Source: Actinoallomurus purpureus
GTDB taxonomy: Bacteria > Actinomycetota > Actinomycetes > Streptosporangiales > Streptosporangiaceae
Assembly: GCF_024055795.1 (NCBI RefSeq)
Contig: NZ_JAMXMY010000004.1
Coordinates: forward strand, 248,001 to 312,000
Length of the DNA: 64,000 bases
Direction: 5' to 3'
Shown here: piece after piece, positions 1 through 64,000 of the stretch
Layout: each line of letters opens with the position of its first letter
How positions within the stretch are numbered: position 1 is the first letter of the stretch
The notes under the pieces: model-generated
What the model was told of the DNA's origin: nothing
Seen by the model: the letters and a program-made list of their open reading frames with translations, nothing else
The model's database searches: none
Made by a program: the position numbers and the translations under genes

Positions 1-188
1 GCGAACCGCACCGCCTCGGCGGCCAGCTGCTGCTTGCCACGGGGGAAGTAGTGGTAGGTCGACCCCAGCGGAGCGCCGGAGTGTCCGGCCAGGTCCCGGA
101 TGGTGCTGCCGGCCAGGCCTCGGCGCCGAATCAGGTCGGCCGCGCCCACGATGATCCTCTGCCGCGACGCGGACGTGCTGCGGGTCAC
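1..188 (-). CDS. TetR-family transcriptional regulator, N-terminal part (cut by window edge)
   Basis: The visible 62 residues form a TetR-type DNA-binding domain: a helix with RQRIIVGAADLIRRRG, then a helix-turn-helix ending in the family hallmark STYHYFPRGKQQL. The GTG start at 188 is preceded by AGGAGG five bases upstream, which decides the start. The ligand-binding C-terminal domain lies outside the window. The gene diverges from a zinc alcohol dehydrogenase, and two copies of a near-palindromic 16-mer lie between them, so it most likely represses itself and the dehydrogenase. The ligand is unknown. Confidence 0.9.
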   Translation of the reverse strand, partial: MTRSTSASRQRIIVGAADLIRRRGLAGSTIRDLAGHSGAPLGSTYHYFPRGKQQLAAEAVRF

Positions 189-205
189 GAGCACCCTCCT
201 CTGGC

Positions 206-256
206 TATGACGATCGTTATAGCCTATCGTGACGCGTGAATATGACGCTCGTTATA
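206..256. promoter_or_regulatory. Twin TetR operator candidates between divergent genes
   Basis: Two nearly identical 16-mers, TATGACGATCGTTATA at 206-221 and TATGACGCTCGTTATA at 241-256, lie 35 bp apart in the gap between the TetR gene and the alcohol dehydrogenase. Each is an imperfect palindrome (TATnACG..CGTnATA). Size, symmetry and position fit TetR binding sites. That the neighbouring TetR binds them is inferred from context. Confidence 0.7.
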
Positions 257-297
257 ACCGCACGTCGGTGACTCATCATGGGGAGAGGAGACCCGTC

Positions 298-1482
298 ATG
301 CCGAAGATCCAGCCTGCCCCGATGAACCCGGTCGGTTCACAGCGCTCGGTGCGGGAGCTTCGGTTGGTGCGCAGCGGCAGGCTCTCCTGGGCGGAACGTG
401 CCGCGCCGGAGATCATCGACGCGGGGGATGCGATCGTGCGTCCGTTCCTGGCCGGCCGGTGCGACGGCGACACCTTGCCGATCCACCGCCCGGTCTCCCG
501 CGCCCTGCAGGCGGGCATGGCGCTGGGCCTGGTCGATCCGGTCGTGAAAGGCATCTGCGGGAAGGTCCCCTTCCGCGGGCCGTTCCCGATCGGCCACGAA
601 TGCGTCGCCCAGGTCACCGCCGTCGGGCCGTACGTCACCAGCCTGAAGGTCGGGCAGACGGTGATCGTCCCGTGGGCGGTCTCCTGCGGCGCGTGCCCGC
701 CCTGCCGACGCGGCCTGACCTCCAAGTGCGCCACCGCCGGTACCGCCACACCCGGTGGCGTACTCGCGGCGTTCGGTTTCGGTTCGTCCGCCGGCGCCTG
801 GGGCGGCATGGTCACCGACCTGATCCGCGTCCCGTTCGCCGACCACCTGCTCGTGAAACTTCCCGATGGCGTCCCCCCGGCGCGAGTCGCGGCGGCCGGC
901 GACAACCTCGCCGACGCCTGGCGCGCCGTCGTACCGCCGCTGGCCGAACGGGAGGGAGGCACGGTCCTGGTGCTGGGCGGCGGCGCCAAGAGCATCGGCC
1001 TGTACGCCGCCGGCCTGGCCGTCGCCCACGGCGCCGCCCGCGTCGATTATTTCGATGTCTCCCCCACACGGCGGCGCATCGCCGAGTCCTTCGGGGCACG
1101 CACCCCCGCCGGTGCCCGCCCGCAGGGCGTCTACGACGTCGTCGTGGAGGCGACCTCACGCTCCGGCGGCCTGCGGACCGCCCTGCGCGCGCTGGCCCCC
1201 GGGGGGATCTGCACGGCGGTCGGCTACTACCTGGCCACCGGCACCCGGCTCCCGTTGATGCACCTGTACGCCACCGACGGCACGCTGCGCGTCGGCGTCT
1301 CGCATGTCCGCGCGAACCTGCCCGCTCTGCTGGAGTTCCTTCAGCGCACCGGATTTCCCGCCGAACACGTCACCACCCTGACCGCCGACTGGAACGACGC
1401 GCCCGTCGCCTATGCGGCCCGCACCACGAAACTGGTCCTGGCCCGCGACCCTCTGCCGTTCCGAGACGAGGCCACCCGGTGA
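298..1482 (+). CDS. Zinc-dependent alcohol dehydrogenase family protein
   Basis: A 394-residue medium-chain dehydrogenase/reductase, expected to oxidise or reduce an unknown alcohol/aldehyde with NAD(P). Catalytic zinc ligands are visible as C55 and the GHE motif at H100-E101. A structural zinc lobe C-x2-C-x2-C-x7-C lies at C130, C133, C136 and C144. The Rossmann glycine motif GGGAKSIG lies near residue 227. ATG 298 is chosen because GAGAGGAG lies seven bases upstream; an in-frame extension to 229 would run through the operator region. It is divergent from the TetR gene and probably controlled by it. The substrate cannot be inferred. Confidence 0.88.
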   Translation: MPKIQPAPMNPVGSQRSVRELRLVRSGRLSWAERAAPEIIDAGDAIVRPFLAGRCDGDTLPIHRPVSRALQAGMALGLVDPVVKGICGKVPFRGPFPIGHECVAQVTAVGPYVTSLKVGQTVIVPWAVSCGACPPCRRGLTSKCATAGTATPGGVLAAFGFGSSAGAWGGMVTDLIRVPFADHLLVKLPDGVPPARVAAAGDNLADAWRAVVPPLAEREGGTVLVLGGGAKSIGLYAAGLAVAHGAARVDYFDVSPTRRRIAESFGARTPAGARPQGVYDVVVEATSRSGGLRTALRALAPGGICTAVGYYLATGTRLPLMHLYATDGTLRVGVSHVRANLPALLEFLQRTGFPAEHVTTLTADWNDAPVAYAARTTKLVLARDPLPFRDEATR

Positions 1483-1603
1483 CCCCCGCCCGTCCGTCCG
1501 CCTCGACGACGTCCGCCGGGCCATGAGGCAAGCGTAGGTGGTGCTCGAAAGCGAAGATCGTACGATGGGCCTGGCATTTCTCCCTGATCGGAAGCGGGCG
1601 CAG

Positions 1604-2437
1604 ATGGTCGATTTCTCGCGGGGTCTCCCTCCGGCATTCCTGAGCAGCGCCAACGCGTCGTTCAGCCGGTTGCTGGCCGAGTGCGCGCCCGAGGCGCTGC
1701 CCACGGGACGGGTCCGGGAATCGGTCGCCGGGCTCCCCATCCCGCACGGCACCACGATCCTGGCACTGACCTTCGAGGGCGGCGTGCTCATGGCCGGTGA
1801 CCGCCGGGCCACGATGGGGAACCTCATCGCGCAACGCGACCTGGAGAAGGTGAACTTCGCCGACGAGTACTCGGCGGTGGCCTTCGCCGGGACCGTCGGC
1901 ACCGCCATGGACATGGTCCGTCTCTTCCAGTTCGAGCTGGAGCACTACGAGAAGATCGAGGAACGGCGGCTGTCACTCGACGGCAAGGCCCGCCGGCTGG
2001 CCTCCCTCGTCCAGGACAACCTCGGCGCGGCGATGCAGGGCCTGGTGGTCGTCCCCCTCTTCGCCGGTTACGACCTCGACCGGGGCGTCGGCAGGATCTA
2101 CTCGTTCGACGTCACCGGCGGCCCGTACGAGATGGCGGACTTCCACTCCGACGGCTCGGGTTCGCCGTACGCACGGGGCTCGCTGAAGAAGCTGTACCGG
2201 CCCGGGATGTCCCAGGACGACGCCGTCATCGCCGCCGTGCAGGCGCTGTACGACGCGGCGGACGACGACTCGGCGACCGGCGGTCCGGACCTGACCCGCC
2301 GGATCTACCCAAGCATCGCCGTCGTCACCGAGGACGGGTACCGGCGCCTGTCCGAGGACGAAGTCCGTACGGTCGCCGAGGCGGTCGTCGCCGCCCGGCA
2401 CGACTCCCCCAACGGCCCCATCGCGCCCGTGCGCTGA
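1604..2437 (+). CDS. prcB: Proteasome beta subunit (orphan copy)
   Basis: The catalytic subunit of the actinobacterial 20S proteasome, made as a precursor that cleaves itself before the catalytic threonine. From ATG 1604 the propeptide is 49 residues and ends at HG|TT, so T50 becomes Thr1. The matching Asp17 (in MAGDRRAT) and Lys33 (in RDLEKV) are present, as are [17 protein letters not shown] and [14 protein letters not shown], so the protease looks active. Longer starts exist at GTG 1538 and ATG 1565; 1604 is preferred because [13 protein letters not shown] resembles family N-termini and GGAAG lies upstream. No prcA, pup, dop or pafA gene is adjacent, unlike the usual pup-prcB-prcA locus, so this is probably a second copy whose alpha partner is encoded elsewhere. 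Confidence 0.93.
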
Positions 2438-2471
2438 GGCTCGCCGGTTCTTCGGGCGGCCGATGGTGGGG

Positions 2472-3701
2472 TCAGGGGTGCTGGAAGGTGACCTCCGGGT
2501 CGGCGGGTGAGGGCCCGTCGAGCAGGCGCTGCGGGATCCCCTTGAGGTGCAGGTCGAAGAAGGCGCCGACGTAGGCGCGGGTGATCTCTTCCGCGCGCTG
2601 CGGGGAGATCCCGGAGCCCGGCCTGCCCGCCCACGCGGACAGGACGGGCATGTCCGTGAACGTGCCGTGGTCGGAATCGACGACGGTCAGCCAGCGTTTC
2701 CAGCCGTTCAGGCTGCTCCACGCCTGCCCCCAGGTGTCGTCCATGCCCGGGACCTCATGCTGGGCGCCGAACATCAGGAAGGGGCGATGGCCCAGGCCGG
2801 TGGCGGGCATCGGCGCGTTGAAGGTGCCGTCCATGTTCACCCCCGCACGCACCCGCTGGTCGGTGGCCATGGTCGTGGCGGCCGCGTTGCCGCCGATGGA
2901 GTGCCCGGCCATGCCGATGTGCCTGAGGTCGACCATGCGGGCGTAGGGCCATGCCGGGTGGTGGGCGGTCAGTCGGCCGATCACGAAGGAGATGTCCTTG
3001 GCCCGGCTCCGGGCGATGGCCGCGGGCCCGCCTGCGGGGGGCTCGTCGCAGACGGCACAGGCCAGAGTGCGTCCGTCGGGGAAGGTCGTGCCGGAGTTCT
3101 CGTAGGTGTGGTCGACCAGCGCGACGACGTACCCGCGGCTCGCCAGGTCCTCGGAGAGGCCGGTGAGGGTGGCGCGCGGGAACCCGAGGCCGGGTGAGAG
3201 CAGCACCAGCGGGAAGCGCCCGGGTGCCGGGCGTGCGCCGGTGTGCGCGTAGGTGCGGGTGCCGCTGAGCGCCTCGGCCGGGATGCCGACGCCCGGAGCC
3301 TTCTCCTGCAGGAACAGCCGGGCCTCCTCGGTGGTCATGTACGGGGCGGCCCCGCCGCTCCCAGGCCGGGCAGGGTAGTACGTCGACACCATCAGCTGCC
3401 GCGGACCCGCCGACGGCACCCAGGGATCCGGGCGGTGCTCATCGACGAGGTGCAGCGTGGTGCGGCCGACCGCATGCGGGCCGGTCGGGCGGGGCAGTAC
3501 GGGGGACTCGGACGTGTGCGAGGCCGTGGAACGAGCGGCGCGTGCGGCCGCGACCTGCTGGGCCGGCGAAGCGCCGCATGCCGCCGTCGCCAAGGTGAGA
3601 CCCAGCAGGGCGGCGACCAGCCGTGGCACGCGGGCTTGGCCGCGCAGGCTCGTCAGGGCCCGGCCGAGCGGCCGGGACGCATCGGTGATCTCTGGTTTCA
3701 T
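2472..3701 (-). CDS. Lipoprotein alpha/beta hydrolase (PAF-acetylhydrolase/chlorophyllase-like)
   Basis: A 409-residue secreted lipoprotein. The signal peptide (hydrophobic LVAALLGLTLA) ends in the lipobox ATAAC, giving a lipidated cysteine near residue 43. The body is an alpha/beta hydrolase: LSPGLGF oxyanion-region strand, nucleophile elbow GHSIGG, an acid candidate in NMDGTF, and histidine in DSDHGTF. The fold and elbow resemble platelet-activating-factor acetylhydrolase-type esterases; the substrate is unknown. ATG 3701 has AGGAA five bases upstream and gives a proper signal peptide, so a longer in-frame extension is rejected. It ends about 35 bp from the convergent prcB and is separated from the upstream ABC operon by a hairpin. 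Confidence 0.82.
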   Translation of the reverse strand: MKPEITDASRPLGRALTSLRGQARVPRLVAALLGLTLATAACGASPAQQVAAARAARSTASHTSESPVLPRPTGPHAVGRTTLHLVDEHRPDPWVPSAGPRQLMVSTYYPARPGSGGAAPYMTTEEARLFLQEKAPGVGIPAEALSGTRTYAHTGARPAPGRFPLVLLSPGLGFPRATLTGLSEDLASRGYVVALVDHTYENSGTTFPDGRTLACAVCDEPPAGGPAAIARSRAKDISFVIGRLTAHHPAWPYARMVDLRHIGMAGHSIGGNAAATTMATDQRVRAGVNMDGTFNAPMPATGLGHRPFLMFGAQHEVPGMDDTWGQAWSSLNGWKRWLTVVDSDHGTFTDMPVLSAWAGRPGSGISPQRAEEITRAYVGAFFDLHLKGIPQRLLDGPSPADPEVTFQHP

Positions 3702-3736
3702 CAGGTTCCTGTTCGCAGAAGGGCATGCGTCGCCGA

Positions 3737-3760
3737 TGGCGCCGGACGACACCGGCGCCA
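3737..3760 (-). terminator. Hairpin terminator candidate after the ABC operon
   Basis: A perfect 9-bp inverted repeat, TGGCGCCGG / CCGGCGCCA with a 6-nt loop, lies between the permease stop and the next gene on the same strand. It lacks a clear T-run, as is common in high-GC actinomycetes. It may also act as a processing site. Confidence 0.5.
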
Positions 3761-3828
3761 CTGGACGAGCGCGGGAATGTGGACGCCGCATCGCGTCGAT
3801 CCGGCCGATGCGGCGAATGGGCGTCGAG

Positions 3829-4842
3829 TCAGCCGATCCTGCGACGGACCAGCCAGACGGTGGCGATGCCCAGCAGCAGGATGAGCAGGCCCATCCAGCC
3901 GGCCTCGATGAACTGGAAGGTCCAGAACCGGCCGGCGGGGTGATAGCTGGTCACGATGGTGTAGTGCCGGGCCTGGAGCCAGTCTCTGTAGGAGACCGAG
4001 GGCCCGTCGCTGGACGACGGGAGCTGCGCCAGATACTTCGTGAACAGGATGTGACTCTGGCCTGTGTCGAGCAGGTGGCCAGTCGGGTCCACGTACGCCC
4101 TGCCGACCACCCAGTCACGCGGGCCGATCCTGCCCGCGGTGACGAGTGGCGTCATGTAGTACCGGCGAAGCTTGAAGACGAGCGCCGCGATGAGGCCGAA
4201 CGAGCCGAGGAAGACCGCGCCGACCGCGACCATGGTGCGGCGGGTCAGCAGGCCGGCGAACACTCCGGCCGTGAACGCCAGGAGCGTCTGGACCGGGAAG
4301 ACGATTCCCCCGAGCTCGAAGCCGAGGTAGTCGCCGAATCCAAAGCGCATGACGTGGTCCAGGGGAGCGTTGTACCAGGTGTACAGGGCCCCATAGGCCT
4401 CCGCCACCGCGGCCAGCACGGAGGCGATCAGGAACAGCTTGGTCAGCAGCCAGCGGGTGCGCCCGGCGCCCTGGGTCCAGGTGAACCGGTAGGTGCCCGT
4501 CTCCAACTCCCGCCCGATCAGCGGCCCCCCGATGACCGCGCCGAACGCCGCGGGGAGCAGCAGCAGGAACAGGAACGGCAATTGGGCCGGGTACCAACTG
4601 AACAGCTCGTCGCGGAGCTGGAAGCAGCGGCCGCCGGCGAAGGAAGTGCACCGGGCCAGCCCGAGCCGGTCGTAAGTCGAACGGGCCTGCAGACCACCGT
4701 CCACCATCAGCACGGCGAAGCCGGCCAGCATCCCCAGCAGGACGTAGAAGGCGAACCGGTGCTGGCGCCAGGTCACCCACGCGAGGCCGAGCCGGGGCAG
4801 CGCGCCGCCGCGGCCTGGAACCGATGAATCGACCGTCGTCAT
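3829..4842 (-). CDS. ABC-2 type transporter permease
   Basis: A 337-residue integral membrane protein with about six hydrophobic segments: one near residues 30-50, a pair around 85-150 flanking IGRELETGTYRFTWTQ, two near 180-225 and a C-terminal one at about 310-330. The motif GRELETGTYRFTWTQG is typical of ABC-2 permeases of YtrA-regulated exporters. The start overlaps the ATPase stop (TGATG), so translation is coupled. With the ATPase it should form an exporter of lipids, antibiotics or peptides; the substrate is unknown. Confidence 0.85.
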   Translation of the reverse strand: MTTVDSSVPGRGGALPRLGLAWVTWRQHRFAFYVLLGMLAGFAVLMVDGGLQARSTYDRLGLARCTSFAGGRCFQLRDELFSWYPAQLPFLFLLLLPAAFGAVIGGPLIGRELETGTYRFTWTQGAGRTRWLLTKLFLIASVLAAVAEAYGALYTWYNAPLDHVMRFGFGDYLGFELGGIVFPVQTLLAFTAGVFAGLLTRRTMVAVGAVFLGSFGLIAALVFKLRRYYMTPLVTAGRIGPRDWVVGRAYVDPTGHLLDTGQSHILFTKYLAQLPSSSDGPSVSYRDWLQARHYTIVTSYHPAGRFWTFQFIEAGWMGLLILLLGIATVWLVRRRIG

Positions 4843-5756
4843 CAGCAGGCCACCTGTTCGCCGGGTGCGGATTTCGGGCCGGGGAGCACCGAGGCCGACG
4901 GTTCACGCATGTAGGCCAGCACCAGTTCCTCCAGCCCGACCGATTGCCGCTGCCAGCCCGGCGGCGCGGCGGACGGGTCGGCGGCGCGGACCAGCAGGTG
5001 AGCCTGCGCGAAGGCGCGCCGATCCCGTACGACCGGGAACCGCTGGGCGACGACGTCGGCCTGCTCGGCCGGACCGGTCAGGACGTGATGCCCGGCCACC
5101 AGTTCCTCGACCTCACCGGACACCTGGATCCGCCCATCGTGCACGACGACCACGTAGTCGCAGACCCGCTCCAGCTCCGCAACGACGTGGGAGGAGAACA
5201 CCACCGAGACGCCGTCCTCCGACACGGCCGCCATCAACGCCGCCATGAAGTCATGCCGCGCGACCGGGTCCAGGGCGGCCAGCGGCTCGTCCAGGATCAG
5301 TAGTTCCGGGCGTTTGGCGAGAGCGAGGGTGAGCGCCACCTGAGACCGCTGACCGCCCGACAACGCGCCGACCTTCTTCTTCAGTGGAATGCCCAGCTCC
5401 GCCAAACGGGCTTGGACGCGCCCGGTGTCCCATCGCCGGTTCAGGCTGCGCCCCACCCGCACCATGTCGGCCACGGACAGGTTGCGGTACAGCGCCGCCT
5501 CTTGGGCCACGAAGGCGACCGCGTCCAGCGCGGCGGCAGATCCCGCGGGCATGCCCCCCGCCACCCGTACCTGCCCGGTGGTCGGCGTGGCCAGCCCGAC
5601 GGCCAGGCTCAGCAGCGTCGTCTTGCCCGCGCCGTTCGGGCCGACCAGACCGACCACGTGCCCGCCGGGGATGGCCAGTGAGCAGTCCCGCAACGCCCAG
5701 GTCCGCCCGTAGCGCTTGCCGAGCCCCGCGGTCTCGATCGCGACGCCCGCGCTCAC
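4842..5756 (-). CDS. ABC transporter ATP-binding protein
   Basis: A 304-residue nucleotide-binding subunit. Walker A GPNGAGKTT, Q-loop in VAFVAQEAALY, signature LSGGQRSQ, Walker B LLILDEPLAALD and the H-loop SSHVV are all intact. A C-terminal tail of about 90 residues follows the ATPase core, as in CcmA/YtrB-type exporters. The gene overlaps the GntR gene upstream by four bases and the permease downstream by one, making a single three-gene operon read leftward. Confidence 0.92.
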   Translation of the reverse strand: MSAGVAIETAGLGKRYGRTWALRDCSLAIPGGHVVGLVGPNGAGKTTLLSLAVGLATPTTGQVRVAGGMPAGSAAALDAVAFVAQEAALYRNLSVADMVRVGRSLNRRWDTGRVQARLAELGIPLKKKVGALSGGQRSQVALTLALAKRPELLILDEPLAALDPVARHDFMAALMAAVSEDGVSVVFSSHVVAELERVCDYVVVVHDGRIQVSGEVEELVAGHHVLTGPAEQADVVAQRFPVVRDRRAFAQAHLLVRAADPSAAPPGWQRQSVGLEELVLAYMREPSASVLPGPKSAPGEQVAC

Positions 5757-6220
5757 GCGACCACCCCCGTACGGCCGCCGCCGTCTCCTTCATCCGTCCG
5801 GCCGTCACGGCCCTGGCGCAGGTCGTGCAACGCGGCCGTGAACAGCGCGGCCATGCCGTCCTCGTCGAGGCCGGCCTCGCTCGCCGTACGCATCCAGGCC
5901 AGCATGCTCTTGTGCAGCGCCGTTTGTTCGCGCAGGCCCACCCGGTCCAAGGTGCCCTCGACGAACGTGCCGATCCCCCGCCGTCCGGCCACCAGGCCAC
6001 GGTGCTCCAGCTCCCGGTAGGCCTTCAGCACCGTGTTCGGGTTGATGGCCAACCCGGCGACGACGTCCTTAACCCTCGGCAGCTGATCACCCTGCCGCAG
6101 ATACCCCAGCCGCAGCGCCTGCTCCACCTGCTGCACCAGCTGGAGATAGGTCGGCACCCCCGAGCCGGGATCGAGCCGGAACTCGATCGGCGACGGCGAA
6201 CCATCTTTATCTACATCCAT
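5753..6220 (-). CDS. GntR-family regulator, YtrA-type
   Basis: A 155-residue regulator: a winged helix-turn-helix at about residues 12-78 (PTYLQLVQQVEQAL, then NPNTVLKAYRELEHRGL and the wing GIGTFV) and only a short helical tail, as in the YtrA subfamily, which lacks an effector domain and controls ABC exporters. ATG 6220 is chosen because the family N-terminus begins there; longer in-frame starts run into non-conserved sequence. No good Shine-Dalgarno precedes it. It is first in an operon with the ATPase and permease (four-base overlap) and probably autoregulates the operon in response to membrane-active compounds. Confidence 0.88.
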   Translation of the reverse strand: MDVDKDGSPSPIEFRLDPGSGVPTYLQLVQQVEQALRLGYLRQGDQLPRVKDVVAGLAINPNTVLKAYRELEHRGLVAGRRGIGTFVEGTLDRVGLREQTALHKSMLAWMRTASEAGLDEDGMAALFTAALHDLRQGRDGRTDEGDGGGRTGVVA

Positions 6221-6255
6221 AGTTATAGAGTTAAAGCAGGTTTTGATCGGTGTTG

Positions 6256-6456
6256 TCAACGCCGGGCGCCATCGCTCCCGATCAAGCGCCGGAATCGGGC
6301 CAGCGCGGCGTCGATGAACAGAAGTTGGTCCGTGTCGCGGGTGGCGACGTAGAAGGGCTCGGCCTGGCGCTTCCACAATGGGACGCCCCATACGTCATCA
6401 GCGACGCGGACCCAGCCGTGGGGCGGCTCGCCTACCGGAACATTGTCCATGCTCAT
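6256..6456 (-). CDS. Small Trp-rich hypothetical protein (66 aa)
   Basis: The family is not recognised. The 66 residues hold HGWVRVADDVWGVPLWKR and a C-terminal helix with FIDAALARFRRL. ATG 6456 overlaps the previous gene by four bases, which decides the start. It is the last of three translationally coupled small genes. Their position beside an XRE regulator/flavoprotein pair resembles accessory small proteins that accompany XRE regulators in actinomycetes. No function is proposed. Confidence 0.6.
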   Translation of the reverse strand: MSMDNVPVGEPPHGWVRVADDVWGVPLWKRQAEPFYVATRDTDQLLFIDAALARFRRLIGSDGARR

Positions 6457-6731
6457 CGACTCCCGGCTCCGGCGGCCGCCTCGATCGCGCGCATGGCGTC
6501 CAGCAGTTCGTTCACCGTCCGCGCGTCGATGAGTACGGGGTCGCGGGTGAAGCAGGCGATCGCGGTGAACGTTCGCCGCCATGGTGACCAGAAGACCAGC
6601 CACCCGGGGCATTGGCTCTGTACGGCCTGCGCGATGGCGACCGGCGAGGTGTCGGGGACGGTGGCACGCGTCGTGGCCTGGGGATGCGGCGGGTCACCGG
6701 CCGACTGCCGATGGGTGTATGCCGGGGTCAT
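6453..6731 (-). CDS. Small Trp-rich hypothetical protein (92 aa)
   Basis: The family is not recognised. The N-terminal 30 residues look disordered (Pro/Thr/His). A compact domain follows with CPGWLVFWSPWRRTFTAIA and the helix ARTVNELLDAMRAIE. The start overlaps the preceding gene by four bases and the stop overlaps the next by four. The aromatic core resembles GLWWFWWSWGERIACV in the 100-residue protein at 61043-61345, and both lie near XRE-type regulators, which suggests a shared but undefined role. Confidence 0.65.
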   Translation of the reverse strand: MTPAYTHRQSAGDPPHPQATTRATVPDTSPVAIAQAVQSQCPGWLVFWSPWRRTFTAIACFTRDPVLIDARTVNELLDAMRAIEAAAGAGSR

Positions 6732-7102
6732 CGCGGCGTCCCGGTCGGCTCGTCGATCCGGATGACCTTGGCGATGAGACGGGCGGTCTCGGCGATGTCC
6801 TCGGCCGGGCCGATCGGCTCGATCTCCGGTGGCGGTACCGGGTCGCCGCGCCTGGCCGGCCGCAGCCCGGGCCAGACCCAGCACCAGACCCACCGCCCGG
6901 CGTCCTCCCGCAGGAGGACCGCCTGAGCCAGGCCGTTGCTGACGGTCGCGTGCGTCGCGTCGGTATCGGGATTGCGGACGGCCAGCGCGGGCGGCGTCAC
7001 GGTCACCGTGAAACCGCGAGCGCGGAGGGCGGCTGCCAGGCGTTCGAGATGCTCTTGCGCGGCGGGTGGTAGGTGGTGTTCGGGCTCGGGGCTCGCGTTC
7101 AT
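6728..7102 (-). CDS. Small hypothetical protein (124 aa)
   Basis: A 124-residue protein, first of three overlapping small genes. It shows an amphipathic N-terminal helix (AAQEHLERLAAALRARGF), a beta-rich middle (TVTVTPPALAVRNP) and a Trp-rich segment GRWVWCWVWPGL, then a final helix AEDIAETARLIAKVI. ATG 7102 was chosen over a longer in-frame start because MNASPEPEHH begins the compact protein. Function unknown. A 120-bp gap separates it from the XRE gene read in the same direction, so co-transcription is possible. Confidence 0.65.
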   Translation of the reverse strand: MNASPEPEHHLPPAAQEHLERLAAALRARGFTVTVTPPALAVRNPDTDATHATVSNGLAQAVLLREDAGRWVWCWVWPGLRPARRGDPVPPPEIEPIGPAEDIAETARLIAKVIRIDEPTGTPR

Positions 7103-7222
7103 CGATCGGCCCTCCGTCACGGTCGGTAATTGTCTCACTCTGGAACGTCAGTGACGTTAGGAGCGGAGACCGACCGCGACCCGCAACGAGGTGAGGGCAA
7201 AAACGCCGCACCGGAGTGCGGG

Positions 7223-8437
7223 TCAGATGGCTCCTGCCCGGTGCGCCAGACCGCGGAGTTCTGGCGTGCTGGCACGGTGCTCCCGCCGCACCAGTTCGGT
7301 GAGCAGGTCGTTCGTGCGCTGGTCATATCGCACGAGCTCCGGGGATACCCGCTCGGCCCGAAGCAGAGTGTTCACGGCCGCGGCGTCCTTGCGTTGTTGC
7401 GCGTACGCTCGCGCCATATCGAGAAAGACCTGAGCACGACGCCCGCGGAGACCGGGCCCAAGCCGATCGAGGTCGAGTGACTCGCCGCGTTCAAGCGCGA
7501 GTTTGGCGTCCCCGAAGGCCACTGCGGTCGATACCTCGTGAATGACCACATTGGTCGGCCCGAACGCCGACCAGAAATCGTTGCGATCGGCCCCGACCTT
7601 CCCTGCCACCTTTCGCGCCATCGCCAAGTGCCGATCAGCGCCGGCCCGATCGAAACGTGTGGCCGCCGCGGTGGCCGCCGCCAGATAGAGACCGCCACGC
7701 ACGGACAACGCCGGCGGCTTGCTACGGCGCGTCGAGGAGAGCGCGTCGGCGGCGCGCATCAGAAGGTCTTCGGCATTGCCCACCTGCTTGAGGCGGATCA
7801 GGACGTACCCGAGCCGGTAGGCACTGACCGCACCGAGGAGAGGGCGCTCAGCCGCCTCGGCGGCGGCTATCGATCGATCGGCTGCCATCCATGCGAGTTC
7901 GGCATCCCCGACGCGGCTCAGCGTCATCGTCACCGAGTGATAGGTGAGAGCCCGTAGGGTCTCCACCGTCCGCCGTTCGGCGAGGGCACATGTCAGGCGT
8001 GCCTGCTCTACCGCGTCGATGAGTCCAGGCAGCAGCCGACCGACTTCGTCATAGCGAGCCGCTTGGTAGAGGCGGTTGGCTCTACGCATCTCGCGGTCCA
8101 ACCCGTGCACGTTCGGGGCACGGCCGACATATGCGCTGGCGTTGATGACGCCAGGAAGTGCGCCATAACGCGCCATGACATCGCGGATGCCCGCCACCGG
8201 CTCGTACTTCACTATCTCTGTATCCGTCTCGTGTGCTGTCAGCTGGCTGATCTCCACGCTAAGCACTTCGGCGAGCCGGATGAGTACCGAGTGGCTGTCG
8301 ATCGTACGCAGGCCCCGCTCCACCTGGCTCAGCCAGCTTTCCGAGCGGCCGACCAGTTCGGCCAGTACGGTCTGGCTTAAGCCACGCCGCCTTCTTGCGC
8401 GTGCGACGCGGCGGCCGATTTCGGCGCGAGCGTCCAA
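7223..8437 (-). CDS. XRE-family regulator with TPR-like C-terminal domain
   Basis: A 404-residue protein: an XRE helix-turn-helix at about residues 5-60 (GLSQTVLAELVGRSESWLSQVERG), then a long all-helical region with TPR-like repeats (Ala/Arg/Leu-rich helices to the C-terminus). The start is set to TTG 8437, with AAAGG seven bases upstream and the conserved N-terminus beginning there; longer starts would overlap the flavoprotein gene. It follows the flavoprotein gene by 22 bp on the same strand. Similar regulators in actinomycetes often sense peptides or metabolites through the TPR domain; no ligand can be named. Confidence 0.8.
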   Translation of the reverse strand: MDARAEIGRRVARARRRRGLSQTVLAELVGRSESWLSQVERGLRTIDSHSVLIRLAEVLSVEISQLTAHETDTEIVKYEPVAGIRDVMARYGALPGVINASAYVGRAPNVHGLDREMRRANRLYQAARYDEVGRLLPGLIDAVEQARLTCALAERRTVETLRALTYHSVTMTLSRVGDAELAWMAADRSIAAAEAAERPLLGAVSAYRLGYVLIRLKQVGNAEDLLMRAADALSSTRRSKPPALSVRGGLYLAAATAAATRFDRAGADRHLAMARKVAGKVGADRNDFWSAFGPTNVVIHEVSTAVAFGDAKLALERGESLDLDRLGPGLRGRRAQVFLDMARAYAQQRKDAAAVNTLLRAERVSPELVRYDQRTNDLLTELVRREHRASTPELRGLAHRAGAI

Positions 8438-8459
8438 CGCTGTGCCTTTCGCCTGGGGG

Positions 8460-8999
8460 TCAGCTGTCCAGCAGGGCGTGAAGCTCTGCGAGGATCTGTT
8501 CCCAGGGTGGCATGCGGGCATGCGGCGGCGCTGCCGGATCGAACAGCACCCGGACCCCCATCGACCGCAGCGCATCGACATTCGCCTTGAACGCGACATG
8601 ACGGGCGAGGGCGTCTTTCAGCAGCGGAGCAGCGACGATCGGGACGCCGAAGCCGGTCAACTCGCACAGCAGTCCGACGGCGAAGGTGTCGGCGATTCCG
8701 CTCGCCCATTTGTTGATCGTGTTGAACGTCGCAGGGGCAACGATCACTGCGTCGGCGGGAGGCAACTCGTTGGGCTCACCCGGCATCCGATACTCGCTGC
8801 GCACGGGCTCACCGGTCAGCGCGGCCAGCCGGTCGGCGTCGACGAACCGCCGTCCCATCGGCGAGGTGATCACGCACACGCACCAATCCGCCTCTTGAGC
8901 CAGCCGCACCATCGTCTCGACGTCGGCGGCGGCGGGCGCGGCGCAGACGACGACGTACAGCACCCGCCGTCCACGACCATCCGCCACGTCGCCGACCAT
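8460..8999 (-). CDS. Flavoprotein family protein (HFCD-like)
   Basis: A 179-residue flavoprotein resembling the homo-oligomeric flavin-containing Cys decarboxylase family. The N-terminal strand-helix is VLYVVVCAAPAA, and the flavin/substrate motif is VIVAPATFNTINKWASGIAD followed by hydrophobic helices. Members bind FMN and usually decarboxylate cysteine-like groups, but small stand-alone copies next to XRE regulators have no assigned reaction. ATG 8999 follows GGGAG by five bases. It sits 22 bp upstream of the XRE-TPR gene, so the two probably form one unit. Confidence 0.82.
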   Translation of the reverse strand: MVGDVADGRGRRVLYVVVCAAPAAADVETMVRLAQEADWCVCVITSPMGRRFVDADRLAALTGEPVRSEYRMPGEPNELPPADAVIVAPATFNTINKWASGIADTFAVGLLCELTGFGVPIVAAPLLKDALARHVAFKANVDALRSMGVRVLFDPAAPPHARMPPWEQILAELHALLDS

Positions 9000-9197
9000 A
9001 GCGCTCCCGCAGCGCACGGCAACGGGTTGCCTTCTGAACGTTTCGATGAGAATCAAATTTGTTGAACGTCATTAAAAGTGCTCAGAAGACACGGCCGGCC
9101 CGGCGGAGGCGAGCACCCAGAGTGCAGGCGTCTCTCCGGTGTCGCCGGCCTTAGCGGCCTAGGGTGGCCGCCCGGTGAGACTCGACCCGTTCCCCAC

Positions 9198-10151
9198 TCA
9201 GGGAACCGAACGGTCCAGCTGGCCGCGGCGCCAGATCGAGGGGCTGGCGCGGTGGGTGCGCTTGAACGCGACACTGAAGGCGAAGGGATCCTCGTACCCG
9301 ACCGTGCGGGCAACGGCCGCGACGGTCGCGTCGGTGTCACGCAGCAGGTCCGCCGCCACGGTCATCCGCCAGCCCGTGAGGTAGGTGAGCGGGGGCTCGC
9401 CGACCAGGCCGGTGAAGCGTGCGGCGAAAGCGGCGCGGGACATGCCGACCTCGCCGGCCAGCGCGGCGACCGTCCAGCGGTGGGCGGGGTCCTCGTGCAG
9501 GAGACGCAGCGCCTCGCCGATGGCGGGATCGGCCAGTGCCCCATACCAGGCGGGCGGCGTCGCATCCGGTCTGGCGCACCATGCTCGCAACGCCACCACG
9601 AGCACGAGGTCCAGCAGCCGGTCGAGGACGGCGTCCTGGCCGGGTTCGTCGCAGGCGACCTCGACGGCGAGCAGGTCCAGCGCCGCCCGGGTTCGCGGCC
9701 CGGCGGGCACGACCGCCAACGGCGGGAGCATTTCCATGAGGCGGTCGCCCACGTCGCCGCGGAGTTCGTACGCCCCCCGGAGCATGATCGTGGCTCCGGG
9801 GAGACCGTCGCCGTAGGTACGGGGGGCCAGACTCCGGTGGGCTCCCGCCGGGACCTCGCCCCCGCCTACGACGTATTTCCTTCCCTCGCGGATGACCATC
9901 TGGGGTGGGGTGCCCGGGCCATCGGCGATCGTGTACGAACCGGCCCCGCTGATGAGGGCGATGTCGCCCGCGGCGAGATGTACGGGCTCACCATCGTCGA
10001 GCCGAATCGACGCGTGGCCGCCGAGAGTGGCCACGACCGTGAGCGGAGGAGCATCGGCGAACGTCAGCGACCACGGTGGACGCTGGATCATCTGCCTGAC
10101 CAGCGCGTTCCTGGCGCGGGCACGGTGCAGCAGATCGCTCAGGACGTCCAT
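9198..10151 (-). CDS. AraC-family transcriptional regulator with cupin domain
   Basis: A 317-residue regulator. The N-terminal two thirds form a cupin-type sensor (HASIRLDDGEPVHLAAGDIALI). The C-terminal 100 residues are an AraC DNA-binding domain with two helix-turn-helix motifs: WTVAALAGEVGMSRAAFAARF, and then VAAVARTVGYEDPFAFSVAFKR. ATG 10151 gives the family N-terminus MDVLSDLL; a much longer in-frame extension would run antisense through the NmrA-like gene and is rejected. It is divergent from that gene across an 84-bp gap and probably controls it. Confidence 0.9.
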   Translation of the reverse strand: MDVLSDLLHRARARNALVRQMIQRPPWSLTFADAPPLTVVATLGGHASIRLDDGEPVHLAAGDIALISGAGSYTIADGPGTPPQMVIREGRKYVVGGGEVPAGAHRSLAPRTYGDGLPGATIMLRGAYELRGDVGDRLMEMLPPLAVVPAGPRTRAALDLLAVEVACDEPGQDAVLDRLLDLVLVVALRAWCARPDATPPAWYGALADPAIGEALRLLHEDPAHRWTVAALAGEVGMSRAAFAARFTGLVGEPPLTYLTGWRMTVAADLLRDTDATVAAVARTVGYEDPFAFSVAFKRTHRASPSIWRRGQLDRSVP

Positions 10152-10235
10152 GGCCACACACGGTAGACGATCACAAATGCATCGCCGACGGTCTCCCATG
10201 GATCGTCTTCGAGGCCGTGGGGTTCGCTGGACGGC

Positions 10236-11069
10236 ATGAAGGACATCCTCATCCTCGGTGGCACCGGCAAGACCGGTCGCCGCATCACCCGGCGCCTCCG
10301 GGCCGCCGGCCGCCCGGTACGGGCGGCGTCCCGGACCGCCGGCGACGTCTCCTTCGACCTGGGCGACCCGACGACCTGGGCACCCGCGCTCGACGGCGTC
10401 ACCGCCGCCTACCTCATCGAGCCCGACCTGCAGGCGGCGAGCGCAGATCGCCAGGAGCGCATCCCCGGACTCGTGGCCGAGGCGGTTGCCGCAGGCGTGC
10501 GGCGGCTGGTGCTGCTGTCGGCCCCCGCCGCAGGCCAGGACGACCATCCCCTCCACGCCGCAGAGCAGGCCGTACGCGGGTCCGGCGTCGACTGGACCAT
10601 CGTGCGACCGGACTGGTTCGCGCAGAACTTCAGCGAGAGCCATTGGCTGCAGGGCATCCGCGCAGGAGCCCTGTCCCTGCCCACCGGGGACGGGCGTACG
10701 CCGTTCATCGACGCCGAGGACATCGCCGAGGTCGCCGCCTCGGCGCTGACCGAAGACCGGCACAGCGGCGAGGTCTACCTGCTCACCGGCCCACGGGCGA
10801 TCAGCTTCGGCGAGGCCGCCGACCTCATCGCAAAGGCCACCGGGCGCACGATCCGCCACGTCGACGTCGACCCCGAGGTCTTCGTCGAACATCAGGTCGC
10901 CGCGGGCGTCCCACCGGAGGTCGCGCGCCTGCTCACCGGCATTCTCGTGGGCATCCGCGACGGCCGTGGCGGCGCGGTCTCCGACGGCGTGGAACGGGCC
11001 CTCGGCCGGCCGCCCCGACCTTTCGAGGAGTACGTCGCCGAGACCGCCGCCGTGGGCCACTGGAACTGA
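10236..11069 (+). CDS. NmrA-like NAD(P)-binding protein (atypical short-chain dehydrogenase)
   Basis: A 277-residue Rossmann protein with the dinucleotide motif GGTGKTGR at residues 8-15. It has the strands and loops of NmrA/ergot-alkaloid-type reductases (AYLIEPD, RLVLLSAP, WTIVRPDWFAQNF, FIDAEDIAEVA). It lacks the Tyr-x3-Lys catalytic pair of classical dehydrogenases, so it may act as a redox sensor or quinone reductase. The AraC regulator is divergent, as is common for this pair, suggesting induction by an electrophile or quinone. A strong hairpin follows the stop. Confidence 0.85.
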   Translation: MKDILILGGTGKTGRRITRRLRAAGRPVRAASRTAGDVSFDLGDPTTWAPALDGVTAAYLIEPDLQAASADRQERIPGLVAEAVAAGVRRLVLLSAPAAGQDDHPLHAAEQAVRGSGVDWTIVRPDWFAQNFSESHWLQGIRAGALSLPTGDGRTPFIDAEDIAEVAASALTEDRHSGEVYLLTGPRAISFGEAADLIAKATGRTIRHVDVDPEVFVEHQVAAGVPPEVARLLTGILVGIRDGRGGAVSDGVERALGRPPRPFEEYVAETAAVGHWN

Positions 11070-11086
11070 CCGGGCATCGACCCGTC

Positions 11087-11114
11087 GCCGGGCACCATGG
11101 CCGTGGTGCCCGGC
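11087..11114 (+). terminator. Strong hairpin terminator after the NmrA-like gene
   Basis: A perfect 11-bp inverted repeat, GCCGGGCACCA / TGGTGCCCGGC with a 6-nt loop, begins 18 bp after the stop. No T-run follows. Stem strength and position support a terminator. Confidence 0.65.
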
Positions 11115-11193
11115 GGCCTCCCCACGTCCGCCTGAAGACCTCGCACCGGCTGATCACCCAGGTCAGGCGACCGACGCGCCGGGGACTTCATTT

Positions 11194-11224
11194 TTGCGCG
11201 CGGGGCGTTGGGAACATCTATAGT
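11194..11224 (+). promoter_or_regulatory. Promoter for a leaderless transcript
   Basis: TATAGT at 11219-11224 ends seven bases before ATG 11232, with TTGCGC at 11194-11199 as a weak -35 (19-bp spacer). This spacing places the transcription start at the start codon. There is no Shine-Dalgarno. It would drive the two-gene unit that follows. Confidence 0.55.
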
Positions 11225-11231
11225 CCAACGC

Positions 11232-11918
11232 ATGTCGGAGGATCGGGAAGCGTGGGGCACGCTGCTGGAGGCCGGGTTCCTGCACGCGCTGCGTGAGGCG
11301 CACACGGAGGCGACGCTCGCCGTGTTCGGCTCGATGAGCCGGGCGGCCGGGTTCAAGGAGCGGTCGTTCGGCACCGGCGCGTTCGACGTGCTGGAGACCC
11401 AGCTCGACCGGGTCTTCCGCGTGGGCGAGGCCGCGGCGGACGCCGACGACGATCCGCTCGCGGCGATGGTCACCCGACACGACCTGAACGGCTCACCGGG
11501 CTGGCGGTACGGCCGCTACCGGATCCTGCTGAAGCGGCATGAGTTCGGCGCGGCGCGGGCCATCCGGTGGGACCGCGACAGCCCCACCAAGCAGGCGGTC
11601 GCGCGGCAGGAGTTCCCCGACGACCCGCAGCTCGTGCTGGACTTCGGCCTCGGGCCCGTACGCGACACGGACGACGTCGTGACGCTGGTCCTCGCGCACA
11701 GCGCGACCGAGGAGCCGCTGGAGATGGAGCTGTTCCTGGGCCGTCCCCGCCTGAACGCCGACGGCGGCCCGGCCTGGCACTGGCTCCGGCAGCTGACCGA
11801 CGACGCCCTCGGCGTCGATCGTCGCCGTAGGCTCGTCGAGTCCACGCCGCCCCTGTGGGCCGACGACGAGGCCGACGTCCCCATGCGGCTCCACCGGCGG
11901 CGTGCGGCCGGCGGATGA
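11232..11918 (+). CDS. Hypothetical protein, partner of an XRE-ImmA/IrrE protease
   Basis: A 228-residue soluble protein of no recognised family. Visible elements are an N-terminal helix (WGTLLEAGFLHALREAH), GAFDVLETQLDRVF, and a central beta-rich part with GWRYGRYRILLKRHEF and LVLDFGLGPV. ATG 11232 is used because a -10 box ends seven bases upstream. The stop overlaps the start of the XRE-ImmA/IrrE gene by four bases (ATGA), so the two are translationally coupled. XRE-ImmA proteins often pair with a small partner as toxin-antitoxin or phage-control modules; whether this protein is a toxin or a substrate is not shown. Confidence 0.7.
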   Translation: MSEDREAWGTLLEAGFLHALREAHTEATLAVFGSMSRAAGFKERSFGTGAFDVLETQLDRVFRVGEAAADADDDPLAAMVTRHDLNGSPGWRYGRYRILLKRHEFGAARAIRWDRDSPTKQAVARQEFPDDPQLVLDFGLGPVRDTDDVVTLVLAHSATEEPLEMELFLGRPRLNADGGPAWHWLRQLTDDALGVDRRRRLVESTPPLWADDEADVPMRLHRRRAAGG

Positions 11919-13033
11919 ACGACCGCACCACCGACGAGCGTTCCGAACACACCGCCCGGCGGCTCGCCGAGGCACGGCTGCTGTTCGACGCCGACCGGCT
12001 GACGCTGGCGCGGCGTCTGCGCGGCATGCGCAAGAACCAGCTGGCCCAGGTCGTGGGGACGACTCCCACCGCCATCGGCCAGTACGAGGCCGGCGTGCAC
12101 CGGCCGTCGGAGAAGACGCTGTCGCGGCTGGCGTTCGCGCTCGGGGTGCCGGTCGAGTTCTTCCGCGCCGGACGTGGCGCCGTGTCCCTGGACACCGCGC
12201 ACTTCCGGTCGCTGCGGTCCACGACCCAGATCGAACGCGACCAGGCGCTCGCCCACGGCCGGATCGCGGCCGACATCGTGACCGCCCTGGAGGAGCTCGT
12301 CGAGCTGCCCCACGCGGAGCTGCCCGAACGGCCGGTGTCTCCCGAGGAGATCGCCGGGCCCGGCCCGGTCGAGGCCGCCCGGCTGGCGCGCGCGTCGATG
12401 GTGGGCGACACGGGCCCCATCCCGCACCTGGTACGGCTGTTGGAGAAGCACGGCGTGATCGTGCTGGTCCTTCCTCCGTCCACCGAGCGGGTCGACGCGT
12501 TCAGCATCGGTGCCCACCCGCGCCCGATGGTGCTGTTCAATCCGGCCAAGGGCGACTACTGGCGCAACCGGTTCGACGGCGCGCATGAGCTCGGGCACCT
12601 GGTCATGCACGCCGACGCCGAGCCGGGCAGCAAGATCATTGAAGATCAGGCCCACCGGTTCGCGGCCGAGTTCCTCATGCCCGAGGTGGTCATCGCCCAC
12701 CAGCTCCCCAGCACCGCCGACTGGGCGCACCTCGCCGAGCTCAAGTCGACGTGGGGCGTCAGCATGGCGGCGCTGCTCTACCGCGCACGCTCTCTCGGGA
12801 TCATGAAGGAGAGCACGTACCGGAACGCGATGAGCGTCATGAGTGCCCGCGGCTGGCGGCGCAACGAGCCCGGACCGGGCAGGCCGCTCGAACGCCCCAC
12901 CATGCTCACCAGGGCGATCGAACTCGTCGCCGACTCCGGCACCGGCCGTGACGAGCTCGCCGACCGCGCCGGCGTCACCCGCGCCGACCTCGACCTCCTC
13001 GTCCCCCGCCGCGACCTCCCCGCGGTGGGCTGA
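11915..13033 (+). CDS. XRE regulator fused to ImmA/IrrE metallopeptidase
   Basis: A 372-residue two-domain protein. An XRE helix-turn-helix covers about residues 28-82 (KNQLAQVVGTTPTAIGQYEAG). An ImmA/IrrE (COG2856) zinc peptidase follows, with HELGH at 224-228 and the downstream FAAEFLMP motif that carries the third zinc-ligand region. This family cleaves repressors or regulators upon stress. The final 60 residues add a possible second small helix-turn-helix (GRDELADRAGVTRADLDLL). The start at 11915 overlaps the upstream stop; a longer in-frame extension is unlikely. Zinc-binding residues are intact. Confidence 0.88.
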   Translation: MNDRTTDERSEHTARRLAEARLLFDADRLTLARRLRGMRKNQLAQVVGTTPTAIGQYEAGVHRPSEKTLSRLAFALGVPVEFFRAGRGAVSLDTAHFRSLRSTTQIERDQALAHGRIAADIVTALEELVELPHAELPERPVSPEEIAGPGPVEAARLARASMVGDTGPIPHLVRLLEKHGVIVLVLPPSTERVDAFSIGAHPRPMVLFNPAKGDYWRNRFDGAHELGHLVMHADAEPGSKIIEDQAHRFAAEFLMPEVVIAHQLPSTADWAHLAELKSTWGVSMAALLYRARSLGIMKESTYRNAMSVMSARGWRRNEPGPGRPLERPTMLTRAIELVADSGTGRDELADRAGVTRADLDLLVPRRDLPAVG

Positions 13034-13110
13034 CCCGGACGCCCGCCGTAACGATCAACGATGGCGTACGGTCGGACGCGTCGGTGGTCCGATCGATCCC
13101 GGGAGGTTCG

Positions 13111-13512
13111 ATGTTCCGGCCAATGCTCCCCCTCATGGTGCTCGCCTGCGCCGGCGGGCTTGTGGCCTGCGGCGGCAACGCCCACCCGCCTCGGCGGCAC
13201 ACCGTCTCCCCCGCCTCGATCGCGTCGGCACCGGCCGCTCTCTGTCCGTCGGCCGCGCAGGTCATCACGGTCCTGCAGGCGGAGACGAACCCGGAGAAGT
13301 ACCGCGTGACCGGCCCGATCGTGTGCGACCACGGCTGGGCGACCGCTCATGTCCAACTCACCACTGTGACGTCCGATCCGACGCGGGTGGTGCTGCATTA
13401 CAACGACGGCGCATGGCGTGGGATCACTTACGGTATGGACCACCTGTGTGCCGCGTCGGACATGCACGCGGCCCCGGCCGCCATCAAGAAGGCCCTCGGC
13501 ATCTACTGCTGA
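13111..13512 (+). CDS. Small putative lipoprotein (133 aa)
   Basis: ATG 13111 follows GGGAGG by four bases. The signal peptide MFRPMLPLMVLACAGG ends in the lipobox LVAC, predicting a lipid-anchored extracytoplasmic protein. The mature part has four cysteines that could form disulfides (CPSA, VCDHGW, HLCAA and the C-terminal cysteine) and a beta-rich body (VTGPIVCDHGWATAHVQL, VVLHYNDG). The family is not recognised. Confidence 0.72.
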   Translation: MFRPMLPLMVLACAGGLVACGGNAHPPRRHTVSPASIASAPAALCPSAAQVITVLQAETNPEKYRVTGPIVCDHGWATAHVQLTTVTSDPTRVVLHYNDGAWRGITYGMDHLCAASDMHAAPAAIKKALGIYC

Positions 13513-13558
13513 TGCTCTGGCCGGTAAGGTCCGCCGGGTTGCTGATCACGTCCCAACA

Positions 13559-14086
13559 TCACCGGCGGATCCGATACAGCACACTCTGGCGCAGCGGCCC
13601 TTCGGGCGCGGTGGGGTCGTCGAAGTCATCGGCGGAGTCTCGGGTCATGCCGATCCGGCGCATCACTGCTTGGGAACGGAGGTTGGTGGCGGTCGTCACC
13701 GCGAGGATCTCGGGAAGTTCGAGGGTCTCGAACCCGAAGGCCAAGCCGGCCAGGGCCGCCTCGGTCGCGTAGCCGTGGCCCCAAGCCGCGCGGGCGAGCC
13801 GCCAGCCGATCTCCACCCCGGTGAACGGCATGTCGTCATCCACCTGGTCCAGGCCCGCGAAGCCGATGAACTCGCCGGTGGCCAGCACTTCGACCGCCCA
13901 CCACCCGTAGCCCCGCTCGCCGAATTCGGCCTGGAAACGTGCCACTGAGGCGTCGCTCTGTTCACGGGTGAGCAGGTCGCCCAGATGCTCCCGAACCTCG
14001 GGATCGGCGTTCATCGCCGCCCACGGCTCAAGGTCGGAGTCCCGCCATGGACGGAGCAGGAGGCGATCCGTACGCAGTTCAGCCAT
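13559..14086 (-). CDS. GNAT-family N-acetyltransferase (RimJ/RimL-like)
   Basis: A 175-residue acetyltransferase that should transfer acetyl from acetyl-CoA to an amine, perhaps a ribosomal-protein N-terminus or a small molecule. N-terminal TDRLLLRPW is typical of the RimJ/RimL branch. The acetyl-CoA loop is seen in ARAAWGHGYATEA, and the later strand-helix in AVTTATNLRSQAVMRRIGM. ATG 14086 begins the conserved N-terminus. It is convergent with the small lipoprotein gene and 60 bp upstream of nothing on its own strand. Confidence 0.85.
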   Translation of the reverse strand: MAELRTDRLLLRPWRDSDLEPWAAMNADPEVREHLGDLLTREQSDASVARFQAEFGERGYGWWAVEVLATGEFIGFAGLDQVDDDMPFTGVEIGWRLARAAWGHGYATEAALAGLAFGFETLELPEILAVTTATNLRSQAVMRRIGMTRDSADDFDDPTAPEGPLRQSVLYRIRR

Positions 14087-14146
14087 GCTGCCGAGCCAAC
14101 AGGGTCCCCATCCGGTGGGACAAACCATTTTCCTCGGGGCCATCAC

Positions 14147-16636
14147 TTACTCCCGGGAGCCGATGACGTCGGCGGGGCGGGCGGCGAGGGCGAGGCGGGC
14201 GGGCAGGACGGTCGCGATCAGCGCGAGTGCCGAGGCCGTCCCGATGACGGCCAGGAACGTGACCGGCGGGACGTACGGCGCCGCGGACCCGACCATGCCG
14301 GCGGCGAAGGCCGTCAGCGTGACCAGGGCGACGACGGTGCCGAGGATCACGGCCGTCGACACGACCGCCAGCGTCTCCCAGCGGAGCATCCGCATGACCT
14401 GCCGTCGCGTGGTACCGACGAGCCGCAGCAGGGCGAACTCACGGGTCCGGTCGGCGGTGGCCATGGCGAGGGTGTTCACGACCGCGATGCCGGTGAAGGC
14501 GATGATCAGCCCCATGGCGACGTAGTTCACCTCGGCGTTCGCCGCGGCCCTGTTCTTCGTCACGGTGGCCTGGTCGAGGACGGCGACGCCGGGGTACGGC
14601 CGGACCGCCGACCGGAGGGCGTCCGCCGCGGCCGGACCGGCGACCAGCACCGCGTCGGCGCGGGGGTCGTCGACGTGGGCGGCGAGCAGGTCGTGGGCGA
14701 CGGTCAGGTCGCCGAAGCCGAGGCCACGGCCGTACACCGCGACGACGCGGGGCGCGAACGGAGTGCCGTCGCCGAGCGTCATGCGGACCTGGCCGCCGAC
14801 GCGCACGCCGAGCCGGGCGGCGGCGGTCTCGCTGACCGCGATGGTGCCGGCGTCCAGCCCGTTCAGTGAGCCGGACCGTACGTCGAGGTCCATGGTGCGG
14901 GCGAGCCCGGCGGGCGTGACGCCCTGGACGCCGTAGTTCTCCAGGCCGACGCGTACGGTGCTGTGCACGACCTCGGTGACGGTCGTGACGCCTCGGGTGC
15001 GCCGGAACGCGTCGGCGGCCGCGGTGGGCACCTTCGGGCCGAGCACGTGGGCGGCGATGGTGCCCGTGTTCGCCTGCGCGGTGGCGGCGTGGCCCATGGT
15101 CGTCTGCGCGAACAGGATCGTGCACGTCAGGCCCACCATGAGGGTGAGCGGGGCGATGACCGAGCCGACCAGGCGCGAGCGGCTCCGCAGATTGGCGGCG
15201 GCGAGATGGCCGCCGATCGGGGACGTCCGCAGGGGCGGGCCCAGCAGCGCGGCGGCGACGCGGGCGATGACGGGGGCGAGCAGGGCGACGGCGACGGTCC
15301 ACACGATGGCGGTGAGCATGGTGACCGGGCTGGAGGCCGCCTCCGTCCGCAGCGACGACAGGACGAGCGTGAGCACGACGCCGCCGGTGAGGAACGCCAG
15401 GCCCGCCAGGATGCGGGACAGTCCGGTACGGGGCCGGCTCAGCGCGGCCTCGCCGAGCGCCTCCACGGGCCGAATCCGCGCCGAGCGGCGGGCGGACAGG
15501 CGGGCCGCCGCCCAGGCCGCCGCGAGGGCGGCGAGCACGGCCGCGAACAGCGGGAAGGGACTGAGCACGAGGTCCAGCGTCGGCGGCAGGGCACCGAGGG
15601 AACGGAAGCGGTCGCGCAGCCAGAAGCCCAGGAGGGGACCGGCGGCCGCGCCGAGCGCACCGGCGCCGAGGCTGACGATCAGTGCCTCGCGGCCGATCAT
15701 CCGGCGGATCTGGCGCGGCGTCGCGGCGACGGCGCGCAGCAGGGCGATCTCCCGCTCGCGCTGCTGGATGGACAGGGCGAAGGTGCCGGCGACGACGAGG
15801 ATCGCGACGAGCAGCGCGGTGCCGCCGAGCGCACCGCCCATGCTGATGAGTTTGATGCGGGCCTTCTCCGCGTCCCAGAACTCGGTCGGCCCGCGGTCGG
15901 TGCCGGTGTGCACGGTCGCGGACGTCCCCCGCAGGGCCGCGGTGACCCGGTCCGCGACGTCCCGATCACCGGCCGCCGGGAACACGCCGATCGCGCTGAC
16001 CGCGCCAGGCCGCCCGGCGAGCCGCCGTGCCTGCGCGGTCGAGAAGAAGAGCGCCGTCTGGTGTGGGAGGGCCTCGCGGGTGACGCCGGCGACCCGGTAG
16101 GCACTCGTCGTGGCGGCGGACGCGATGGTCACCCGCGCGCCCAGGCCGAGCCGCGCGGCACGGGCGGTGGCGGCGTCGATCACCACCTCGTCGGCGGCGG
16201 ACGGCGGACGGCCGGCCCGCAGGGTGAAGGGCGTCAGCGCGGCGGACTCCCAGCCGTGCCCCAGCGATCCGGCCGCAGTGGCTCCGGGGATCTCCGCGGG
16301 GAAGGTGACCTCCGTGACCACCGAGGTCACGCCCGGTACGGAGCGGAGCCGATCCGCCGTGGAGGCCGGCAGCCAGGCGCGCTCGGCCATCGTCTTGGCC
16401 TTGTGCTTGACCTTGCCCTTCTTGATCTTGTCCTGGTGGACGTACTGGTCACCGGTGACGAGGACGGGCGCGCCGGCGTACCGCTCGGGGGCGATGGTGC
16501 CGCGCAGTCCCGTCTCCAGCAGGATGCCGCAGGCGCACACGAGGGCGGCGGCGCAGAACAGCGCAAGGAACGCGCCGGCGAACCCGGCCTTGCGGTGCCG
16601 CAGGGTGTTCAGGACCAGTCCGAGCATCAGTTCCAC
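14147..16636 (-). CDS. FtsX-like ABC transporter permease (large, two FtsX domains)
   Basis: An 829-residue membrane protein of the MacB/FtsX type. An N-terminal membrane segment (about 15-40) is followed by an extracytoplasmic domain to about 250, a first FtsX core of three segments (about 270-390), a central pair (about 405-470), a second anchored segment with its extracytoplasmic domain, and a final FtsX core (about 680-820). Such permeases do not pump through the membrane but drive mechanotransmission or resistance to lipids and peptides. It overlaps its ATPase gene by ten bases. The regulator/kinase pair immediately to its right probably controls it. Confidence 0.88.
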   Translation of the reverse strand: MELMLGLVLNTLRHRKAGFAGAFLALFCAAALVCACGILLETGLRGTIAPERYAGAPVLVTGDQYVHQDKIKKGKVKHKAKTMAERAWLPASTADRLRSVPGVTSVVTEVTFPAEIPGATAAGSLGHGWESAALTPFTLRAGRPPSAADEVVIDAATARAARLGLGARVTIASAATTSAYRVAGVTREALPHQTALFFSTAQARRLAGRPGAVSAIGVFPAAGDRDVADRVTAALRGTSATVHTGTDRGPTEFWDAEKARIKLISMGGALGGTALLVAILVVAGTFALSIQQREREIALLRAVAATPRQIRRMIGREALIVSLGAGALGAAAGPLLGFWLRDRFRSLGALPPTLDLVLSPFPLFAAVLAALAAAWAAARLSARRSARIRPVEALGEAALSRPRTGLSRILAGLAFLTGGVVLTLVLSSLRTEAASSPVTMLTAIVWTVAVALLAPVIARVAAALLGPPLRTSPIGGHLAAANLRSRSRLVGSVIAPLTLMVGLTCTILFAQTTMGHAATAQANTGTIAAHVLGPKVPTAAADAFRRTRGVTTVTEVVHSTVRVGLENYGVQGVTPAGLARTMDLDVRSGSLNGLDAGTIAVSETAAARLGVRVGGQVRMTLGDGTPFAPRVVAVYGRGLGFGDLTVAHDLLAAHVDDPRADAVLVAGPAAADALRSAVRPYPGVAVLDQATVTKNRAAANAEVNYVAMGLIIAFTGIAVVNTLAMATADRTREFALLRLVGTTRRQVMRMLRWETLAVVSTAVILGTVVALVTLTAFAAGMVGSAAPYVPPVTFLAVIGTASALALIATVLPARLALAARPADVIGSRE

Positions 16637-17358
16637 GCTCCAAGCCGGGTCATGCGGGCGGCGACCTTGTCACTCGTGGGGGCGTCCATCGCGTCGGCGA
16701 TGCGGCCGTCGGCGAGGAACAGCACGGTGTCGGCGTACGACGCGGCGACCGGGTCGTGGGTGACCATGACGACGGTCTGTCCCATGCCGTCCACCGTCTC
16801 GCGCAGCAGGGCGAGCACCTCGCGGGCGGTCATCGTGTCGAGCGCCCCGGTGGGCTCGTCCCCGAAGACGACCTCCGGCCGGGTCACGAGGGCACGCGCG
16901 ATCGCCACGCGCTGCTGCTGTCCGCCGGACAGCTGGGCCGGCCGGTGCCCGACGCGCTCCGCCAGCCCGACCCGCGCGACGATCTCCGTCAGCCACGCGC
17001 GGTCCGCCTTCGTACGGGACAGCCGCAGCGGAAGGGTGATGTTCTGCTCCACCGTCAGCGACGAGACGAGGTTGAACGCCTGGAACACGAACCCGACCCG
17101 CCGGCGCCGCAGCTCCGTCAGCCGTGTCTCGTTCATCCCCGACAGCTCGGTCCCGCCGAGCCGTACGGTGCCGGACGTCGGGGTGTCCAGCCCGGCGGCG
17201 CAGTGCAGGAACGTGCTCTTGCCCGACCCGGACGGCCCCATCACCGCCGTGAACCGGCCGCGCGGAATGCCGACCGACACCTCCCGGAGCGCGGCGACCG
17301 CGCTCCTGCCCTTCCCGTACACCTTGCTCACCGCGTTCATCATCACGACGTCATCCAT
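16627..17358 (-). CDS. MacB-type ABC transporter ATP-binding protein
   Basis: A 243-residue ATPase with Walker A GPSGSGKST, Q-loop VFQAFNL, signature LSGGQQQR, Walker B VVFGDEPTGALD and switch histidine in VTHDP. This is the LolD/MacB subfamily, the usual partner of FtsX-like permeases. ATG 17358 begins MDDVVMMNAVSKVYG; the A-loop tyrosine is in KVYG. It is the first gene of a two-gene operon read leftward, and a divergent response regulator starts 108 bp away. Confidence 0.92.
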   Translation of the reverse strand: MDDVVMMNAVSKVYGKGRSAVAALREVSVGIPRGRFTAVMGPSGSGKSTFLHCAAGLDTPTSGTVRLGGTELSGMNETRLTELRRRRVGFVFQAFNLVSSLTVEQNITLPLRLSRTKADRAWLTEIVARVGLAERVGHRPAQLSGGQQQRVAIARALVTRPEVVFGDEPTGALDTMTAREVLALLRETVDGMGQTVVMVTHDPVAASYADTVLFLADGRIADAMDAPTSDKVAARMTRLGAWN

Positions 17359-17466
17359 GCCGACAAGTCTCGTGAGCTGGGGTTTTCCGGGCCAGAGACG
17401 TGATCACGAGCCAACCGTGATCTCGTCATGGTCAGGCCCGTGACGGGTCCTGGTACACATGACCCT

Positions 17467-18072
17467 GTGATCAAGGTGTTGCTGGCCGATGACCACCACG
17501 TGGTCCGCGGCGCCCTGGCCGCGCTGCTGTCCCTGGAGCCGGACCTCGAGGTGGTGGCGGAGGTGGACCGCGGCGACCAGGTGCTGCCGGCCGTGCTGCG
17601 GCACCGCCCGGACGTCGCGGTGCTGGACATCGACATGCCCGGTGCCGACGGCCTGACCGCGGCCGCCGCCGTGCACGAGGCGCACCCGGAGTGCCGGACG
17701 CTGATCCTGACCGGGCACGGCAAGCCCGGTCACCTGCGCCGGGCACTGACCGCGCACGCCGGCGGGTTCCTGCTGAAGACCGCGCCGCCGGACGAGCTGG
17801 TCGCGGGGATCCGGACGGTCGCCGCGGGACGGCGCGTGCTCGACCCGAGCCTCGCCCTCACCGCGTGGGACCTCGCCGACAACCCCCTCACTCCACGCGA
17901 GACGGACGTGCTGCGGCTGGCCGCCGAGGGCGCCGAGGCGACCGAGATCGCCGAGCGGCTCCACCTGTCGGCCGGGACCGTACGGAACTACCTGACGGCC
18001 GTCGTCGACAAGCTGGGCGCCCGCAACCGCACCGACGCCGCCCGCATCGCGACGGAGGCGGGCTGGATCTGA
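17467..18072 (+). CDS. NarL/LuxR-family response regulator (pair 1)
   Basis: A 201-residue regulator. The receiver domain (residues 1-120) shows the acidic pair ADDHH, the phospho-acceptor region VAVLDIDMPG, Thr in LILTG and Lys in FLLKTAP. The LuxR helix-turn-helix follows (LTPRETDVLRLAAEGAEATEIAERL). GTG 17467 starts the receiver and matches the paralogue at 29510, which is also 201 residues. It lies between the divergent MacB-type operon, its likely target, and a convergent histidine kinase, its likely sensor. Several positions match the paralogue (RGALxALL, RRALTA). Confidence 0.9.
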   Translation: MIKVLLADDHHVVRGALAALLSLEPDLEVVAEVDRGDQVLPAVLRHRPDVAVLDIDMPGADGLTAAAAVHEAHPECRTLILTGHGKPGHLRRALTAHAGGFLLKTAPPDELVAGIRTVAAGRRVLDPSLALTAWDLADNPLTPRETDVLRLAAEGAEATEIAERLHLSAGTVRNYLTAVVDKLGARNRTDAARIATEAGWI

Positions 18073-18230
18073 CGCACCCCCGGGCGGGTCAGAACCCCGG
18101 CCGGACGCCCCTGCTCTGACGCACCCCCCCGGACCGGCCAGGCGCCCCGGATCTGACACCTCCCCGGACCGGTCGGACGTCCCGGATCGGCCGTCCGGTG
18201 CGACCCGCCGCCGGTCTCCGGGTTCACAGT

Positions 18231-18292
18231 GTTGACTTTGGGATGGTCGCCCTTTGGAGCCCCACCCGAGCGGCGATTTTCCCAAAGTCAAC
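18231..18292. repeat. 13-bp perfect inverted repeat at the regulator/kinase junction
   Basis: GTTGACTTTGGGA at 18231-18243 is matched by its exact reverse complement at 18280-18292, 36 bp away. The right arm covers the stop codon of the histidine kinase. It sits between two convergent genes, so a bidirectional terminator or RNA-stability hairpin is the simplest reading. The 36-nt loop is long, and the arms could instead mark the ends of an inserted segment. Confidence 0.6.
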
Positions 18293-20612
18293 GGGGGCTC
18301 CGGCGATCAGGCCGGGTCAGGCCAGGCCGAGCCAGGTCAGGCCGGGCCGGGTCAGGCCGGGCCGGGTCAGGCCGGGCCGGGTCAGGCCGGGCCGGGTCAG
18401 GCCGGGCCGGGTCAGGCCGGGTCAGGCCGGGCCGGGCCGGGCCTGCGCTCGTACGCGGGGGCTGCAGGCGGGCCTGGAGCCGGAAACCGCCGTCGCCGTC
18501 GGCGCGCGCGGTGAGGGTGCCGTCGGCCGCGGCCAGCCGGGTGGTGAGGTTGCCGATGCCCGCGCCCGGCGGGGTGCGCCGGGCACGCGGGTCGAGTCCG
18601 TCGTTCTCCACGGTCAGGGTCACGACGCCCGGCTCGCTCGCCGTGGTGATGACGCAGTGCCGCGCCGCGCTGTGCCGCAGCACGTTGGTCACCGCCTCCC
18701 GCAGCACCGTGCTCAGCACGGTCGACGTCGGGGCCGGCAACGGGCCGTGACCGAGTTCGATCCGGGTCTCGACCCCCGCGGCGGCCAGCACGGAACGGGC
18801 GGACTCGATCTCGCTCTCCAGTGACATCTCCGGCTCGCCGGCGCCCGAGGCGGTGCGCAGGTCGGCACGAGCCCGCTCGGCCATCGCGACGACCTCGGTG
18901 AGCTCGGCCCGCGCCCGTACCGGGTCGGCCTCGGCGAGCCGCCGGGCCAGCTCGCACTTGAGCAGGATCGCCGCGAGGCTGTGCCCGAGCAGGTCGTGCA
19001 GGTCGCGTGCCGCCCGGAGGCGCTCCTGGACGGTCGCCGTCCTGGCCAGTTCCTCACCGGCCGCGCGCAGGTCGCGCACCAGCCCGGCGAGGCGTACGAG
19101 GCCGTACACCACCAGGCCCGTGACGAGCGTGCTCACGGTGTAGTTGACGATCCGCGCCGGGCTCTGCGACAGCGCCGCCGCCATCGCCCCGGTGCCCGCC
19201 ATCGTCGCGGCCACGAGCGGCGCCCCGATCCGGATCGGCAGGGCCACGAGGAACGTGCCCGCGAGGAAGCCCATGGCGCCGATCCAGGTCGCACCGAACC
19301 ACAGGACCGGGACGAGACTGAGCAGCGCCTGCGCGGCGATCAGCGCGTACCGGTGGCGCGGCCGGTCGTCGACCGCCCAGCGCAGCTGCAGGCCCGCGAT
19401 GAGGGCCATCCCGACGACGGCCGCGGCCAGGTTCGCGCCCCAGGGGAGCTGGAGGAGCGCCTTCACGCAGAAGCCCGCCACCACCACCGCGAGGAGGGTC
19501 ACGGACAGGCCGTACGCCGTGCGGTCGGGCAGCACGACCGGTCGCGGTGTGGCCGCTATCGTCGCCTCCACCGCGAACCGGCCGTCGGCGCCGAGGCCCG
19601 TGGTCAGCGTGCCTCCGGCCGCCTCGACCCGCGCGGCGGCATCCGCCAGGCCCTCCTCGCCGCGCGCGGCCGTGGGCGGGCCGTCGTTGCTCACCCGGAG
19701 CCGGACCCTCCCGTCCCGCTCGGAGGTCTCGATGACGCAGCGGGTCGCGGTGCCCTGGCGGACGACCTCGGTGACGGCCTCGCGGAGCACGGTGGCCAGC
19801 AGCGCACCCGCCGAGCCGAGCGGTTCCTCGTGCCCGGTGCGCACCTCCGCCTCGATCCCGGCCGCCGCCAGCAGCGCCCGCGCGGCCGCCGCCTCGGGCG
19901 CGAGCGACATGGCGCGGAAGCCTGCGGCCGCCGCCCGCGCGTCGGCCAGCGAACGGCGGGCCACGCGCAGGACCTCGCCGATCTCCTCGGGGTGGTCGAG
20001 GGCACGACGGCTCCCCACCGTGATGGCGTCCAGGCCGCGGCCGATGCCGGTGTTCAGCTCGTCGGCGATGCGCAGCCGCTCGCGGGAGACGGCCGCAATC
20101 GTCAGCGCCGGCCGGGCCGCGGCCAGGTCGGCGACCCGGTCGGCCAGCCGTACGAGGCCGTACACGACCAGGGCGCCGAGGACCGGCGTGATCGCGGCGT
20201 CGGCCGCGGCCGCCGCACCCGGAACCCGCAGGACCGCGATGACCGCCGCGCTCGCCAGCACCGCGAGTGCGGGTAGCGCGTACGAGGTCAGCAGCAGCGT
20301 CCCGGCGGCGAACGCGAGGATCCCGACGGACGTGCCGAACGCGAGCACGTCGAGGCCCGCCAGCAGCGCCTGGACGGTCGCGAGCGCGACGCCGCGGAAC
20401 CTCGCCGCGCGGGGCAGCACCCAGGCGAGCAGCGGAGCGAACACGAGCACCGTGAGCGCCACCGCGCCGGCGGTGCGCGCGGTCCCGCCCGTCCGGAACG
20501 GCGCGGCCAGGACGTACACACCGGCGAACGCGGCGAGGACGACCACGACGATCAACCGGGCCAGGCCCGGACCGGGCGCCGACCCGTCGTACGACGGGCG
20601 CTGCTGGGACAA
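18288..20612 (-). CDS. Tandem double sensor histidine kinase with inactive first module (pair 1)
   Basis: A 774-residue membrane kinase made of two NarX/DesK-like modules. Module 1: about five membrane segments (20-165), then a HisKA_3-like helix in which the phospho-acceptor histidine is Asn (ADELNTGIG, N187), and an ATPase domain whose N-box asparagine is Glu (REAVTEV). Module 2: further segments (365-510), an intact RDLHDLLGHSL (H539), N-box REAVTNVLRHS and G-box GIGNLTTR. Module 1 is therefore predicted to be catalytically dead. A Pro/Arg-rich (RPDPA)n tail follows. TTG 20612 is chosen for its GGAGG four bases upstream. It converges on the response regulator at 17467. Confidence 0.88.
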   Translation of the reverse strand: MSQQRPSYDGSAPGPGLARLIVVVVLAAFAGVYVLAAPFRTGGTARTAGAVALTVLVFAPLLAWVLPRAARFRGVALATVQALLAGLDVLAFGTSVGILAFAAGTLLLTSYALPALAVLASAAVIAVLRVPGAAAAADAAITPVLGALVVYGLVRLADRVADLAAARPALTIAAVSRERLRIADELNTGIGRGLDAITVGSRRALDHPEEIGEVLRVARRSLADARAAAAGFRAMSLAPEAAAARALLAAAGIEAEVRTGHEEPLGSAGALLATVLREAVTEVVRQGTATRCVIETSERDGRVRLRVSNDGPPTAARGEEGLADAAARVEAAGGTLTTGLGADGRFAVEATIAATPRPVVLPDRTAYGLSVTLLAVVVAGFCVKALLQLPWGANLAAAVVGMALIAGLQLRWAVDDRPRHRYALIAAQALLSLVPVLWFGATWIGAMGFLAGTFLVALPIRIGAPLVAATMAGTGAMAAALSQSPARIVNYTVSTLVTGLVVYGLVRLAGLVRDLRAAGEELARTATVQERLRAARDLHDLLGHSLAAILLKCELARRLAEADPVRARAELTEVVAMAERARADLRTASGAGEPEMSLESEIESARSVLAAAGVETRIELGHGPLPAPTSTVLSTVLREAVTNVLRHSAARHCVITTASEPGVVTLTVENDGLDPRARRTPPGAGIGNLTTRLAAADGTLTARADGDGGFRLQARLQPPRTSAGPARPGLTRPDPARPDPARPDPARPDPARPDPARPDLARPGLTRPDRRSPR
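18341..18425 (-). repeat. 15-bp tandem repeat encoding a (RPDPA)n tail
   Basis: Five perfect copies of GCCGGGCCGGGTCAG at 18341-18415, then a 10-bp partial copy, with degenerate copies on both sides. On the minus strand the array encodes repeated RPDPA at the C-terminus of the histidine kinase. The unit is a multiple of three, so copy-number change would alter tail length without shifting the frame. Confidence 0.9.
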
Positions 20613-20729
20613 CCGTCCTCCGATCCCCCGGATCCGGCGTGGGCAGCCCCGATCCTCGCAGATCACCGCCCGCGCGTCGGCACCGTCCGCCGCCCACCGG
20701 CGGGAGATCTGACGTCGGGTGAGGCGAGC

Positions 20730-21506
20730 TCAGGCGTCGCGGAGCCGAAGCGCGAGTCCGCCGCTCACGAGCGCTGCGGCGGTCCATGCGGCGAGCACCC
20801 CCAGGCCCGGCCAGGGGCCCAGGGGCAGGCTGGGGAGATCGGTGGTGGCCTGGATGGCGAGTCCGGCGTTCGCCGGGGAGATCTGCCACAGGTGCCGCTG
20901 CCAGTGCGGGTCGGGGGTCAGGCTGATGATGACGGGGAGGAGGTAGAGCAGGCCGAGCACGGTCCCGATCGCCGCGGCAGCGTCCCGTACGGCGGTGGCG
21001 ATGCCGAGGCTGAGCAGGGCGATCAGCGCGAGATAAAGCACCGAGCCGACGGCCGCGCGCAGTGTCGGCTCGTCGGCCAGGGACAGTGGCGGGTAGCCGT
21101 GGGCGCGGGTGAAGCCGTGGCCGGGCAGGATGAGGCGCCCGGCCAGCAGGGACGCGAGGACGGCGATGATCCCGGTCGCCAGCGTGAGCCCGGTGAGGAT
21201 GCCCGCCTTGGCGGCGAGGACGGTGACCCGGCGCGGCATCGCGGTGAGGGTGGTCCGGATCATGCCGCTGCCGTACTCGCCGCTGATCGTCAGCACGGCG
21301 AGGGCGGCGACGACCGCCTGGCCCAGCTGAACTCCGAAGAGGCTCAGCTTGGTGGGGTCGTGGCCGCAACCCGCCTGGGTGCAGGACACGGTCGTGCCCG
21401 CCGCGCCGCTCACGGCGACGGTCAGCGCGACGATCGCGAGCAGCACCCAGCCGGTACCCGGCGCGGTGCGCAGCTTCGTCCACTCCGCGTGCAGTTCCCG
21501 TTTCAT
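20730..21506 (-). CDS. ABC-2 type permease, small subunit (block 1)
   Basis: A 258-residue permease with the N-terminus MKRELHAEWTKLRT and about six membrane segments, including SGEYGSGMIRTTL, the conserved ABC-2 loop. AAGGAGGG precedes ATG 21506. It is the last gene of a three-gene operon (ATPase, large permease, small permease). It is closely similar along its length to the small permease at 36256-37032 and has the same gene order, so the two operons are paralogous. An in-frame upstream ATG in the SER-repeat could add a short leader. Confidence 0.87.
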   Translation of the reverse strand: MKRELHAEWTKLRTAPGTGWVLLAIVALTVAVSGAAGTTVSCTQAGCGHDPTKLSLFGVQLGQAVVAALAVLTISGEYGSGMIRTTLTAMPRRVTVLAAKAGILTGLTLATGIIAVLASLLAGRLILPGHGFTRAHGYPPLSLADEPTLRAAVGSVLYLALIALLSLGIATAVRDAAAAIGTVLGLLYLLPVIISLTPDPHWQRHLWQISPANAGLAIQATTDLPSLPLGPWPGLGVLAAWTAAALVSGGLALRLRDA

Positions 21507-21577
21507 GAGCCCTCCTTCGTCGGGGGGGGTGACCCGAGTTGCTGTGCTCATGATTCACTCGCTCCGCTCACTCATGA
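21507..21577 (-). repeat. Single copy of the SER-type coupling unit
   Basis: The interval between the large and small permease genes holds one copy of the unit that is tripled at 37036-37242. It carries an ATG overlapping the large-permease stop, then ATGAGTGAGCGGAGCGAGTG, and an AAGGAGGG before the next gene. Here the short reading frame stops after six codons, and a second ATG is in frame with the small permease. Confidence 0.7.
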
Positions 21578-23146
21578 GCCCCTCCGGCGCAGTCGATGGG
21601 CGGCCAGGCCGAGGGCGAGCGCGGCGTACGCGCAGAGCACGGCGAACCCGGCCCAGGGCGCCAGCGGGTAGTAGCCGGCCGACGGCGCGTAGTTCCCGAT
21701 CACCTGCTTGTATGCCGGGACGCTCTGCTGAATCGCGAAACCCGCGGCGGGCGTCAGTCGCAACAGCCATCGCGTCACGTCATCGGGCAGGACGGAGGCG
21801 AAGGCGAGGACGTACGGGACGACGATCACCGCGATCGCGGTGATGATCGCCGCAACGCTGCGCCGGAACAGGGCGCCGAGGGCGAGGGCGAGGACGGCGG
21901 CGACGGCGAGCAGCGCCGCGGTTCCGACGATGACGCGCAGCTCGGTGAGCGAGGACACGGGGAACGGGAATTCGCCGCCCCGGCGCAGGATTCGCGTGCC
22001 GGACGGGACGGTGATCGCGGTGGCGGCCACCCCTGCGACGAAGGACACCAGGCCGATCACGACGGCCTTCGCCGCCAGCATCCGCCCTCGTCGCGGGCTG
22101 GCGATCAGGGTGGTGTGGATCAGGCCTCGCCGGTACTCGGCGGTCATGAACATCACGGCCACCACGATCATCACGATCAGCCCGGCGAGCATGCCGATGA
22201 GGGTGCGTTCGATGGGCGACCCGTCGGTCCGCGGCGCGATGTCGCCGTCTCCGGTCACCGTGTATCCGCCGCCGGACTCCCGGACCCCGCTCGGGCGGTG
22301 ATAACGCTCCCAGTCGGTCTGCCCGTGGGCTCCGATCTCATCGCGGCTCCACTGGCCGCCGGGCGTCGTTCCCCGCAGACCGACGTGGTCGAAGACGGCG
22401 GTGGCCTGGGTGTAGCGGGCCTGCCCGACGCTCCCGCCGAGCGCGCTCTGCTCGACCGTCAGGTCGTTCGGGGAGGCGACGAAGAGCCCGATCTGGACCG
22501 TGGCCGGCAGGCGCGGCAGGTGCGTCGTGCCGACCTGGGTCCACTGCGTTCCGTCGGCCGACTCGTACCCGGTGAGCGTGTCGCCGGAGCGGTTCAGCCG
22601 GAGCCAGCGGGGGGCAGCCGCCGAGACGCGGCCCGGACGGCCCGCGGTGTCGTGGGTGTAGTCGTACTGCATGCGTACGCCGTGGTCGGCGGTGACCATC
22701 ATGGCCGCGTACGCCGATCCCTGCCGGGTGCCGTCCTTGACGATGACCCCGGCCTTCGCCCACGGCACCAGGCCGGAGACGATCTTGTCGTGGTTGGGCG
22801 GGGGGTAGGTGATGATGCCGGTCATCGAGGTCAGGCGGACGGTGATGCCGCCGTCGCCGGTCAGGGACTGGTGGACGAAGTAGAACCGGTCGTCCACCAA
22901 TTCGCCGCCCGGCCCCGTCGGAGGAGTGGGACAGGCGACCTCGACCGTGCCGTTGCCGCACGAGGAGTGGCTGCCGGTCGCGAAGATCAGCCCGAAGGAC
23001 ACGATGACCACGGCCGCCGCCGTCATGGCGAGCACCCAGCCGCGGACCGTACGGAACTTGGTCCACTCCGCGCGCAGCAGCTGCGGAAACCCGGCGCGTC
23101 CGGGCCGCCGTCGCGAACGGTACGGGGTCGTTGTGCCGGTGGTCAT
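21572..23146 (-). CDS. ABC-2 type permease, large subunit with extracellular laminin-G-like insert (block 1)
   Basis: A 524-residue permease. An N-terminal segment follows LLRAEWTKFRTVRGW; a long extracytoplasmic region of about 250 residues resembles a concanavalin/laminin-G-like fold (GVRMQYDYTHDTAGRPG, PRWLRLNRSGDTLTGYESADG), then five or six membrane segments with TAEYRRGLIHTTL. The insert could bind a ligand or peptidoglycan outside the cell. ATG 23146 overlaps the ATPase stop by four bases. A paralogue lies at 37235-38797. Confidence 0.87.
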   Translation of the reverse strand: MTTGTTTPYRSRRRPGRAGFPQLLRAEWTKFRTVRGWVLAMTAAAVVIVSFGLIFATGSHSSCGNGTVEVACPTPPTGPGGELVDDRFYFVHQSLTGDGGITVRLTSMTGIITYPPPNHDKIVSGLVPWAKAGVIVKDGTRQGSAYAAMMVTADHGVRMQYDYTHDTAGRPGRVSAAAPRWLRLNRSGDTLTGYESADGTQWTQVGTTHLPRLPATVQIGLFVASPNDLTVEQSALGGSVGQARYTQATAVFDHVGLRGTTPGGQWSRDEIGAHGQTDWERYHRPSGVRESGGGYTVTGDGDIAPRTDGSPIERTLIGMLAGLIVMIVVAVMFMTAEYRRGLIHTTLIASPRRGRMLAAKAVVIGLVSFVAGVAATAITVPSGTRILRRGGEFPFPVSSLTELRVIVGTAALLAVAAVLALALGALFRRSVAAIITAIAVIVVPYVLAFASVLPDDVTRWLLRLTPAAGFAIQQSVPAYKQVIGNYAPSAGYYPLAPWAGFAVLCAYAALALGLAAHRLRRRGS

Positions 23147-24072
23147 CGGGCCGCCTCCGGCCCTGGGGCGGCGAACTGGACCGCGTCTCGGGTGAGGTCC
23201 ATGTAGGCCTCCTCCAGCGTCGCGCGGTGGGCCGTCACCTCCGAAAACGGCACGGCGCGCGCGCCGAGGGCCGCGACGATGTGCTCCGCCGCCAGGCCGG
23301 AGACGGTGAGGGTGTCCCGGTCGGTCGCGGCCACGGTGGCGCCGGCGTGCGCCAGCGCGGTCATCGCCTCGGACCGCGCCGTGGTGCGCAGCGTGACCCG
23401 GTCCCGTGACGCGGCCGCTATCAGGTCGGCGACGCTCGCGTCGGCGAGGACCCTGCCGCGGCCCACCACCACGATATGGCCCGCGATGTCCTGGAGTTCG
23501 CTCATCAGGTGACTGGACACGAGTACGGCACGGCCCTCGGTTGCCAGCGACCGCAGGAAGCCGCGGATCCACACGATGCCGTCGAGGTCCAGGCCGTTGA
23601 ACGGCTCGTCGAGCATGAGCACCGGCGGATCGCCGAGCAGCGCCGCGGCGATGCCGAGCCGTTGCCGCATGCCGAGGGAGTAGCCGCCCGCCCTGCGCCG
23701 CTTCGCGGTGCGCAGCCCGACCTGCTCGATCACCTCATCGACCCGCCTGGCGGTCAGGCCCTGGGAGTGCGCCAGCCACAACAGATGGTTTCGGGCGGTA
23801 CGGCTCGGCTGCAGGGCGGCGGCGTCCAGCAGCGCCCCGACGTGGCTCAGCGGGTTCCGCAGGCTCCAGAACGGTCGCCCACCGACCAGCGCGCGCCCCT
23901 CGTCGGCCGCGTCCAGGCCGAGGACCACCCGCATCGTTGTGGACTTGCCCGCGCCGTTGGGGCCGACGAAGCCGGTGACCTGCCCGGGCCTGACGGTGAA
24001 GGACATCCCGTCCAGCGCCACGGTCGAGCCGAAGCGCTTACGCAGCCCGGAGACCTCGATGGTTGCTTCCAT
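23143..24072 (-). CDS. ABC transporter ATP-binding protein (block 1)
   Basis: A 309-residue ATPase of the drug/antibiotic exporter type. Walker A GPNGAGKST, signature YSLGMRQRL, Walker B VLMLDEPFNGLD and the H-loop SSHLMSEL are present, followed by a C-terminal domain of about 90 residues. The signature S-x-G-M-R-Q-R is typical of DrrA/CcmA-like exporters of antibiotics. It is the first gene of the operon; a divergent histidine kinase/response regulator pair starts about 100 bp away and is its probable controller. Confidence 0.92.
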   Translation of the reverse strand: MEATIEVSGLRKRFGSTVALDGMSFTVRPGQVTGFVGPNGAGKSTTMRVVLGLDAADEGRALVGGRPFWSLRNPLSHVGALLDAAALQPSRTARNHLLWLAHSQGLTARRVDEVIEQVGLRTAKRRRAGGYSLGMRQRLGIAAALLGDPPVLMLDEPFNGLDLDGIVWIRGFLRSLATEGRAVLVSSHLMSELQDIAGHIVVVGRGRVLADASVADLIAAASRDRVTLRTTARSEAMTALAHAGATVAATDRDTLTVSGLAAEHIVAALGARAVPFSEVTAHRATLEEAYMDLTRDAVQFAAPGPEAAR

Positions 24073-24198
24073 GTCACGGCAGGTTAGGCAGCGAACGGGC
24101 CGCGGTCGTCGCGCCTGAGAACGAACTTCACCGTCGCTGGCACCAGGGATGTCCAGTCCCTCACGCGAGGGATGTCACGACCCCGGACGCCCGTCACA

Positions 24199-25431
24199 AT
24201 GGCCTTCGTGGATCGGGCGTACGAGCGGCGCGGCGGGTGGGTCGGCGCGGGACGGCGGCTCGCCACGGGCCCGCACGCGTCGATCGTGGCCGGCGGCGCG
24301 GCGGCGCTGCTCGCGGTGGCCGAGTCGATCGCGCACGCCGGGAACACACCGTCGGCCGGAAGTACCGGGACTGCTCTGTACTTCGTGATCCTTCCGCTGC
24401 TCGGGCTGGCCACCACGCTGCCGCTAGCCCTTCTGTGGGACCAGCCGGCCGCGGCCGCCCTGGTCATCACCGGGACGATCGTGCTGTCACTGGTGGCCTT
24501 CCAGACGATGACCGTGGCGGCCCTGGCCACGCAGCTACTCACCGCGTACCGGTTCGGCCGCAGCGGCCCGCCGGCGCCGGCCGTATGCGCCGCCGCGCCG
24601 TTCCCGGTGCTCGCGCTGGCCCACCCGGCAGGCGGCGAGGCGGGGGTTCTCACGCTGCTGCTGGCCTCGCTGGCTCCGGCGGCCGTCATGGCCGGGATCG
24701 CACGGCACGCGCACGCTGAGGCCGCCGAGAACAGAGCCGCCCGGCAGGTCATCGCCGAGACCCTGCTGGAGAACACGGCGCGCGGTGAACGCGCACGCAT
24801 CGCCCGCGAACTCCACGACGTCGTCGCCCACCACATTTCCATGGTCGCCGTGCAGGCGGAGACTGCACGGCTGGCCACGCCGGGGATGCCGCCCGCCGGC
24901 GCCGAGCGGCTGTCCGCCATCGGCGACACCGCACGGGCGGCGCTGACCGAGATGCGACGGCTGCTCGGCGTCCTGCGAGACGACACGGCCGCTACGGACG
25001 ACACAACCGCCGCGGCCGCCGACCGGAAGCCCCAGCCCGGCCTGCGCGAGCTCAACGAGCTGCTCGACAGGTCACGGGAGGTGTCCAAGGCAACCACCCG
25101 CCTCATCCTCCGCAGCCCGCCGTTCGCGCTCGATCCCGGCGTCGAACTCGCGGCCTACCGCATCGTCCAGGAAGCCCTCACCAACGCCCGGCGGCACGCG
25201 CCGGGCGCCGCCGTCGACGTGGAGCTGGACTACACCGACGACGCCCTGCGGCTTCGCATCCGCGACAACGGACCCGGCCTCTCCGCCGCCGCGCCGACCG
25301 GCGGTCACGGGTTGTCCGGCATGCGAGAACGCGCCGGGGCGGTCGGTGGCGAACTGCGCGCGGGCCCCGCCGCGGGCGGCGGCTTCCTCATCGAGGCCCG
25401 CCTTCCCGGAAAGGACGAGACGGCCGCATGA
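24199..25431 (+). CDS. Sensor histidine kinase, HisKA_3 type (block 1)
   Basis: A 410-residue kinase with about five to six N-terminal membrane segments (residues 25-165), the dimerisation helix RARIARELHDVVAHHISM with phospho-acceptor H206, and a C-terminal ATPase domain (N-box EALTNARRHA, G1 DNGPGL, G2 GHGLSGMRERA). The start is uncertain: ATG 24172 lies in frame upstream but has no usable ribosome site. The response regulator overlaps its stop by four bases. Divergent orientation to the ABC operon suggests it senses that exporter's substrate. Confidence 0.88.
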   Translation: MAFVDRAYERRGGWVGAGRRLATGPHASIVAGGAAALLAVAESIAHAGNTPSAGSTGTALYFVILPLLGLATTLPLALLWDQPAAAALVITGTIVLSLVAFQTMTVAALATQLLTAYRFGRSGPPAPAVCAAAPFPVLALAHPAGGEAGVLTLLLASLAPAAVMAGIARHAHAEAAENRAARQVIAETLLENTARGERARIARELHDVVAHHISMVAVQAETARLATPGMPPAGAERLSAIGDTARAALTEMRRLLGVLRDDTAATDDTTAAAADRKPQPGLRELNELLDRSREVSKATTRLILRSPPFALDPGVELAAYRIVQEALTNARRHAPGAAVDVELDYTDDALRLRIRDNGPGLSAAAPTGGHGLSGMRERAGAVGGELRAGPAAGGGFLIEARLPGKDETAA

Positions 25432-26120
25432 ACGCTCCCTCCCCGGCGGTCCGGATCGTCGTCGCCGACGACCACCCCGTGGTCCGCACCGGATTCGCCG
25501 ATCTGCTCGATACCCAGCCGGACTTCATCGTCGTCGGCACCGTCTCTGATGGGGCCGAGGCGCTGCGGACGTGCCGCGAGCTGTCGCCTGACGTCGTCCT
25601 CATGGACGTGCGCATGCCGGGCATGGACGGCATCGAGGCCACCCGGCAGCTCGCCGGCGCCGACTCGACCGGCCCTCGCATCCTCATCCTGACGACCTTC
25701 GACCTGGACGAGTACGTCTACGACGCGTTGCGCGCCGGAGCCAGCGGATTCCTCCTCAAGGACGTCACCGCCGAACGGCTCTTCGACGCGGTACGTATCA
25801 TCGCCGCCGGTGAAGCGCTGCTCGCCCCGACCGTCACCCGTCGCCTCATCAGCGATTTCGCCCTCATGCGCCCCAAGCCCGACGCACCGTCCACCGCCAC
25901 ACTCGCCGCCCTCACCCCGCGAGAGACACAGGTCCTGCGGCTCGTCGCCGAGGGACTGTCCAACCCCGAGATAGCCGCCCGGCTGACGGTCACGGAGGAA
26001 ACCGTGAAAACCCACGTGAGCCGCATGCTGAACAAACTCGGCCTCCGCGATCGCACCCAGGCCGTCATAGCCGCGTACGAAACAGGCCTGATCGTCCCAC
26101 GCTCCCGCGGCCCCCACTGA
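25428..26120 (+). CDS. NarL/LuxR-family response regulator (block 1)
   Basis: A 230-residue regulator. Receiver domain: acidic ADDHP, phospho-acceptor D in VVLMDVRMPG, Thr in LILTTF, Lys in FLLKDV. A LuxR helix-turn-helix covers about residues 160-225 (LTPRETQVLRLVAEGLSNPEIAARL, TVKTHVSRMLNKLGL). It is translationally coupled to the kinase (ATGA) and probably activates the divergent ABC operon. Confidence 0.93.
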   Translation: MNAPSPAVRIVVADDHPVVRTGFADLLDTQPDFIVVGTVSDGAEALRTCRELSPDVVLMDVRMPGMDGIEATRQLAGADSTGPRILILTTFDLDEYVYDALRAGASGFLLKDVTAERLFDAVRIIAAGEALLAPTVTRRLISDFALMRPKPDAPSTATLAALTPRETQVLRLVAEGLSNPEIAARLTVTEETVKTHVSRMLNKLGLRDRTQAVIAAYETGLIVPRSRGPH

Positions 26121-26148
26121 TTCTTCTGCTCCGCCCAGGCGCCGTCGG

Positions 26149-27390
26149 TCAGGCGGTGGCGAGGGCGGTGGTGGGCGACAGCCGGGCGGCGCGGATGGCC
26201 GGGTACAGACCCGCCACCACACCGATGAGCAGCGTCGCCCCCATCCCGCCGGCGGTCGCCCACGCCGGCACCACCGCCTCCCAGGACTGCGTCGCGGCGT
26301 ACACGGTCGTCACGCCGATGCCGACGACGACGCCGCCCGCGCCCCCGAGCGCCGACAGCAGCAGGGACTCGGCCAGGAACTGCAGCAGGATGTGGCGGCG
26401 GGTCGCGCCCAGGGAACGGCGCAGTCCGATCTCCGCCCGGCGTTCCAGGACGGAGATGACCATGGTGTTGGCCACCCCGACCCCGCCGACGAGGAGGGCC
26501 ACCGCTCCCAGGCCGAGCAGCAGGCCGGTGAAGGCGCGATCGGTGGCCTGGCGCGCGGCCAGCGCGTCCGACGGCCGGGACACCTTCACCTCGTTGGGCG
26601 CCTGCGGGTTCGCGGTCGCCGCGAGGACCGCCTGGACGGCCTCGACGGCGGAGTCCTTCGTGCGGGTGTAGACGGTCGTCGGATGCCCGTCGAACCCGAG
26701 ATGGGCCGTCGCGGCGGACCAGCCGACCAGCGCCGCGGAGTCCAACTCCGGGGCGAGGGCCACCGGGGCGAGGAGTCCGACGACGGTGAACCACCGGCCG
26801 CCGAGGTAGACCTGGACGTCCGGACCTGCGGCGCCGATCCCCAGCCGCCGCGCCGCCGTCGAGCCGAGCACCACCGCCGGGTAGCGGGCGGTCGCCGCGT
26901 TGAGCCAGGCGCCGTCTGCCAGGGTCGCGCGGACGGCCCGCGGAAGGTCGAGGGAGGAGGCCAGGACGGCGAGGCCACCGCTCTCCTCGGCGGGGATCCG
27001 GTCGCTGCGGTAGACCTTCGCGTCGGGCACCGTGCCGGTGGCGGTGACCTGCTCGACCGGGCCGATCCGGCGGATCATCGCGACGGACTCGGCAGGGAGC
27101 GTGGCCGTCCCGCCCGCCAGGGTGTTCCCGGGCGCGACCGTCAGCAGGTTCGTGCCGAGCGCGGCGAGCCTGCGGTCCAGATCGGCGCGGCTGGACGACG
27201 AGATGCCGACCACGGAGATCATCGCGGCGATGCCGATCGCGATGCCGAGTGCCGACAGGAACACCCGCAGGGGCCGCGTCCGCAGGCCCGCCCCTCCGAC
27301 GCGCGCCACGTCCCTGGGCCGCAGCCGCGAGGGCGGCGGCTCGGTCGGCGACGCCGGTTCGGGCGACGTGCTCACCGTGGGCGTGCTCAT
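26149..27390 (-). CDS. MacB-type FtsX permease
   Basis: A 413-residue permease with the classic four-segment MacB layout: segment 1 near 45-65 (RVFLSALGIAIGIAAMISVV), a large extracytoplasmic domain (70-285), and three segments near 290-405 with NTMVISVLERRAEIGLRRSLGA. It overlaps its ATPase by four bases. The adaptor gene that should complete this exporter is reduced to a fragment, so function is doubtful. Confidence 0.88.
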   Translation of the reverse strand: MSTPTVSTSPEPASPTEPPPSRLRPRDVARVGGAGLRTRPLRVFLSALGIAIGIAAMISVVGISSSSRADLDRRLAALGTNLLTVAPGNTLAGGTATLPAESVAMIRRIGPVEQVTATGTVPDAKVYRSDRIPAEESGGLAVLASSLDLPRAVRATLADGAWLNAATARYPAVVLGSTAARRLGIGAAGPDVQVYLGGRWFTVVGLLAPVALAPELDSAALVGWSAATAHLGFDGHPTTVYTRTKDSAVEAVQAVLAATANPQAPNEVKVSRPSDALAARQATDRAFTGLLLGLGAVALLVGGVGVANTMVISVLERRAEIGLRRSLGATRRHILLQFLAESLLLSALGGAGGVVVGIGVTTVYAATQSWEAVVPAWATAGGMGATLLIGVVAGLYPAIRAARLSPTTALATA

Positions 27391-27980
27391 CGGACGACCT
27401 CCCCGTCGCGCATCGCGACCTGCCGGGGCAACCCCGCCGCGATGTCCCGGTCGTGGGTGATGACGACGACCGACGTCCCGGCGGAGTGCAGATCCCGTAG
27501 GAGCTCCATCACCCCGGCGCCTGACGCCGAATCCAGGCTGCCGGTCGGTTCGTCGGCCAGCAGCAGGGCCGGTTCGCCGACGACGGCGCGGGCGATGGCC
27601 ACCCGCTGCCGTTCGCCGCCGGACATCTCGTGCGGCAGATGGCCGAGCCGGTCGCCGAGACCGACGCGGACGAGAGTCTCCGCCGCACGGTCCCGGCGTT
27701 CACGCACCGGGGCCCCCGTGTAGAGCAGCCCGTCCGCGACGTTGTCCACCGCGGTCCGGCCCGGGGCAAGGTGGAACTGCTGGAACACGAACCCGATCCG
27801 GTGCGCCCGCAGCGCCGACAGCCGACGGTCGGAGAGCCTCGCGACGTCGTGTCCCTCGACGCGGACCGTGCCCGCCGACGGCCGGTCGAGCGTGCCGATG
27901 AGGTGCAGCATCGTGGACTTGCCCGAGCCGGAGGGCCCAACGATGGCGAGCATCTCCCCGGCCTCGACGGACAGCGTCAC
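27387..27980 (-). CDS. MacB-type ABC ATPase, 5' end frameshifted
   Basis: The 197-residue frame has Walker A GPSGSGKST, Q-loop VFQQFHL, signature MSGGERQR, Walker B LLLADEPTGSLD and THD, but lacks the first strand and the A-loop tyrosine. The missing start lies upstream in another frame: from GTG 28048 one reads VTAVVELDAVTKEYPG, which then shifts near 28001-28006 in a CCCGGGCGGG run. One missing base explains it. The upstream frame stops at a TGA that overlaps GTG 27980, so re-initiation is possible. The cause may be a real mutation or a sequencing error. Confidence 0.8.
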   Translation of the reverse strand: MTLSVEAGEMLAIVGPSGSGKSTMLHLIGTLDRPSAGTVRVEGHDVARLSDRRLSALRAHRIGFVFQQFHLAPGRTAVDNVADGLLYTGAPVRERRDRAAETLVRVGLGDRLGHLPHEMSGGERQRVAIARAVVGEPALLLADEPTGSLDSASGAGVMELLRDLHSAGTSVVVITHDRDIAAGLPRQVAMRDGEVVR

Positions 27981-28044
27981 GCCGCGCAGCGCGACGACCC
28001 GCCCGGGTACTCCTTGGTGACGGCGTCCAGCTCCACGACCGCGG

Positions 28045-28212
28045 TCACGACGGCATCCCGACCGTCATGCCGGGGGTGAGGCCGCCGCCCGACACCTCGA
28101 CCCGGCCATCGGCGAACAGTCCGGTCTCCACCGGCACGATCCGGGTGGACGCGCCGGTCACGACCTGCACCCCGTACCCGCCCTCGGACAGGGCGAGCAG
28201 CGCACCCCCGTA
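28045..28212 (-). pseudogene. MacA/HlyD-like adaptor, C-terminal remnant
   Basis: Only the last 55 or so residues of a periplasmic adaptor remain: ALLALSEGGYGVQVV, then TRIVPVETGLFADGRVEVSG and LTPGMTVGMPS, the standard C-terminus of membrane-fusion proteins paired with MacB exporters. Its stop overlaps the expected ATPase start. The upstream coding sequence is replaced at about 28205-28215 by the opposite-strand end of a histidine kinase, indicating a deletion junction. Confidence 0.75.
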
Positions 28213-28402
28213 CGAGGTCGCGGGCCTGTTCGAGCCGTTTCGCCGGCTCGGCGCCGAGCGGCTCTCCTCAGCCGCGCCCGGTGCCGGGCTCGGCCTGTCG
28301 ATCGTCCGGTCGGTGGCCCGTGCGCACGGCGGTGACGTACGGGCCGAACCACGGGACGGGGGCGGCCTCGTCGTCACCGTGGTCCTGCCCGGCGTCGGGT
28401 GA
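28211..28402 (+). pseudogene. Histidine kinase, C-terminal ATPase remnant
   Basis: The last 63 residues of an EnvZ/BaeS-type kinase: VAGLFEPFRRLGAER, the G2 box GAGLGLSIVRSVARAHGG and GGGLVVTVVLP. The dimerisation helix and sensor are missing. It abuts the adaptor remnant on the other strand within about 10 bp, so both genes were probably fused by one deletion. No cognate response regulator remains. Confidence 0.75.
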
Positions 28403-28415
28403 GGCCCCGACGGTC

Positions 28416-29300
28416 TCACCGCGCGGTGTCCTCCGGGAGCCAGGCCATCGGGTCCCGGCCCGCGACGACCGTGCTGGTGAGGGTGCCGACCTCGGCGATC
28501 GTGATGGCGATCTCGTCGCCGGCGGCCAGGGTGAAGGGCAGGTCCGGGACCAGGCACGTGCCGGTGGCGAGGAGGGCACCGTCCGGGAACGCGTCCGCAC
28601 GGAACAGGTACCCGACGAGGTCGTCCAGCCTGCGGTGCAGCTGCTCGGTGCTCGCCGTCCCCGTCCACGTGACCGCACCCGCCCGGCGGATGGTCAGCTC
28701 GATGTCCAGGGCGTACGGGTCCGGCACCTCCCAGGCGGGTCGTATGCCGGGACCCGCCGCGCAACCGCCGAGGTAGATCTTGGCCTGCGGGAGATACAGT
28801 GGGTTCTCCCCCTCGATGGTCCGCGAGCTCATGTCATTGACGACGGTGTACCCGACGATCTCGGCATGCCGGTTGAGTACGAGGCCCAGCTCCGGTTCGG
28901 GGACGTCGACGGTGGAGTCGTCCCGGATCGCGACCGTCTCGCCGTCGCCGGTCACCCGCCAGGCCGCGGACTTGAAGAACAGCTCGGGGCGCGCGGCGTC
29001 GTAGACCCGCTCGTACACGTCGGCGGACCGCTCGCTCTCGGTGACCCGCGCCTCGCGGGACCGCCGATAGGTGACGCCCGCGGCCCAGACCTCCATCCGT
29101 CCGTCCACGGGGGGCAGCGGCCGTACCGCGGCGGCGTCATGGCGCGGTCCGTCCGCCGCGAGACACCGGTCGCGCAGCTCGGCCACGGGGAGGCGGAGCA
29201 GCTCGCCGAGGGTCCCGGCCAGTTCGGTGATGGTCGACCCGTCGGAGACGCCCACCAGCGGACGGCCACCATCGCTCGGCACGAAACGGACAATGTGCAC
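28416..29300 (-). CDS. Fumarylacetoacetate hydrolase family protein
   Basis: A 294-residue protein of the FAH/2-hydroxyhepta-2,4-diene isomerase superfamily, which cleaves or isomerises beta-diketo acids with a divalent metal. Metal and active-site features are visible: a glutamate pair in VPEPELGLVLN, TVVNDMSSR, YLPQAKIYLGG and GDEIAITI. GTG 29300 is used, with GAGGGA upstream. The nearest homologues of this layout act on sugar-acid or aromatic breakdown products; the substrate is not known. No catabolic genes are adjacent. Confidence 0.87.
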   Translation of the reverse strand: MHIVRFVPSDGGRPLVGVSDGSTITELAGTLGELLRLPVAELRDRCLAADGPRHDAAAVRPLPPVDGRMEVWAAGVTYRRSREARVTESERSADVYERVYDAARPELFFKSAAWRVTGDGETVAIRDDSTVDVPEPELGLVLNRHAEIVGYTVVNDMSSRTIEGENPLYLPQAKIYLGGCAAGPGIRPAWEVPDPYALDIELTIRRAGAVTWTGTASTEQLHRRLDDLVGYLFRADAFPDGALLATGTCLVPDLPFTLAAGDEIAITIAEVGTLTSTVVAGRDPMAWLPEDTAR

Positions 29301-29371
29301 GCGATCCCTCGTCTCACGTCGATTACACCGTCCCAGCAACGTAGGCAGGCGCACATGGAGCATTAGAGCAG

Positions 29372-29421
29372 TGATCGTCGAGGGTTTTGGTAGCTGGAAC
29401 GCCGAAAACCCTCGACGATCA
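29372..29421. repeat. Palindromic intergenic element, copy A
   Basis: A perfect 17-bp inverted repeat (TGATCGTCGAGGGTTTT and its complement) with a 16-nt loop containing GCTGGA. It lies between the divergent FAH gene and response regulator. The same element occurs at 36120-36169, sharing TTAGAnCAG before and GATCATGAAGGGC at its end, and a related one at 62742-62783. Confidence 0.85.
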
Positions 29422-29509
29422 TGAAGGGCTGACGATCGACCTGTACGACGCGGTCGCCTGGCAGGATGGCGTCCTGGGACCCCTGCGCGGACTTATCGGG
29501 GAGTGTGGC

Positions 29510-30115
29510 GTGATCCGGGTACTCCTGGCCGAGGACATGCATCTCATCCGCGGCGCCCTGATCGCGCTGCTCGATCTGGAACCCGACATCGAGGTGGTCG
29601 CGGAGGTGTCCAGGGGTGATGCCGTGCTCCCGGCCGCGCTCGAGCACCGGCCGGACGTCGCGGTGCTGGACGTCGACATGCCGGGTGTCGACGGGCTCAC
29701 GGCGGCCACCGAGCTCGCCGCCCGCCTGCCGGACTGTCGCGCGCTGATCCTCACGGCGCTCGGCCGCCCCGAGATCCTGCGCCGGGCCCTGACCGCGCAG
29801 GTCCGGGGCTTCATGGTGAAGGACTCCCCGCCCGCCGAGCTGGCGGAGGCGATCCGCCAGGTGGCCGCCGGGGAGCTGGTGATCGACCCCCGGCTGGCCG
29901 CGGCGGCGATCAGGGCGCGGCCGAACCCGCTGACGGCGCGGGAGGTAGAGCTGCTGCGGCTGGCCGCGGAGGGCGCCGAGGTCTCGGAGATCGCCTCGCG
30001 GCTCCACCTGACCAAGGGCACCGTGCGGAACTACCTAGGGGCGATCGTCACCAAGCTCGACGCCCGCAACCGCATCGACGCGGTCCGCATCGCCACCGAG
30101 GCCGACTGGCTGTAG
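29510..30115 (+). CDS. NarL/LuxR-family response regulator (pair 2)
   Basis: A 201-residue paralogue of the regulator at 17467. Receiver: LLAEDMHLIRGALIALL, phospho-acceptor region VAVLDVDMPG, LILTAL and FMVKDSP; helix-turn-helix LTAREVELLRLAAEGAEVSEIASRL. GTG 29510 follows GGGAG. Its last 81 bp overlap the 3' end of the convergent kinase gene. The presence of the same length, same convergent kinase layout and shared motifs indicates duplication with pair 1. No ABC operon is directly attached to this copy. Confidence 0.9.
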   Translation: MIRVLLAEDMHLIRGALIALLDLEPDIEVVAEVSRGDAVLPAALEHRPDVAVLDVDMPGVDGLTAATELAARLPDCRALILTALGRPEILRRALTAQVRGFMVKDSPPAELAEAIRQVAAGELVIDPRLAAAAIRARPNPLTAREVELLRLAAEGAEVSEIASRLHLTKGTVRNYLGAIVTKLDARNRIDAVRIATEADWL

Positions 30116-31762
30116 GACCAAGAGCTCGTACTCCTCCCCCGGGCGCGGGCCGGCCGTGAGCCGGCCGCCCATCGCCGCCACGCGTTCGGTGAGGTTCCCG
30201 ACCCCCTGCCCGCTCGTACCCACCCCGGCCTGGGGCACGCCGTCGTTGGTGGCGCGCAGACGGGCCGTGCCGTCGGCGACGGCCACCTCCACGGAGCAGG
30301 TCCGGGCCCGGCTGTGCCGCAGGACGTTGGTGACCGCCTCGCGCAGCACGGTCGCCAGCACGGCGTCGACCGGTCCCGGAAGGCCGTCGGCGGACGCGTC
30401 GACGCGTACGGTGATCCCCGCGGCGGTGAGCACGTCGTGCGCCGAGGCGAGCTCCGCGCTGAGGGACATCCGCGGGTCGTCGCCCGGGATGGCACGCAGG
30501 TCGCCCAGGGCCCGGCGGGCGGTCAGCGCGATGTCGGCAAGCTCGCGTTCGGCCCGGAGGGGATCCCGCGCGGCCAGCTCGGCCTTGACGATGATGGCGG
30601 ACAGGCCGTACCCGAGCAGGTCGTGTACGTCCCGGGCGATCCGCCGCCGCTCGCGGGCCAGGGCCACCGTGGCGAGCGCCAGGCGCGCCTCCCGTACCTC
30701 GTGGACGAACCCGGTGAGCAGGGCCAGCCCGTAGAAGATCAACGCGATGGTCACCGTGTCGACCGTCAGGGACGCGGTCTGTCCCGGGGAGACGGACCGG
30801 GCGAGCAGGACGGCGGGGACGCTCAGGACGACGGTCCCGAACAGCGGCCATGCCAGGCGTCCGCCGATGATGATCAGGATGGATCCCGCGGCGAAGCCGA
30901 CCATCCGGGGCTCGGGCCCGCCCGGGGTCAGGAGCGGCAGGCAGGCGAGCGCGGTCTGGACGGATAGCGTCCAGCCGGCGTGGCGGGGCCGTACGCCGGG
31001 CGGGCGCGGCAGGCAGTGGTAGACGGACAGCGCGATGATGACGGCGAGGGCGCCCAGACCGGCGGCGAGCAGGGGGGCGGGCGGAGACGCGTCCCACAGC
31101 GAGATCGCGCCGACGGCCAGGAACTCCAGGTACGCGACGACGACGATCGGCAGCGCGAGCCTGGGCGTCAGGTCGGTGGGCGGCGGCTCGGTGGGGGCGA
31201 CGGGCGTGGTCCGGACGCGCGCCGCGGTATCGCGGGCCAGGCTCAGGATCTCCTGGATCCGCCTCTGCGCGGCGAGGTCGACGATCTCCGAGAGGGCCGA
31301 TCCCAGCGCGGCGTCCAGGTCGCGGGAGAACCGCTCGCGTTCGCCCGCGACCGACTCCGCGGCCAGTTCGCCGCGGGCGGCGCGGAGTTCGGCGCGTAGG
31401 TCGCTGAGCCTCGTGAGGCCGTAGACGGTGACCCCGATCGCCAGGGCGTTGCCCATGGCGTTGGCGCAGGCGTAGACGTCGCCGAGGTTCATGAGCCCGG
31501 CGGCGGCCACGACTGCGCCGAGCAGCGCCCAGCGGATCCGTCCCCTGACGATGAGCAGCACGGAGGCGGCGAGGAAGCCCGGCGGCCCGGTCCAGGGGAA
31601 GAGCACGGCCTGGGCGGCGAGGGTCCACCGGCCACGGAACCGCTTCGTCCCCGGGAGGCAGTGGAGGACCTGCAGGGCGAGCATCAGAACCGCCGGAACG
31701 CTCGGGTGGATCAGCCACGGGTCCACGGCCAGGCCGACGAGGACCACGAGGATGATCACCAC
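30035..31762 (-). CDS. Tandem double sensor histidine kinase, reduced first module (pair 2)
   Basis: A 575-residue membrane kinase. Module 1: membrane segments (1-115) and a kinase helix ERERFSRDLDAALGSAL in which histidine is Asp (D150); its ATPase domain is gone. Module 2: segments (205-350), an intact ERRRIARDVHDLLGYGLSAI (H380), N-box REAVTNVLRHS and G-box GQGVGNLTERV. The C-terminal 27 residues (about LGGDADRVDAVAGVELGDD) are encoded antisense to the response regulator, suggesting loss of the original stop. It resembles the 774-residue kinase at 18288-20612, with further decay of module 1. Confidence 0.87.
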   Translation of the reverse strand: MVIILVVLVGLAVDPWLIHPSVPAVLMLALQVLHCLPGTKRFRGRWTLAAQAVLFPWTGPPGFLAASVLLIVRGRIRWALLGAVVAAAGLMNLGDVYACANAMGNALAIGVTVYGLTRLSDLRAELRAARGELAAESVAGERERFSRDLDAALGSALSEIVDLAAQRRIQEILSLARDTAARVRTTPVAPTEPPPTDLTPRLALPIVVVAYLEFLAVGAISLWDASPPAPLLAAGLGALAVIIALSVYHCLPRPPGVRPRHAGWTLSVQTALACLPLLTPGGPEPRMVGFAAGSILIIIGGRLAWPLFGTVVLSVPAVLLARSVSPGQTASLTVDTVTIALIFYGLALLTGFVHEVREARLALATVALARERRRIARDVHDLLGYGLSAIIVKAELAARDPLRAERELADIALTARRALGDLRAIPGDDPRMSLSAELASAHDVLTAAGITVRVDASADGLPGPVDAVLATVLREAVTNVLRHSRARTCSVEVAVADGTARLRATNDGVPQAGVGTSGQGVGNLTERVAAMGGRLTAGPRPGEEYELLVLQPVGLGGDADRVDAVAGVELGDDRP

Positions 31763-31861
31763 GCCGCGATTTTAGTTATCTGCCCGGATCATGCGTTCTA
31801 CATGTCGAGCCGGTGTCACCGGCACTGGTGGCGTGTACGCCCGCCCGGAGATCGTCGAGTC

Positions 31862-33049
31862 ATGCAGAGAACGCCCCTCCGTACCCTCGGCGCCGCTTGT
31901 GCCGCCGCACTCACGCTCGCTCCCATCTCACCCGCTCACGCGATCGCACCGACGCGTGGCGACGTCGTCTCCGTGACCCGTATCGCGGCCATGTCCAAGG
32001 AAAAGACCGCGGAATACCTCGCCACTATGAGTTTCGGCTCGCCGAAGCCGAAGTACGGCGTCGAGGCGTACCGCGTGGTGTACCGGACCATCGCCGTGGA
32101 CGGCCGGCCGACGACCGCCAGCGGCCTGATCGTCCTCCCGGGCGGCAAGAACCGTCGGCTGCGGACCGTCGTCTACGAACACGGCACCAACCCGACGAAG
32201 AAGGCCGCGGCGACCGTGGACTCCGGCAGCTACGACCGCGCCGCGTCGATCCTGTTCGCCGGAGCGGGGTTCGGCACGGTCGCACCGGACTACCTCGGGC
32301 TGGGACTCGGGCCGGGCCGCCACCCGTACATGGACCACGCCTCCGAGACCAGCGCCTCGCTCGACATGCTGCGCGCTGCGGAGAAGGTCGCCGCCCGCCA
32401 CGGGCGGGTCCTGGACAGGCGCGTGCGGGTCACCGGCTTCTCGCAGGGTGGCGCGGCCGCGATGGCGCTGGGCCGCGTGCTGCAGGCCAAGGGACGGCTG
32501 GCCGCGCTCGCGCCGGTCAGCGGCCCGTACGACGTCGAGCACGCCGAGGTGCCGGAAGGGCTGCACGGAACGTCGCTCGACCCGCGAGAGGTCACCTTCT
32601 ACCTCGGGTACTGGCTGACGTCGATGAACCGGCTGCACCACATCTACGCCTCTCCGTCCGAGGCCTTCCGGCAGCCGTACAGCGCGACCGTCGAGACGCT
32701 CTTCGACGGCGACCACACCCCGGCGGAGATCGTCACCGGCCTGCCCGCCACGCCGCGGGAGCTCCTCACGCCCGCGTTCATCAAGAGGTTCGATCACCCG
32801 ACGGGCAGCCTGGCCCGGGCGCTCCGCCGGAACGACGACACCTGCACGAGCTGGACGCCGCACAGCCCCGTCCGCATCTACGCCGCGCACGGGGACAAGG
32901 ACGTGACCATCCGCAACGCCGAGAGCTGCGTCCGGGCACTGCGCGCCCACGGCGTGGCGGCGCCACTCGTCGACGTGGGCGACACCGACCACAACGGATC
33001 GGCGCTCCGGTCGATCCCGCAGATCGTGACCTGGTTCTCGTCGCTGTAG
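31862..33049 (+). CDS. Secreted lipase/esterase (alpha/beta hydrolase, secretory-lipase type)
   Basis: A 395-residue exported hydrolase. A signal peptide (LGAACAAALTLAPISPAHA) predicts cleavage after about residue 28. The body has YEHGTNP, the nucleophile elbow GFSQGGAAA (Ser), an acid in AHGDKDVTI and a histidine in GDTDHNGS: a full triad in the order of secretory lipases and acetylxylan-like esterases. ATG 31862 gives a proper signal peptide; the frame is open further upstream but without a signal. No operon partner. Confidence 0.86.
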   Translation: MQRTPLRTLGAACAAALTLAPISPAHAIAPTRGDVVSVTRIAAMSKEKTAEYLATMSFGSPKPKYGVEAYRVVYRTIAVDGRPTTASGLIVLPGGKNRRLRTVVYEHGTNPTKKAAATVDSGSYDRAASILFAGAGFGTVAPDYLGLGLGPGRHPYMDHASETSASLDMLRAAEKVAARHGRVLDRRVRVTGFSQGGAAAMALGRVLQAKGRLAALAPVSGPYDVEHAEVPEGLHGTSLDPREVTFYLGYWLTSMNRLHHIYASPSEAFRQPYSATVETLFDGDHTPAEIVTGLPATPRELLTPAFIKRFDHPTGSLARALRRNDDTCTSWTPHSPVRIYAAHGDKDVTIRNAESCVRALRAHGVAAPLVDVGDTDHNGSALRSIPQIVTWFSSL

Positions 33050-33103
33050 CCCGCACCGGTCATCGGCCGGTGACGGAGCCCGGCACACCTCGATGGAGCG
33101 AGA

Positions 33104-33241
33104 ATGTTCCGACAGGTCTTCGCCCGGGGGTACGGCGTCGCCGGCGTCGCCACGCGCAGACACGTGGACACCGAGCACACCGGCTTCCTCATGGGCTCGA
33201 TGGCCAAGCTGTTCACCGCCACCGCCGCTCTGCCGTTCTAG
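33104..33241 (+). pseudogene. Serine beta-lactamase-like fragment
   Basis: A 45-codon frame reads GYGVAGVATRRHVDTEHTGF then LMGSMAKLFTATAALPF and stops. GFLMGSMAKLFTA matches the S-x-x-K active-site region of class C beta-lactamase/serine hydrolase family proteins, which normally continue for 250-350 residues. Nothing similar follows, so this is a remnant. Confidence 0.65.
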
Positions 33242-33272
33242 TTCCTGTCCCCATTGCCGGAAACGAGGCGTC

Positions 33273-34106
33273 ATGGACCGCGAAATGATCGAGCTCACCC
33301 CCGTCCAGAAGACGATGCTCGCCACCCTGTACGCCAGGGCGCTGGACAGCCGTACCCCGCACTCCATCCTGGGCGACCACACCGCCGACCAGGTGGTCGG
33401 GAGCATCGACTACGACTGGCGCAAGACCGGCACACAGGCACCGTGGGACGCGGCCATGCTGGCGCTGCGCGCACGGCAACTGGACCGCTGGACCGCCGAG
33501 TTCCTGGCCTCCCACCCGCAGGCCACCGTGCTGCACCTGGCCTGCGGTCTGGACACCCGGGTACACCGGCTCGTCCCGCCGTCGTCGGTGCGCTGGCTGG
33601 ACGTCGACTACCCCGAGGTCATCGGCCTGCGCCGCCGGTTGCTGCCACATCCCGGCGGGGACTACCGGATGCTCGGCGCCTCGGTCACCGATGACGGGTG
33701 GCTGGAGGAGATACCTGCCGATCGCCCGACCGTGGCCGTATTCGAGGGATTGACGATGTACCTGCACGAAGAGGAAGGCAGGCGGCTGATCCAGCGGATC
33801 TGCGGGCGGTTTCCCAGCGGGCAGTTGCTGTTCGACTGCTTCAGCACGCGGCTCGTCCGCTGGAGCCGTCGGTTCTGGTGGATGGCGGGCAGGTTGCGCG
33901 AGGTCGCGCGGGGCTGGCACTGGGGCATCGACGACCCGCGCGCGCTGGAGGGCTGGCATGCGGGGCTCGAGTACGTGGACGATCTGTACGTCGTCGACCA
34001 GCCCGACCTGGACGAACTCCCGGCCGCGGCCCGGCTGGGCCTGCGGCTGGGGGCGCGCCTTCCCGGCGGCCGGGACAGCGGCCGGGTCCTGCGCTACCGG
34101 TTCTAG
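33273..34106 (+). CDS. Class I SAM-dependent methyltransferase (LCM/PPM1 family)
   Basis: A 277-residue protein of the leucine-carboxyl-methyltransferase-like family used in actinomycete secondary metabolism. The SAM motif VLHLACGLDTRVHRL lies near residues 90-104, the acidic loop is VRWLDVDYPEVI, and the later motif VAVFEGLTMYLHEEE is diagnostic. ATG 33273 has GGAAACGAGG upstream. The substrate is unknown; no biosynthetic cluster is adjacent. Confidence 0.88.
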   Translation: MDREMIELTPVQKTMLATLYARALDSRTPHSILGDHTADQVVGSIDYDWRKTGTQAPWDAAMLALRARQLDRWTAEFLASHPQATVLHLACGLDTRVHRLVPPSSVRWLDVDYPEVIGLRRRLLPHPGGDYRMLGASVTDDGWLEEIPADRPTVAVFEGLTMYLHEEEGRRLIQRICGRFPSGQLLFDCFSTRLVRWSRRFWWMAGRLREVARGWHWGIDDPRALEGWHAGLEYVDDLYVVDQPDLDELPAAARLGLRLGARLPGGRDSGRVLRYRF

Positions 34107-34133
34107 GGCCGCGTCGACGAGTTCTGTAGGGCG

Positions 34134-35012
34134 TTACAGCTCGACTCGGCCGGAGACGCAGGTGATCGTGCCGCCGCCGACCCAGATCGTGCCGTCGCTG
34201 TCCGCCGAGACGTGCACCCGTCCTCGGCGCCCGAGCACGGTGCCCTGGCCGGCCACATACGGCGTGGTCACCCGGCCGGTGCGCAGCAGCCATTCGGCGA
34301 GCGACGCGTTCAAGCTGCCGGTCACCGGGTCCTCGGCGGTGCCGTTGTCCGTCGGGAAGAACGCCCGCACCTCGACCGCCTCAGGAGAGCCGGGCGGATA
34401 CAGCCCGGCCACGCCGATGAACAGCGTCTCGACGTGGCCCGGCCGCAGCGCGAGCACGGCATCGGCGTCGGCGAGCAGCACCGCCACCCAGCGAGGGCCG
34501 TTGTGGGCCCACTGTGCGTCCACGATCTCGTCGCGGTCGATACGGAGCACCGCCGCGATCTTGCTGACCAGCGCCTCATCGACAGGGCCGGATCGTACGA
34601 GCGGCGGCGCGGCGAAGGCGAGCCCGTCACCGGTCCGCCGCACGGTGACCAGCCCGGCGCCGCACTCCTGCACGACCACATCGCGCTGTCGGCCACCGGT
34701 GGCCGACAGCCATGCGTGGCAGGTCCCCAGCGTCGGATGCCCCGCGAAGGGCAACTCGGTGGACGGCGTGAAGATCCGCACTCGATAGTCGGCGTCCGGC
34801 ATCGTCGGCGGCAGCACGAAAGTCGTCTCCGACAAGTTCGTCCACCGCGCGAACCGCTGCATCTCCTCGGCCGACAGCCCCTCCCCATCGAGCACGACCG
34901 CCACCGGGTTCCCCCGGTACGGCTCGTGGGTGAACACGTCGACCTGCTGGAACTCACGCGTGATCAAGGCGTCTTTGACCGATACCGGGCCTGCCTCGTG
35001 TCGCGTCGTCAT
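34134..35012 (-). CDS. PhzF family isomerase/epimerase-like protein
   Basis: A 292-residue protein of the PhzF/DapF-like superfamily. The N-terminal QQVDVFTHEPYRGNPVAVVL and catalytic glutamate region WTNLSETTFVLPP are intact, as are STELPFAGHPTLGT and the C-terminal AEDPVTGSLNASLAEWL. The fold performs proton-transfer isomerisation in phenazine synthesis; stand-alone copies have unknown substrates. ATG 35012 begins the protein. Confidence 0.9.
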   Translation of the reverse strand: MTTRHEAGPVSVKDALITREFQQVDVFTHEPYRGNPVAVVLDGEGLSAEEMQRFARWTNLSETTFVLPPTMPDADYRVRIFTPSTELPFAGHPTLGTCHAWLSATGGRQRDVVVQECGAGLVTVRRTGDGLAFAAPPLVRSGPVDEALVSKIAAVLRIDRDEIVDAQWAHNGPRWVAVLLADADAVLALRPGHVETLFIGVAGLYPPGSPEAVEVRAFFPTDNGTAEDPVTGSLNASLAEWLLRTGRVTTPYVAGQGTVLGRRGRVHVSADSDGTIWVGGGTITCVSGRVEL

Positions 35013-35100
35013 GGCCCCATCCTGTTGGCGGAACCGAACACGGTCCCAGAGCCAATCCGAACCAGTGGTCTGCCCCTGCTCGCCGACACGCCACGCGGTA

Positions 35101-36075
35101 CTACGTCCCCCGGACGGTCACGTGTCGCGTCGTGACGTCGGCGTTCTCGACGACCGGCGCGTGCGCGGCGTGGTCGAACGTGAAGTTCGTCAGGCGCACG
35201 TCGCGCACGGGGGCGGTCTGCGCGCCGCGGATCCGGTAGGCGTAGTCGCAGGGACCGCCGACGGACCAGTTCCGTACGGTGATGCCCGACACGTCCGGGT
35301 ACAGTTCGCCGCCGGCGCCTCCCATGTAGGTGTAGGTGACCTCGAACGGCACGTACGTCCACGCGGGGCACGCGACGTCGGTGACGCTGACGTCCCGGAT
35401 GTAGCCGCCGCGCGTCGAGGTGGACTTGACCGACAGGATCCAGGCGACACTGGCCTCGTCGAGCGCCGCGTCGTACGGGAGACGGAGCCGCCGGGCGACC
35501 ACGTCCGACACGCCGCCGCTCATCTCGCTGCCGATCGCCACCGCGCCGCCGCCGCTCGTGAAGACGCAGTCCTCGACGAGGACGTTCTTCGAGGGCACGC
35601 CGACCCGGCGGCCGTCCTCGTCCCGGCCCGACTTGATGGCGATGCAGTCGTCGTGGGTGGCGAAGGTCGCGTCCCGGATCACCACGTCCTGGCAGGAGTC
35701 GGGATCGCAGCCGTCGCCGTTGGGCCCGAGACTCTCCACCGCGACGCCGCGCACCGTGACGTTCCGGCACAGCACCGGGTGGATGTTCCACATGGGAGAG
35801 CGGCGCAGGGTGACGCCCTCGATCAGGACGTTCCGGCAGGCGTACGGCTGGATGAAGCTCGGCCGGAGATAGTGGCCCGCGCCGAAGACCCGCTGCTCGA
35901 CCGGGACCCCCTCCACGCCCATGCGTTCCAGGGCCGTCCAGTCCGCCCGCTGGTTCGGCATGCCGGACTTCCAGCCGTACTGCCCGGAGCCGACCCAGAA
36001 CCACCAGTGCCCGTTGTCGCACACGGCAGGAAAACCTTTTCCCGTCACGGTGACACGCGAGGTCGCACCCGTCAA
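35101..36075 (-). CDS. GH28 polygalacturonase-like protein, N-terminally truncated
   Basis: The 324 residues form the right-handed beta-helix of glycoside hydrolase family 28: SLGPNGDGCDPDSCQDV, HDDCIAIKSGRDEDG and GGAVAIGSEMSGG carry the catalytic aspartates and neighbouring His/Arg-like positions. GH28 proteins usually have 100 or more extra N-terminal residues; here homology begins directly at VTVTGKGF, and only a TTG can serve as start. A palindromic element lies 45 bp upstream, and no signal peptide remains, so the gene is probably a non-functional relic of a pectin-degrading enzyme. Confidence 0.75.
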   Translation of the reverse strand: MTGATSRVTVTGKGFPAVCDNGHWWFWVGSGQYGWKSGMPNQRADWTALERMGVEGVPVEQRVFGAGHYLRPSFIQPYACRNVLIEGVTLRRSPMWNIHPVLCRNVTVRGVAVESLGPNGDGCDPDSCQDVVIRDATFATHDDCIAIKSGRDEDGRRVGVPSKNVLVEDCVFTSGGGAVAIGSEMSGGVSDVVARRLRLPYDAALDEASVAWILSVKSTSTRGGYIRDVSVTDVACPAWTYVPFEVTYTYMGGAGGELYPDVSGITVRNWSVGGPCDYAYRIRGAQTAPVRDVRLTNFTFDHAAHAPVVENADVTTRHVTVRGT

Positions 36076-36119
36076 CCAGCGTGCAACCTGCGACTGGCGA
36101 CGTGAGCGGCTTAGACCAG

Positions 36120-36169
36120 TGATCGTCGAGGGTCTTCGTCGCTGGAGCGACGAAGACCCTCGACGATCA
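36120..36169. repeat. Palindromic intergenic element, copy B
   Basis: A perfect 24-bp inverted repeat with only a GG loop, spanning 50 bp and centred on CGCTGGAGCG. It shares TTAGAnCAGTGATCGTCGAGGG and CCCTCGACGATCATGAAGGG with copy A. The T-to-C change in the left arm is matched by A-to-G in the right, keeping pairing. It lies between the truncated GH28 gene and the ABC operon of block 2. Confidence 0.9.
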
Positions 36170-36255
36170 TGAAGGGCGCTCTGACCGCAGCCACTCGCCT
36201 CGAAGAACTCGCTGCTCCGTGCGTATCGGCGAAGAGCAGGCCGAGGCGGGGGGCT

Positions 36256-37032
36256 TCACGCGTCGCGCAGGCGGAAGAGCAGGCCGCCGGTGAGGAGCGC
36301 GGCGGCGGACCATCCGGCGAGCACGCCGAGGCCCGCCCATGGGCTGAGGGGATAGCCGGAGAGATGGGTGGTCGCCTGGATGGCGAGTCCCGCGTTCGTC
36401 GGGGAGATCTGCCAGAGGAACCGCTGCCAGTCCGGGTCGGAGATCATGAAGGGCAGGATCCCGAGGATGTAGAGCAGGCCGAACACGACCCCGATGGCCG
36501 TCGCCGAGTCCCGCACGATGGTGGCGACGCCGAGGCCGAGCAGGGCGATCAGCGCGAGGTAGAGGACCGAGCCGGCCGCCGCCCGGAGCGTCGGTCCGTC
36601 GGCCAGGGACAAGGGCGGCTGACCGTGCGCGGGAGTGAAGCCGTTGCCGGGCAGGATGAGCCGCGCCACCAGCAGGGACCCGAGCACGGCGACGGTCCCC
36701 GCGGCCAGCGTCAGGCCGGCGAGGATCGTCGCCTTGGCGGCCAGGACGGCGGGCCGGCGCGGCAGCGCCGCCAGGGTGGTGCGGATCATCCCGGTGGCGT
36801 ACTCGCCCGTGACGGTCAGCACGGCCAGGATGGCGACGATCGCCTGGCCCGCCTGGACCCCGATCAGGCCGACCTTGGGGACGTCGTACGTGCATCCCGC
36901 CGACGGGCAGGACACGGTCGCGGCCGCCGCGGCGCTCACCGCGACGGTCAGCGCGACGCCGGCGGCCAGCAGCCAGGCCGTGCTCGTCACGGTGCGCAGC
37001 TTCGTCCACTCCGCGTGCAGTTCCCGCTTCAT
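36256..37032 (-). CDS. ABC-2 type permease, small subunit (block 2)
   Basis: A 258-residue permease, same length as and closely similar to the protein at 20730-21506: MKRELHAEWTKLRTV, VTGEYATGMIRTTLAALPRR, LADGPTLRAAAGSVLYLALIALL. It has about six membrane segments. AAGGAGGGCCC precedes ATG 37032, and the upstream mini-reading-frame ends at a TGA overlapping this ATG, implying coupling. Last gene of the operon. Confidence 0.88.
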   Translation of the reverse strand: MKRELHAEWTKLRTVTSTAWLLAAGVALTVAVSAAAAATVSCPSAGCTYDVPKVGLIGVQAGQAIVAILAVLTVTGEYATGMIRTTLAALPRRPAVLAAKATILAGLTLAAGTVAVLGSLLVARLILPGNGFTPAHGQPPLSLADGPTLRAAAGSVLYLALIALLGLGVATIVRDSATAIGVVFGLLYILGILPFMISDPDWQRFLWQISPTNAGLAIQATTHLSGYPLSPWAGLGVLAGWSAAALLTGGLLFRLRDA

Positions 37033-37035
37033 GGG

Positions 37036-37242
37036 CCCTCCTTCGTCGGGGGAGTGACCCGAGCCGCTGCGCTCATGACTCGCTCACTCCGCTCACTCAT
37101 GCGTCCCTCCTTCGCCGGAGGAGTCACCCGAGCCGCTGCGCTCATGACTCGCTCACTCCGCTCACTCATGCGTCCCTCCTTCGCCGGAGGAGTCACCCGA
37201 GCCGCTGCGCTCATGACTCGCTCACTCCGCTCACTCATGCGT
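37036..37242 (-). repeat. Three tandem copies of a 69-bp coupling unit
   Basis: Three copies with an exact 69-bp period lie between the two permease genes. On the minus strand each unit carries GGCGAAGGAGGG (ribosome site), an ATG and codons for MSERSERVMSAAARVTPP. The three units form one 69-residue frame with no internal stop, from an ATG overlapping the large-permease stop to a TGA overlapping the small-permease ATG. The related operon at 20730-24072 has one copy. Confidence 0.9.
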
Positions 37243-38797
37243 CCCTCCGGCGCAGCAGGAAGACGGCCAGGCCGAGGGCGAGCGCGGCGTAGCCGCAGGA
37301 GACGGCGAGGCCGGCCCACGGCGCCAGCGGGTAGTAGCCGGCCTGCGGGGTGTGGTCGCCGAGCACCTGGGGATACGCCGGGATGCTCTGCTGGATCGCG
37401 AAACCGGCGGCCGGGGTGAGCCGCAGCAGCCACTGCGACGCGCCCGTGGGCAGGACCGAGGTGGTCGCGATGATACGAGGCAGGATGATCACCACGAGGG
37501 CGACGGTGATCGCCGCGGCGCTGCGCCGGAAGACGGCGCCGAGGGCGAAGGCGAAGACGGCGAAGACGGCGAACAGCGCCGCCATGCCGGCCGCGACGCG
37601 CAGTTCGGTGAGCGAGGAGACCGGCAGGATGTAATTGCCGTTGGAGCGCAGGATGTGGGTGCCGAGCGGGACCATGACGCCGGTGGCGGCCAGCCCGGCG
37701 ATGAAGGTGACCGCGGCGATCACGATGGCCTTCGCCGTCAGCGTCCGGCCCCGCCGCGGACCGGCGAGCAGGGTCGTACGCATCAGGCCCCTCCTGTACT
37801 CGGCGGTGATGAACACCACCGCGACCACGATCACGACGAGCAGCCCGGCCACCACGCCGGAGAGGGTCTTCTCGATCGTCTGACCCTCCGCGCGCGGCGC
37901 GATGTCGCCGACCCCCGTCACGGTGAAGGTGCCGCCGGACTGGACGACTCCGCCCGGATGGTGGATCTCCCCGTCGGGTTCTCTCGTCGCGCCCATGTCG
38001 TCGCGGCTCCACGCGCCGCCGGCCGCCTTGCCCTGCAGGCTCACGCGGTCGAAGACCGCGGTGGCCTGGGCGAAGCGGATCGCAGCGATGGACCCGCCTA
38101 GATCGGCCTGTTGCACCGTCAGATCGCCCGGGGAGGCGGCGAACAGCCCGACCTGCACCGTGGCCGGCAGCCCGGCCAGGTGAGCCGTACCGACCTTGGC
38201 CCACTGACCGCCGTCGGCCGACTCGTAGCCGGTGAGCGTGTCGCCGGAGCGGATCAGCCGCAGCCAGCGCGGGGACGTCCTCGAGACGCCGCCAGGCCTG
38301 CCGGCGGTGTCGTGGGTGAAGTCGTGCTGCATCCGCACCCCGTGCCTGCCGGTGACCATCAGCGCCGCGTAGGTGGAGCCCAGCCGGGTTCCCGCCTTGA
38401 TGATCACCCCTGCCTTCGCCCACGGCTCGAGCCCGGGGACGACGTTCCGGACCCCCGAGGTCGCATCGGGCTTGCGGATCTGGCCGGTCATGGAGGTCAC
38501 GCGGACGGTGATGGCGCCGTTCCCCTCGAGCGACCGGTGCACGAAGTAGAACTTGTCGTCCACCGCCTCGCCGCCGGGCCCCACCGGTACGGCGGGGCAG
38601 GCCTCCCCCGGAGCGCCGCACGATGACTGGCTGCCGGAAGCGGAGAACACCCCGAGCAGCACGGTGACCAGCGCCGCGCTCGCCATGCCGATCACCCAGC
38701 CGCGGACCGTACGGAACTTGGTCCACTCCGCGTGCAGCAGCCGCGCGAAACCCTGACGCCGTGTCTTCGGCGTCGAACGGTGCGAGACAGTGGTCAT
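37235..38797 (-). CDS. ABC-2 type permease, large subunit with extracellular insert (block 2)
   Basis: A 520-residue paralogue of the protein at 21572-23146. It has LLHAEWTKFRTVRGW and one N-terminal segment, an extracytoplasmic region of about 250 residues with GVRMQHDFTHDTAGRPGG and PRWLRLIRSGDTLTGYESAD, then about six membrane segments with TAEYRRGLMRTTLLAG. ATG 38797 overlaps the ATPase stop by four bases. The insert is as well conserved as the membrane part, so it probably matters for substrate capture. Confidence 0.88.
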   Translation of the reverse strand: MTTVSHRSTPKTRRQGFARLLHAEWTKFRTVRGWVIGMASAALVTVLLGVFSASGSQSSCGAPGEACPAVPVGPGGEAVDDKFYFVHRSLEGNGAITVRVTSMTGQIRKPDATSGVRNVVPGLEPWAKAGVIIKAGTRLGSTYAALMVTGRHGVRMQHDFTHDTAGRPGGVSRTSPRWLRLIRSGDTLTGYESADGGQWAKVGTAHLAGLPATVQVGLFAASPGDLTVQQADLGGSIAAIRFAQATAVFDRVSLQGKAAGGAWSRDDMGATREPDGEIHHPGGVVQSGGTFTVTGVGDIAPRAEGQTIEKTLSGVVAGLLVVIVVAVVFITAEYRRGLMRTTLLAGPRRGRTLTAKAIVIAAVTFIAGLAATGVMVPLGTHILRSNGNYILPVSSLTELRVAAGMAALFAVFAVFAFALGAVFRRSAAAITVALVVIILPRIIATTSVLPTGASQWLLRLTPAAGFAIQQSIPAYPQVLGDHTPQAGYYPLAPWAGLAVSCGYAALALGLAVFLLRRRDA

Positions 38798-39729
38798 CGG
38801 GCCGTCTCCCGTCCAGCGGCGCGGAACTCGACCGCGTCCCTGGTGAGCTCCATGTACGCCTCCTCCAGCGTCGCGCGGTGGGCCGCGACCTCGGAGAACG
38901 GCACCGCGTTCGCGGCGAGGAACTCCACGATCCGCTCGGCCGGCACTCCGGAGACCGTGAGGGTGTCGCCGCCGGTGACGGTCACGGCGGCACCGGTGGG
39001 CACCAGCGCCGCCATCGCCCGCTCCGGCGCGAGGGTGCGCACCGTGACCCGCCCGCGTGAGGCGGCCGCGATCAGGTCCGCCACACCGGTGTCCGCGATG
39101 ACCCGGCCACGACCCACCACGATGAGGTGGTCGGCGGTGCCCTGCAACTCGCTCATCAGATGGCTGGACACCAGGACGGCGCGGCCCTGGGCGGCCAGCG
39201 ACCGCAGGAAGCCGCGGATCCACATGATGCCCTCGGGATCGAGGCCGTTGACCGGCTCGTCGAGCATGAGGACCGGCGGGTCGCCGAGGAGCGCCGCGGC
39301 GATCCCCAGCCGCTGCCGCATGCCCAGCGAGAAACCGCCCGCCCTGCGCCGGGCCGCGGACCGCAGCCCGACCTGCTCGATCACCTCGTCGACCCGCCTG
39401 GCCTCCAGACCCTGGGAATGGGCCAGCCACAGCAGGTGATTGCGGGCCGTACGGCTCGGTTGCAGCGCGGCGGCGTCCAGCAGCGCGCCGACGTGGCGCA
39501 GCGGGTCGCGCAGGCACCGGTAGGGCCGGCCGCCGACCAGCGCGGTGCCCTCGTCGGCCGCGTCCAGGCCGAGGATCACCCGCATGGTGGTGGACTTGCC
39601 GGCGCCGTTGGGTCCGACGAACCCAGTGACCCGCCCCGGTCGTACCGTGAAGGACATCCCGTTCAGCGCGGCGGTCGGCCCGAAGCGTTTGCGCAGGCCG
39701 TTCACCTCGATGGTCGCTTCCCCGTTCAT
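38794..39729 (-). CDS. ABC transporter ATP-binding protein (block 2)
   Basis: A 311-residue ATPase, close paralogue of the protein at 23143-24072: Walker A GPNGAGKST, signature FSLGMRQRL, Walker B VLMLDEPVNGLD, H-loop SSHLMSEL. It is first in the leftward operon. The divergent two-component system here is of the OmpR class, unlike the NarL-type system beside block 1. Confidence 0.92.
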   Translation of the reverse strand: MNGEATIEVNGLRKRFGPTAALNGMSFTVRPGRVTGFVGPNGAGKSTTMRVILGLDAADEGTALVGGRPYRCLRDPLRHVGALLDAAALQPSRTARNHLLWLAHSQGLEARRVDEVIEQVGLRSAARRRAGGFSLGMRQRLGIAAALLGDPPVLMLDEPVNGLDPEGIMWIRGFLRSLAAQGRAVLVSSHLMSELQGTADHLIVVGRGRVIADTGVADLIAAASRGRVTVRTLAPERAMAALVPTGAAVTVTGGDTLTVSGVPAERIVEFLAANAVPFSEVAAHRATLEEAYMELTRDAVEFRAAGRETAR

Positions 39730-39879
39730 TGTCCCGTCCTCTTCGCTCGGTCGTGAGGGATCCGGACCGACCCTGGACCGGACGCCGTAACGAGGGCCGA
39801 ACGGACACTGTTATTCCGCTGTTAGGGCCGGCCGGGCATGCTGATGCCCGCGCGGGAACGGCCGCCGGGGAGGAGATCG

Positions 39880-41091
39880 ATGAGGATGCCGACGACGCCG
39901 GTCAGCCGTCTGACCCGGTCGATCTGCCTGCCGAACCGCACCGTACGGTCGCGGTTCACCGCGCTGTACGGCGTCGTGTTCTTCCTGTCCGGGGCCGGAC
40001 TGCTGGCGATCGCCAATTTCGTGACCCTCGGCTCGCGACAGGTGTCCCATGCCGTGCCCGGCCCGGAGCCGGTACCCCAGGAGCAGGCGCTCACCGTTGC
40101 CAGAGACCAGATCGCCTGGTTGCAGAATCAGCTGGCCGAGCAGCACGCGGCCCAGGCCCGCCAGTTGCTGGCGGGTTCGGCCATCGCGCTGGCCGTCATG
40201 GTGGTGGCGTCGATCGTGCTGGGGCGCCTCATCGCCGGGCGGGTGCTCCGCCCGCTGCGGACGATCACCTCGGCGACGCGGCGGATCACCGCGGACAACC
40301 TGCACGAGCGGCTGGCCGTTTCCGGACCCGCCGACGAGGTCAAGGACCTCGCCGACACCATCGACGAGCTGCTGGAACGCCTGGAGGGCGCCTTCGCCGC
40401 CCAGCGGCGCTTCGTCGCCGACGCGTCCCACGAACTGCGCACCCCGCTCACCACCATGCGGGCGTCGCTGGACGTGGCGGTGGCCAAGCCGGAACCCGCG
40501 CCGCCCCAGACCGTCGCCCTCGCCGACCGGCTGCGCGGCGAGCTCGACCAGGTCGACCGGCTGCTGGAGGGTCTCCTCGTGCTCGCCCGGACGCAGCACG
40601 GCGACCTGCCCGACCGCGCCACGCTGTCGCTCGCCCGACTGGCGTCCGAGGCGGTGGAGACCCGGTCAGCGGACATCGCCGCCCGGCGCCTGACCGTGCA
40701 CGAGGCCACCGGCGGCGACGCGCCCGTCCGTGGCAGCCAGGCGCTCCTGCGCCGCATGGTCGACAACCTCATCGACAACGCGATCCGCCACAACGAGGAC
40801 GGCGGCTGGATCCGCGTCGTCATCGCGGCCGACGGCGAGTTCGCGCACCTGGTGGTGGAGACCGGCGGTGACGTCCTGGACCCGCGTCAGGTCGCGGAGC
40901 TGACCCGGCCGTTCCGCCGGCTCGGCGCCGACCGGACGGGTACGGACGACGGGACGGGGCTCGGGCTGGCGATCGTCGCGGCCGTCGCCACGGCGCACGG
41001 CGGCATCCTGGACCTGCGCGCCCGGCCCGGAGGCGGACTGCGCGTCGGCGTCTCGCTGCCGTCGGTGGTTCACGCGGGTGTCCCGGCGTGA
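39880..41091 (+). CDS. Sensor histidine kinase, EnvZ/BaeS type (block 2)
   Basis: A 403-residue kinase: membrane segment 1 (28-48), an extracytoplasmic loop of about 50 residues, segment 2 (97-118), HAMP domain (118-172), HisKA with FVADASHELRTPLTTM (H184), and HATPase (N-box NLIDNAIRHN, G2 GTGLGLAIVAAVATAHGG). The G1 box reads VETGGDV instead of the usual N-T-G, a mild oddity. ATG 39880 follows GGGGAGGAG. The divergent ABC operon starts 150 bp away. Confidence 0.9.
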   Translation: MRMPTTPVSRLTRSICLPNRTVRSRFTALYGVVFFLSGAGLLAIANFVTLGSRQVSHAVPGPEPVPQEQALTVARDQIAWLQNQLAEQHAAQARQLLAGSAIALAVMVVASIVLGRLIAGRVLRPLRTITSATRRITADNLHERLAVSGPADEVKDLADTIDELLERLEGAFAAQRRFVADASHELRTPLTTMRASLDVAVAKPEPAPPQTVALADRLRGELDQVDRLLEGLLVLARTQHGDLPDRATLSLARLASEAVETRSADIAARRLTVHEATGGDAPVRGSQALLRRMVDNLIDNAIRHNEDGGWIRVVIAADGEFAHLVVETGGDVLDPRQVAELTRPFRRLGADRTGTDDGTGLGLAIVAAVATAHGGILDLRARPGGGLRVGVSLPSVVHAGVPA

Positions 41092-41774
41092 GGGTGCTGG
41101 TGGTCGAGGACGCCCGTTCCCTCGCCGACGTCCTGGCCGAGGGGCTGCGCGACCAGGGCATGGCCGTGGACGTGGCCCACGACGGGCTGGAGGCGGCCGC
41201 CAAGCTCGACGTGAACGCCTACGACGTGGTCGTCCTCGACCGCGACCTGCCCGGCCTGCACGGCGACACGCTCTGTCAGATGATCACCGAGAACGACGAC
41301 CGGGCCATGGTCCTCATGCTGACCGCCGCCGGCGCGCCCGGCGACCGCGTCAGCGGGCTGAGCCTCGGAGCCGACGACTACCTCGCCAAACCCTTCCACT
41401 TCCCCGAACTCGTCCTCCGGGTCCGCGCCCTCGCGCGCCGCCGGCCCGCCGCGCGCCCCCGTACGCTCCGGGCTGCGGGGATCGAGCTGGACCCGGTGGG
41501 CCGCACCGTCACCCGCGACGGCCACCGGCTCGACCTGTCCGTCAAGGAGTTCGGGGTCCTCGAAGCCCTCCTGCGCGCCGTGCCCGGGTTCCTCAGCGCC
41601 GAGGACCTGCTCGAACAGGTCTGGGACGAGCACGCCGACCCCTTCACCAACACCGTCACCGTGACCATCGGCCGGCTGCGCCGGAAACTGGGCGACCCGC
41701 CCGTCGTCATCACCACGCCCGGCGTGGGCTACCGGCTCGTCGCACGAACGTCCCCGGAAGACCGGCTCGGCTGA
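41088..41774 (+). CDS. OmpR-family response regulator (block 2)
   Basis: A 228-residue regulator with receiver domain (VEDARSLADVLAEGL, phospho-acceptor in VVVLDRDLPG, LMLTAA, YLAKPFHF) and a C-terminal winged helix (SVKEFGVLEALLRA, NTVTVTIGRLRRKLG). The GTG start overlaps the kinase stop. It probably controls the adjacent ABC operon. Confidence 0.93.
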   Translation: MRVLVVEDARSLADVLAEGLRDQGMAVDVAHDGLEAAAKLDVNAYDVVVLDRDLPGLHGDTLCQMITENDDRAMVLMLTAAGAPGDRVSGLSLGADDYLAKPFHFPELVLRVRALARRRPAARPRTLRAAGIELDPVGRTVTRDGHRLDLSVKEFGVLEALLRAVPGFLSAEDLLEQVWDEHADPFTNTVTVTIGRLRRKLGDPPVVITTPGVGYRLVARTSPEDRLG

Positions 41775-41890
41775 AGATCACGGCCGAGGAAGGCGAGGAG
41801 CCGCCGGTGGGCGGGGGCGCCGGTGGGAGCGGGGACTTCGACGCCGAACATGCCGGGGCGGCCCACGCCGAGGTGGAGGGGCCGGGCGGA

Positions 41891-43066
41891 TCAGCGGTGT
41901 TCGTACGTCGGGTGCGGGGCCGGGTAGTCCTTGAGGTCGATGTTCGAGGCGAACTTCTCGGTCATCCACAGCATCGCCTTGAGCAGGAGGCCGCGCTTGA
42001 ACATCTGGTTGCGCATGGTGATCCGGGCCTGGGTCGGCGGAGCGAGGAACGGGCCCGCGTTGCCCTTCCGGGCGATCTTGGCGTAGCCGCGGAACTCCTC
42101 CTCGTACCGCTGGAACGCCACGCGGTGGTCGCCGCCGGCCGCCGCGAGCTCCCCGGCCAGGACGTACGCGCCGACGATGGCCAGGCCGGTGCCGAAGCCG
42201 CCCAGGGTGTTGCCGTACGCGGCGTCGCCGAGCAGGACGACCCGTCCCCTGGCGTAGTGGTCGATCTCGACCCGGCTGATCGAGTCGAGATAGAACTCCG
42301 GGGCGCCGGACGCCGCAGCCGCGATCTCGGGCGCCTTCCACTTGGCGCCCTCGTAGGCGCGGGCGAGGAGCCGTTTCTGCTGGTCGGTGTCCCAGCGGTC
42401 GTAGTCGAGCCGCTCGGAGGCGAAGACGAAGAACGCCGAGGCCTTGTTCCCCCAGAGCGACACCATGCGGCCCGGCTCGTTGTACATGACGCTCTGCGCC
42501 ACGGGGCCTGCGGCCGAGATGTCGGCGAGCGCGTAGTAGTGGCCGAGGAAGTGCACGTAGTCCTCCTCGGGGCCGAAGGCCAGGCGGCGGACGTTGGAGT
42601 GGATGCCGTCCGCGCCGACCACGAGGTCGAAGGTGCGCGGCGCGCCCCGCTCGAACGTGACGTGGACGCCGGCCGCCGTCTCGGTCAGTGAGGTGATCGA
42701 GTCGCCGAAGACGTACGCGCACCGCCCAGCGGTCCGCTCGTACAGGAGGGCTGCCAGGTCGCCGCGCTGGATCTCGATCTCACCGCCGGTGAACTCGCCG
42801 GGCATGACCGCCTGCGGACGGCCGTCCGCGTCGATGAAGGTGGTGTCGTGCGCGCCGGTCTGACGGCGGCGGACCTCGTCGAGGATCCCCATGCGCTCGA
42901 GGACCTTCATGTGGGTGGGGCCCTTGAAGTCGACGGCCTGGCCGCCGGGGCGCAGCGCGGGCGCCTTCTCGACGATCGTGACGGTGCAGCCGTAGTGGTC
43001 GAGCCAGTAGGCGAGGGCGGGGCCGGCGATGCTCGCGCCGGAGATGAGGACTGTCGTGTTCTTCAT
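41891..43066 (-). CDS. FAD-dependent aromatic monooxygenase (PF01494 type)
   Basis: A 391-residue flavoprotein hydroxylase: FAD-binding motif VLISGASIAGPALAYWL at the N-terminus, the DG motif in VVGADGIHSNVRRLAF and the GD motif GDAAYGNTLGGFGTGLAIVGA. These bind FAD and NAD(P)H and hydroxylate aromatic compounds, including antibiotics in tetracycline- and rifampicin-modifying relatives. The gene is 38 bp downstream of the large SARP-type regulator on the same strand, so co-transcription is likely. ATG 43066 has a GGGGA upstream. Confidence 0.88.
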   Translation of the reverse strand: MKNTTVLISGASIAGPALAYWLDHYGCTVTIVEKAPALRPGGQAVDFKGPTHMKVLERMGILDEVRRRQTGAHDTTFIDADGRPQAVMPGEFTGGEIEIQRGDLAALLYERTAGRCAYVFGDSITSLTETAAGVHVTFERGAPRTFDLVVGADGIHSNVRRLAFGPEEDYVHFLGHYYALADISAAGPVAQSVMYNEPGRMVSLWGNKASAFFVFASERLDYDRWDTDQQKRLLARAYEGAKWKAPEIAAAASGAPEFYLDSISRVEIDHYARGRVVLLGDAAYGNTLGGFGTGLAIVGAYVLAGELAAAGGDHRVAFQRYEEEFRGYAKIARKGNAGPFLAPPTQARITMRNQMFKRGLLLKAMLWMTEKFASNIDLKDYPAPHPTYEHR

Positions 43067-43104
43067 GTCCCCGACTCTCGCCGGGGGCGTTGACAGTCCG
43101 TCCA

Positions 43105-46100
43105 CTATCCGCTGACAGTCTCGTCGACGACTGTCAGCGCCTCCGCGCGGGACATCGCGGCGCCGCGCGCGAACGCCGCCGCGAACGCCTCCGCGCCGAT
43201 GAGATCGCGGGCGCGGGAGGCGACGTGATCGATGTCCCGGTCGCGGGTGACGGTCGTTCCGCGCAGCGCCACGGCCGCCCCGAGCAGGACCGCCGCGCGT
43301 TCCCCCTCCCCGTCCCCTACGGCGACGCCCGCCAGGCCGCCGACGGCGTCGGCGAGATCGACGACCATCGGGGACCGCCTGGCGGCGGCGACGGCCCGCC
43401 GGTGCCAGGTGCGGGTCGCGTCGTCGTCTCCCTCGGCCTCGCTGAGCCGCCCCAGCGCGGTGAGCAACCAGGGCTGCGGTCCGTCGGCGCCGACGTCGGC
43501 GTTCCCGGAGACGCGCAGGGCCTCGCCGAGCCGGCGGCGGGCCTGGACGAGGTCACCGTCGAACCGGGCGAGCTCTCCCAGGCCAAGGTGGACGGCCGCG
43601 GACGCGTCCGGCAGGCCCGCCCGGCGAGACAGCTCCTCCGCCCGCCGGAGGTCGGCAGTGGCGGCGGCAGCGTCGCCCTCCCGGGTCAACGCCTCCGCGC
43701 GGTGGACGAGCGCGTCCACGACCTCTTCGTACGCGCCCAGCTCGTCGAGGAGCACGAGTGCCTCGTCCCACAGGTCGCGGGCGCGTTTCCACTCCCCGCG
43801 CCGGCCCGCGGAGACGGCGAGCCAGTCGAGGGCCTGGGCCGTGCCCCACCGTTCGCCGACCGAGCGGAAGCGGGTCAGCACGTCGTCGAGCCGGCGCTCG
43901 CCCTCCGCCGGGTCCCCGCCGAGAAGGATCATCAGGGCGATGCCGAGCCGCTCCAGCGCCTGGTTCCACGGATCCCCGCCGAGCATGCGGACGTTCTGGG
44001 CGTCGGGCGTTCTGGGCGGTCCTGCGGTCATCCCCCACAGGGCCGCGGTGAACGGATGGCGCACCGGCCGGTCCATCGACGCGACGATCGCCTCGGCACG
44101 CTTCCAGTGCTCGGGGCCGGGCCGGGGAATCGCCTGCACCACGCACGCGACGTACTCCTCCTCCATCCCTTCGACGGGCATGCCGAGGAGCTCGGCGGCG
44201 GCCCTGCCCACCTCGCGGCGCCGCCCGCTCAGCCAGCCGTAGGCCCCGAGCGCGGCGACGAGCCGCAGCGCCGTCTCCCGATCGTGGTGAACGGCCCAGC
44301 GCAGCGCGGCCACCAGGTTGTCGTGGTCGGCGGAGAGCCGGGCCAGCCACTCCAGCTGTTCGGCCCGGCGGAGGTGGGCGTCGGCGCGCTGGGCGAGGTC
44401 GAGGAAGTGGCGGGCGTGGGCGACGCGCACGTGCTCCGGCTCGTCGGTCTCGGCCAGGCGCTCGGCGCAGAACAGGCCGATCGTGTCGAACATCCGGTAG
44501 CGGGTGCCGTCCGTCTCGACCAGCGACTTGTCCACGAGGTCGGCCAGCGTGTCGGCGGCGTCCACGCCGCAGACCGCCTCGACCGCCTCCAGTGACGCTC
44601 CCCCGGTGAAGACGGAGAACCGCCGGGCTGCCACCCGCTCGTCGGGCCCGAGCAGGTCCCAGCTCCACTCGACGACCGCGCGCAGGGTCTGGTGCCGGGT
44701 CGCGGCCGTTCGGTCGCCCCGCGACAGCAGCCGGAACCGGTCGTGCTCGGCGAGGCGGCGGGCGATCTCCTCCACGGGGAACGAGCGCAGCCGCGCCGCA
44801 GCCAGCTCGATGGCCAGGGGCAGGCCGTCGAGCGCCGCGCAGATCCGCATGACCGCCTCGGCGTTGTCCGGCCCGACCGCGAAGCCGGGCCGGACGGCCG
44901 CCGCCCGGTCGGCGAACAGCCGCACGGCCGGGTACTCCACCGCTTCGGCGGTCGCGGAAGTCGGCGGCGGGACGTCGAGCGGCGCGACCGGTACGAGCGT
45001 CTCGCCGGTGATGCCGAGCGGCTCCCGGCTCGTCGCCAGGATCCTGAGGTCCGGGCACTCGCCGAGCAGCCGGCGGGCCAGCGCGGCGGCTCCGGTGATG
45101 AGGTGCTCGCAGTTGTCGAGGATGAGCAGCAGGTCCCGCTCGGCGATGGCTGAGACGAGGCGGCTCACCGGGTCGGGCGTGTCGAGCGCGTGGAACCCCG
45201 TCTCGCGCAGGCCGAGCGCGCCGAGGACGGCGCCCGGCACCTGGTCGCCGTCGTCGAGCGGGGAAAGGTCGGCGAAGCCTGTCTCGCCGCCCCGGCGCCC
45301 CGCGGCCTCGATCGCCAGCCGGGTCTTTCCGGCTCCCCCCTGACCGATGATCGTGACCAGCCGGGAGTCGCGCAGGGCGTCGAGCCGACGCAGCTCGCGG
45401 TCGCGCCCCACGAAGCTGGTGAGCTGGGCGGCGGGCCTGCGCCGGACCGCCGGCGCCGGCTCCTGGGCGCGCAGGACGGCCAGCTGGATCGCGGCCAGTT
45501 CCGGGGAGGGGTCGGTTCCGAGCTCCTCGGCGAGCAGGTGCCGGGTCTCCTCGAACACGGCGAGCGCCTCGGCGGGACGCCCGGCCGCGTGCAGGGCGCG
45601 CATCAGCTGACCGCGGAGCCGCTCCCGCAGCGGATGCTCGGCCACCAGCCGCCGCAGCTCCGCGACCGGCGCGCCGTCGGGCAGCGCCAGCTCGGCCTCG
45701 GCGAGGTCCTCGGTCACCGCCAGCCGCAGCTCCTCCAGGCGCGCCTTGTCGGCGTCCGCGAACGGCAGGTCGGCCAGGGCGGGCCCCCGCCACAGGCCGA
45801 GCGCCCGGCGGAGCATCCCGGCGGCGTCCGCGGGGTGGCCCGCGGTCAGCAGCCTCCGCCCTTCGGCGGCCAGCCGCTCGAAGCGGTGCGCGTCGACGTC
45901 GTCGGGGTCGACCGCCAGCCGGTATCCGATCCCGTCGAACTCGAGCATGCCCGGCGGCAGGTGACGCCGTACGCGGGACACCTGCGCCTGGACGGCGCCC
46001 CGCGCGCCGGATGGCGGCTCGTCGCCGTACTGGCCGTCGACCAGTCGCTCCACGGTGACCACCCGGCCCGCGTGCAGCAGCAGCATGACCAGCAGCGCGC

Positions 46101-46179
46101 GGGGCCTGGGCCCGCCGACGGGGGTCACCTCGCCGTCGGCCGACCGCACGTCCAGGGGACCCAGGATTCCGAACCGCAT
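43105..46179 (-). CDS. AfsR/SARP-family regulator: BTAD-NB-ARC-TPR
   Basis: A 1,024-residue regulator. Residues 1-95 form an OmpR-like winged helix (MRFGILGPLDV to QVSRVRRHL), 95-245 the bacterial transcriptional activation domain, 255-530 an NB-ARC ATPase (P-loop IIGQGGAGKTRLA near 279, LLILDNCEHL), and the remainder is TPR-like helices. Such proteins activate secondary metabolism or resistance genes and may be ATP-controlled. ATG 46179 begins the DNA-binding domain. It heads a probable operon with the FAD monooxygenase. Confidence 0.92.
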   Translation of the reverse strand: MRFGILGPLDVRSADGEVTPVGGPRPRALLVMLLLHAGRVVTVERLVDGQYGDEPPSGARGAVQAQVSRVRRHLPPGMLEFDGIGYRLAVDPDDVDAHRFERLAAEGRRLLTAGHPADAAGMLRRALGLWRGPALADLPFADADKARLEELRLAVTEDLAEAELALPDGAPVAELRRLVAEHPLRERLRGQLMRALHAAGRPAEALAVFEETRHLLAEELGTDPSPELAAIQLAVLRAQEPAPAVRRRPAAQLTSFVGRDRELRRLDALRDSRLVTIIGQGGAGKTRLAIEAAGRRGGETGFADLSPLDDGDQVPGAVLGALGLRETGFHALDTPDPVSRLVSAIAERDLLLILDNCEHLITGAAALARRLLGECPDLRILATSREPLGITGETLVPVAPLDVPPPTSATAEAVEYPAVRLFADRAAAVRPGFAVGPDNAEAVMRICAALDGLPLAIELAAARLRSFPVEEIARRLAEHDRFRLLSRGDRTAATRHQTLRAVVEWSWDLLGPDERVAARRFSVFTGGASLEAVEAVCGVDAADTLADLVDKSLVETDGTRYRMFDTIGLFCAERLAETDEPEHVRVAHARHFLDLAQRADAHLRRAEQLEWLARLSADHDNLVAALRWAVHHDRETALRLVAALGAYGWLSGRRREVGRAAAELLGMPVEGMEEEYVACVVQAIPRPGPEHWKRAEAIVASMDRPVRHPFTAALWGMTAGPPRTPDAQNVRMLGGDPWNQALERLGIALMILLGGDPAEGERRLDDVLTRFRSVGERWGTAQALDWLAVSAGRRGEWKRARDLWDEALVLLDELGAYEEVVDALVHRAEALTREGDAAAATADLRRAEELSRRAGLPDASAAVHLGLGELARFDGDLVQARRRLGEALRVSGNADVGADGPQPWLLTALGRLSEAEGDDDATRTWHRRAVAAARRSPMVVDLADAVGGLAGVAVGDGEGERAAVLLGAAVALRGTTVTRDRDIDHVASRARDLIGAEAFAAAFARGAAMSRAEALTVVDETVSG

Positions 46180-46360
46180 GCCGTCGATTGTCCCGGCGAA
46201 CCGGTGACGTCGGGCATGTTCGGCGGCGCGTCCGGCCGCTTCCGCCTCTCCCACCACAGATGTGCGCCAATCAATGGTCGAGTCTCGCCGATCATCACCA
46301 ATTCCGTGATTCCCATTAATTTAAGCGTTCTGCCGATTTACTCTGACGTGGTCGGAGCAG

Positions 46361-46379
46361 TAGTGATCAACGATCACTA
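46361..46379. promoter_or_regulatory. 8-bp inverted repeat in an AT-rich promoter region
   Basis: TAGTGATC / GATCACTA with a 3-nt spacer lies within an unusually AT-rich stretch (about 46290-46450) between the divergent SARP and YbdK genes. The symmetry suggests an operator; the binding factor is unknown. Confidence 0.5.
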
Positions 46380-46459
46380 ATCCTAATTTTGGCCCAGCGT
46401 TAACGGGAGTTGTGATGCCTTTACTTTCCTGTCCTCGAAAAACAGCAGAGTAGGACATA

Positions 46460-47554
46460 GTGGATATTCGCACCGTAGGGGTGGAAGAGGAATTCCTCCT
46501 CGTCGACCCGGACAGCGGGACGCCCCGTGCCGCAGCCGACGCCGTACTCCGGCAGGAGCCGCACGGAGGCGATGATGGCCTGCTGCAGAACGAGCTCCAG
46601 CGCGAACAACTCGAGACGTGCACCCGCCCGTGTTCGTCCATGTCCGAACTCGCCGATCAGATCCGCCGGAGACGGCACGTCGCGGCGGCGGCCGCCCGGC
46701 GCCAGGGGGTGGCGATCGCCGCTCTCGGGACGTCACCCCTGCCGGTACGGGCGACGGTCACGCCGAAGGCGCGGTATCTGCGAATGGCCGAGGAGTACGC
46801 TCTCACCGCCGCCGAGCACCTGACCTGCGGATGCCACGTCCACGTGGCGGTCGAGTCCGCCGACGAGGGCGTCGCCGTGCTCGACCGGATCCGGCCCTGG
46901 CTGCCGCCCCTGCTGGCGCTGAGCGCGAACTCCCCGTTCTGGCAGGGCGTCGACAGCGGCTACGCCAGTTACCGCCGGCAGGTCCTGGGGCGCTGGCCGT
47001 CCTCCGGCCCCACCGAACTGTTCGGCACGCCGGCCGCCTACCGGACGGCGATCGAGGAGCTGCTGGAAACCGGCGCGATCCTCGACGAGGGAATGGTCTA
47101 TTTCGACGCGCGGCTATCGTGCAGGTACCCCACGATCGAGATCCGCGTCGCCGACGTCTGCCTGCTGATCGACGACGCCGTGCTGATCGCCACCCTGGTC
47201 GCCGCGCTCGTCGAGACCGCCGCGCGCGCCTGGCGATCGGGTGTGCCCGCCGCGCCGGTGCGCACGGCACAGCTCAAGCTCGCCACCTGGCGAGCTGCCC
47301 GCTCCGGTCTCCGGCAGGACCTGGTGCACCCGATCACCGGACATCCGGCCCCCGCCGAGTCCGTCGTACGGGCGCTGCTCGACCACACGGCGCCGGTCCT
47401 GGCCGACAACGGAGACCTCGTCACGGTCGAAGGACTCCTGCTCGGCGTCCTGAAACGGGGCAACGGCGCGGAGCAGCAGTGGGAGGTCCACCAGCGGACC
47501 GGCGACCTGTCCCGGGTGGTCGCCCATGCCGTCTCCCAGACACTGGAGTCTTAG
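46460..47554 (+). CDS. ybdK: Glutamate-cysteine ligase-like carboxylate-amine ligase (YbdK family)
   Basis: A 364-residue ATP-dependent ligase of the GCS2/YbdK family, joining a carboxylate to an amine through a phospho-intermediate. Family motifs are clear: TVGVEEEFLLVD at the N-terminus, QNELQREQLETCT, GCHVHVAV and a C-terminal arginine-rich helix (LATWRAARSG). GTG 46460 has AGGA five bases upstream. In actinomycetes this family contributes to gamma-glutamyl compounds, but the partner amine is unknown. It shares four bases with the convergent esterase gene at the stop codons. Confidence 0.9.
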   Translation: MDIRTVGVEEEFLLVDPDSGTPRAAADAVLRQEPHGGDDGLLQNELQREQLETCTRPCSSMSELADQIRRRRHVAAAAARRQGVAIAALGTSPLPVRATVTPKARYLRMAEEYALTAAEHLTCGCHVHVAVESADEGVAVLDRIRPWLPPLLALSANSPFWQGVDSGYASYRRQVLGRWPSSGPTELFGTPAAYRTAIEELLETGAILDEGMVYFDARLSCRYPTIEIRVADVCLLIDDAVLIATLVAALVETAARAWRSGVPAAPVRTAQLKLATWRAARSGLRQDLVHPITGHPAPAESVVRALLDHTAPVLADNGDLVTVEGLLLGVLKRGNGAEQQWEVHQRTGDLSRVVAHAVSQTLES

Positions 47555-48438
47555 AGTCGCCCGCCGAGGAAGGCCAGCTGGTCCGTCAGGTGCCGCTGCC
47601 AGAACGCGCCGTCGTGACATCCGCCGCTCATCGCCCCCTCTGGGTGCAGCCGCGCGCGGAGCCTGCGGGCCATCGGCGCGAACGGGTCGCTGGTGCCGCA
47701 GTCGACCCGGGTCGGCACGCCTTTCAGCCGGTCCAGGCGGGAGAACACGTCGTTGCGGGCGAAGTCGGCCGCGTCGTCGAACGCCTGATGGTTCGTCCGC
47801 CGGGCGTTGTCGTACGACGGGAACAGGGCGGGTGACGAGGCGACGGCGGCGGCCATCCGGGGGGCGCCGACCGTCTCGGCCAGGAGCAGCGCGCCGTAGC
47901 CGCCCATCGACCAGCCGATGACCCCGAACCGGTCCGTCGACGCCCCCTGCCGGCGCAGCCGGGGCAGCAGCTCGTCGGTGATCATGGCGAGCGGGTCGTC
48001 ACCGCTCGCCCGCCGGTGCCAGTACGTGCTCGGCCCGCCGTCCACCGCGACCAGCGCGAACGGCGGGGATTTTCGGGTGCGCACGACGTCGGTCAGGTAG
48101 CGGTCCAGGCGGTTCCCGGCGGCGGCCGACGCCCCCGTGCCGCCGTTGCCGTGCAGCGCGACCGCGACCGGAAGCCCCCGGAGCGACGTGACCCCGGCGG
48201 GGAGCACGACGACCGCCGTGACGTCGGTCCCGCGCCGGAGCGAGCGAAAGGTCTGCGGCCGCACCACCCCGGGTGTACGCGGTGGGTCCGGGAGGGTCCC
48301 GCAGCGCCCGAGGGCGTGGTCCAACGCCACCTTGCCCGGCAGCACGCCCTCCTCGACCAGGACGGCGCCGGCCCCTCCGGCGACCGCGACCGCCCCGAGC
48401 CCGGCGCCGCCGAACAGGAAGGCACGTCTCGACACCAT
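47551..48438 (-). CDS. Tat-exported esterase (alpha/beta hydrolase)
   Basis: A 295-residue exported esterase. The N-terminus MVSRRAFLFGGAGLGAVAVAGG is a twin-arginine signal. The hydrolase core has VALHGNGGTG, the nucleophile elbow GWSMGGYGAL, DCGTSDPF and a histidine in GCHDGAFW, resembling mycolyl-transferase/esterase D-type proteins. The substrate is unknown. Its stop overlaps the YbdK stop. Confidence 0.85.
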   Translation of the reverse strand: MVSRRAFLFGGAGLGAVAVAGGAGAVLVEEGVLPGKVALDHALGRCGTLPDPPRTPGVVRPQTFRSLRRGTDVTAVVVLPAGVTSLRGLPVAVALHGNGGTGASAAAGNRLDRYLTDVVRTRKSPPFALVAVDGGPSTYWHRRASGDDPLAMITDELLPRLRRQGASTDRFGVIGWSMGGYGALLLAETVGAPRMAAAVASSPALFPSYDNARRTNHQAFDDAADFARNDVFSRLDRLKGVPTRVDCGTSDPFAPMARRLRARLHPEGAMSGGCHDGAFWQRHLTDQLAFLGGRL

Positions 48439-48597
48439 GGATACCGCCTCTCGCCGTCGCGTCAGCAGAAGAGACGCTCGCCGGCGGTCGGCGGTTCATC
48501 CCCGGGCGCTGCCGGGAACCCGTCAATCCCTGGGACGGGGGTGTTCGTCGGGTGCCCATGCGGCCGGCTCGCCGGGCGGGGCGCGCGGTGGGCGGCC

Positions 48598-49977
48598 TCA
48601 GCCGGGCGTCTCGGGAAGGACGTCCCCGGCGGGCTCCTCGGCAGCGCGGTCGGAGCGACCGCCGTACGGCGCGACGTCGTAGGCCAGCAGGACGTCGTCG
48701 CCGACGAGGTGCACCGACCGGCCGGTGAGCGCGACCGAGTCGGCGATCCGATCGACGCCGAGGTCGCCGACGGCCTCGGTGCCGGCTCCGACGACGCGGG
48801 CGGAGATCGAGGCGACGAGCCGGTCGGCGAGGCGGGCGGCCAAGAGGGAGGTCAGCACCCGCGCGCCGCCCTCCACCATCAGCGTCCGGACGCCGTCGGA
48901 CCGCAGGAGCCGCAGCGCGTCCCCCAGGTCGACGCCCTGCGGGCTCGACCGGACGACGCGGACGCCGATGTCGCGCGCCGCCAGCGCGTGGCGCTTGTCG
49001 GCCGGGCTGTCGTCGGTGGTGATGACGAGGGTCGGCGCGTCGGCGTCGAGGATCCGCGCGTCGAGCGGGATGCGCAGCCGGGAGTCGAGCACGACGCGCA
49101 GCGGCGAGTTGCCGCTGACCAGCCGGACGGTGAGCCGCGGGTCGTCGCGGAGCACGGTGCGCACGCCGACGAGCACGGCGTCGCACGCGGCCCGCAGGGC
49201 GTGGGAGACGCGGCGCTCGTCCTCGCCGCTGATCCATTGCGAGTCGCCGGTGCCGGTGGCGATCCGCCCGTCGAGGGTCTGCGCGTACTTCAGCAGCACG
49301 TACGGGCGGTCGGCCGGCACGCGCACGTTACCCAGAAGCGTGGTCGCGTCGACGGCGCGTCCGGGCACGGCCGGCAGCGATGCCCCCGCCGGGTCCAGAT
49401 GTCCCATCCGGTCGCGTTTGGTGCGCAGGTAGCGCCGGTTGTCCAGGTGCGGGGCGGTGGTGATCTGCTCGACGCGCAGCACCTCGACGCCGTCCGCCTG
49501 GAGCGCCTCGGCCTTGCGGGGGTTGTTCGTGAGCAGCCGGACGGACCGCACGCCGAGCTCGCGCAGGACGGCGGCCGCCTCGGTGTAGCGGCGCTGGTCG
49601 CCCGGCAGGCCGAGGCGGAGGTTGGCCTCCAGCGTGTCGGCGCCGGCGTCCTGCTCGCGGTAGGCGCGGAGCTTGTTGACGAGGCCGATGCCCCGGCCCT
49701 CCTGCCCGGTCGCGTACACCAGCACGCCACGGCCTTCGGCCGTGAGGGCGCGCAGGGCGGCCTGGAGTTGCAGGCCGCAGTCGCAGCGCAGCGAGCCGAG
49801 CACGTCACCGGTCAGGCACTCCGAATGCACCCGGGTCAGCACGGACTCGCCGTTGCCGAGCGCGCCCTTGACCAGCGCGAGGTACACGAGACCCGAGGGC
49901 AGCTCGTAGGCGATCACCTCGAAGTCACCCGACGTCGTCGGGAGGCCCACGCGGGCGACCTCCCGGACCGACGTCAT
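48598..49977 (-). CDS. ribA: Bifunctional GTP cyclohydrolase II / RibD reductase-like protein
   Basis: A 459-residue fusion. The N-terminal 200 residues are GTP cyclohydrolase II: zinc cysteines C54, C65, C67 (SECLTGDVLGSLRCDCG), QEGRGIGL and Y106 in KLRAYREQD, all like active riboflavin enzymes. Residues about 225-445 are the RibD reductase domain (KYAQTLDGRIATGTGDSQW, DAVLVGVRTVLRDDPRLTV, VEGGARV). The RibD deaminase domain is absent. ATG 49977 is preferred because it aligns the zinc cysteines with E. coli RibA numbering. It diverges from a dehydrogenase and pterin-synthase-like gene, suggesting a specialised pteridine/pyrimidine route rather than housekeeping riboflavin synthesis. Confidence 0.92.
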   Translation of the reverse strand: MTSVREVARVGLPTTSGDFEVIAYELPSGLVYLALVKGALGNGESVLTRVHSECLTGDVLGSLRCDCGLQLQAALRALTAEGRGVLVYATGQEGRGIGLVNKLRAYREQDAGADTLEANLRLGLPGDQRRYTEAAAVLRELGVRSVRLLTNNPRKAEALQADGVEVLRVEQITTAPHLDNRRYLRTKRDRMGHLDPAGASLPAVPGRAVDATTLLGNVRVPADRPYVLLKYAQTLDGRIATGTGDSQWISGEDERRVSHALRAACDAVLVGVRTVLRDDPRLTVRLVSGNSPLRVVLDSRLRIPLDARILDADAPTLVITTDDSPADKRHALAARDIGVRVVRSSPQGVDLGDALRLLRSDGVRTLMVEGGARVLTSLLAARLADRLVASISARVVGAGTEAVGDLGVDRIADSVALTGRSVHLVGDDVLLAYDVAPYGGRSDRAAEEPAGDVLPETPG

Positions 49978-50049
49978 GGGGGCACTGATTCCCCACGCGA
50001 CACACGACAAACGCGTTTTCGCCCGTTAACGGGGGGGTAGACAGCCGCC

Positions 50050-51030
50050 GTGATAGCCCGGTTTGTTCTGCATGTCGGCCCTCGGCGCGTGGAGCTCCGC
50101 GAACGCGAGGTCGACCCCCCGGACGCCGGGCAGGTCACGGTCGAGACGCTGTTCTCCGGGATCAGCTCGGGGACCGAGCTGCTCGCGTACCGCGGAGAGA
50201 TCCCGCCGGAGACGGTCCTCGACGAGAGCATCGGCGCGCTGCCGGGCACGTTCGGCTATCCGTTCGCCTACGGCTACAGCTGCGTCGGCCTCGCCGGGGA
50301 CGAGCTGGTCTTCGCCTTCCACCCGCACCAGGACGTCTTCACCGCGCCGGCGGACTCCCTGATCCGCCTGCCCGCGGTGGATCCGCGCACGGCCACGCTC
50401 TTCCCGCTGGTGGAGACCGCCCTGCAGGTCACGCTCGACGCCGCCCCCGGCTACGGCGACACGGTCGTCGTCCTGGGCCTGGGCGTGCTCGGCACGCTCA
50501 CCGCCCTGCTGCTCGAACGGACCGGCGCGCGCACCGTGTGCGCCGAACCCGTCCCCTGGCGCCGGAGGATCGCCGCGTCGCTGGGCCTGCGCACCGTACC
50601 GCCGGAGGAGCTGGCGGAGGTGATCCAGCGCGACACCGGCGGCGCGGGCGCCCGTACGGTCGTCGACGCCACCGGGAACCCGGACGCGCCCGGAGCCGCG
50701 CTCGCCCTCCTGGCGCACGAGGGCACCCTGCTGATCGCGTCCTGGCTGGGTACCAAGGACGCGACGCTGCCGCTCGGCCGCCACTTCCACCGCCGTCGCC
50801 TGACGATCCGCAGCACCCAGGTCTCGACGATCCCGGCCGCACTGAGCGCCGGCTGGACCGTCGAGCGCCGGCGCCGAGAGGCGGCCGCGCTGCTGGGCGA
50901 GCTCCCCCTGGAACCGCTCGCCACCCACACCTTCCCGGCCGAGCGGGCCGCCGACGCGTTCGCGGCCCTCGACCGCGGCGAGGAGGGCCTGATGCACGCC
51001 GCGCTATCGTACGGGCCGCGCTACACCTGA
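50050..51030 (+). CDS. Medium-chain dehydrogenase without zinc ligands
   Basis: A 326-residue MDR-type oxidoreductase. The Rossmann motif VVVLGLGVLGTLTALLLE is intact, but the catalytic zinc region reads SGISSGTELLAYRG with no cysteine, and the structural zinc lobe is missing. It is thus likely a zinc-free reductase, as in bacteriochlorophyllide- and threonine-like relatives. It heads a rightward run with the pterin-synthase-like and glycosyltransferase genes (19- and 27-bp gaps). Confidence 0.88.
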   Translation: MIARFVLHVGPRRVELREREVDPPDAGQVTVETLFSGISSGTELLAYRGEIPPETVLDESIGALPGTFGYPFAYGYSCVGLAGDELVFAFHPHQDVFTAPADSLIRLPAVDPRTATLFPLVETALQVTLDAAPGYGDTVVVLGLGVLGTLTALLLERTGARTVCAEPVPWRRRIAASLGLRTVPPEELAEVIQRDTGGAGARTVVDATGNPDAPGAALALLAHEGTLLIASWLGTKDATLPLGRHFHRRRLTIRSTQVSTIPAALSAGWTVERRRREAAALLGELPLEPLATHTFPAERAADAFAALDRGEEGLMHAALSYGPRYT

Positions 51031-51049
51031 GCGGAGAGAGGAGCCACGG

Positions 51050-51433
51050 GTGGGATATGAGGTAGGTCTCCACAAGACGGTACGGGCGATCCACCAGATG
51101 CCGGGCAAGCCACCGCCGGAGGGGGAACCGCACCACCACGACTACCGCTTCGAGGTCGTCGTGGCCCGGGAGCGCCTGGACGAGCAGGACATGGTGTGCG
51201 ACCTCGACGTCCTGGAGGCCGCGCTCGGCGCCATGCTCGCGCGCATCGAGGACCAGGACCTGGAGATGATCCGCCCGCCCGAGGCGGCGGCGGTCACCGT
51301 GGAGGTCCTGGCTCGCTGGGCGCACGACACGCTCGCCGACACGGTGCGCAAGGCCGGTGCGCAGACCCTGTCCGTACGGGTCTGGGAGTCGCCGGAGGCA
51401 TTCGGCGGCTACTCGGCGAGCATCGCGGCGTAG
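51050..51433 (+). CDS. 6-pyruvoyl-tetrahydropterin synthase-like protein lacking the catalytic Cys
   Basis: A 127-residue tunnelling-fold protein. Zinc ligands H15, H28 and H30 (RAIHQMPG, then PHHHDYRFEV) match the family's LHGHNY pattern, and VCDLDVLEAAL and SVRVWESPE occupy the later conserved blocks. The catalytic cysteine that sits four residues before the HxH is replaced by Glu (E24). It therefore probably does not perform the standard PTPS or QueD reaction. GTG 51050 has GAGAGGAG upstream. Placed in a RibA-linked cluster, it may act on a GTP-derived pterin or pyrimidine. Confidence 0.82.
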   Translation: MGYEVGLHKTVRAIHQMPGKPPPEGEPHHHDYRFEVVVARERLDEQDMVCDLDVLEAALGAMLARIEDQDLEMIRPPEAAAVTVEVLARWAHDTLADTVRKAGAQTLSVRVWESPEAFGGYSASIAA

Positions 51434-51460
51434 GCGGGGAACGCGGTCGGAGCCACCTGG

Positions 51461-52546
51461 ATGACCCGCACCCTGTCGATCTCCCTCGTCACTCTGGGCG
51501 ATCCGCTGACGATGACGGGCGGTTACCTCTACCACCGGCGGATGGCCGAACTGGCGCCGGCGTACGACGCCCGGCTCACGTTCGCCTCCTTCCCGTCCCT
51601 GGCGTTCCCGCTCCCCGCGCTGTACGCGCGCCGGGTTCTGCGGACGGTGCGGGCGGCCCGCCCGGACGTGGTGCTGGTCGACAGCATCGCGGCGGCGTTC
51701 CTCGCACCGGCCCGCATGCCACCGGACGTGCCCGTCGCCGGGATCCTGCACCAGCCTCCGGGCGGCATCGACCACGGCCGCGCGCGGGCGCTCGCGCAGG
51801 CCCCTCTGGACCGGTGGACGTACCGCCGCGCCGCCCGGCTGCTCGTCGCCAGCGAACCCCTCGGCGCGGAGCTCGCCCGGCAGGGGTTCGGCGACCGGAT
51901 CGTGGTCGTCCCGCCGGGCCGCGACGTGCCGGAGCCGTCTCCGGGCCCGGCGGCGGACCTGCGCGCCGGGGCCGGCGCGGCGCTGCTGTGCGTCGCGAAC
52001 TGGCTCCCCCGCAAGGGCGTCCTTGACCTGCTCGACGCGGTCGCGGCCCTCCCGGACGGCGCCGCCCGCCTGCACCTGGCCGGGGACGAGGACGCCGACC
52101 CGGCGTACGCCGCGCGGATCCGGCGGCGGCTCGACCAGCCGGACCTGGCCGGGCGGGTCGTCCGCCACGGACGCCTGCCGAAGGAGGAGGTCGCCCGTCT
52201 CTACCGGGACGCCGACGTCTTCGTCCTGCCGAGCCTGCGCGAGCCGTACGGCACGGTGTACGGGGAGGCAATGGCTGTCGGGCTGCCCGTCGTCGGATGG
52301 CGTGCGGGCAACCTCCCGCACCTGGCGCGGGACGGCCGGGAAGGCCTCGTCGTCGAACCAGGCGACGTGCCCGCACTGACCGCCGCCCTCGGCAGGCTCT
52401 GCGCCGACCCCGCGCTGCGCGCCCGCCTCGGCGCGGCGGCCCGGCGGCGGGCCGAGGAGTTCCCCACCTGGGAGGACAGCGCCGCCCTCTTCTTCGGCAC
52501 ACTCCGCGAGCTCACCCCGGGGAGTCCAGCAGGCGTGGAGCCGTAA
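51461..52546 (+). CDS. GT4-family glycosyltransferase
   Basis: A 361-residue GT-B glycosyltransferase: N-terminal SLVTLGDPLTMTGGYLYHRRM binding fold, C-terminal CVANWLPRKGVLDLL and the nucleotide-sugar motif SLREPYGTVYGEAMAVGLPVV (E-x7-E type, family GT4). It follows the pterin-synthase-like gene by 27 bp, suggesting that the cluster product is glycosylated. Confidence 0.9.
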   Translation: MTRTLSISLVTLGDPLTMTGGYLYHRRMAELAPAYDARLTFASFPSLAFPLPALYARRVLRTVRAARPDVVLVDSIAAAFLAPARMPPDVPVAGILHQPPGGIDHGRARALAQAPLDRWTYRRAARLLVASEPLGAELARQGFGDRIVVVPPGRDVPEPSPGPAADLRAGAGAALLCVANWLPRKGVLDLLDAVAALPDGAARLHLAGDEDADPAYAARIRRRLDQPDLAGRVVRHGRLPKEEVARLYRDADVFVLPSLREPYGTVYGEAMAVGLPVVGWRAGNLPHLARDGREGLVVEPGDVPALTAALGRLCADPALRARLGAAARRRAEEFPTWEDSAALFFGTLRELTPGSPAGVEP

Positions 52547-52553
52547 TCGCAGG

Positions 52554-53474
52554 TCAGCCGGGACCGGAGGGCACGCGCGACGCCGAGGCGTGGGCGTGGG
52601 CGTGCACGTCGCCGGCGTCGGGAACGGCGGCGCGCACCGCGCGCTCCACCGCGGCGTTGATCCCGTCGGCGTCCAGGAGGCTGATGCCCTCGCCGAGGCG
52701 GGTCTCCACCTCGACGGCGAGGGTCCGGCCCATCCAGCGCGCCCGGACCTCGGCCGCGCCGACGCCCGGCACGCCCGCGGCGGCCGTCCGTGCGGCCTCC
52801 AGGTGATCGGGGTCGACGCCGTCCATCAGGCGGTGCAGCAGGTCGCGGGTGACCTCCACGCCGACGTGACAGATGAACAGCGTCACGGCCAGCCCGGCGA
52901 CGGGGTCGCCCCAGCGGTACCCGGCCGCCACGAGGGCGAGGCCGACCAGCGCGCCGAGCGAGGAGATCGCGTCGAGCCAGGAGTGCTTCGCGTCGGCGAT
53001 CATCGTCGCCGATCGGATCCGGCGGCCCACCCGCAGTTTGTAGCGGGCGACGATCTGGTTGCCGACGATGCCGAGCGCCGCACCCGCCATGCCCAGCGCG
53101 GCGTCCGTCGTGGGCGCGCCGCCCACGAGCTTCTGGTAACTCTCGTACCCGGCGAACAGCGCGCTGGCCCAGATCACCAGCGCCACGCCGAGCCCGGCGA
53201 GGTCCTCCGCCCGCTCGTAGCCGTACGGGTACCGGGCCGTCGCGGGCCGCCGTGAGATCCAGAAGCCGAGGAAGACCACCGCCGACGTCGACACGTCGGA
53301 CAGGTTGTGCAGGCCGTCGCCGAGCAGCGCGACCGAGCCGGTGACCAGGGCCAGGGCGATCTCGACGAGGGCGGTCACCGACAGGCCCGCCGCCGACACC
53401 GCCATCGCGCGGTTCGCCGCCCTCCGGTCGGCGGTCTCGTCACGCCCGGCGGGCGCGGGAACGGCGGACGTCAC
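52554..53474 (-). CDS. Cation diffusion facilitator transporter
   Basis: A 306-residue CDF exporter with six membrane segments. Metal sites are visible: GDGLHNLSD in segment 2 and DAKHSWLDA in segment 5, the H-D/H-D pattern of Zn2+/Fe2+ transporters. A cytoplasmic C-terminal domain (about 205-295) ends in the His-rich DVHAHAHAS. The GTG start is supported by GAGGAG upstream. It is divergent from an ArsR-family sensor, its likely repressor. Confidence 0.9.
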   Translation of the reverse strand: MTSAVPAPAGRDETADRRAANRAMAVSAAGLSVTALVEIALALVTGSVALLGDGLHNLSDVSTSAVVFLGFWISRRPATARYPYGYERAEDLAGLGVALVIWASALFAGYESYQKLVGGAPTTDAALGMAGAALGIVGNQIVARYKLRVGRRIRSATMIADAKHSWLDAISSLGALVGLALVAAGYRWGDPVAGLAVTLFICHVGVEVTRDLLHRLMDGVDPDHLEAARTAAAGVPGVGAAEVRARWMGRTLAVEVETRLGEGISLLDADGINAAVERAVRAAVPDAGDVHAHAHASASRVPSGPG

Positions 53475-53529
53475 AGCGGCGCACTCCTCGGCTCGTACGG
53501 CAGGTCACCCCCCATCATAGGTGATCAAA

Positions 53530-53564
53530 TGAAGAGGTGTTCACATGTTCATCGCGGTTACGAT
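53530..53564. promoter_or_regulatory. ArsR operator and leaderless promoter
   Basis: TGAAGAGGTGTTCA (53530-53543) is a TGAA-N6-TTCA palindrome of the SmtB/ArsR type. TACGAT at 53559-53564 is a -10 box six bases before ATG 53571, which has no Shine-Dalgarno, so the transcript is probably leaderless. The site lies between the sensor and the divergent CDF gene. Confidence 0.6.
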
Positions 53565-53570
53565 GGCCGC

Positions 53571-53942
53571 ATGGGACACGGCGTTGACGGACACACGACC
53601 CCCACGGGGCCCATCGACGCCGACCTGGCCAAGACCGTCGCCGAGACGATGCAGGCGCTCGCCACCCCCAGCCGCCTGCTCATCCTCAGCCGCCTGCGCC
53701 AGGGCCCCTGCTCCGTCGGCGAGCTCGCCGACTCGATCGCCATGGAGCGCTCGGCCGTCTCCCACCAGCTGCGCTACCTGCGCCACCTCGGCCTCGTCAC
53801 CGGTGACCGGCACGGCCGCAGCATCGTCTACCAGCTGTACGACACCCACGTCGCCACCCTGCTGGACGAGGCGGTCAACCACATCGAGCACCGGCGTCTC
53901 GGCGTCACCGACCTCCCCCCGCGCGGCGCCGCCACCGCCTGA
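53571..53942 (+). CDS. ArsR/SmtB-family metal sensor (zinc-type alpha5 site)
   Basis: A 123-residue winged-helix repressor: HTH ELADSIAMERSAVSHQLRYL with wing DRHGRSIVYQL, then the helix HVATLLDEAVNHIEH. The spacing D-x-H-x10-H-x2-H is exactly the alpha5 zinc/cobalt site of CzrA/SmtB/NmtR-like sensors. The single cysteine argues against a CxC site. ATG 53571 was chosen because of the leaderless promoter. It should derepress the divergent CDF exporter when metal is high. Confidence 0.9.
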   Translation: MGHGVDGHTTPTGPIDADLAKTVAETMQALATPSRLLILSRLRQGPCSVGELADSIAMERSAVSHQLRYLRHLGLVTGDRHGRSIVYQLYDTHVATLLDEAVNHIEHRRLGVTDLPPRGAATA

Positions 53943-54037
53943 GCTCCGTCAGGCCGCCGCCGACAGCCGGGCGGCCAGGAGCGCGCGCCCTCCAGCAGCT
54001 CAAGTCCGTCTACCTGGCGCGATAGAGGGGTCACGTC

Positions 54038-55135
54038 ATGTACGCCACCGCGGCCGTCATGCCCGGCAAGGGCTCACTGTTCGAACTGCGCGAGGTCGTC
54101 CTCGACGAACCACGGCCGGATGAGGTCGTCGTCCGGGTCGTCGCCTCCGGGATCTGCCACACCGACCTCATCGTCCGGGACCAGTGGTATCCACCGGAGC
54201 CGCCCGTGGTGCTCGGGCATGAGGGCGCGGGCGTCGTGGAGCGGGTCGGCTCCGACGTCGCCTCGGTACGGCCCGGCGACCGGGTCGCGATGTCCTTCGC
54301 CTTCTGCCGTGGCTGCCGCAACTGCCTGCTGGGGCGGCCCGCCTACTGCACGGACTTCTTCCCCCGGAACTTCGGGGGCCGCCGCGCCGACGGCTCCGCG
54401 ACCGTACGGGCGAGCGACGGCTCCGAGATCAACGCGAACTTCTTCGGCCAGTCGTCGTTCAGCACCTACGTGCTGGCGGCCGAGCACACGGTGGTGCCGC
54501 TGCCCAATGATCTGCCGCTGGAACTGGCCGCCCCGCTCGGCTGCGGCGTCCAGACGGGGGCGGGAGCGGTGCTGAACTCGCTCGCCCCGCCGGCCGGCGG
54601 TTCCATCGTCGTCTTCGGCGTGGGCACGGTCGGGCTGAGCGCGATCATGGCGGCCGACGTCGCGCACTGCGACCCGGTGATCGCGGTGGACCTGGTCCCC
54701 AAGCGGCTGGCGCTCGCCGCCGAACTCGGCGCCACGCACACCTTCAACGGGACGACCGGCGGCCTCGCCGAACGGATCATGGAGATCGCCGGCGGGGGCA
54801 TCGACTTCGCGGTGGAGACCACGGCCAGTCCGGCGGTGCTGCGCACGGCCGTCGACTCCCTGGCCTTCGGCGGCACCTGCGGCGTCATCGGCGCCGCCCC
54901 CATCGGCACCGAGGTGTCCCTGGACATGTCGGCGCTGCTGTTCGATCGTTCGGTGCGGGGCATCGTCGAAGGCGGCAGCGTCCCCCGGCTGTTCATCCCG
55001 CGCCTCATCGACCTGCACCGGCGTGGCCGGTTCCCCTTCGACCGCCTGATCCGCACGTACCCGTTCGAAGAGATCAACCGCGCCGCCGAGGACTCCGAGA
55101 AGGGCGTCACGGTCAAGCCCGTCGTCCTGATGTGA
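54038..55135 (+). CDS. NAD-dependent aryl/benzyl-alcohol dehydrogenase-like protein
   Basis: A 365-residue zinc alcohol dehydrogenase. Catalytic zinc: ASGICHTD and GHEGAGVV. Structural zinc: C-x2-C-x2-C-x7-C in FCRGCRNCLLGRPAYC. Rossmann VVFGVGTVGLSAIMAA. The insert EINANFFGQSSFSTYV is typical of the XylB/benzyl-alcohol and glutathione-independent aromatic aldehyde branch. No linked aromatic catabolism genes are nearby. Confidence 0.9.
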   Translation: MYATAAVMPGKGSLFELREVVLDEPRPDEVVVRVVASGICHTDLIVRDQWYPPEPPVVLGHEGAGVVERVGSDVASVRPGDRVAMSFAFCRGCRNCLLGRPAYCTDFFPRNFGGRRADGSATVRASDGSEINANFFGQSSFSTYVLAAEHTVVPLPNDLPLELAAPLGCGVQTGAGAVLNSLAPPAGGSIVVFGVGTVGLSAIMAADVAHCDPVIAVDLVPKRLALAAELGATHTFNGTTGGLAERIMEIAGGGIDFAVETTASPAVLRTAVDSLAFGGTCGVIGAAPIGTEVSLDMSALLFDRSVRGIVEGGSVPRLFIPRLIDLHRRGRFPFDRLIRTYPFEEINRAAEDSEKGVTVKPVVLM

Positions 55136-55166
55136 CTCACCGTGGCGGGAGGCGTGGATGGTGCGG

Positions 55167-55772
55167 TTACTGTCCTTCTGGCCGTTCGGGGGAGAATGCC
55201 GGAGGCGTCGAGATGGCTCCTGACTGCTGGGGTCGCGCGCCTTCGGCTGTGACGGCGAAGAATCGCAGAGCCAACGCCAGTGCTCCGAACAGACCCGCCC
55301 AGGCATAGGTCCAGACGATGTCTTTGGTGGCGTTTTCTCCTTGGAGTGCCGTGCCGGTGGCCGCCACGCTGGCCAGGACCATGAGACTTAAGCTCAGGTA
55401 GTAGCCCACCCGGAGGATCTTCGCTGTTCGGCGTTCGAATCGCTGGAGCAAGAGCAGTCTGCCGAGCGAGACACCGGGCTCCTCCCTTGCAGTGGTGAGT
55501 TCGGATGCCTCGTTCAGCCACGCCAGTGCACGGGCCGCCGCCTGTTTCAGCTCGTCGGGAGTGGAGTCGATTGCCTGCCTGGCCTTCCACCACTCTGCGG
55601 TGAAGGTGACCCGCTGGGTCGCCTCCTCCAAAAGCAGCTTGCGACGCCCGGCGCCAGACCGGCTCACCCGCCAGTCCTGGAACATGAGCCCGAGCGCGCC
55701 GACCGTAGCGGTGACGATCGGCACCAGCACCGCGGCGGCGATGGACACGACGTCTTGTGCCTGCATCGCCAT
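55167..55772 (-). CDS. Membrane protein of unknown function (201 aa)
   Basis: The family is not recognised. There is an N-terminal membrane segment (VVSIAAAVLVPIVTATVGALG), a long soluble helical region with ATQRVTFTAEWWKARQ and LKQAAARALAWLN, and two C-terminal segments (YYLSLSLMVLASVAATGTAL and TYAWAGLFGALALALRFF). ATG 55772 has GAAGAGG upstream. The topology resembles small sensor-like membrane proteins. Confidence 0.65.
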   Translation of the reverse strand: MAMQAQDVVSIAAAVLVPIVTATVGALGLMFQDWRVSRSGAGRRKLLLEEATQRVTFTAEWWKARQAIDSTPDELKQAAARALAWLNEASELTTAREEPGVSLGRLLLLQRFERRTAKILRVGYYLSLSLMVLASVAATGTALQGENATKDIVWTYAWAGLFGALALALRFFAVTAEGARPQQSGAISTPPAFSPERPEGQ

Positions 55773-56044
55773 CGCCTCTTCCGCACGCCCGGCTGCCGCC
55801 AAGCATCGCATTCTCTTCCCATGAGATCACCCCGTTGACGCAATCGGCCTGGGCGTAAGAAATCGGCAGCGGAGGTCGCAGGGCTCCTCGGCCGCCTCGG
55901 AGCACACAACCCCGGCGGAGAGAGAAGCAGAAACTCAGTGGGAAGACGCGCACGCGGGCGAACCAGGTCCCGGCGGCGCGCAGAAGGCGTGCCGCCTTCG
56001 CGGCGACGGGCGCCTGCCCGGTGGCCGTACGGACGGCACTGTCG

Positions 56045-56050
56045 TACGCT
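56045..56050 (+). promoter_or_regulatory. -10 box for a leaderless MFS transcript
   Basis: TACGCT ends six bases before ATG 56057, the same spacing as the ArsR promoter at 53559. It supports 56057 as the ancestral start. The surrounding 55773-56056 holds no other recognisable gene or element. Confidence 0.5.
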
Positions 56051-56158
56051 GCCGCCATGAGACGACGACATTGATCTTCCCCTGAGTCGAGACTCACGCG
56101 CAGGCTGTACGCCTATGCGTTTCTCGAGGACTTCGTCCTCCTCTATCCCGTCTACGCG

Positions 56159-57217
56159 GTGCTGTTCGCGAAGTCCGGCATGTCCGCCGCCGCGATCTCG
56201 TCGCTCTTCGTCATCTGGTCGGTGACCTCCTTCGCGCTGGAGATCCCCACGGGCGTCTGGGCCGACGTCTTCTCCCGCAGGTCGCTGCTCACGATCGCCC
56301 CGATCCTCACCGGCGCGGGCTTCGCGCTGTGGACCCTCGTCCCCTCGTACCCCGCCTTCGCGCTCGGCTTCGTGCTCTGGGGAGCGGGCGGGGCGCTGCG
56401 CTCGGGAACCCTGCAGGCACTCGTGTACGAGGAGCTCGCCCGGTGCGGCGCGTCCGGCGCCTATCCGCGGGTCATCGGCCGGACGCACGCGATGGGCATG
56501 CTGGCGGTCATGGCCGCGACCGGTCTCGCCGGGCCGGTCCTGGCCGCCGGCGGCTACCGCGTCGTGGGGATCGCGAGCGTCGCCGCCTGCCTGCTGTGCG
56601 CGTCGGCCGCCCGGTCGCTGCCCGACTCCCGTGGCCGCGCCGAGCGGGGCCCGGCGTACCGGAAGGTGTTCCGGGACGGCCTGGCCGAGGTACGCCGCAT
56701 GCCGGCGGTCCGCCGGTCGCTGCTGATCGTCGCGGTCCTGATGGGCACCGCCGGGGCGCTCGACGAATACGTCCCGCTGCTCGCCCGGTCCACCGGCGCC
56801 CGTCCCTCCGCCGTACCGCTGCTGGTCCTGGTGGTGACGGCGGGGATGACCGTCGGCGGCTGGCTCGCCGGGCGGGGCGCGCGGTGGGCGGCTCCCGCGC
56901 TGGCCGTCGCCGCCTGCTGCCTCGCCCTCGGGGCCGGCAGCGGACAGGCGGCGGGACTGGTGCTCGTCGCCCTCGCCTTCGGCGTCCTCGAATGGGCGAT
57001 GAGCGGCGCCGACGCACGGCTGCAGGAACAAATCGATGATGAGTCCCGGGCGACGGTCACCTCGGTCGCCGGCTTCGGCTCGGAGGTCGTCGCGGTGCTG
57101 ACCTATTCCGCGTACGCGCTGGGCTCCACCTGGGCGGGCCCGGGTCCGCTCTTCGCCCTGTCCGCCGTGCCGTTCCTCCTCACGGCGCTCGTGATGGGAC
57201 GGATGCCCGCCGACTGA
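56159..57217 (+). CDS. MFS transporter, 5' end interrupted by a stop codon
   Basis: The 352 residues span most of a 12-segment major facilitator (GVWADVFSRRSLL is the inter-segment 2/3 motif). Coding sequence clearly begins upstream: in the same frame, LTRRLYAYAFLEDFVLLYPVY completes the first segment. The original start is probably ATG 56057, but its sixth codon is TGA (56072-56074); a C at 56072 would restore Arg. GTG 56159 is the first canonical start after the stop and would lose half of segment 1. The product may be inactive, unless an unusual start is used or the base is an error. Substrate unknown. Confidence 0.8.
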   Translation: MLFAKSGMSAAAISSLFVIWSVTSFALEIPTGVWADVFSRRSLLTIAPILTGAGFALWTLVPSYPAFALGFVLWGAGGALRSGTLQALVYEELARCGASGAYPRVIGRTHAMGMLAVMAATGLAGPVLAAGGYRVVGIASVAACLLCASAARSLPDSRGRAERGPAYRKVFRDGLAEVRRMPAVRRSLLIVAVLMGTAGALDEYVPLLARSTGARPSAVPLLVLVVTAGMTVGGWLAGRGARWAAPALAVAACCLALGAGSGQAAGLVLVALAFGVLEWAMSGADARLQEQIDDESRATVTSVAGFGSEVVAVLTYSAYALGSTWAGPGPLFALSAVPFLLTALVMGRMPAD

Positions 57218-57433
57218 GTCGGACCACTCTTCTCCTTTGCCCCCGTTCCGTTCCTGGTGTCGGCGGTATCGTCCACCGGGAACGGCCGGGCCCCGACGAG
57301 GTCGAACCCGACGGACGATGGCGGCCGTCTACTCTTTCCGGGAACGACGGTCTTGCGCGCGGGAAGACGCTGATGCAAGGTCGGTAGCGCACTCCGGCGG
57401 AGCAGAGGCCGAGGCGGCGGAAGGGGAGCGCGG

Positions 57434-58951
57434 GTGAGAGGCGAGTATCGCGCCGGAGATGTGGTCGACGGCCGATTCGTCCTCAAAGAGCAGCTCGGCT
57501 CCGGCGGGATGGGGACGGTCTGGCGCGCCCATCACCGGCATCTGGACATCGACCTCGCGCTGAAGCAGATGATCCTCCCCGCGGACGACACTGCCGGAAT
57601 CCCGGAGGAACTGTCGGCACGCGCCCGCCGGGAGGGGCGGACACTCGCCAGGCTGACACCACATCCCGGCATCGTGGCCGTGCGCGACCTGATCACCGTG
57701 GACGGCCTTCCATGGCTGGTGATGGAGCTCATCGAGGGCCGCTCGCTCAAAGAGATCGTCTGGCAGGACGGCCCGCTCGCCGAGGAACGTGCGGCCGAGC
57801 TCGCCGAACAACTGCTGACGGCCCTTGGGTTCGTGCACGGCCAGGGTGTGCTGCACCGTGATCTCAAGCCGAGCAACATCCTGATCAACGCGGACGGCGA
57901 TGCGACGCTGGTCGACTTCGGCATCGCCGTACACGCGGACGACACGACGCTCACCCAAAGCGGCGCCCTGATCGGAACACCGGGATACATCGATCCGGAA
58001 CGCCTGCGCGGGCAACCGCCGGTCGAGGCGTCGGACCTGTTCTGCCTGGCCGCCACCCTCTACTTCGCCATCAGGCGAAAGGCACCCTTCCACCGCGACA
58101 ATCCGGCGGCGACGGTCCACGCCACGCTGTACGAACGGCCGCTGTTCGCGCCCGGCGACGGGGCGCTGTGCGAACTCATCGAGCATCTGCTGGCGCCGGC
58201 AGTGGCCGACCGCCCCACGACGGAAGAGTCTTTGGACCGGCTGCGCGCGTTGAGAACGCCGACCGTCGCGGTCCATCACGTCGCGGCCGAGTCGGGAGCC
58301 GGAGGGAAACCGGAGGCATCCCAGGACGGCCGACGCGTGGAGGGGCCGGTCGGCGCATCCGCCGCCTCGGCGATGCCCTCCCCCGCCACCCACGGCGAGA
58401 ACGCCGTGGCGACCGACTCACCCCGCCCGCGGCGGTGGTGGCGGCCCGTCGCCCTCTCTGCGCTGGGCGCCCTGGCGTTCCTCCTGCCGCTGACCCTCGG
58501 CCTCGGCATCGCCCACCGTGACGTACACACGTCCTACCTCGTCGGTGCCTTCCTGCTCCCCCTGGGCACTGCGGCCGTCCTGACGATCACCGGGATGGCG
58601 ATCACCCGCAACGGGGGAGCGATCGTGATACCGCTGTTCATGGAGTCGATGGCGCTCGTCCTCGGACTCCCCGTCGGACTGGTCCTTGGAGCCCTCGCCG
58701 GCGACTTCTTCGCGGGGGCGGTGATCGGCTCGGCGGCATTCGGTGCGCTCGGCGTCATCATCGGAGCGCGCGACATCGAGCCGGAGTCCGACGGGTTCTG
58801 GACCGCCAGCGTGATCATCACCTTGCTCGTGGCCGCGGTGTGGATCGGGCTGCTCGAGGTCGTGGGCTACCTCACTCAGCACTGGGCCGTCCACAGTGCC
58901 GTCGGCTTCCTCGACACCTGGGCCGGAGGACTCGTCAACCTCCTCGGTTGA
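57434..58951 (+). CDS. Ser/Thr protein kinase with C-terminal membrane domain
   Basis: A 505-residue kinase. Residues 12-265 form a PknB-type domain: GSGGMGTVW loop, Lys in LALKQM, HRDLKPSN catalytic loop, VDFGIA Mg loop and GTPGYIDPE activation segment. A Pro/Ala-rich linker follows, then about five membrane segments (330-500). The sensor is therefore in the membrane rather than in a PASTA domain. The GTG start has GGAAGGGGAG upstream. Confidence 0.9.
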   Translation: MRGEYRAGDVVDGRFVLKEQLGSGGMGTVWRAHHRHLDIDLALKQMILPADDTAGIPEELSARARREGRTLARLTPHPGIVAVRDLITVDGLPWLVMELIEGRSLKEIVWQDGPLAEERAAELAEQLLTALGFVHGQGVLHRDLKPSNILINADGDATLVDFGIAVHADDTTLTQSGALIGTPGYIDPERLRGQPPVEASDLFCLAATLYFAIRRKAPFHRDNPAATVHATLYERPLFAPGDGALCELIEHLLAPAVADRPTTEESLDRLRALRTPTVAVHHVAAESGAGGKPEASQDGRRVEGPVGASAASAMPSPATHGENAVATDSPRPRRWWRPVALSALGALAFLLPLTLGLGIAHRDVHTSYLVGAFLLPLGTAAVLTITGMAITRNGGAIVIPLFMESMALVLGLPVGLVLGALAGDFFAGAVIGSAAFGALGVIIGARDIEPESDGFWTASVIITLLVAAVWIGLLEVVGYLTQHWAVHSAVGFLDTWAGGLVNLLG

Positions 58952-59047
58952 GATCAGCGCTGACTCGTTGCCGCCTTCCGACGCCTGAATCCGGCGAGCC
59001 GGGCACCCCTCCACATCTTCAGCGGTGACGAACAACTGACGGGCGCG

Positions 59048-59173
59048 TCACGCCTTTCCGGTTCCTCGACACCCAGGACAGGGGCGCGTCTCTTTCTTGC
59101 CGTCGTTACAGATCTCCTGAGTCCCAGATCCTCTGCACATGGAGCAGGGGTTCTCCTTGCGGTGCTTGCCCAT
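59048..59173 (-). CDS. DnaJ-type zinc-finger microprotein (41 aa)
   Basis: A 41-residue protein with CSMCRGSGT and CPGCRGTGKA, two C-x2-C-x-G-x-G repeats that together would form a rubredoxin-like zinc site as in the DnaJ cysteine-rich domain. GAGAGG lies eight bases before ATG 59173. It follows the PCMT-like operon on the same strand but is separated by the 8-bp tandem repeat. It could be a stand-alone redox or zinc-binding helper. Confidence 0.7.
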   Translation of the reverse strand: MGKHRKENPCSMCRGSGTQEICNDGKKETRPCPGCRGTGKA

Positions 59174-59195
59174 GGGAATCGCCTCTCCGGTAGCC

Positions 59196-59243
59196 GATCA
59201 GGTGATCAGGTGATCAGGTGATCAGGTGATCAGGTGATCAGGT
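59196..59243. repeat. Six tandem copies of GATCAGGT
   Basis: Exact 8-bp repeats at 59196-59243 run through the 3' end of the PCMT-like gene and into the gap before the microprotein gene. Because 8 is not a multiple of three, copy-number change would shift the last residues of the methyltransferase-like protein. Confidence 0.9.
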
Positions 59244-60460
59244 GAATCAAGCCAGAACCGCTGGACTTCGCCGGCGGTGACAGTGATTCCGAGACGTTCG
59301 AGACTGGGACGTCCGGCGCGCAGCCAACCGACATAGGCCGCTTCGGTCTCATCCCACAACCGCCGTGGACCGTACTGTTCGACCTCGAAGTGTGCTGCGC
59401 CTGGTCTGTAATCGACGGCCGCCCACGATTCGGCGCGTAGGCCGCTTTCCAGAAGCCAGTGAACAATGAGACCTTCCGGATCGGGGGCCCAGCTCAGGAC
59501 ATCCACGTTCCGAAGGTGCGCGGACAGCCACACGCCGGCCGCTCCTCCGTTGACGGCGGCGATGGTCCGGGGGTCCAGCCGGGTCGTGGAGATCTCACCA
59601 TCGAGGTCGCTTTCCCAGGGCCACTCCGTCCGGACGATTCGCTGCGCGCGCATGCGCATGTACCAGGCCTCTTGGACGAACCGGCCGACGGCGGTGCCGT
59701 CGTCGATGACATCGAGACGGGTGATGAGGCCGGTCCCGAATTCGGCGGCCAGGGGAACCACGATGGTGCCGCCTGGCCGGGTTTGTGCGATCCATGCGCC
59801 GGGAACCGACCGGACCCCACAGGTGGCGTGGACTCGATCGAAAGGGGCGCCGTCCGACCACCCGCCCGCACCGTCGCCGACGACCAGGCGGGGGGACAAC
59901 CCGGCCCGATCGAGGTTGGCGGCGGCGATCCCGGCCAAGGTGGAGTCGACCTCGATCGATGTCACTTTGGCGTCGCCGAGTCGAGCGGCGAGCAGGCCCG
60001 CCGTCCATCCTGTGCCAGTACCGATCTCCAGCACCCGATGATGTGCGTGAAGGTCGAGAGCGTGTAGGCAGGCGAAGACGACGCTGGGCGCCGAACACGA
60101 GCAGGTGTACTCCGTCGTACGCTGAACGGCCTCCACGGTCAGTGGCGTGTCGCCGTCATTGATCTGCGTGACGATGGGTCTGTCGTCCGCCACTGCCGCC
60201 GCCCAGGCATGAGGATCGGCCCGCTTGTCGATCCATTGATCAGGGCTCGCCCAGGCGACCTCGGGAATGAAGAAGCGACGAGGCGCACGTTGCAATGCGG
60301 CCCGCCACTCATCATCGGGAGCAAAGGAAGCCAGCGCCTCGAAATCGTCCACACCGCGCGGACCTCCGTCATCCGGTCGAGGACCCCCCGGGCCGAGTGG
60401 TCCGGATGCGTCACGCCCGTCGGCTCGCATGTCCCGACGGTATCCCCGGACGGTGTTCAT
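59222..60460 (-). CDS. Protein-L-isoaspartate O-methyltransferase-like protein
   Basis: A 412-residue PCMT-family protein. The SAM motif VLEIGTGTGWTAGLLA and following acidic strand SIEVDSTLAGIAAANL are clear, with DRVHATCGV after them. It is about twice the length of housekeeping PCMT; the extra C-terminal 170 residues are found in relatives that modify lanthipeptides or act with WhiJ-type regulators. ATG 60460 overlaps the preceding gene by four bases. The tail is encoded by the 8-bp repeat. Confidence 0.82.
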   Translation of the reverse strand: MNTVRGYRRDMRADGRDASGPLGPGGPRPDDGGPRGVDDFEALASFAPDDEWRAALQRAPRRFFIPEVAWASPDQWIDKRADPHAWAAAVADDRPIVTQINDGDTPLTVEAVQRTTEYTCSCSAPSVVFACLHALDLHAHHRVLEIGTGTGWTAGLLAARLGDAKVTSIEVDSTLAGIAAANLDRAGLSPRLVVGDGAGGWSDGAPFDRVHATCGVRSVPGAWIAQTRPGGTIVVPLAAEFGTGLITRLDVIDDGTAVGRFVQEAWYMRMRAQRIVRTEWPWESDLDGEISTTRLDPRTIAAVNGGAAGVWLSAHLRNVDVLSWAPDPEGLIVHWLLESGLRAESWAAVDYRPGAAHFEVEQYGPRRLWDETEAAYVGWLRAGRPSLERLGITVTAGEVQRFWLDSPDHLIT

Positions 60461-61005
60461 CGACCCGGTCTTTCGTCAGCCGGCCTCGGCTCCGCGGCGA
60501 AGACGGCTCGGATGACCTTGCCGTCGTGACTTGGCAGAACGCTCAGATCGCAGAGTTCCTCGGCGATCCACAGGCCGAACCGTCCGCCGCTTCCAGGACG
60601 CCCCCGGGCCGGGAGGTCCCGGCATGCGTCAGCGACCTGAACGACGAGCGCGTTCTCGTACGTGACGGTCAGTGTGACCGGCGGCAAGGCGTGGACCAGC
60701 GCATTGGTGACGAGTTCGGAGACCACGAGCGTCACGTCGTCGAGCAGGTCGGTACGCCCCCACGCTCGCAGCGCGTTGCTCACTAGTCCCCGTGCGGTCC
60801 GTACGGCCTCCGGATCGCCGTCAAGCCGGCACCACCGACGGCGGACCTGAGCCGCCGTCGGCCCATTCGGCAGTAGAGAGGCCGGGATCGCCCGCCGTAC
60901 CGGGCGTTCAACGGTGGAGTCCGCTTGATGACGGCCTCGCGGGCGGCCTTGGGCGACGTCGAGTAGGACCTGACTCCAGTGCCGGAGCCGGACGGCTTTG
61001 AACAT
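60457..61005 (-). CDS. ATP-binding protein, anti-sigma/SpoIIAB-like (HATPase_c_2)
   Basis: A 182-residue protein. Residues about 75-165 hold a GHKL ATPase: N-box ELVTNALVHA, then VQVADACRDLP and GGRFGLWIAEELC. Proteins of this type act as anti-sigma kinases or regulators paired with WhiJ/DUF397. It overlaps the PCMT-like start (ATGA) and is divergent from an XRE/DUF5753 gene, as in AbaA-type clusters. Confidence 0.85.
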   Translation of the reverse strand: MFKAVRLRHWSQVLLDVAQGRPRGRHQADSTVERPVRRAIPASLLPNGPTAAQVRRRWCRLDGDPEAVRTARGLVSNALRAWGRTDLLDDVTLVVSELVTNALVHALPPVTLTVTYENALVVQVADACRDLPARGRPGSGGRFGLWIAEELCDLSVLPSHDGKVIRAVFAAEPRPADERPGR

Positions 61006-61042
61006 CGAACTCCCTCTCAGCAGGAGTGGTCGGCGGACCGGG

Positions 61043-61345
61043 TCAGCGAGCGCTCTCGCGCAGGACTGCAGCGATCCGGGCGGCGGCGAGGTCGAGGTTC
61101 TCTACGCATGCGATGCGTTCGCCCCAGCTCCACCAGAACCACCACAGTCCTGGCACGGTCGGGGCTGCGGTGATCTCCTCATTGAGGACGGGGGCGGCAG
61201 GGTTGATGACGCATATGTGCGGCCGACCGCTCTGCGAGAGGACGAGTTCTCCCTGCCATCCCATTGCGTCGATTCGGACGGCCAGGGCCTGGAGATAAGG
61301 CACCCCGCCGTCATGCGGCCTGTTCACCGTGTCGGTCCTGGTCAT
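61043..61345 (-). CDS. Small Trp-rich hypothetical protein (100 aa)
   Basis: A 100-residue protein: YLQALAVRIDAMGW, GRPHICVINPAA and GLWWFWWSWGERIACV, then a C-terminal helix DLAAARIAAVLRE. GGAGG lies upstream of ATG 61345. The Trp-rich segment resembles that of the 92-residue protein at 6453-6731. Both are encoded near an XRE-type regulator. It is the first gene of the leftward operon. Function unknown. Confidence 0.65.
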   Translation of the reverse strand: MTRTDTVNRPHDGGVPYLQALAVRIDAMGWQGELVLSQSGRPHICVINPAAPVLNEEITAAPTVPGLWWFWWSWGERIACVENLDLAAARIAAVLRESAR

Positions 61346-61485
61346 GGGCGTACCTCCGGTAATGCGCCGTTGCCGCGTTCAGGGACGGGGCGCGGCCGAC
61401 ACTTCATCGCCGAGGCGATGAGGACGAGCGCCCGACTGCCGGGATCGACTGAAACGATCACTGTTCGATCTCTACTGTTCGTGAT

Positions 61486-61516
61486 GAGTTGACTACACAA
61501 CGCTCAACTCTAGAGT
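61486..61516 (+). promoter_or_regulatory. Promoter with overlapping inverted repeat before the WhiJ-like gene
   Basis: TTGACT (61489-61494) and TAGAGT (61511-61516) with a 16-bp spacer form a good promoter. A 7-bp inverted repeat GAGTTGA / TCAACTC (61486-61492, 61504-61510) covers the -35 and spacer, which would let a bound repressor block transcription. Autoregulation by the XRE protein is likely but unproven. Confidence 0.6.
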
Positions 61517-61592
61517 GGAATTACAGATTGTCAATGGATTCTCACCTACAGTGGCGGCGGCCGCAGAGCTCGGCCAATTAAGGAGAAATGGG

Positions 61593-62474
61593 ATGAGTCA
61601 GCACGATGAGGACCTCGTCAGCGCCACCGTCCGTAGATGGCAGCTCACCGAGTCGCTCAAGCAGCTCCGGGAGCAGGCAGGGATGACGATCGAGCAGGCA
61701 GTCAACGAACTCAGTCGGCAGCACGCCCGCTGGTCCCGGCCGAAGCTCTCCCGCATCGAGAACCGCCATCAAGGGGTCAAGCCGCGTGACGTCGAACAGC
61801 TCCTCGATCTCTACAAGGTCGACGAAAAGACCCGGAAGCAGCTCCTCGACCTCGCCCAGACCGCCAACGAACGCGGGTGGTGGCTCACGTACCGCCGCGA
61901 CCTCCCCGAAGACTTTCACCCGCTTTTCACCTTGGAGATCGCCGCAACAGGCGTTCGCCAGTTCGAAACCCTTCTCATTCCTGGGCTGCTGCAGACTGGG
62001 GACTATGCCCGCGCAGTGGTCAGCGCGGTCACGCCGGACCTATCCGGGAACGAGATCGATCGCCGGGTTGCCGCTCGGCTGGCACGACAACAGATCTTGT
62101 CCAGGAACAACCCGCCGGAGCTGCACATCATCCTGGATCAGGGGATCCTTGAACGTCCTATCGGACAGCCCAAAACGATGCGGGGGCAGCTCCTCCGACT
62201 GGTCGAAGCCTCTGATACGCCGAACACCACGGTGCAGATCCTCACCAAAGACGTAGGTGCGACGGCCGGGTTGGAGGGCCCCTTCTCGATCCTCTCGCTG
62301 CCAGAACCGATTCCCGACGTTGGTTACACAGAAGGCGTCGGTGGGGCCGTGTACTTGGAAAGCGTCGAAGATGTCCGTCGCTGTACCCTCAGATTCGGCA
62401 TGTTGATCGATCAGGCCCTGCCTCCCAACAAGTCCGTGGACCTGATCGCTTCTGCAGCGGGCCGGCTCGGCTAG
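61593..62474 (+). CDS. WhiJ/Scr1-type XRE regulator with DUF5753
   Basis: A 293-residue regulator: XRE helix-turn-helix in the N-terminal 75 residues (TIEQAVNELSRQHARWSRPKLSRIEN) and a DUF5753 domain from about 105 (GVRQFETLLIPGLLQTGDYARAVVSA, DQGILERPIG). AAGGAG precedes ATG 61593. It lies beside a DUF397 gene and an ATP-binding protein, the trio found in WhiJ-like developmental or toxin-antitoxin-like modules of actinomycetes. Confidence 0.92.
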   Translation: MSQHDEDLVSATVRRWQLTESLKQLREQAGMTIEQAVNELSRQHARWSRPKLSRIENRHQGVKPRDVEQLLDLYKVDEKTRKQLLDLAQTANERGWWLTYRRDLPEDFHPLFTLEIAATGVRQFETLLIPGLLQTGDYARAVVSAVTPDLSGNEIDRRVAARLARQQILSRNNPPELHIILDQGILERPIGQPKTMRGQLLRLVEASDTPNTTVQILTKDVGATAGLEGPFSILSLPEPIPDVGYTEGVGGAVYLESVEDVRRCTLRFGMLIDQALPPNKSVDLIASAAGRLG

Positions 62475-62492
62475 TCATGGAGGGAGACGGGG

Positions 62493-62636
62493 ATGCCCAG
62501 CGCATCGCCCAAGCGTACGGAGTGGCGAAAGAGCAGCTACTCCGGAGGAGGGGGTACCGGCGGCGGGAACTGTGTCCAAGTCGCCACCGTTAGGCGTTCA
62601 GCGCCGACACGGCCGGCCCCAATGCCGTTAACTTAG
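62493..62636 (+). CDS. DUF397 protein, truncated (47 aa)
   Basis: ATG 62493 follows GGAGGGAGACGGGG and reads TEWRKSSYSGGGG then GNCVQVAT, the DUF397 N-terminal signature. The usual second half (VAVRDSKD..) is missing; VRRSAPTRPAPMPLT follows instead, ending at TAG. The 47 residues are shorter than the 60-70 of normal partners. It is 18 bp after the XRE gene. Function may be lost or reduced. Confidence 0.75.
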   Translation: MPSASPKRTEWRKSSYSGGGGTGGGNCVQVATVRRSAPTRPAPMPLT

Positions 62637-62741
62637 ATTGATCTTTCCGGTAGGAGCCAGAAGGCGATCTGGGTTCGGGTCGGGAGGGGTTTCTTGGCGG
62701 GGTCGCGTTGGCGGGGAAGCCGCATCATGCTTGCGTCCTTG

Positions 62742-62783
62742 CGTCGAGGGTTTTCGTTGTTCTGGCGACGAAAACCCTCGGCG
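62742..62783. repeat. Palindromic intergenic element, copy C (diverged)
   Basis: CGAGGGTTTTCGT / ACGAAAACCCTCG form a 13-bp perfect stem, extended by weaker pairs, around the loop TGTTCTGGCG. It matches the core GAGGGTTTTCGTNG..CTGG..CGACGAAAACCCTC of copies A and B but lacks their flanks. It lies 135 bp upstream of the second Ser/Thr kinase gene. Confidence 0.75.
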
Positions 62784-62917
62784 AAAACGGCGAGCGGTCT
62801 GGCTGACTGCCCGGAACGGGACGGTATGCCCAATCTGGTCGCCGGTCGGTAAAATCGCGGTGTTCCGCTTCCGGTGATCCGGCCGCATGTTCCGGGCGGA
62901 GCGGGAGGGCGGGGCCC

Positions 62918-64000
62918 ATGTCCGACGTTGACGCGTTGCGGCCGGAAGACCCGGCAACCATCGGACGGTTCACCCTGATCGGTCGGCTCGGTGAGGGCGG
63001 CCAAGGGGTCGTCTTCCTCGGGGAGGACACCGACGGCCGGCGCGCGGCGGTGAAGGTGCTGCGCGCGCAGCCGGACGACACCGCTCAGCTGGGCCGCTTC
63101 GTCAAGGAGGTCCAGACGGCGCGGAGGGTCGAGGCGTTCTGCACGGCCGAGATCATTGAGGCCGATCTCAACGGCACCCCGCCGTACGTCGCGAGCGAGT
63201 GCATTCCCGGGCCTTCTCTGCAGCAGTTGGTCGCCGAGGAGGGTCCACGCGTCGGGACGGCGCTGCACCGGCTGGCGGTGGCGACCGCGACGGCGCTCGT
63301 CGCCATTCACGAGGCGGGCGTCGTCCACCGGGATTTCAAGCCGAGCAACGTCATGATGGGCCCCGACGGGGCGCGGGTGATCGACTTCGGCATCGCGCGG
63401 GCGCTGGACGCGGCGGGCACCCTCTCGGGTCAGATCGTCGGCACGCCCGCCTACATGGCGCCGGAACAGATCGCAGGCGCGCGGGCCGACGCGCCGATGG
63501 ACGTCTTCGCGTGGGGCTGCGTGATCGTGTTCGCCGCGACCGGGCGGTCACCGTTCGGGCAGGACAGCGTGGTCCACGTGATGAGGCGCATCCTCCACGA
63601 GCCCCCGGACCTCGGGGACCTGGCGGAACCGCTGCGCGGAATCGTCATCGACTGCCTCGCGAAGGATCCGGCGGCCCGTCCGAGCGCGGACGAGGTCCTG
63701 CTCCGGCTCATCGGCCGCCGTACGCCGCGGACGCCCGCCGCGCCGAGCGTCGTCTCGGCTCCGTCGTGGCCGGTGGGCACACCGGCCCCGTACCCGCCGA
63801 GCCCCACGATGCCGCCGGATCGGCGACCACGGTCCCGGCGATCGGCGCTTGTGTACGGGATCCCGGCCGGTGCCGTCATCGTGGCGGCGGCCGTCGTCGT
63901 TCCGATCCTCGTGACCGCGTACCGGCACGGTCACGCGGCGGCCCGTACCCCCACGCCGTCGGCGTCCTCGTCGGCGCCCCTGCCGAGCGTGTTCCCGGTG
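62918..64000 (+). CDS. Ser/Thr protein kinase, 3' end outside window
   Basis: The 361 visible residues hold a complete PknB-type kinase domain (about 15-265): GEGGQGVVF, Lys46 in AAVKVL, HRDFKPSN, IDFGIA and GTPAYMAPE. A Pro-rich linker and a membrane segment (about 310-335, GIPAGAVIVAAAVVVPILV) follow, then an extracellular start. The catalytic loop has Phe in place of the usual Leu after HRD. GGGAGG precedes ATG 62918. Confidence 0.9.
   Translation, partial: MSDVDALRPEDPATIGRFTLIGRLGEGGQGVVFLGEDTDGRRAAVKVLRAQPDDTAQLGRFVKEVQTARRVEAFCTAEIIEADLNGTPPYVASECIPGPSLQQLVAEEGPRVGTALHRLAVATATALVAIHEAGVVHRDFKPSNVMMGPDGARVIDFGIARALDAAGTLSGQIVGTPAYMAPEQIAGARADAPMDVFAWGCVIVFAATGRSPFGQDSVVHVMRRILHEPPDLGDLAEPLRGIVIDCLAKDPAARPSADEVLLRLIGRRTPRTPAAPSVVSAPSWPVGTPAPYPPSPTMPPDRRPRSRRSALVYGIPAGAVIVAAAVVVPILVTAYRHGHAAARTPTPSASSSAPLPSVFPV

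Follow-up and report, generated by a model that had tools for sequence, protein, structure and literature searches.

Two genes on the minus strand of the window (the whole stretch of 64,000 nucleotides of Actinoallomurus purpureus DNA analyzed in the current work), designated HK1 (18288-20666) and HK2 (30035-31762), are open frames that each specify a tandem histidine kinase, in which a front module without the phospho-acceptor histidine is followed by a second module that has retained it. Both kinases are of the DesK type (HisKA_3), in agreement with the original prediction. The natural reading of this arrangement would be that of an in-chain pseudokinase acting on its live neighbour. In the form which we prefer, and which we put forward tentatively as a possibility, HK1 and HK2 would be single-chain pseudo-dimers, the dead copy being the built-in partner of the live hairpin. 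The features of HK1 are as follows:

18288..20666, minus strand: HK1, tandem kinase of the DesK type; open frame of 792 aa starting at GTG 20666
20121..20564, minus strand: first membrane part of HK1, six predicted helices (hydropathy and model helices)
19929..20120, minus strand: dead hairpin of HK1 (DHp1), Asn205 in place of the acceptor (codon 20052-20054)
19554..19928, minus strand: dead ATPase-like domain of HK1 (CA1), Glu300 replacing the N-box Asn (codon 19767-19769)
19074..19553, minus strand: second membrane part of HK1, six helices by hydropathy
18465..19073, minus strand: live module of HK1 (DHp2 and CA2), His557 (18996-18998) and N-box Asn661 (18684-18686)

The frame of HK1 is open as it had been placed, but its start is the GTG at 20666, the start proposed earlier (20612) being located 18 codons inside the gene; Asn205 in the 792-aa numbering corresponds to the residue previously referred to as Asn187. 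The H-box of module 1 reads DELN and its N-box LREAVTE instead of LREAVTN, so that the ATPase-like domain with a lost N-box Asn is present as described before, and the G2 region of CA1 is lost as well. Pfam recognises only module 2 of HK1, as HisKA_3 plus HATPase_c, module 1 reaching 15.8 bits against HisKA_3 with a cut-off of 24, and Pfam-based annotation therefore hides the tandem architecture; the host genome (9.25 Mb) contains 47 HisKA_3 stretches above the cut-off. That the front module is a true, if degenerate, HisKA_3 module is borne out by a phmmer match to DesK which spans the hairpin and the ATPase domain (E = 9.3e-6), and by a score of 135 bits with an HMM built on 42 intact modules from the collected loci, HK1's own second module being among these. 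Module 2 matches DesK with E = 6.8e-21, and the live hairpins of the two proteins align without a gap.

In an AlphaFold2 model of HK1 (7 sequences; mean pLDDT 69.9, pTM 0.52), a unit of membrane helices, long hairpin and alpha/beta ATPase-like domain occurs two times in succession, which supports the presence of two complete modules and speaks to their layout rather than to their pairing. When this model was used in a Foldseek search, DesK structures ranked best. Six membrane helices precede each hairpin according to hydropathy, the second membrane part appearing in the model as five helical stretches of which one is long enough for two, and with six predicted helices per module both hairpins would face the same side of the membrane. 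The C-terminal tail of HK1 (PDPAR repeats) is encoded by a 15-bp tandem repeat of 9 copies (18307-18441), and the HK1 relative of A. spadix stops before this tail.

In order to assess the spread of HK1, its module 1 was searched in 150 genomes of the family, the best 20 candidates per genome being scored. At least 37 HK1-type matches (E up to 1.1e-42) were retrieved from at least 36 of the 150 genomes, the limit being set by us at the step from 1.1e-42 down to 2.8e-35, and together with four loci from named Actinomadura records they constitute 41 HK1-type loci. A spurious frame with no letter at either site (L076|9336) occurs in the raw tallies and is excluded from the 41, and L069 and L014 are the same locus, L069 being used for residue counts. 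The acceptor position of module 1 is occupied by Asn in 21 loci, Ser in 17, Asp in 2 and Arg in 1, and the N-box position by Glu in 21, Asp in 15, Gly in 2 and Gln, Ala or Arg in 1 each. The first copy thus possesses neither the His nor the N-box Asn of an active kinase at any of the 41 loci, its relationship being one of fold homology only, whereas module 2 carries both residues at all 40 readable loci, its acceptor His being as originally predicted. A pattern found in 41/41 loci cannot be ascribed to chance. HK1 is patchy within its genus (2/5 same-genus genomes, among the best 20 candidates per genome), and in an even sample of the class at least 7 of 296 genomes match its module 1 (E up to 1e-28; best 10 candidates per genome), all of which belong to HK1's own family and include the genome of the window.

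HK1 is accompanied by a response regulator gene and by genes for an ABC transporter:

14147..16636, minus strand: FtsX-type ABC permease, 829 aa (PF02687, two stretches)
16627..17358, minus strand: ABC transporter ATPase (PF00005), divergent from RR1
17416..17430, no strand assigned: inverted repeat CATGAC-N3-GTCATG, 2 mismatches in the window, in the divergent RR1/ABC promoter
17467..18072, plus strand: RR1, response regulator of the NarL/UhpA type; GTG start at 17467 (201 aa) in a frame that is open from 17428

RR1 converges with HK1, and a second regulator of the same length, RR2, converges with HK2, with a 3' overlap of about 80 bp, so that the predicted tail-to-tail regulator of 201 residues is found beside both kinases. 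RR1 and RR2 resemble NarL/UhpA-type regulators without reaching the thresholds of the named NCBIfam models; a NarL-type partner, as belongs to a HisKA_3/DesK-type kinase, is therefore present in each case. The tail-to-tail arrangement is conserved at 39 of the 41 HK1-type loci; kinase and regulator frames overlap in six, and about 2 kb separates them in L015 and L075. The same gene order extends to the ABC ATPase (38/41) and the FtsX-type permease (39/41), L014 having been added back for these neighbourhood counts. The exceptions are L074, which is without regulator or ABC genes, L060, which is without the regulator and has its ABC pieces reordered, and L017, which deviates in the ATPase, and at L013 (A. 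spadix) about 2 kb lies between the regulator and the ABC genes.

The inverted repeat CATGAC-N3-GTCATG is present with up to 2 mismatches in 34 of 36 shared promoters versus about 2.2 of 36 in shuffled sequences, a contrast that is descriptive, the repeat having been derived from the same promoters and the loci being related. For this analysis L060, L074, L017 and L014 were not included and L013 was dropped for its 2-kb gap, leaving 36 of the 41 promoters. In 32 of the 36, a distance of 57 or 58 bp separates the end of the repeat from the start of the ABC ATPase gene that follows it. Within the window five 2-mismatch sites occur, three of which fall in the 132 bp of the RR1/ABC promoter (17341-17472), and with up to three mismatches 33 sites were counted where 23 are expected; the repeat is therefore not special from the window alone. 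The repeat is likely to be a binding site for RR1.

The second tandem kinase and its regulator comprise the following features:

29510..30115, plus strand: RR2, response regulator of the NarL type; 201 aa if counted from its likely start, in a frame that is open from 29387
30035..31762, minus strand: HK2, tandem DesK-type kinase, 575 aa, first ATPase domain absent
31202..31402, minus strand: dead hairpin of HK2 (SRDLD), Asp150 replacing the acceptor (31313-31315)
30098..30712, minus strand: live module of HK2, His380 (30623-30625), HisKA_3 45.7 bits

The second module of HK2 is recognised by Pfam as HisKA_3 and its HATPase_c match (19.6 bits) is below the cut-off of 26.4; subject to this sub-threshold match, the second copies can be classed as HisKA_3/DesK-type kinases, for which an acceptor His and an HATPase_c domain with an N-box Asn are characteristic. 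The dead hairpin runs to the second membrane part with no ATPase domain in between, which confirms what had been proposed for the HK2 front module. By hydropathy, the first hairpin of HK2 is preceded by only three helices and the second by five. An AlphaFold2 model of HK2 was unusable (2 sequences, pLDDT 35).

A search with HK2 gave matches in 17 of the 150 family genomes at E up to 1e-60, and its relatives, apart from the kinase of the window, number nine at 51-84% identity, one of these nine being partial; the neighbouring RR2 of A. spadix is 88% identical. Where they can be read, HK2-type relatives are without a first ATPase domain and have kept the membrane part and the dead hairpin. The acceptor of the ten readable kinases (L121-L129 and L133, the window being L121) is Asp in 4, Glu in 4, Ala in 1 and Gln in 1, L130 being left out of the count as it reads out of frame ahead of module 2. 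Remoter matches of the search have Gly (L134), Gln (L136) or Arg (L139) as judged by eye, and a His letter in L131. An acidic residue thus occupies the dead acceptor site in 8/10 HK2-type kinases versus Asn or Ser in 38/41 HK1-type ones. Considering that the H188E change in DesK serves as a phospho-mimic, according to the accessible portion of PMC5231405, the dead hairpin of HK2 may, by analogy, be fixed in a phosphorylated-like shape.

In the mechanism that we propose, a self-pairing DesK-type unit, consisting of membrane helices, hairpin and ATPase domain, would have been doubled in one chain and copy 1 would have lost its acceptor His and ATP site, its membrane part and dead hairpin now acting as the built-in partner of hairpin 2. 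The textbook histidine kinase is a homodimer, and homodimerising membrane units that are doubled in one chain often pair mutually. With hairpin 1 and hairpin 2 paired inside the chain, the protein would be off as a kinase and able to act as a phosphatase, and a signal weakening this pair would cause hairpin 2 to pair with hairpin 2 of another chain. The resulting inter-chain pair would autophosphorylate and drive RR1, which in its phosphorylated form would bind the inverted repeat between the RR1 gene and the ABC transporter genes and thereby switch the transporter. The inhibitory sign of the effect of the dead module on the live one is a guess.

As to the kinase-off state, DesK is reported to be phosphorylated in trans, an engineered heterodimer with one H188V half working in vivo (PMC8301901, in the part of the text available), and together with the gapless alignment of the HK1 and DesK hairpins this would make the in-chain pair kinase-off; phosphatase activity is retained by DesK H188V (PMC5231405, same restriction). 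The dead module is taken as the in-chain partner because the dead hairpin and membrane part persist where CA1 is gone, and the absence of CA1 in some lineages makes the membrane part and hairpin, rather than the pseudo-ATPase, the more likely acting part. Against the pseudo-dimer it is to be counted that CA1 is constrained throughout the 41 HK1 loci, which suggests a role for CA1 beyond this model, and also that HK2 has unequal helix numbers and that HK1 is patchily distributed within its genus.

Nearly as likely is a stacked homodimer of two chains, in which each copy pairs with its counterpart in the other chain; copy 1 would then be an additional membrane sensor, its dead hairpin only relaying movement to copy 2. 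The span measured in hairpin 1 is 32 to 50 residues (38 loci) and is longer in one, versus 42 to 47 residues for the live hairpin in 37 of the 38 measured. A tight pair of hairpins 1 and 2 might not tolerate such variation, whereas lengths that differ between the copies, with copy 1 changing freely, are what self-pairing predicts. On the other hand, fused homodimerising copies have, as a matter of general knowledge, a very high mutual local concentration, and no observation made here demands a second chain. Trans-autophosphorylation of copy 2, as recounted for DesK in the available text of PMC8301901, would need no switch if the chains were stacked. An apparently regular spacing of the hairpin-1 lengths (32, 36, 39, 43, 46-47, 50) was discarded, the independent events being few; the value 34 does not fit it, and L084 is probably mis-anchored.

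The L069/L014 locus is absent from the hairpin-length, identity, dN/dS and per-position sets, which leaves 40 loci. Per-position entropy was determined on 40 first and 39 second modules of HK1-type loci. The dead module has retained the helix leading to the acceptor, albeit with weaker conservation than its live counterpart (mean entropy 0.50 versus 0.27), and the E-R-L at H-9 to H-7 of the dead hairpin is invariant (40/40). The later part of the second hairpin helix (0.97 dead versus 1.32 live) and the first half of the ATPase domain (0.81 versus 1.00) are more conserved in the dead module. By contrast, drift is seen at the acceptor site (1.10 dead versus 0.03 live), in the ATP lid (1.42 versus 0.92) and in the stretch after the acceptor from H+5 to H+20 (1.62 versus 0.31, with 18 to 40 of the 40 loci having a letter), which we take, from what is generally known of histidine kinases, to be the regulator-docking surface. 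Retained helices and CA1 half together with a drifted acceptor, docking stretch and lid point to a structural or allosteric task rather than to catalysis or regulator binding, and the dead module of HK1-type kinases accordingly looks, on sequence grounds, like one that has lost catalysis and regulator docking and kept a structural role.

This distribution bears on the possibility, which we regard as improbable, that the dead hairpin is a decoy or a sensor which binds the regulator, perhaps in its phosphorylated form, and reports its state to the live module. DivL of Caulobacter, which appeared at rank 32 of the Foldseek search with the HK1 model, is such a pseudo-histidine kinase turned regulator sensor (PMC4211667, in the portion available); it is conserved and has its acceptor replaced, and copy 1 likewise shows a replaced acceptor within a kept kinase fold. 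DivL is a separate protein that acts on CckA and binds DivK~P via its regulator-docking surface (PMC4211667, same portion), whereas copy 1 is in-chain and its presumed docking stretch has drifted, that of copy 2 being nearly fixed.

Still less probable, and in our estimation very unlikely, is that copy 1 represents a vestige, i.e. a decaying duplicate that owes its persistence to its membrane part alone or to chance. Several lineages are without the ATPase domain or have a hairpin of altered length, and HK1 has the patchy distribution described above, yet the mean pairwise identity of the dead ATPase domains, at 62.4%, is comparable to the 59.5% of the live ones (38 HK1-type loci, without L060, L016 and L069/L014). 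The dead hairpins (60.9%) lie in the same range, versus 73.6% for the live hairpins of these 38 loci. The front module of HK1-type kinases is thus maintained by selection. Using a simple counting method on 12 pairs, which partly share members, dN/dS was found to be 0.19 to 0.55 for CA1 and 0.13 to 0.67 for CA2; a 13th pair (L015 with L014) was left out, L014 not being in the set. Values for the dead hairpin are noisier (0.08 to 2.17), two of them exceeding 1 in very close pairs where dS is 0.02 and 0.03. A fusion or frame artefact, for which only L060 (1/41), without module 2 in the same open frame, could be cited, may be dismissed given that a single open frame spans both modules at the other 40 of the 41 loci, and this also rules out the recent artefactual fusion that had been raised as an objection beforehand.

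The statement accompanying the original prediction, that HisKA_3 kinases are single-module, does not hold, tandem HisKA_3 kinases being easily found in the sampled genomes. Further tandem frames were picked by frame length from the list of the HK1 module-1 search and are examples rather than a census. The host genome has a third tandem kinase (L117, contig 5), with Arg as acceptor and no first ATPase domain. L096, which its second module places within the HK1 clade, lacks CA1 and retains the hairpin with a Ser acceptor, so that a natural loss of CA1 has left the hairpin in place. Both modules are intact in five frames (L086, L087, L089, L090 and L094), and it is the second module that is altered in L106 (Asn acceptor, N-box Ser) and L111 (Gln acceptor, N-box kept). 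CA1-less frames number 19, and copy 1 of four of these (L095, L098, L109 and L116) has a His letter in short, weak alignments, which argues against universal acceptor loss beyond the HK1 and HK2 families. The predicted absence of His from the dead site therefore stands for HK1-type (0/41) and readable HK2-type (0/10) homologues, but not for distant tandem relatives. In L086 (4589-7123) the catalytic halves are almost identical and the membrane halves have diverged, which suggests that the catalytic part was recently duplicated or subject to gene conversion. L105 (2596-6003) consists of two adjoining kinase genes, the first with an Asn acceptor and an intact N-box and the second intact, and is possibly an unfused version of a dead/live pair.

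In a tree of modules, the first copies of HK1-type kinases form a clade of their own (support 1.0), as do the second copies (0.97, L096 being included), and the nodes joining the two are weak (0.36 to 0.83), which is compatible with one ancient tandem followed by many decays or with several fusions. It would be a wider claim, and one which we consider rather unlikely, that these proteins are self-contained pseudo-heterodimeric kinases whose output is a switch between pairing within and between chains, and that the step has been repeated, either half dying and the dead ATPase domain being lost or kept. Such kinases would span one actinobacterial family, comprising Actinoallomurus, Actinomadura, Spirillospora and kin.

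Among the entries listed by full-text literature searches, from which subscription journals were mostly outside scope and whose sources were seen in part, no recognisable tandem HisKA_3 kinase with a dead module appeared; the literature on pseudo- and double histidine kinases instead gave DivL, ChrS, RetS-GacS and TodS. RetS and GacS (Pseudomonas) are of the HisKA type and are two separate proteins, whereas HK1 is one HisKA_3 chain. TodS (Pseudomonas putida) resembles HK1 and HK2 in having two kinase modules per chain, its partner being NarL/FixJ-type and a receiver being located between its two modules; Pfam detects no receiver domain in HK1 or HK2.

What the accessible text of PMC12148439 describes for RetS-GacS is similar to the proposal made here in that one kinase pairs, through its hairpin, with the hairpin of the live kinase, and this pairing is a precedent for a kinase-off state. 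TodS is soluble and without transmembrane regions (PMC4321377, in the part available), unlike the membrane proteins HK1 and HK2, and according to excerpts of a review it is unclear which TodS kinase domain autophosphorylates (PMC8534201). DesK of Bacillus subtilis, whose partner is DesR, shares with HK1 membrane helices that lead into a HisKA_3 hairpin and an ATPase domain; it is a homodimer with one module and five helices (PMC8301901, available text), in contrast to HK1 with its two modules of six predicted helices, the first being dead. A ChrS variant of Corynebacterium glutamicum is, like copy 1, a histidine kinase without a working ATPase domain, and the gain obtained upon deletion of that domain vanished once the hairpin was also deleted. 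The same available portion of PMC9491836 presents the variant as a laboratory mutant and a separate protein that acts through HrrS, while copy 1 of HK1 is natural and in-chain, and in its two-hybrid data truncated ChrS was not shown to pair with HrrS. As far as their available texts reveal, three candidate tandem kinases were rejected, PMC11502775 concerning two separate HisKA_3 proteins, PMC7516205 two genes, and PMC4916428 a PmrB hairpin and ATPase domain (our reading of its two stretches).

A natural one-chain pair of which one half is dead, if conserved across many species, would make it possible to ask, without recourse to engineered heterodimers, which half senses and which transfers phosphate, and would offer a handle on why DesK-type kinases are asymmetric. 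Its close association with a single regulator, transporter and operator-like repeat represents a ready reporter. In mammalian membrane adenylyl cyclase the enzyme is doubled in one chain and one site is degenerate; this is an unrelated enzyme and serves as an analogy only. If the pseudo-dimer reading is true, a homodimeric kinase has become a single chain of which one half is permanently dead, as in adenylyl cyclases and transporters.

HK1- and HK2-type kinases adjoin each other in G023 (L073), and in A. spadix (L013) the order is HK2, RR2, FAA hydrolase, HK1, RR1. In the window, unlike in A. spadix, about 7.7 kb (20730-28415) divides HK1 from HK2, and this region encodes two transporters, an ABC-2 exporter and one of the MacB type, as well as an ordinary HisKA_3 kinase with its regulator. 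A tRNA call at 25210-25300, with an undefined anticodon and inside the ordinary kinase gene (24172-25431), was taken as false. Elsewhere in the window, a 69-bp direct repeat of 3.2 copies with 96% matches is located at 37029-37248, and a perfect 8-bp repeat, GATCAGGT, of 6.2 copies at 59196-59245.
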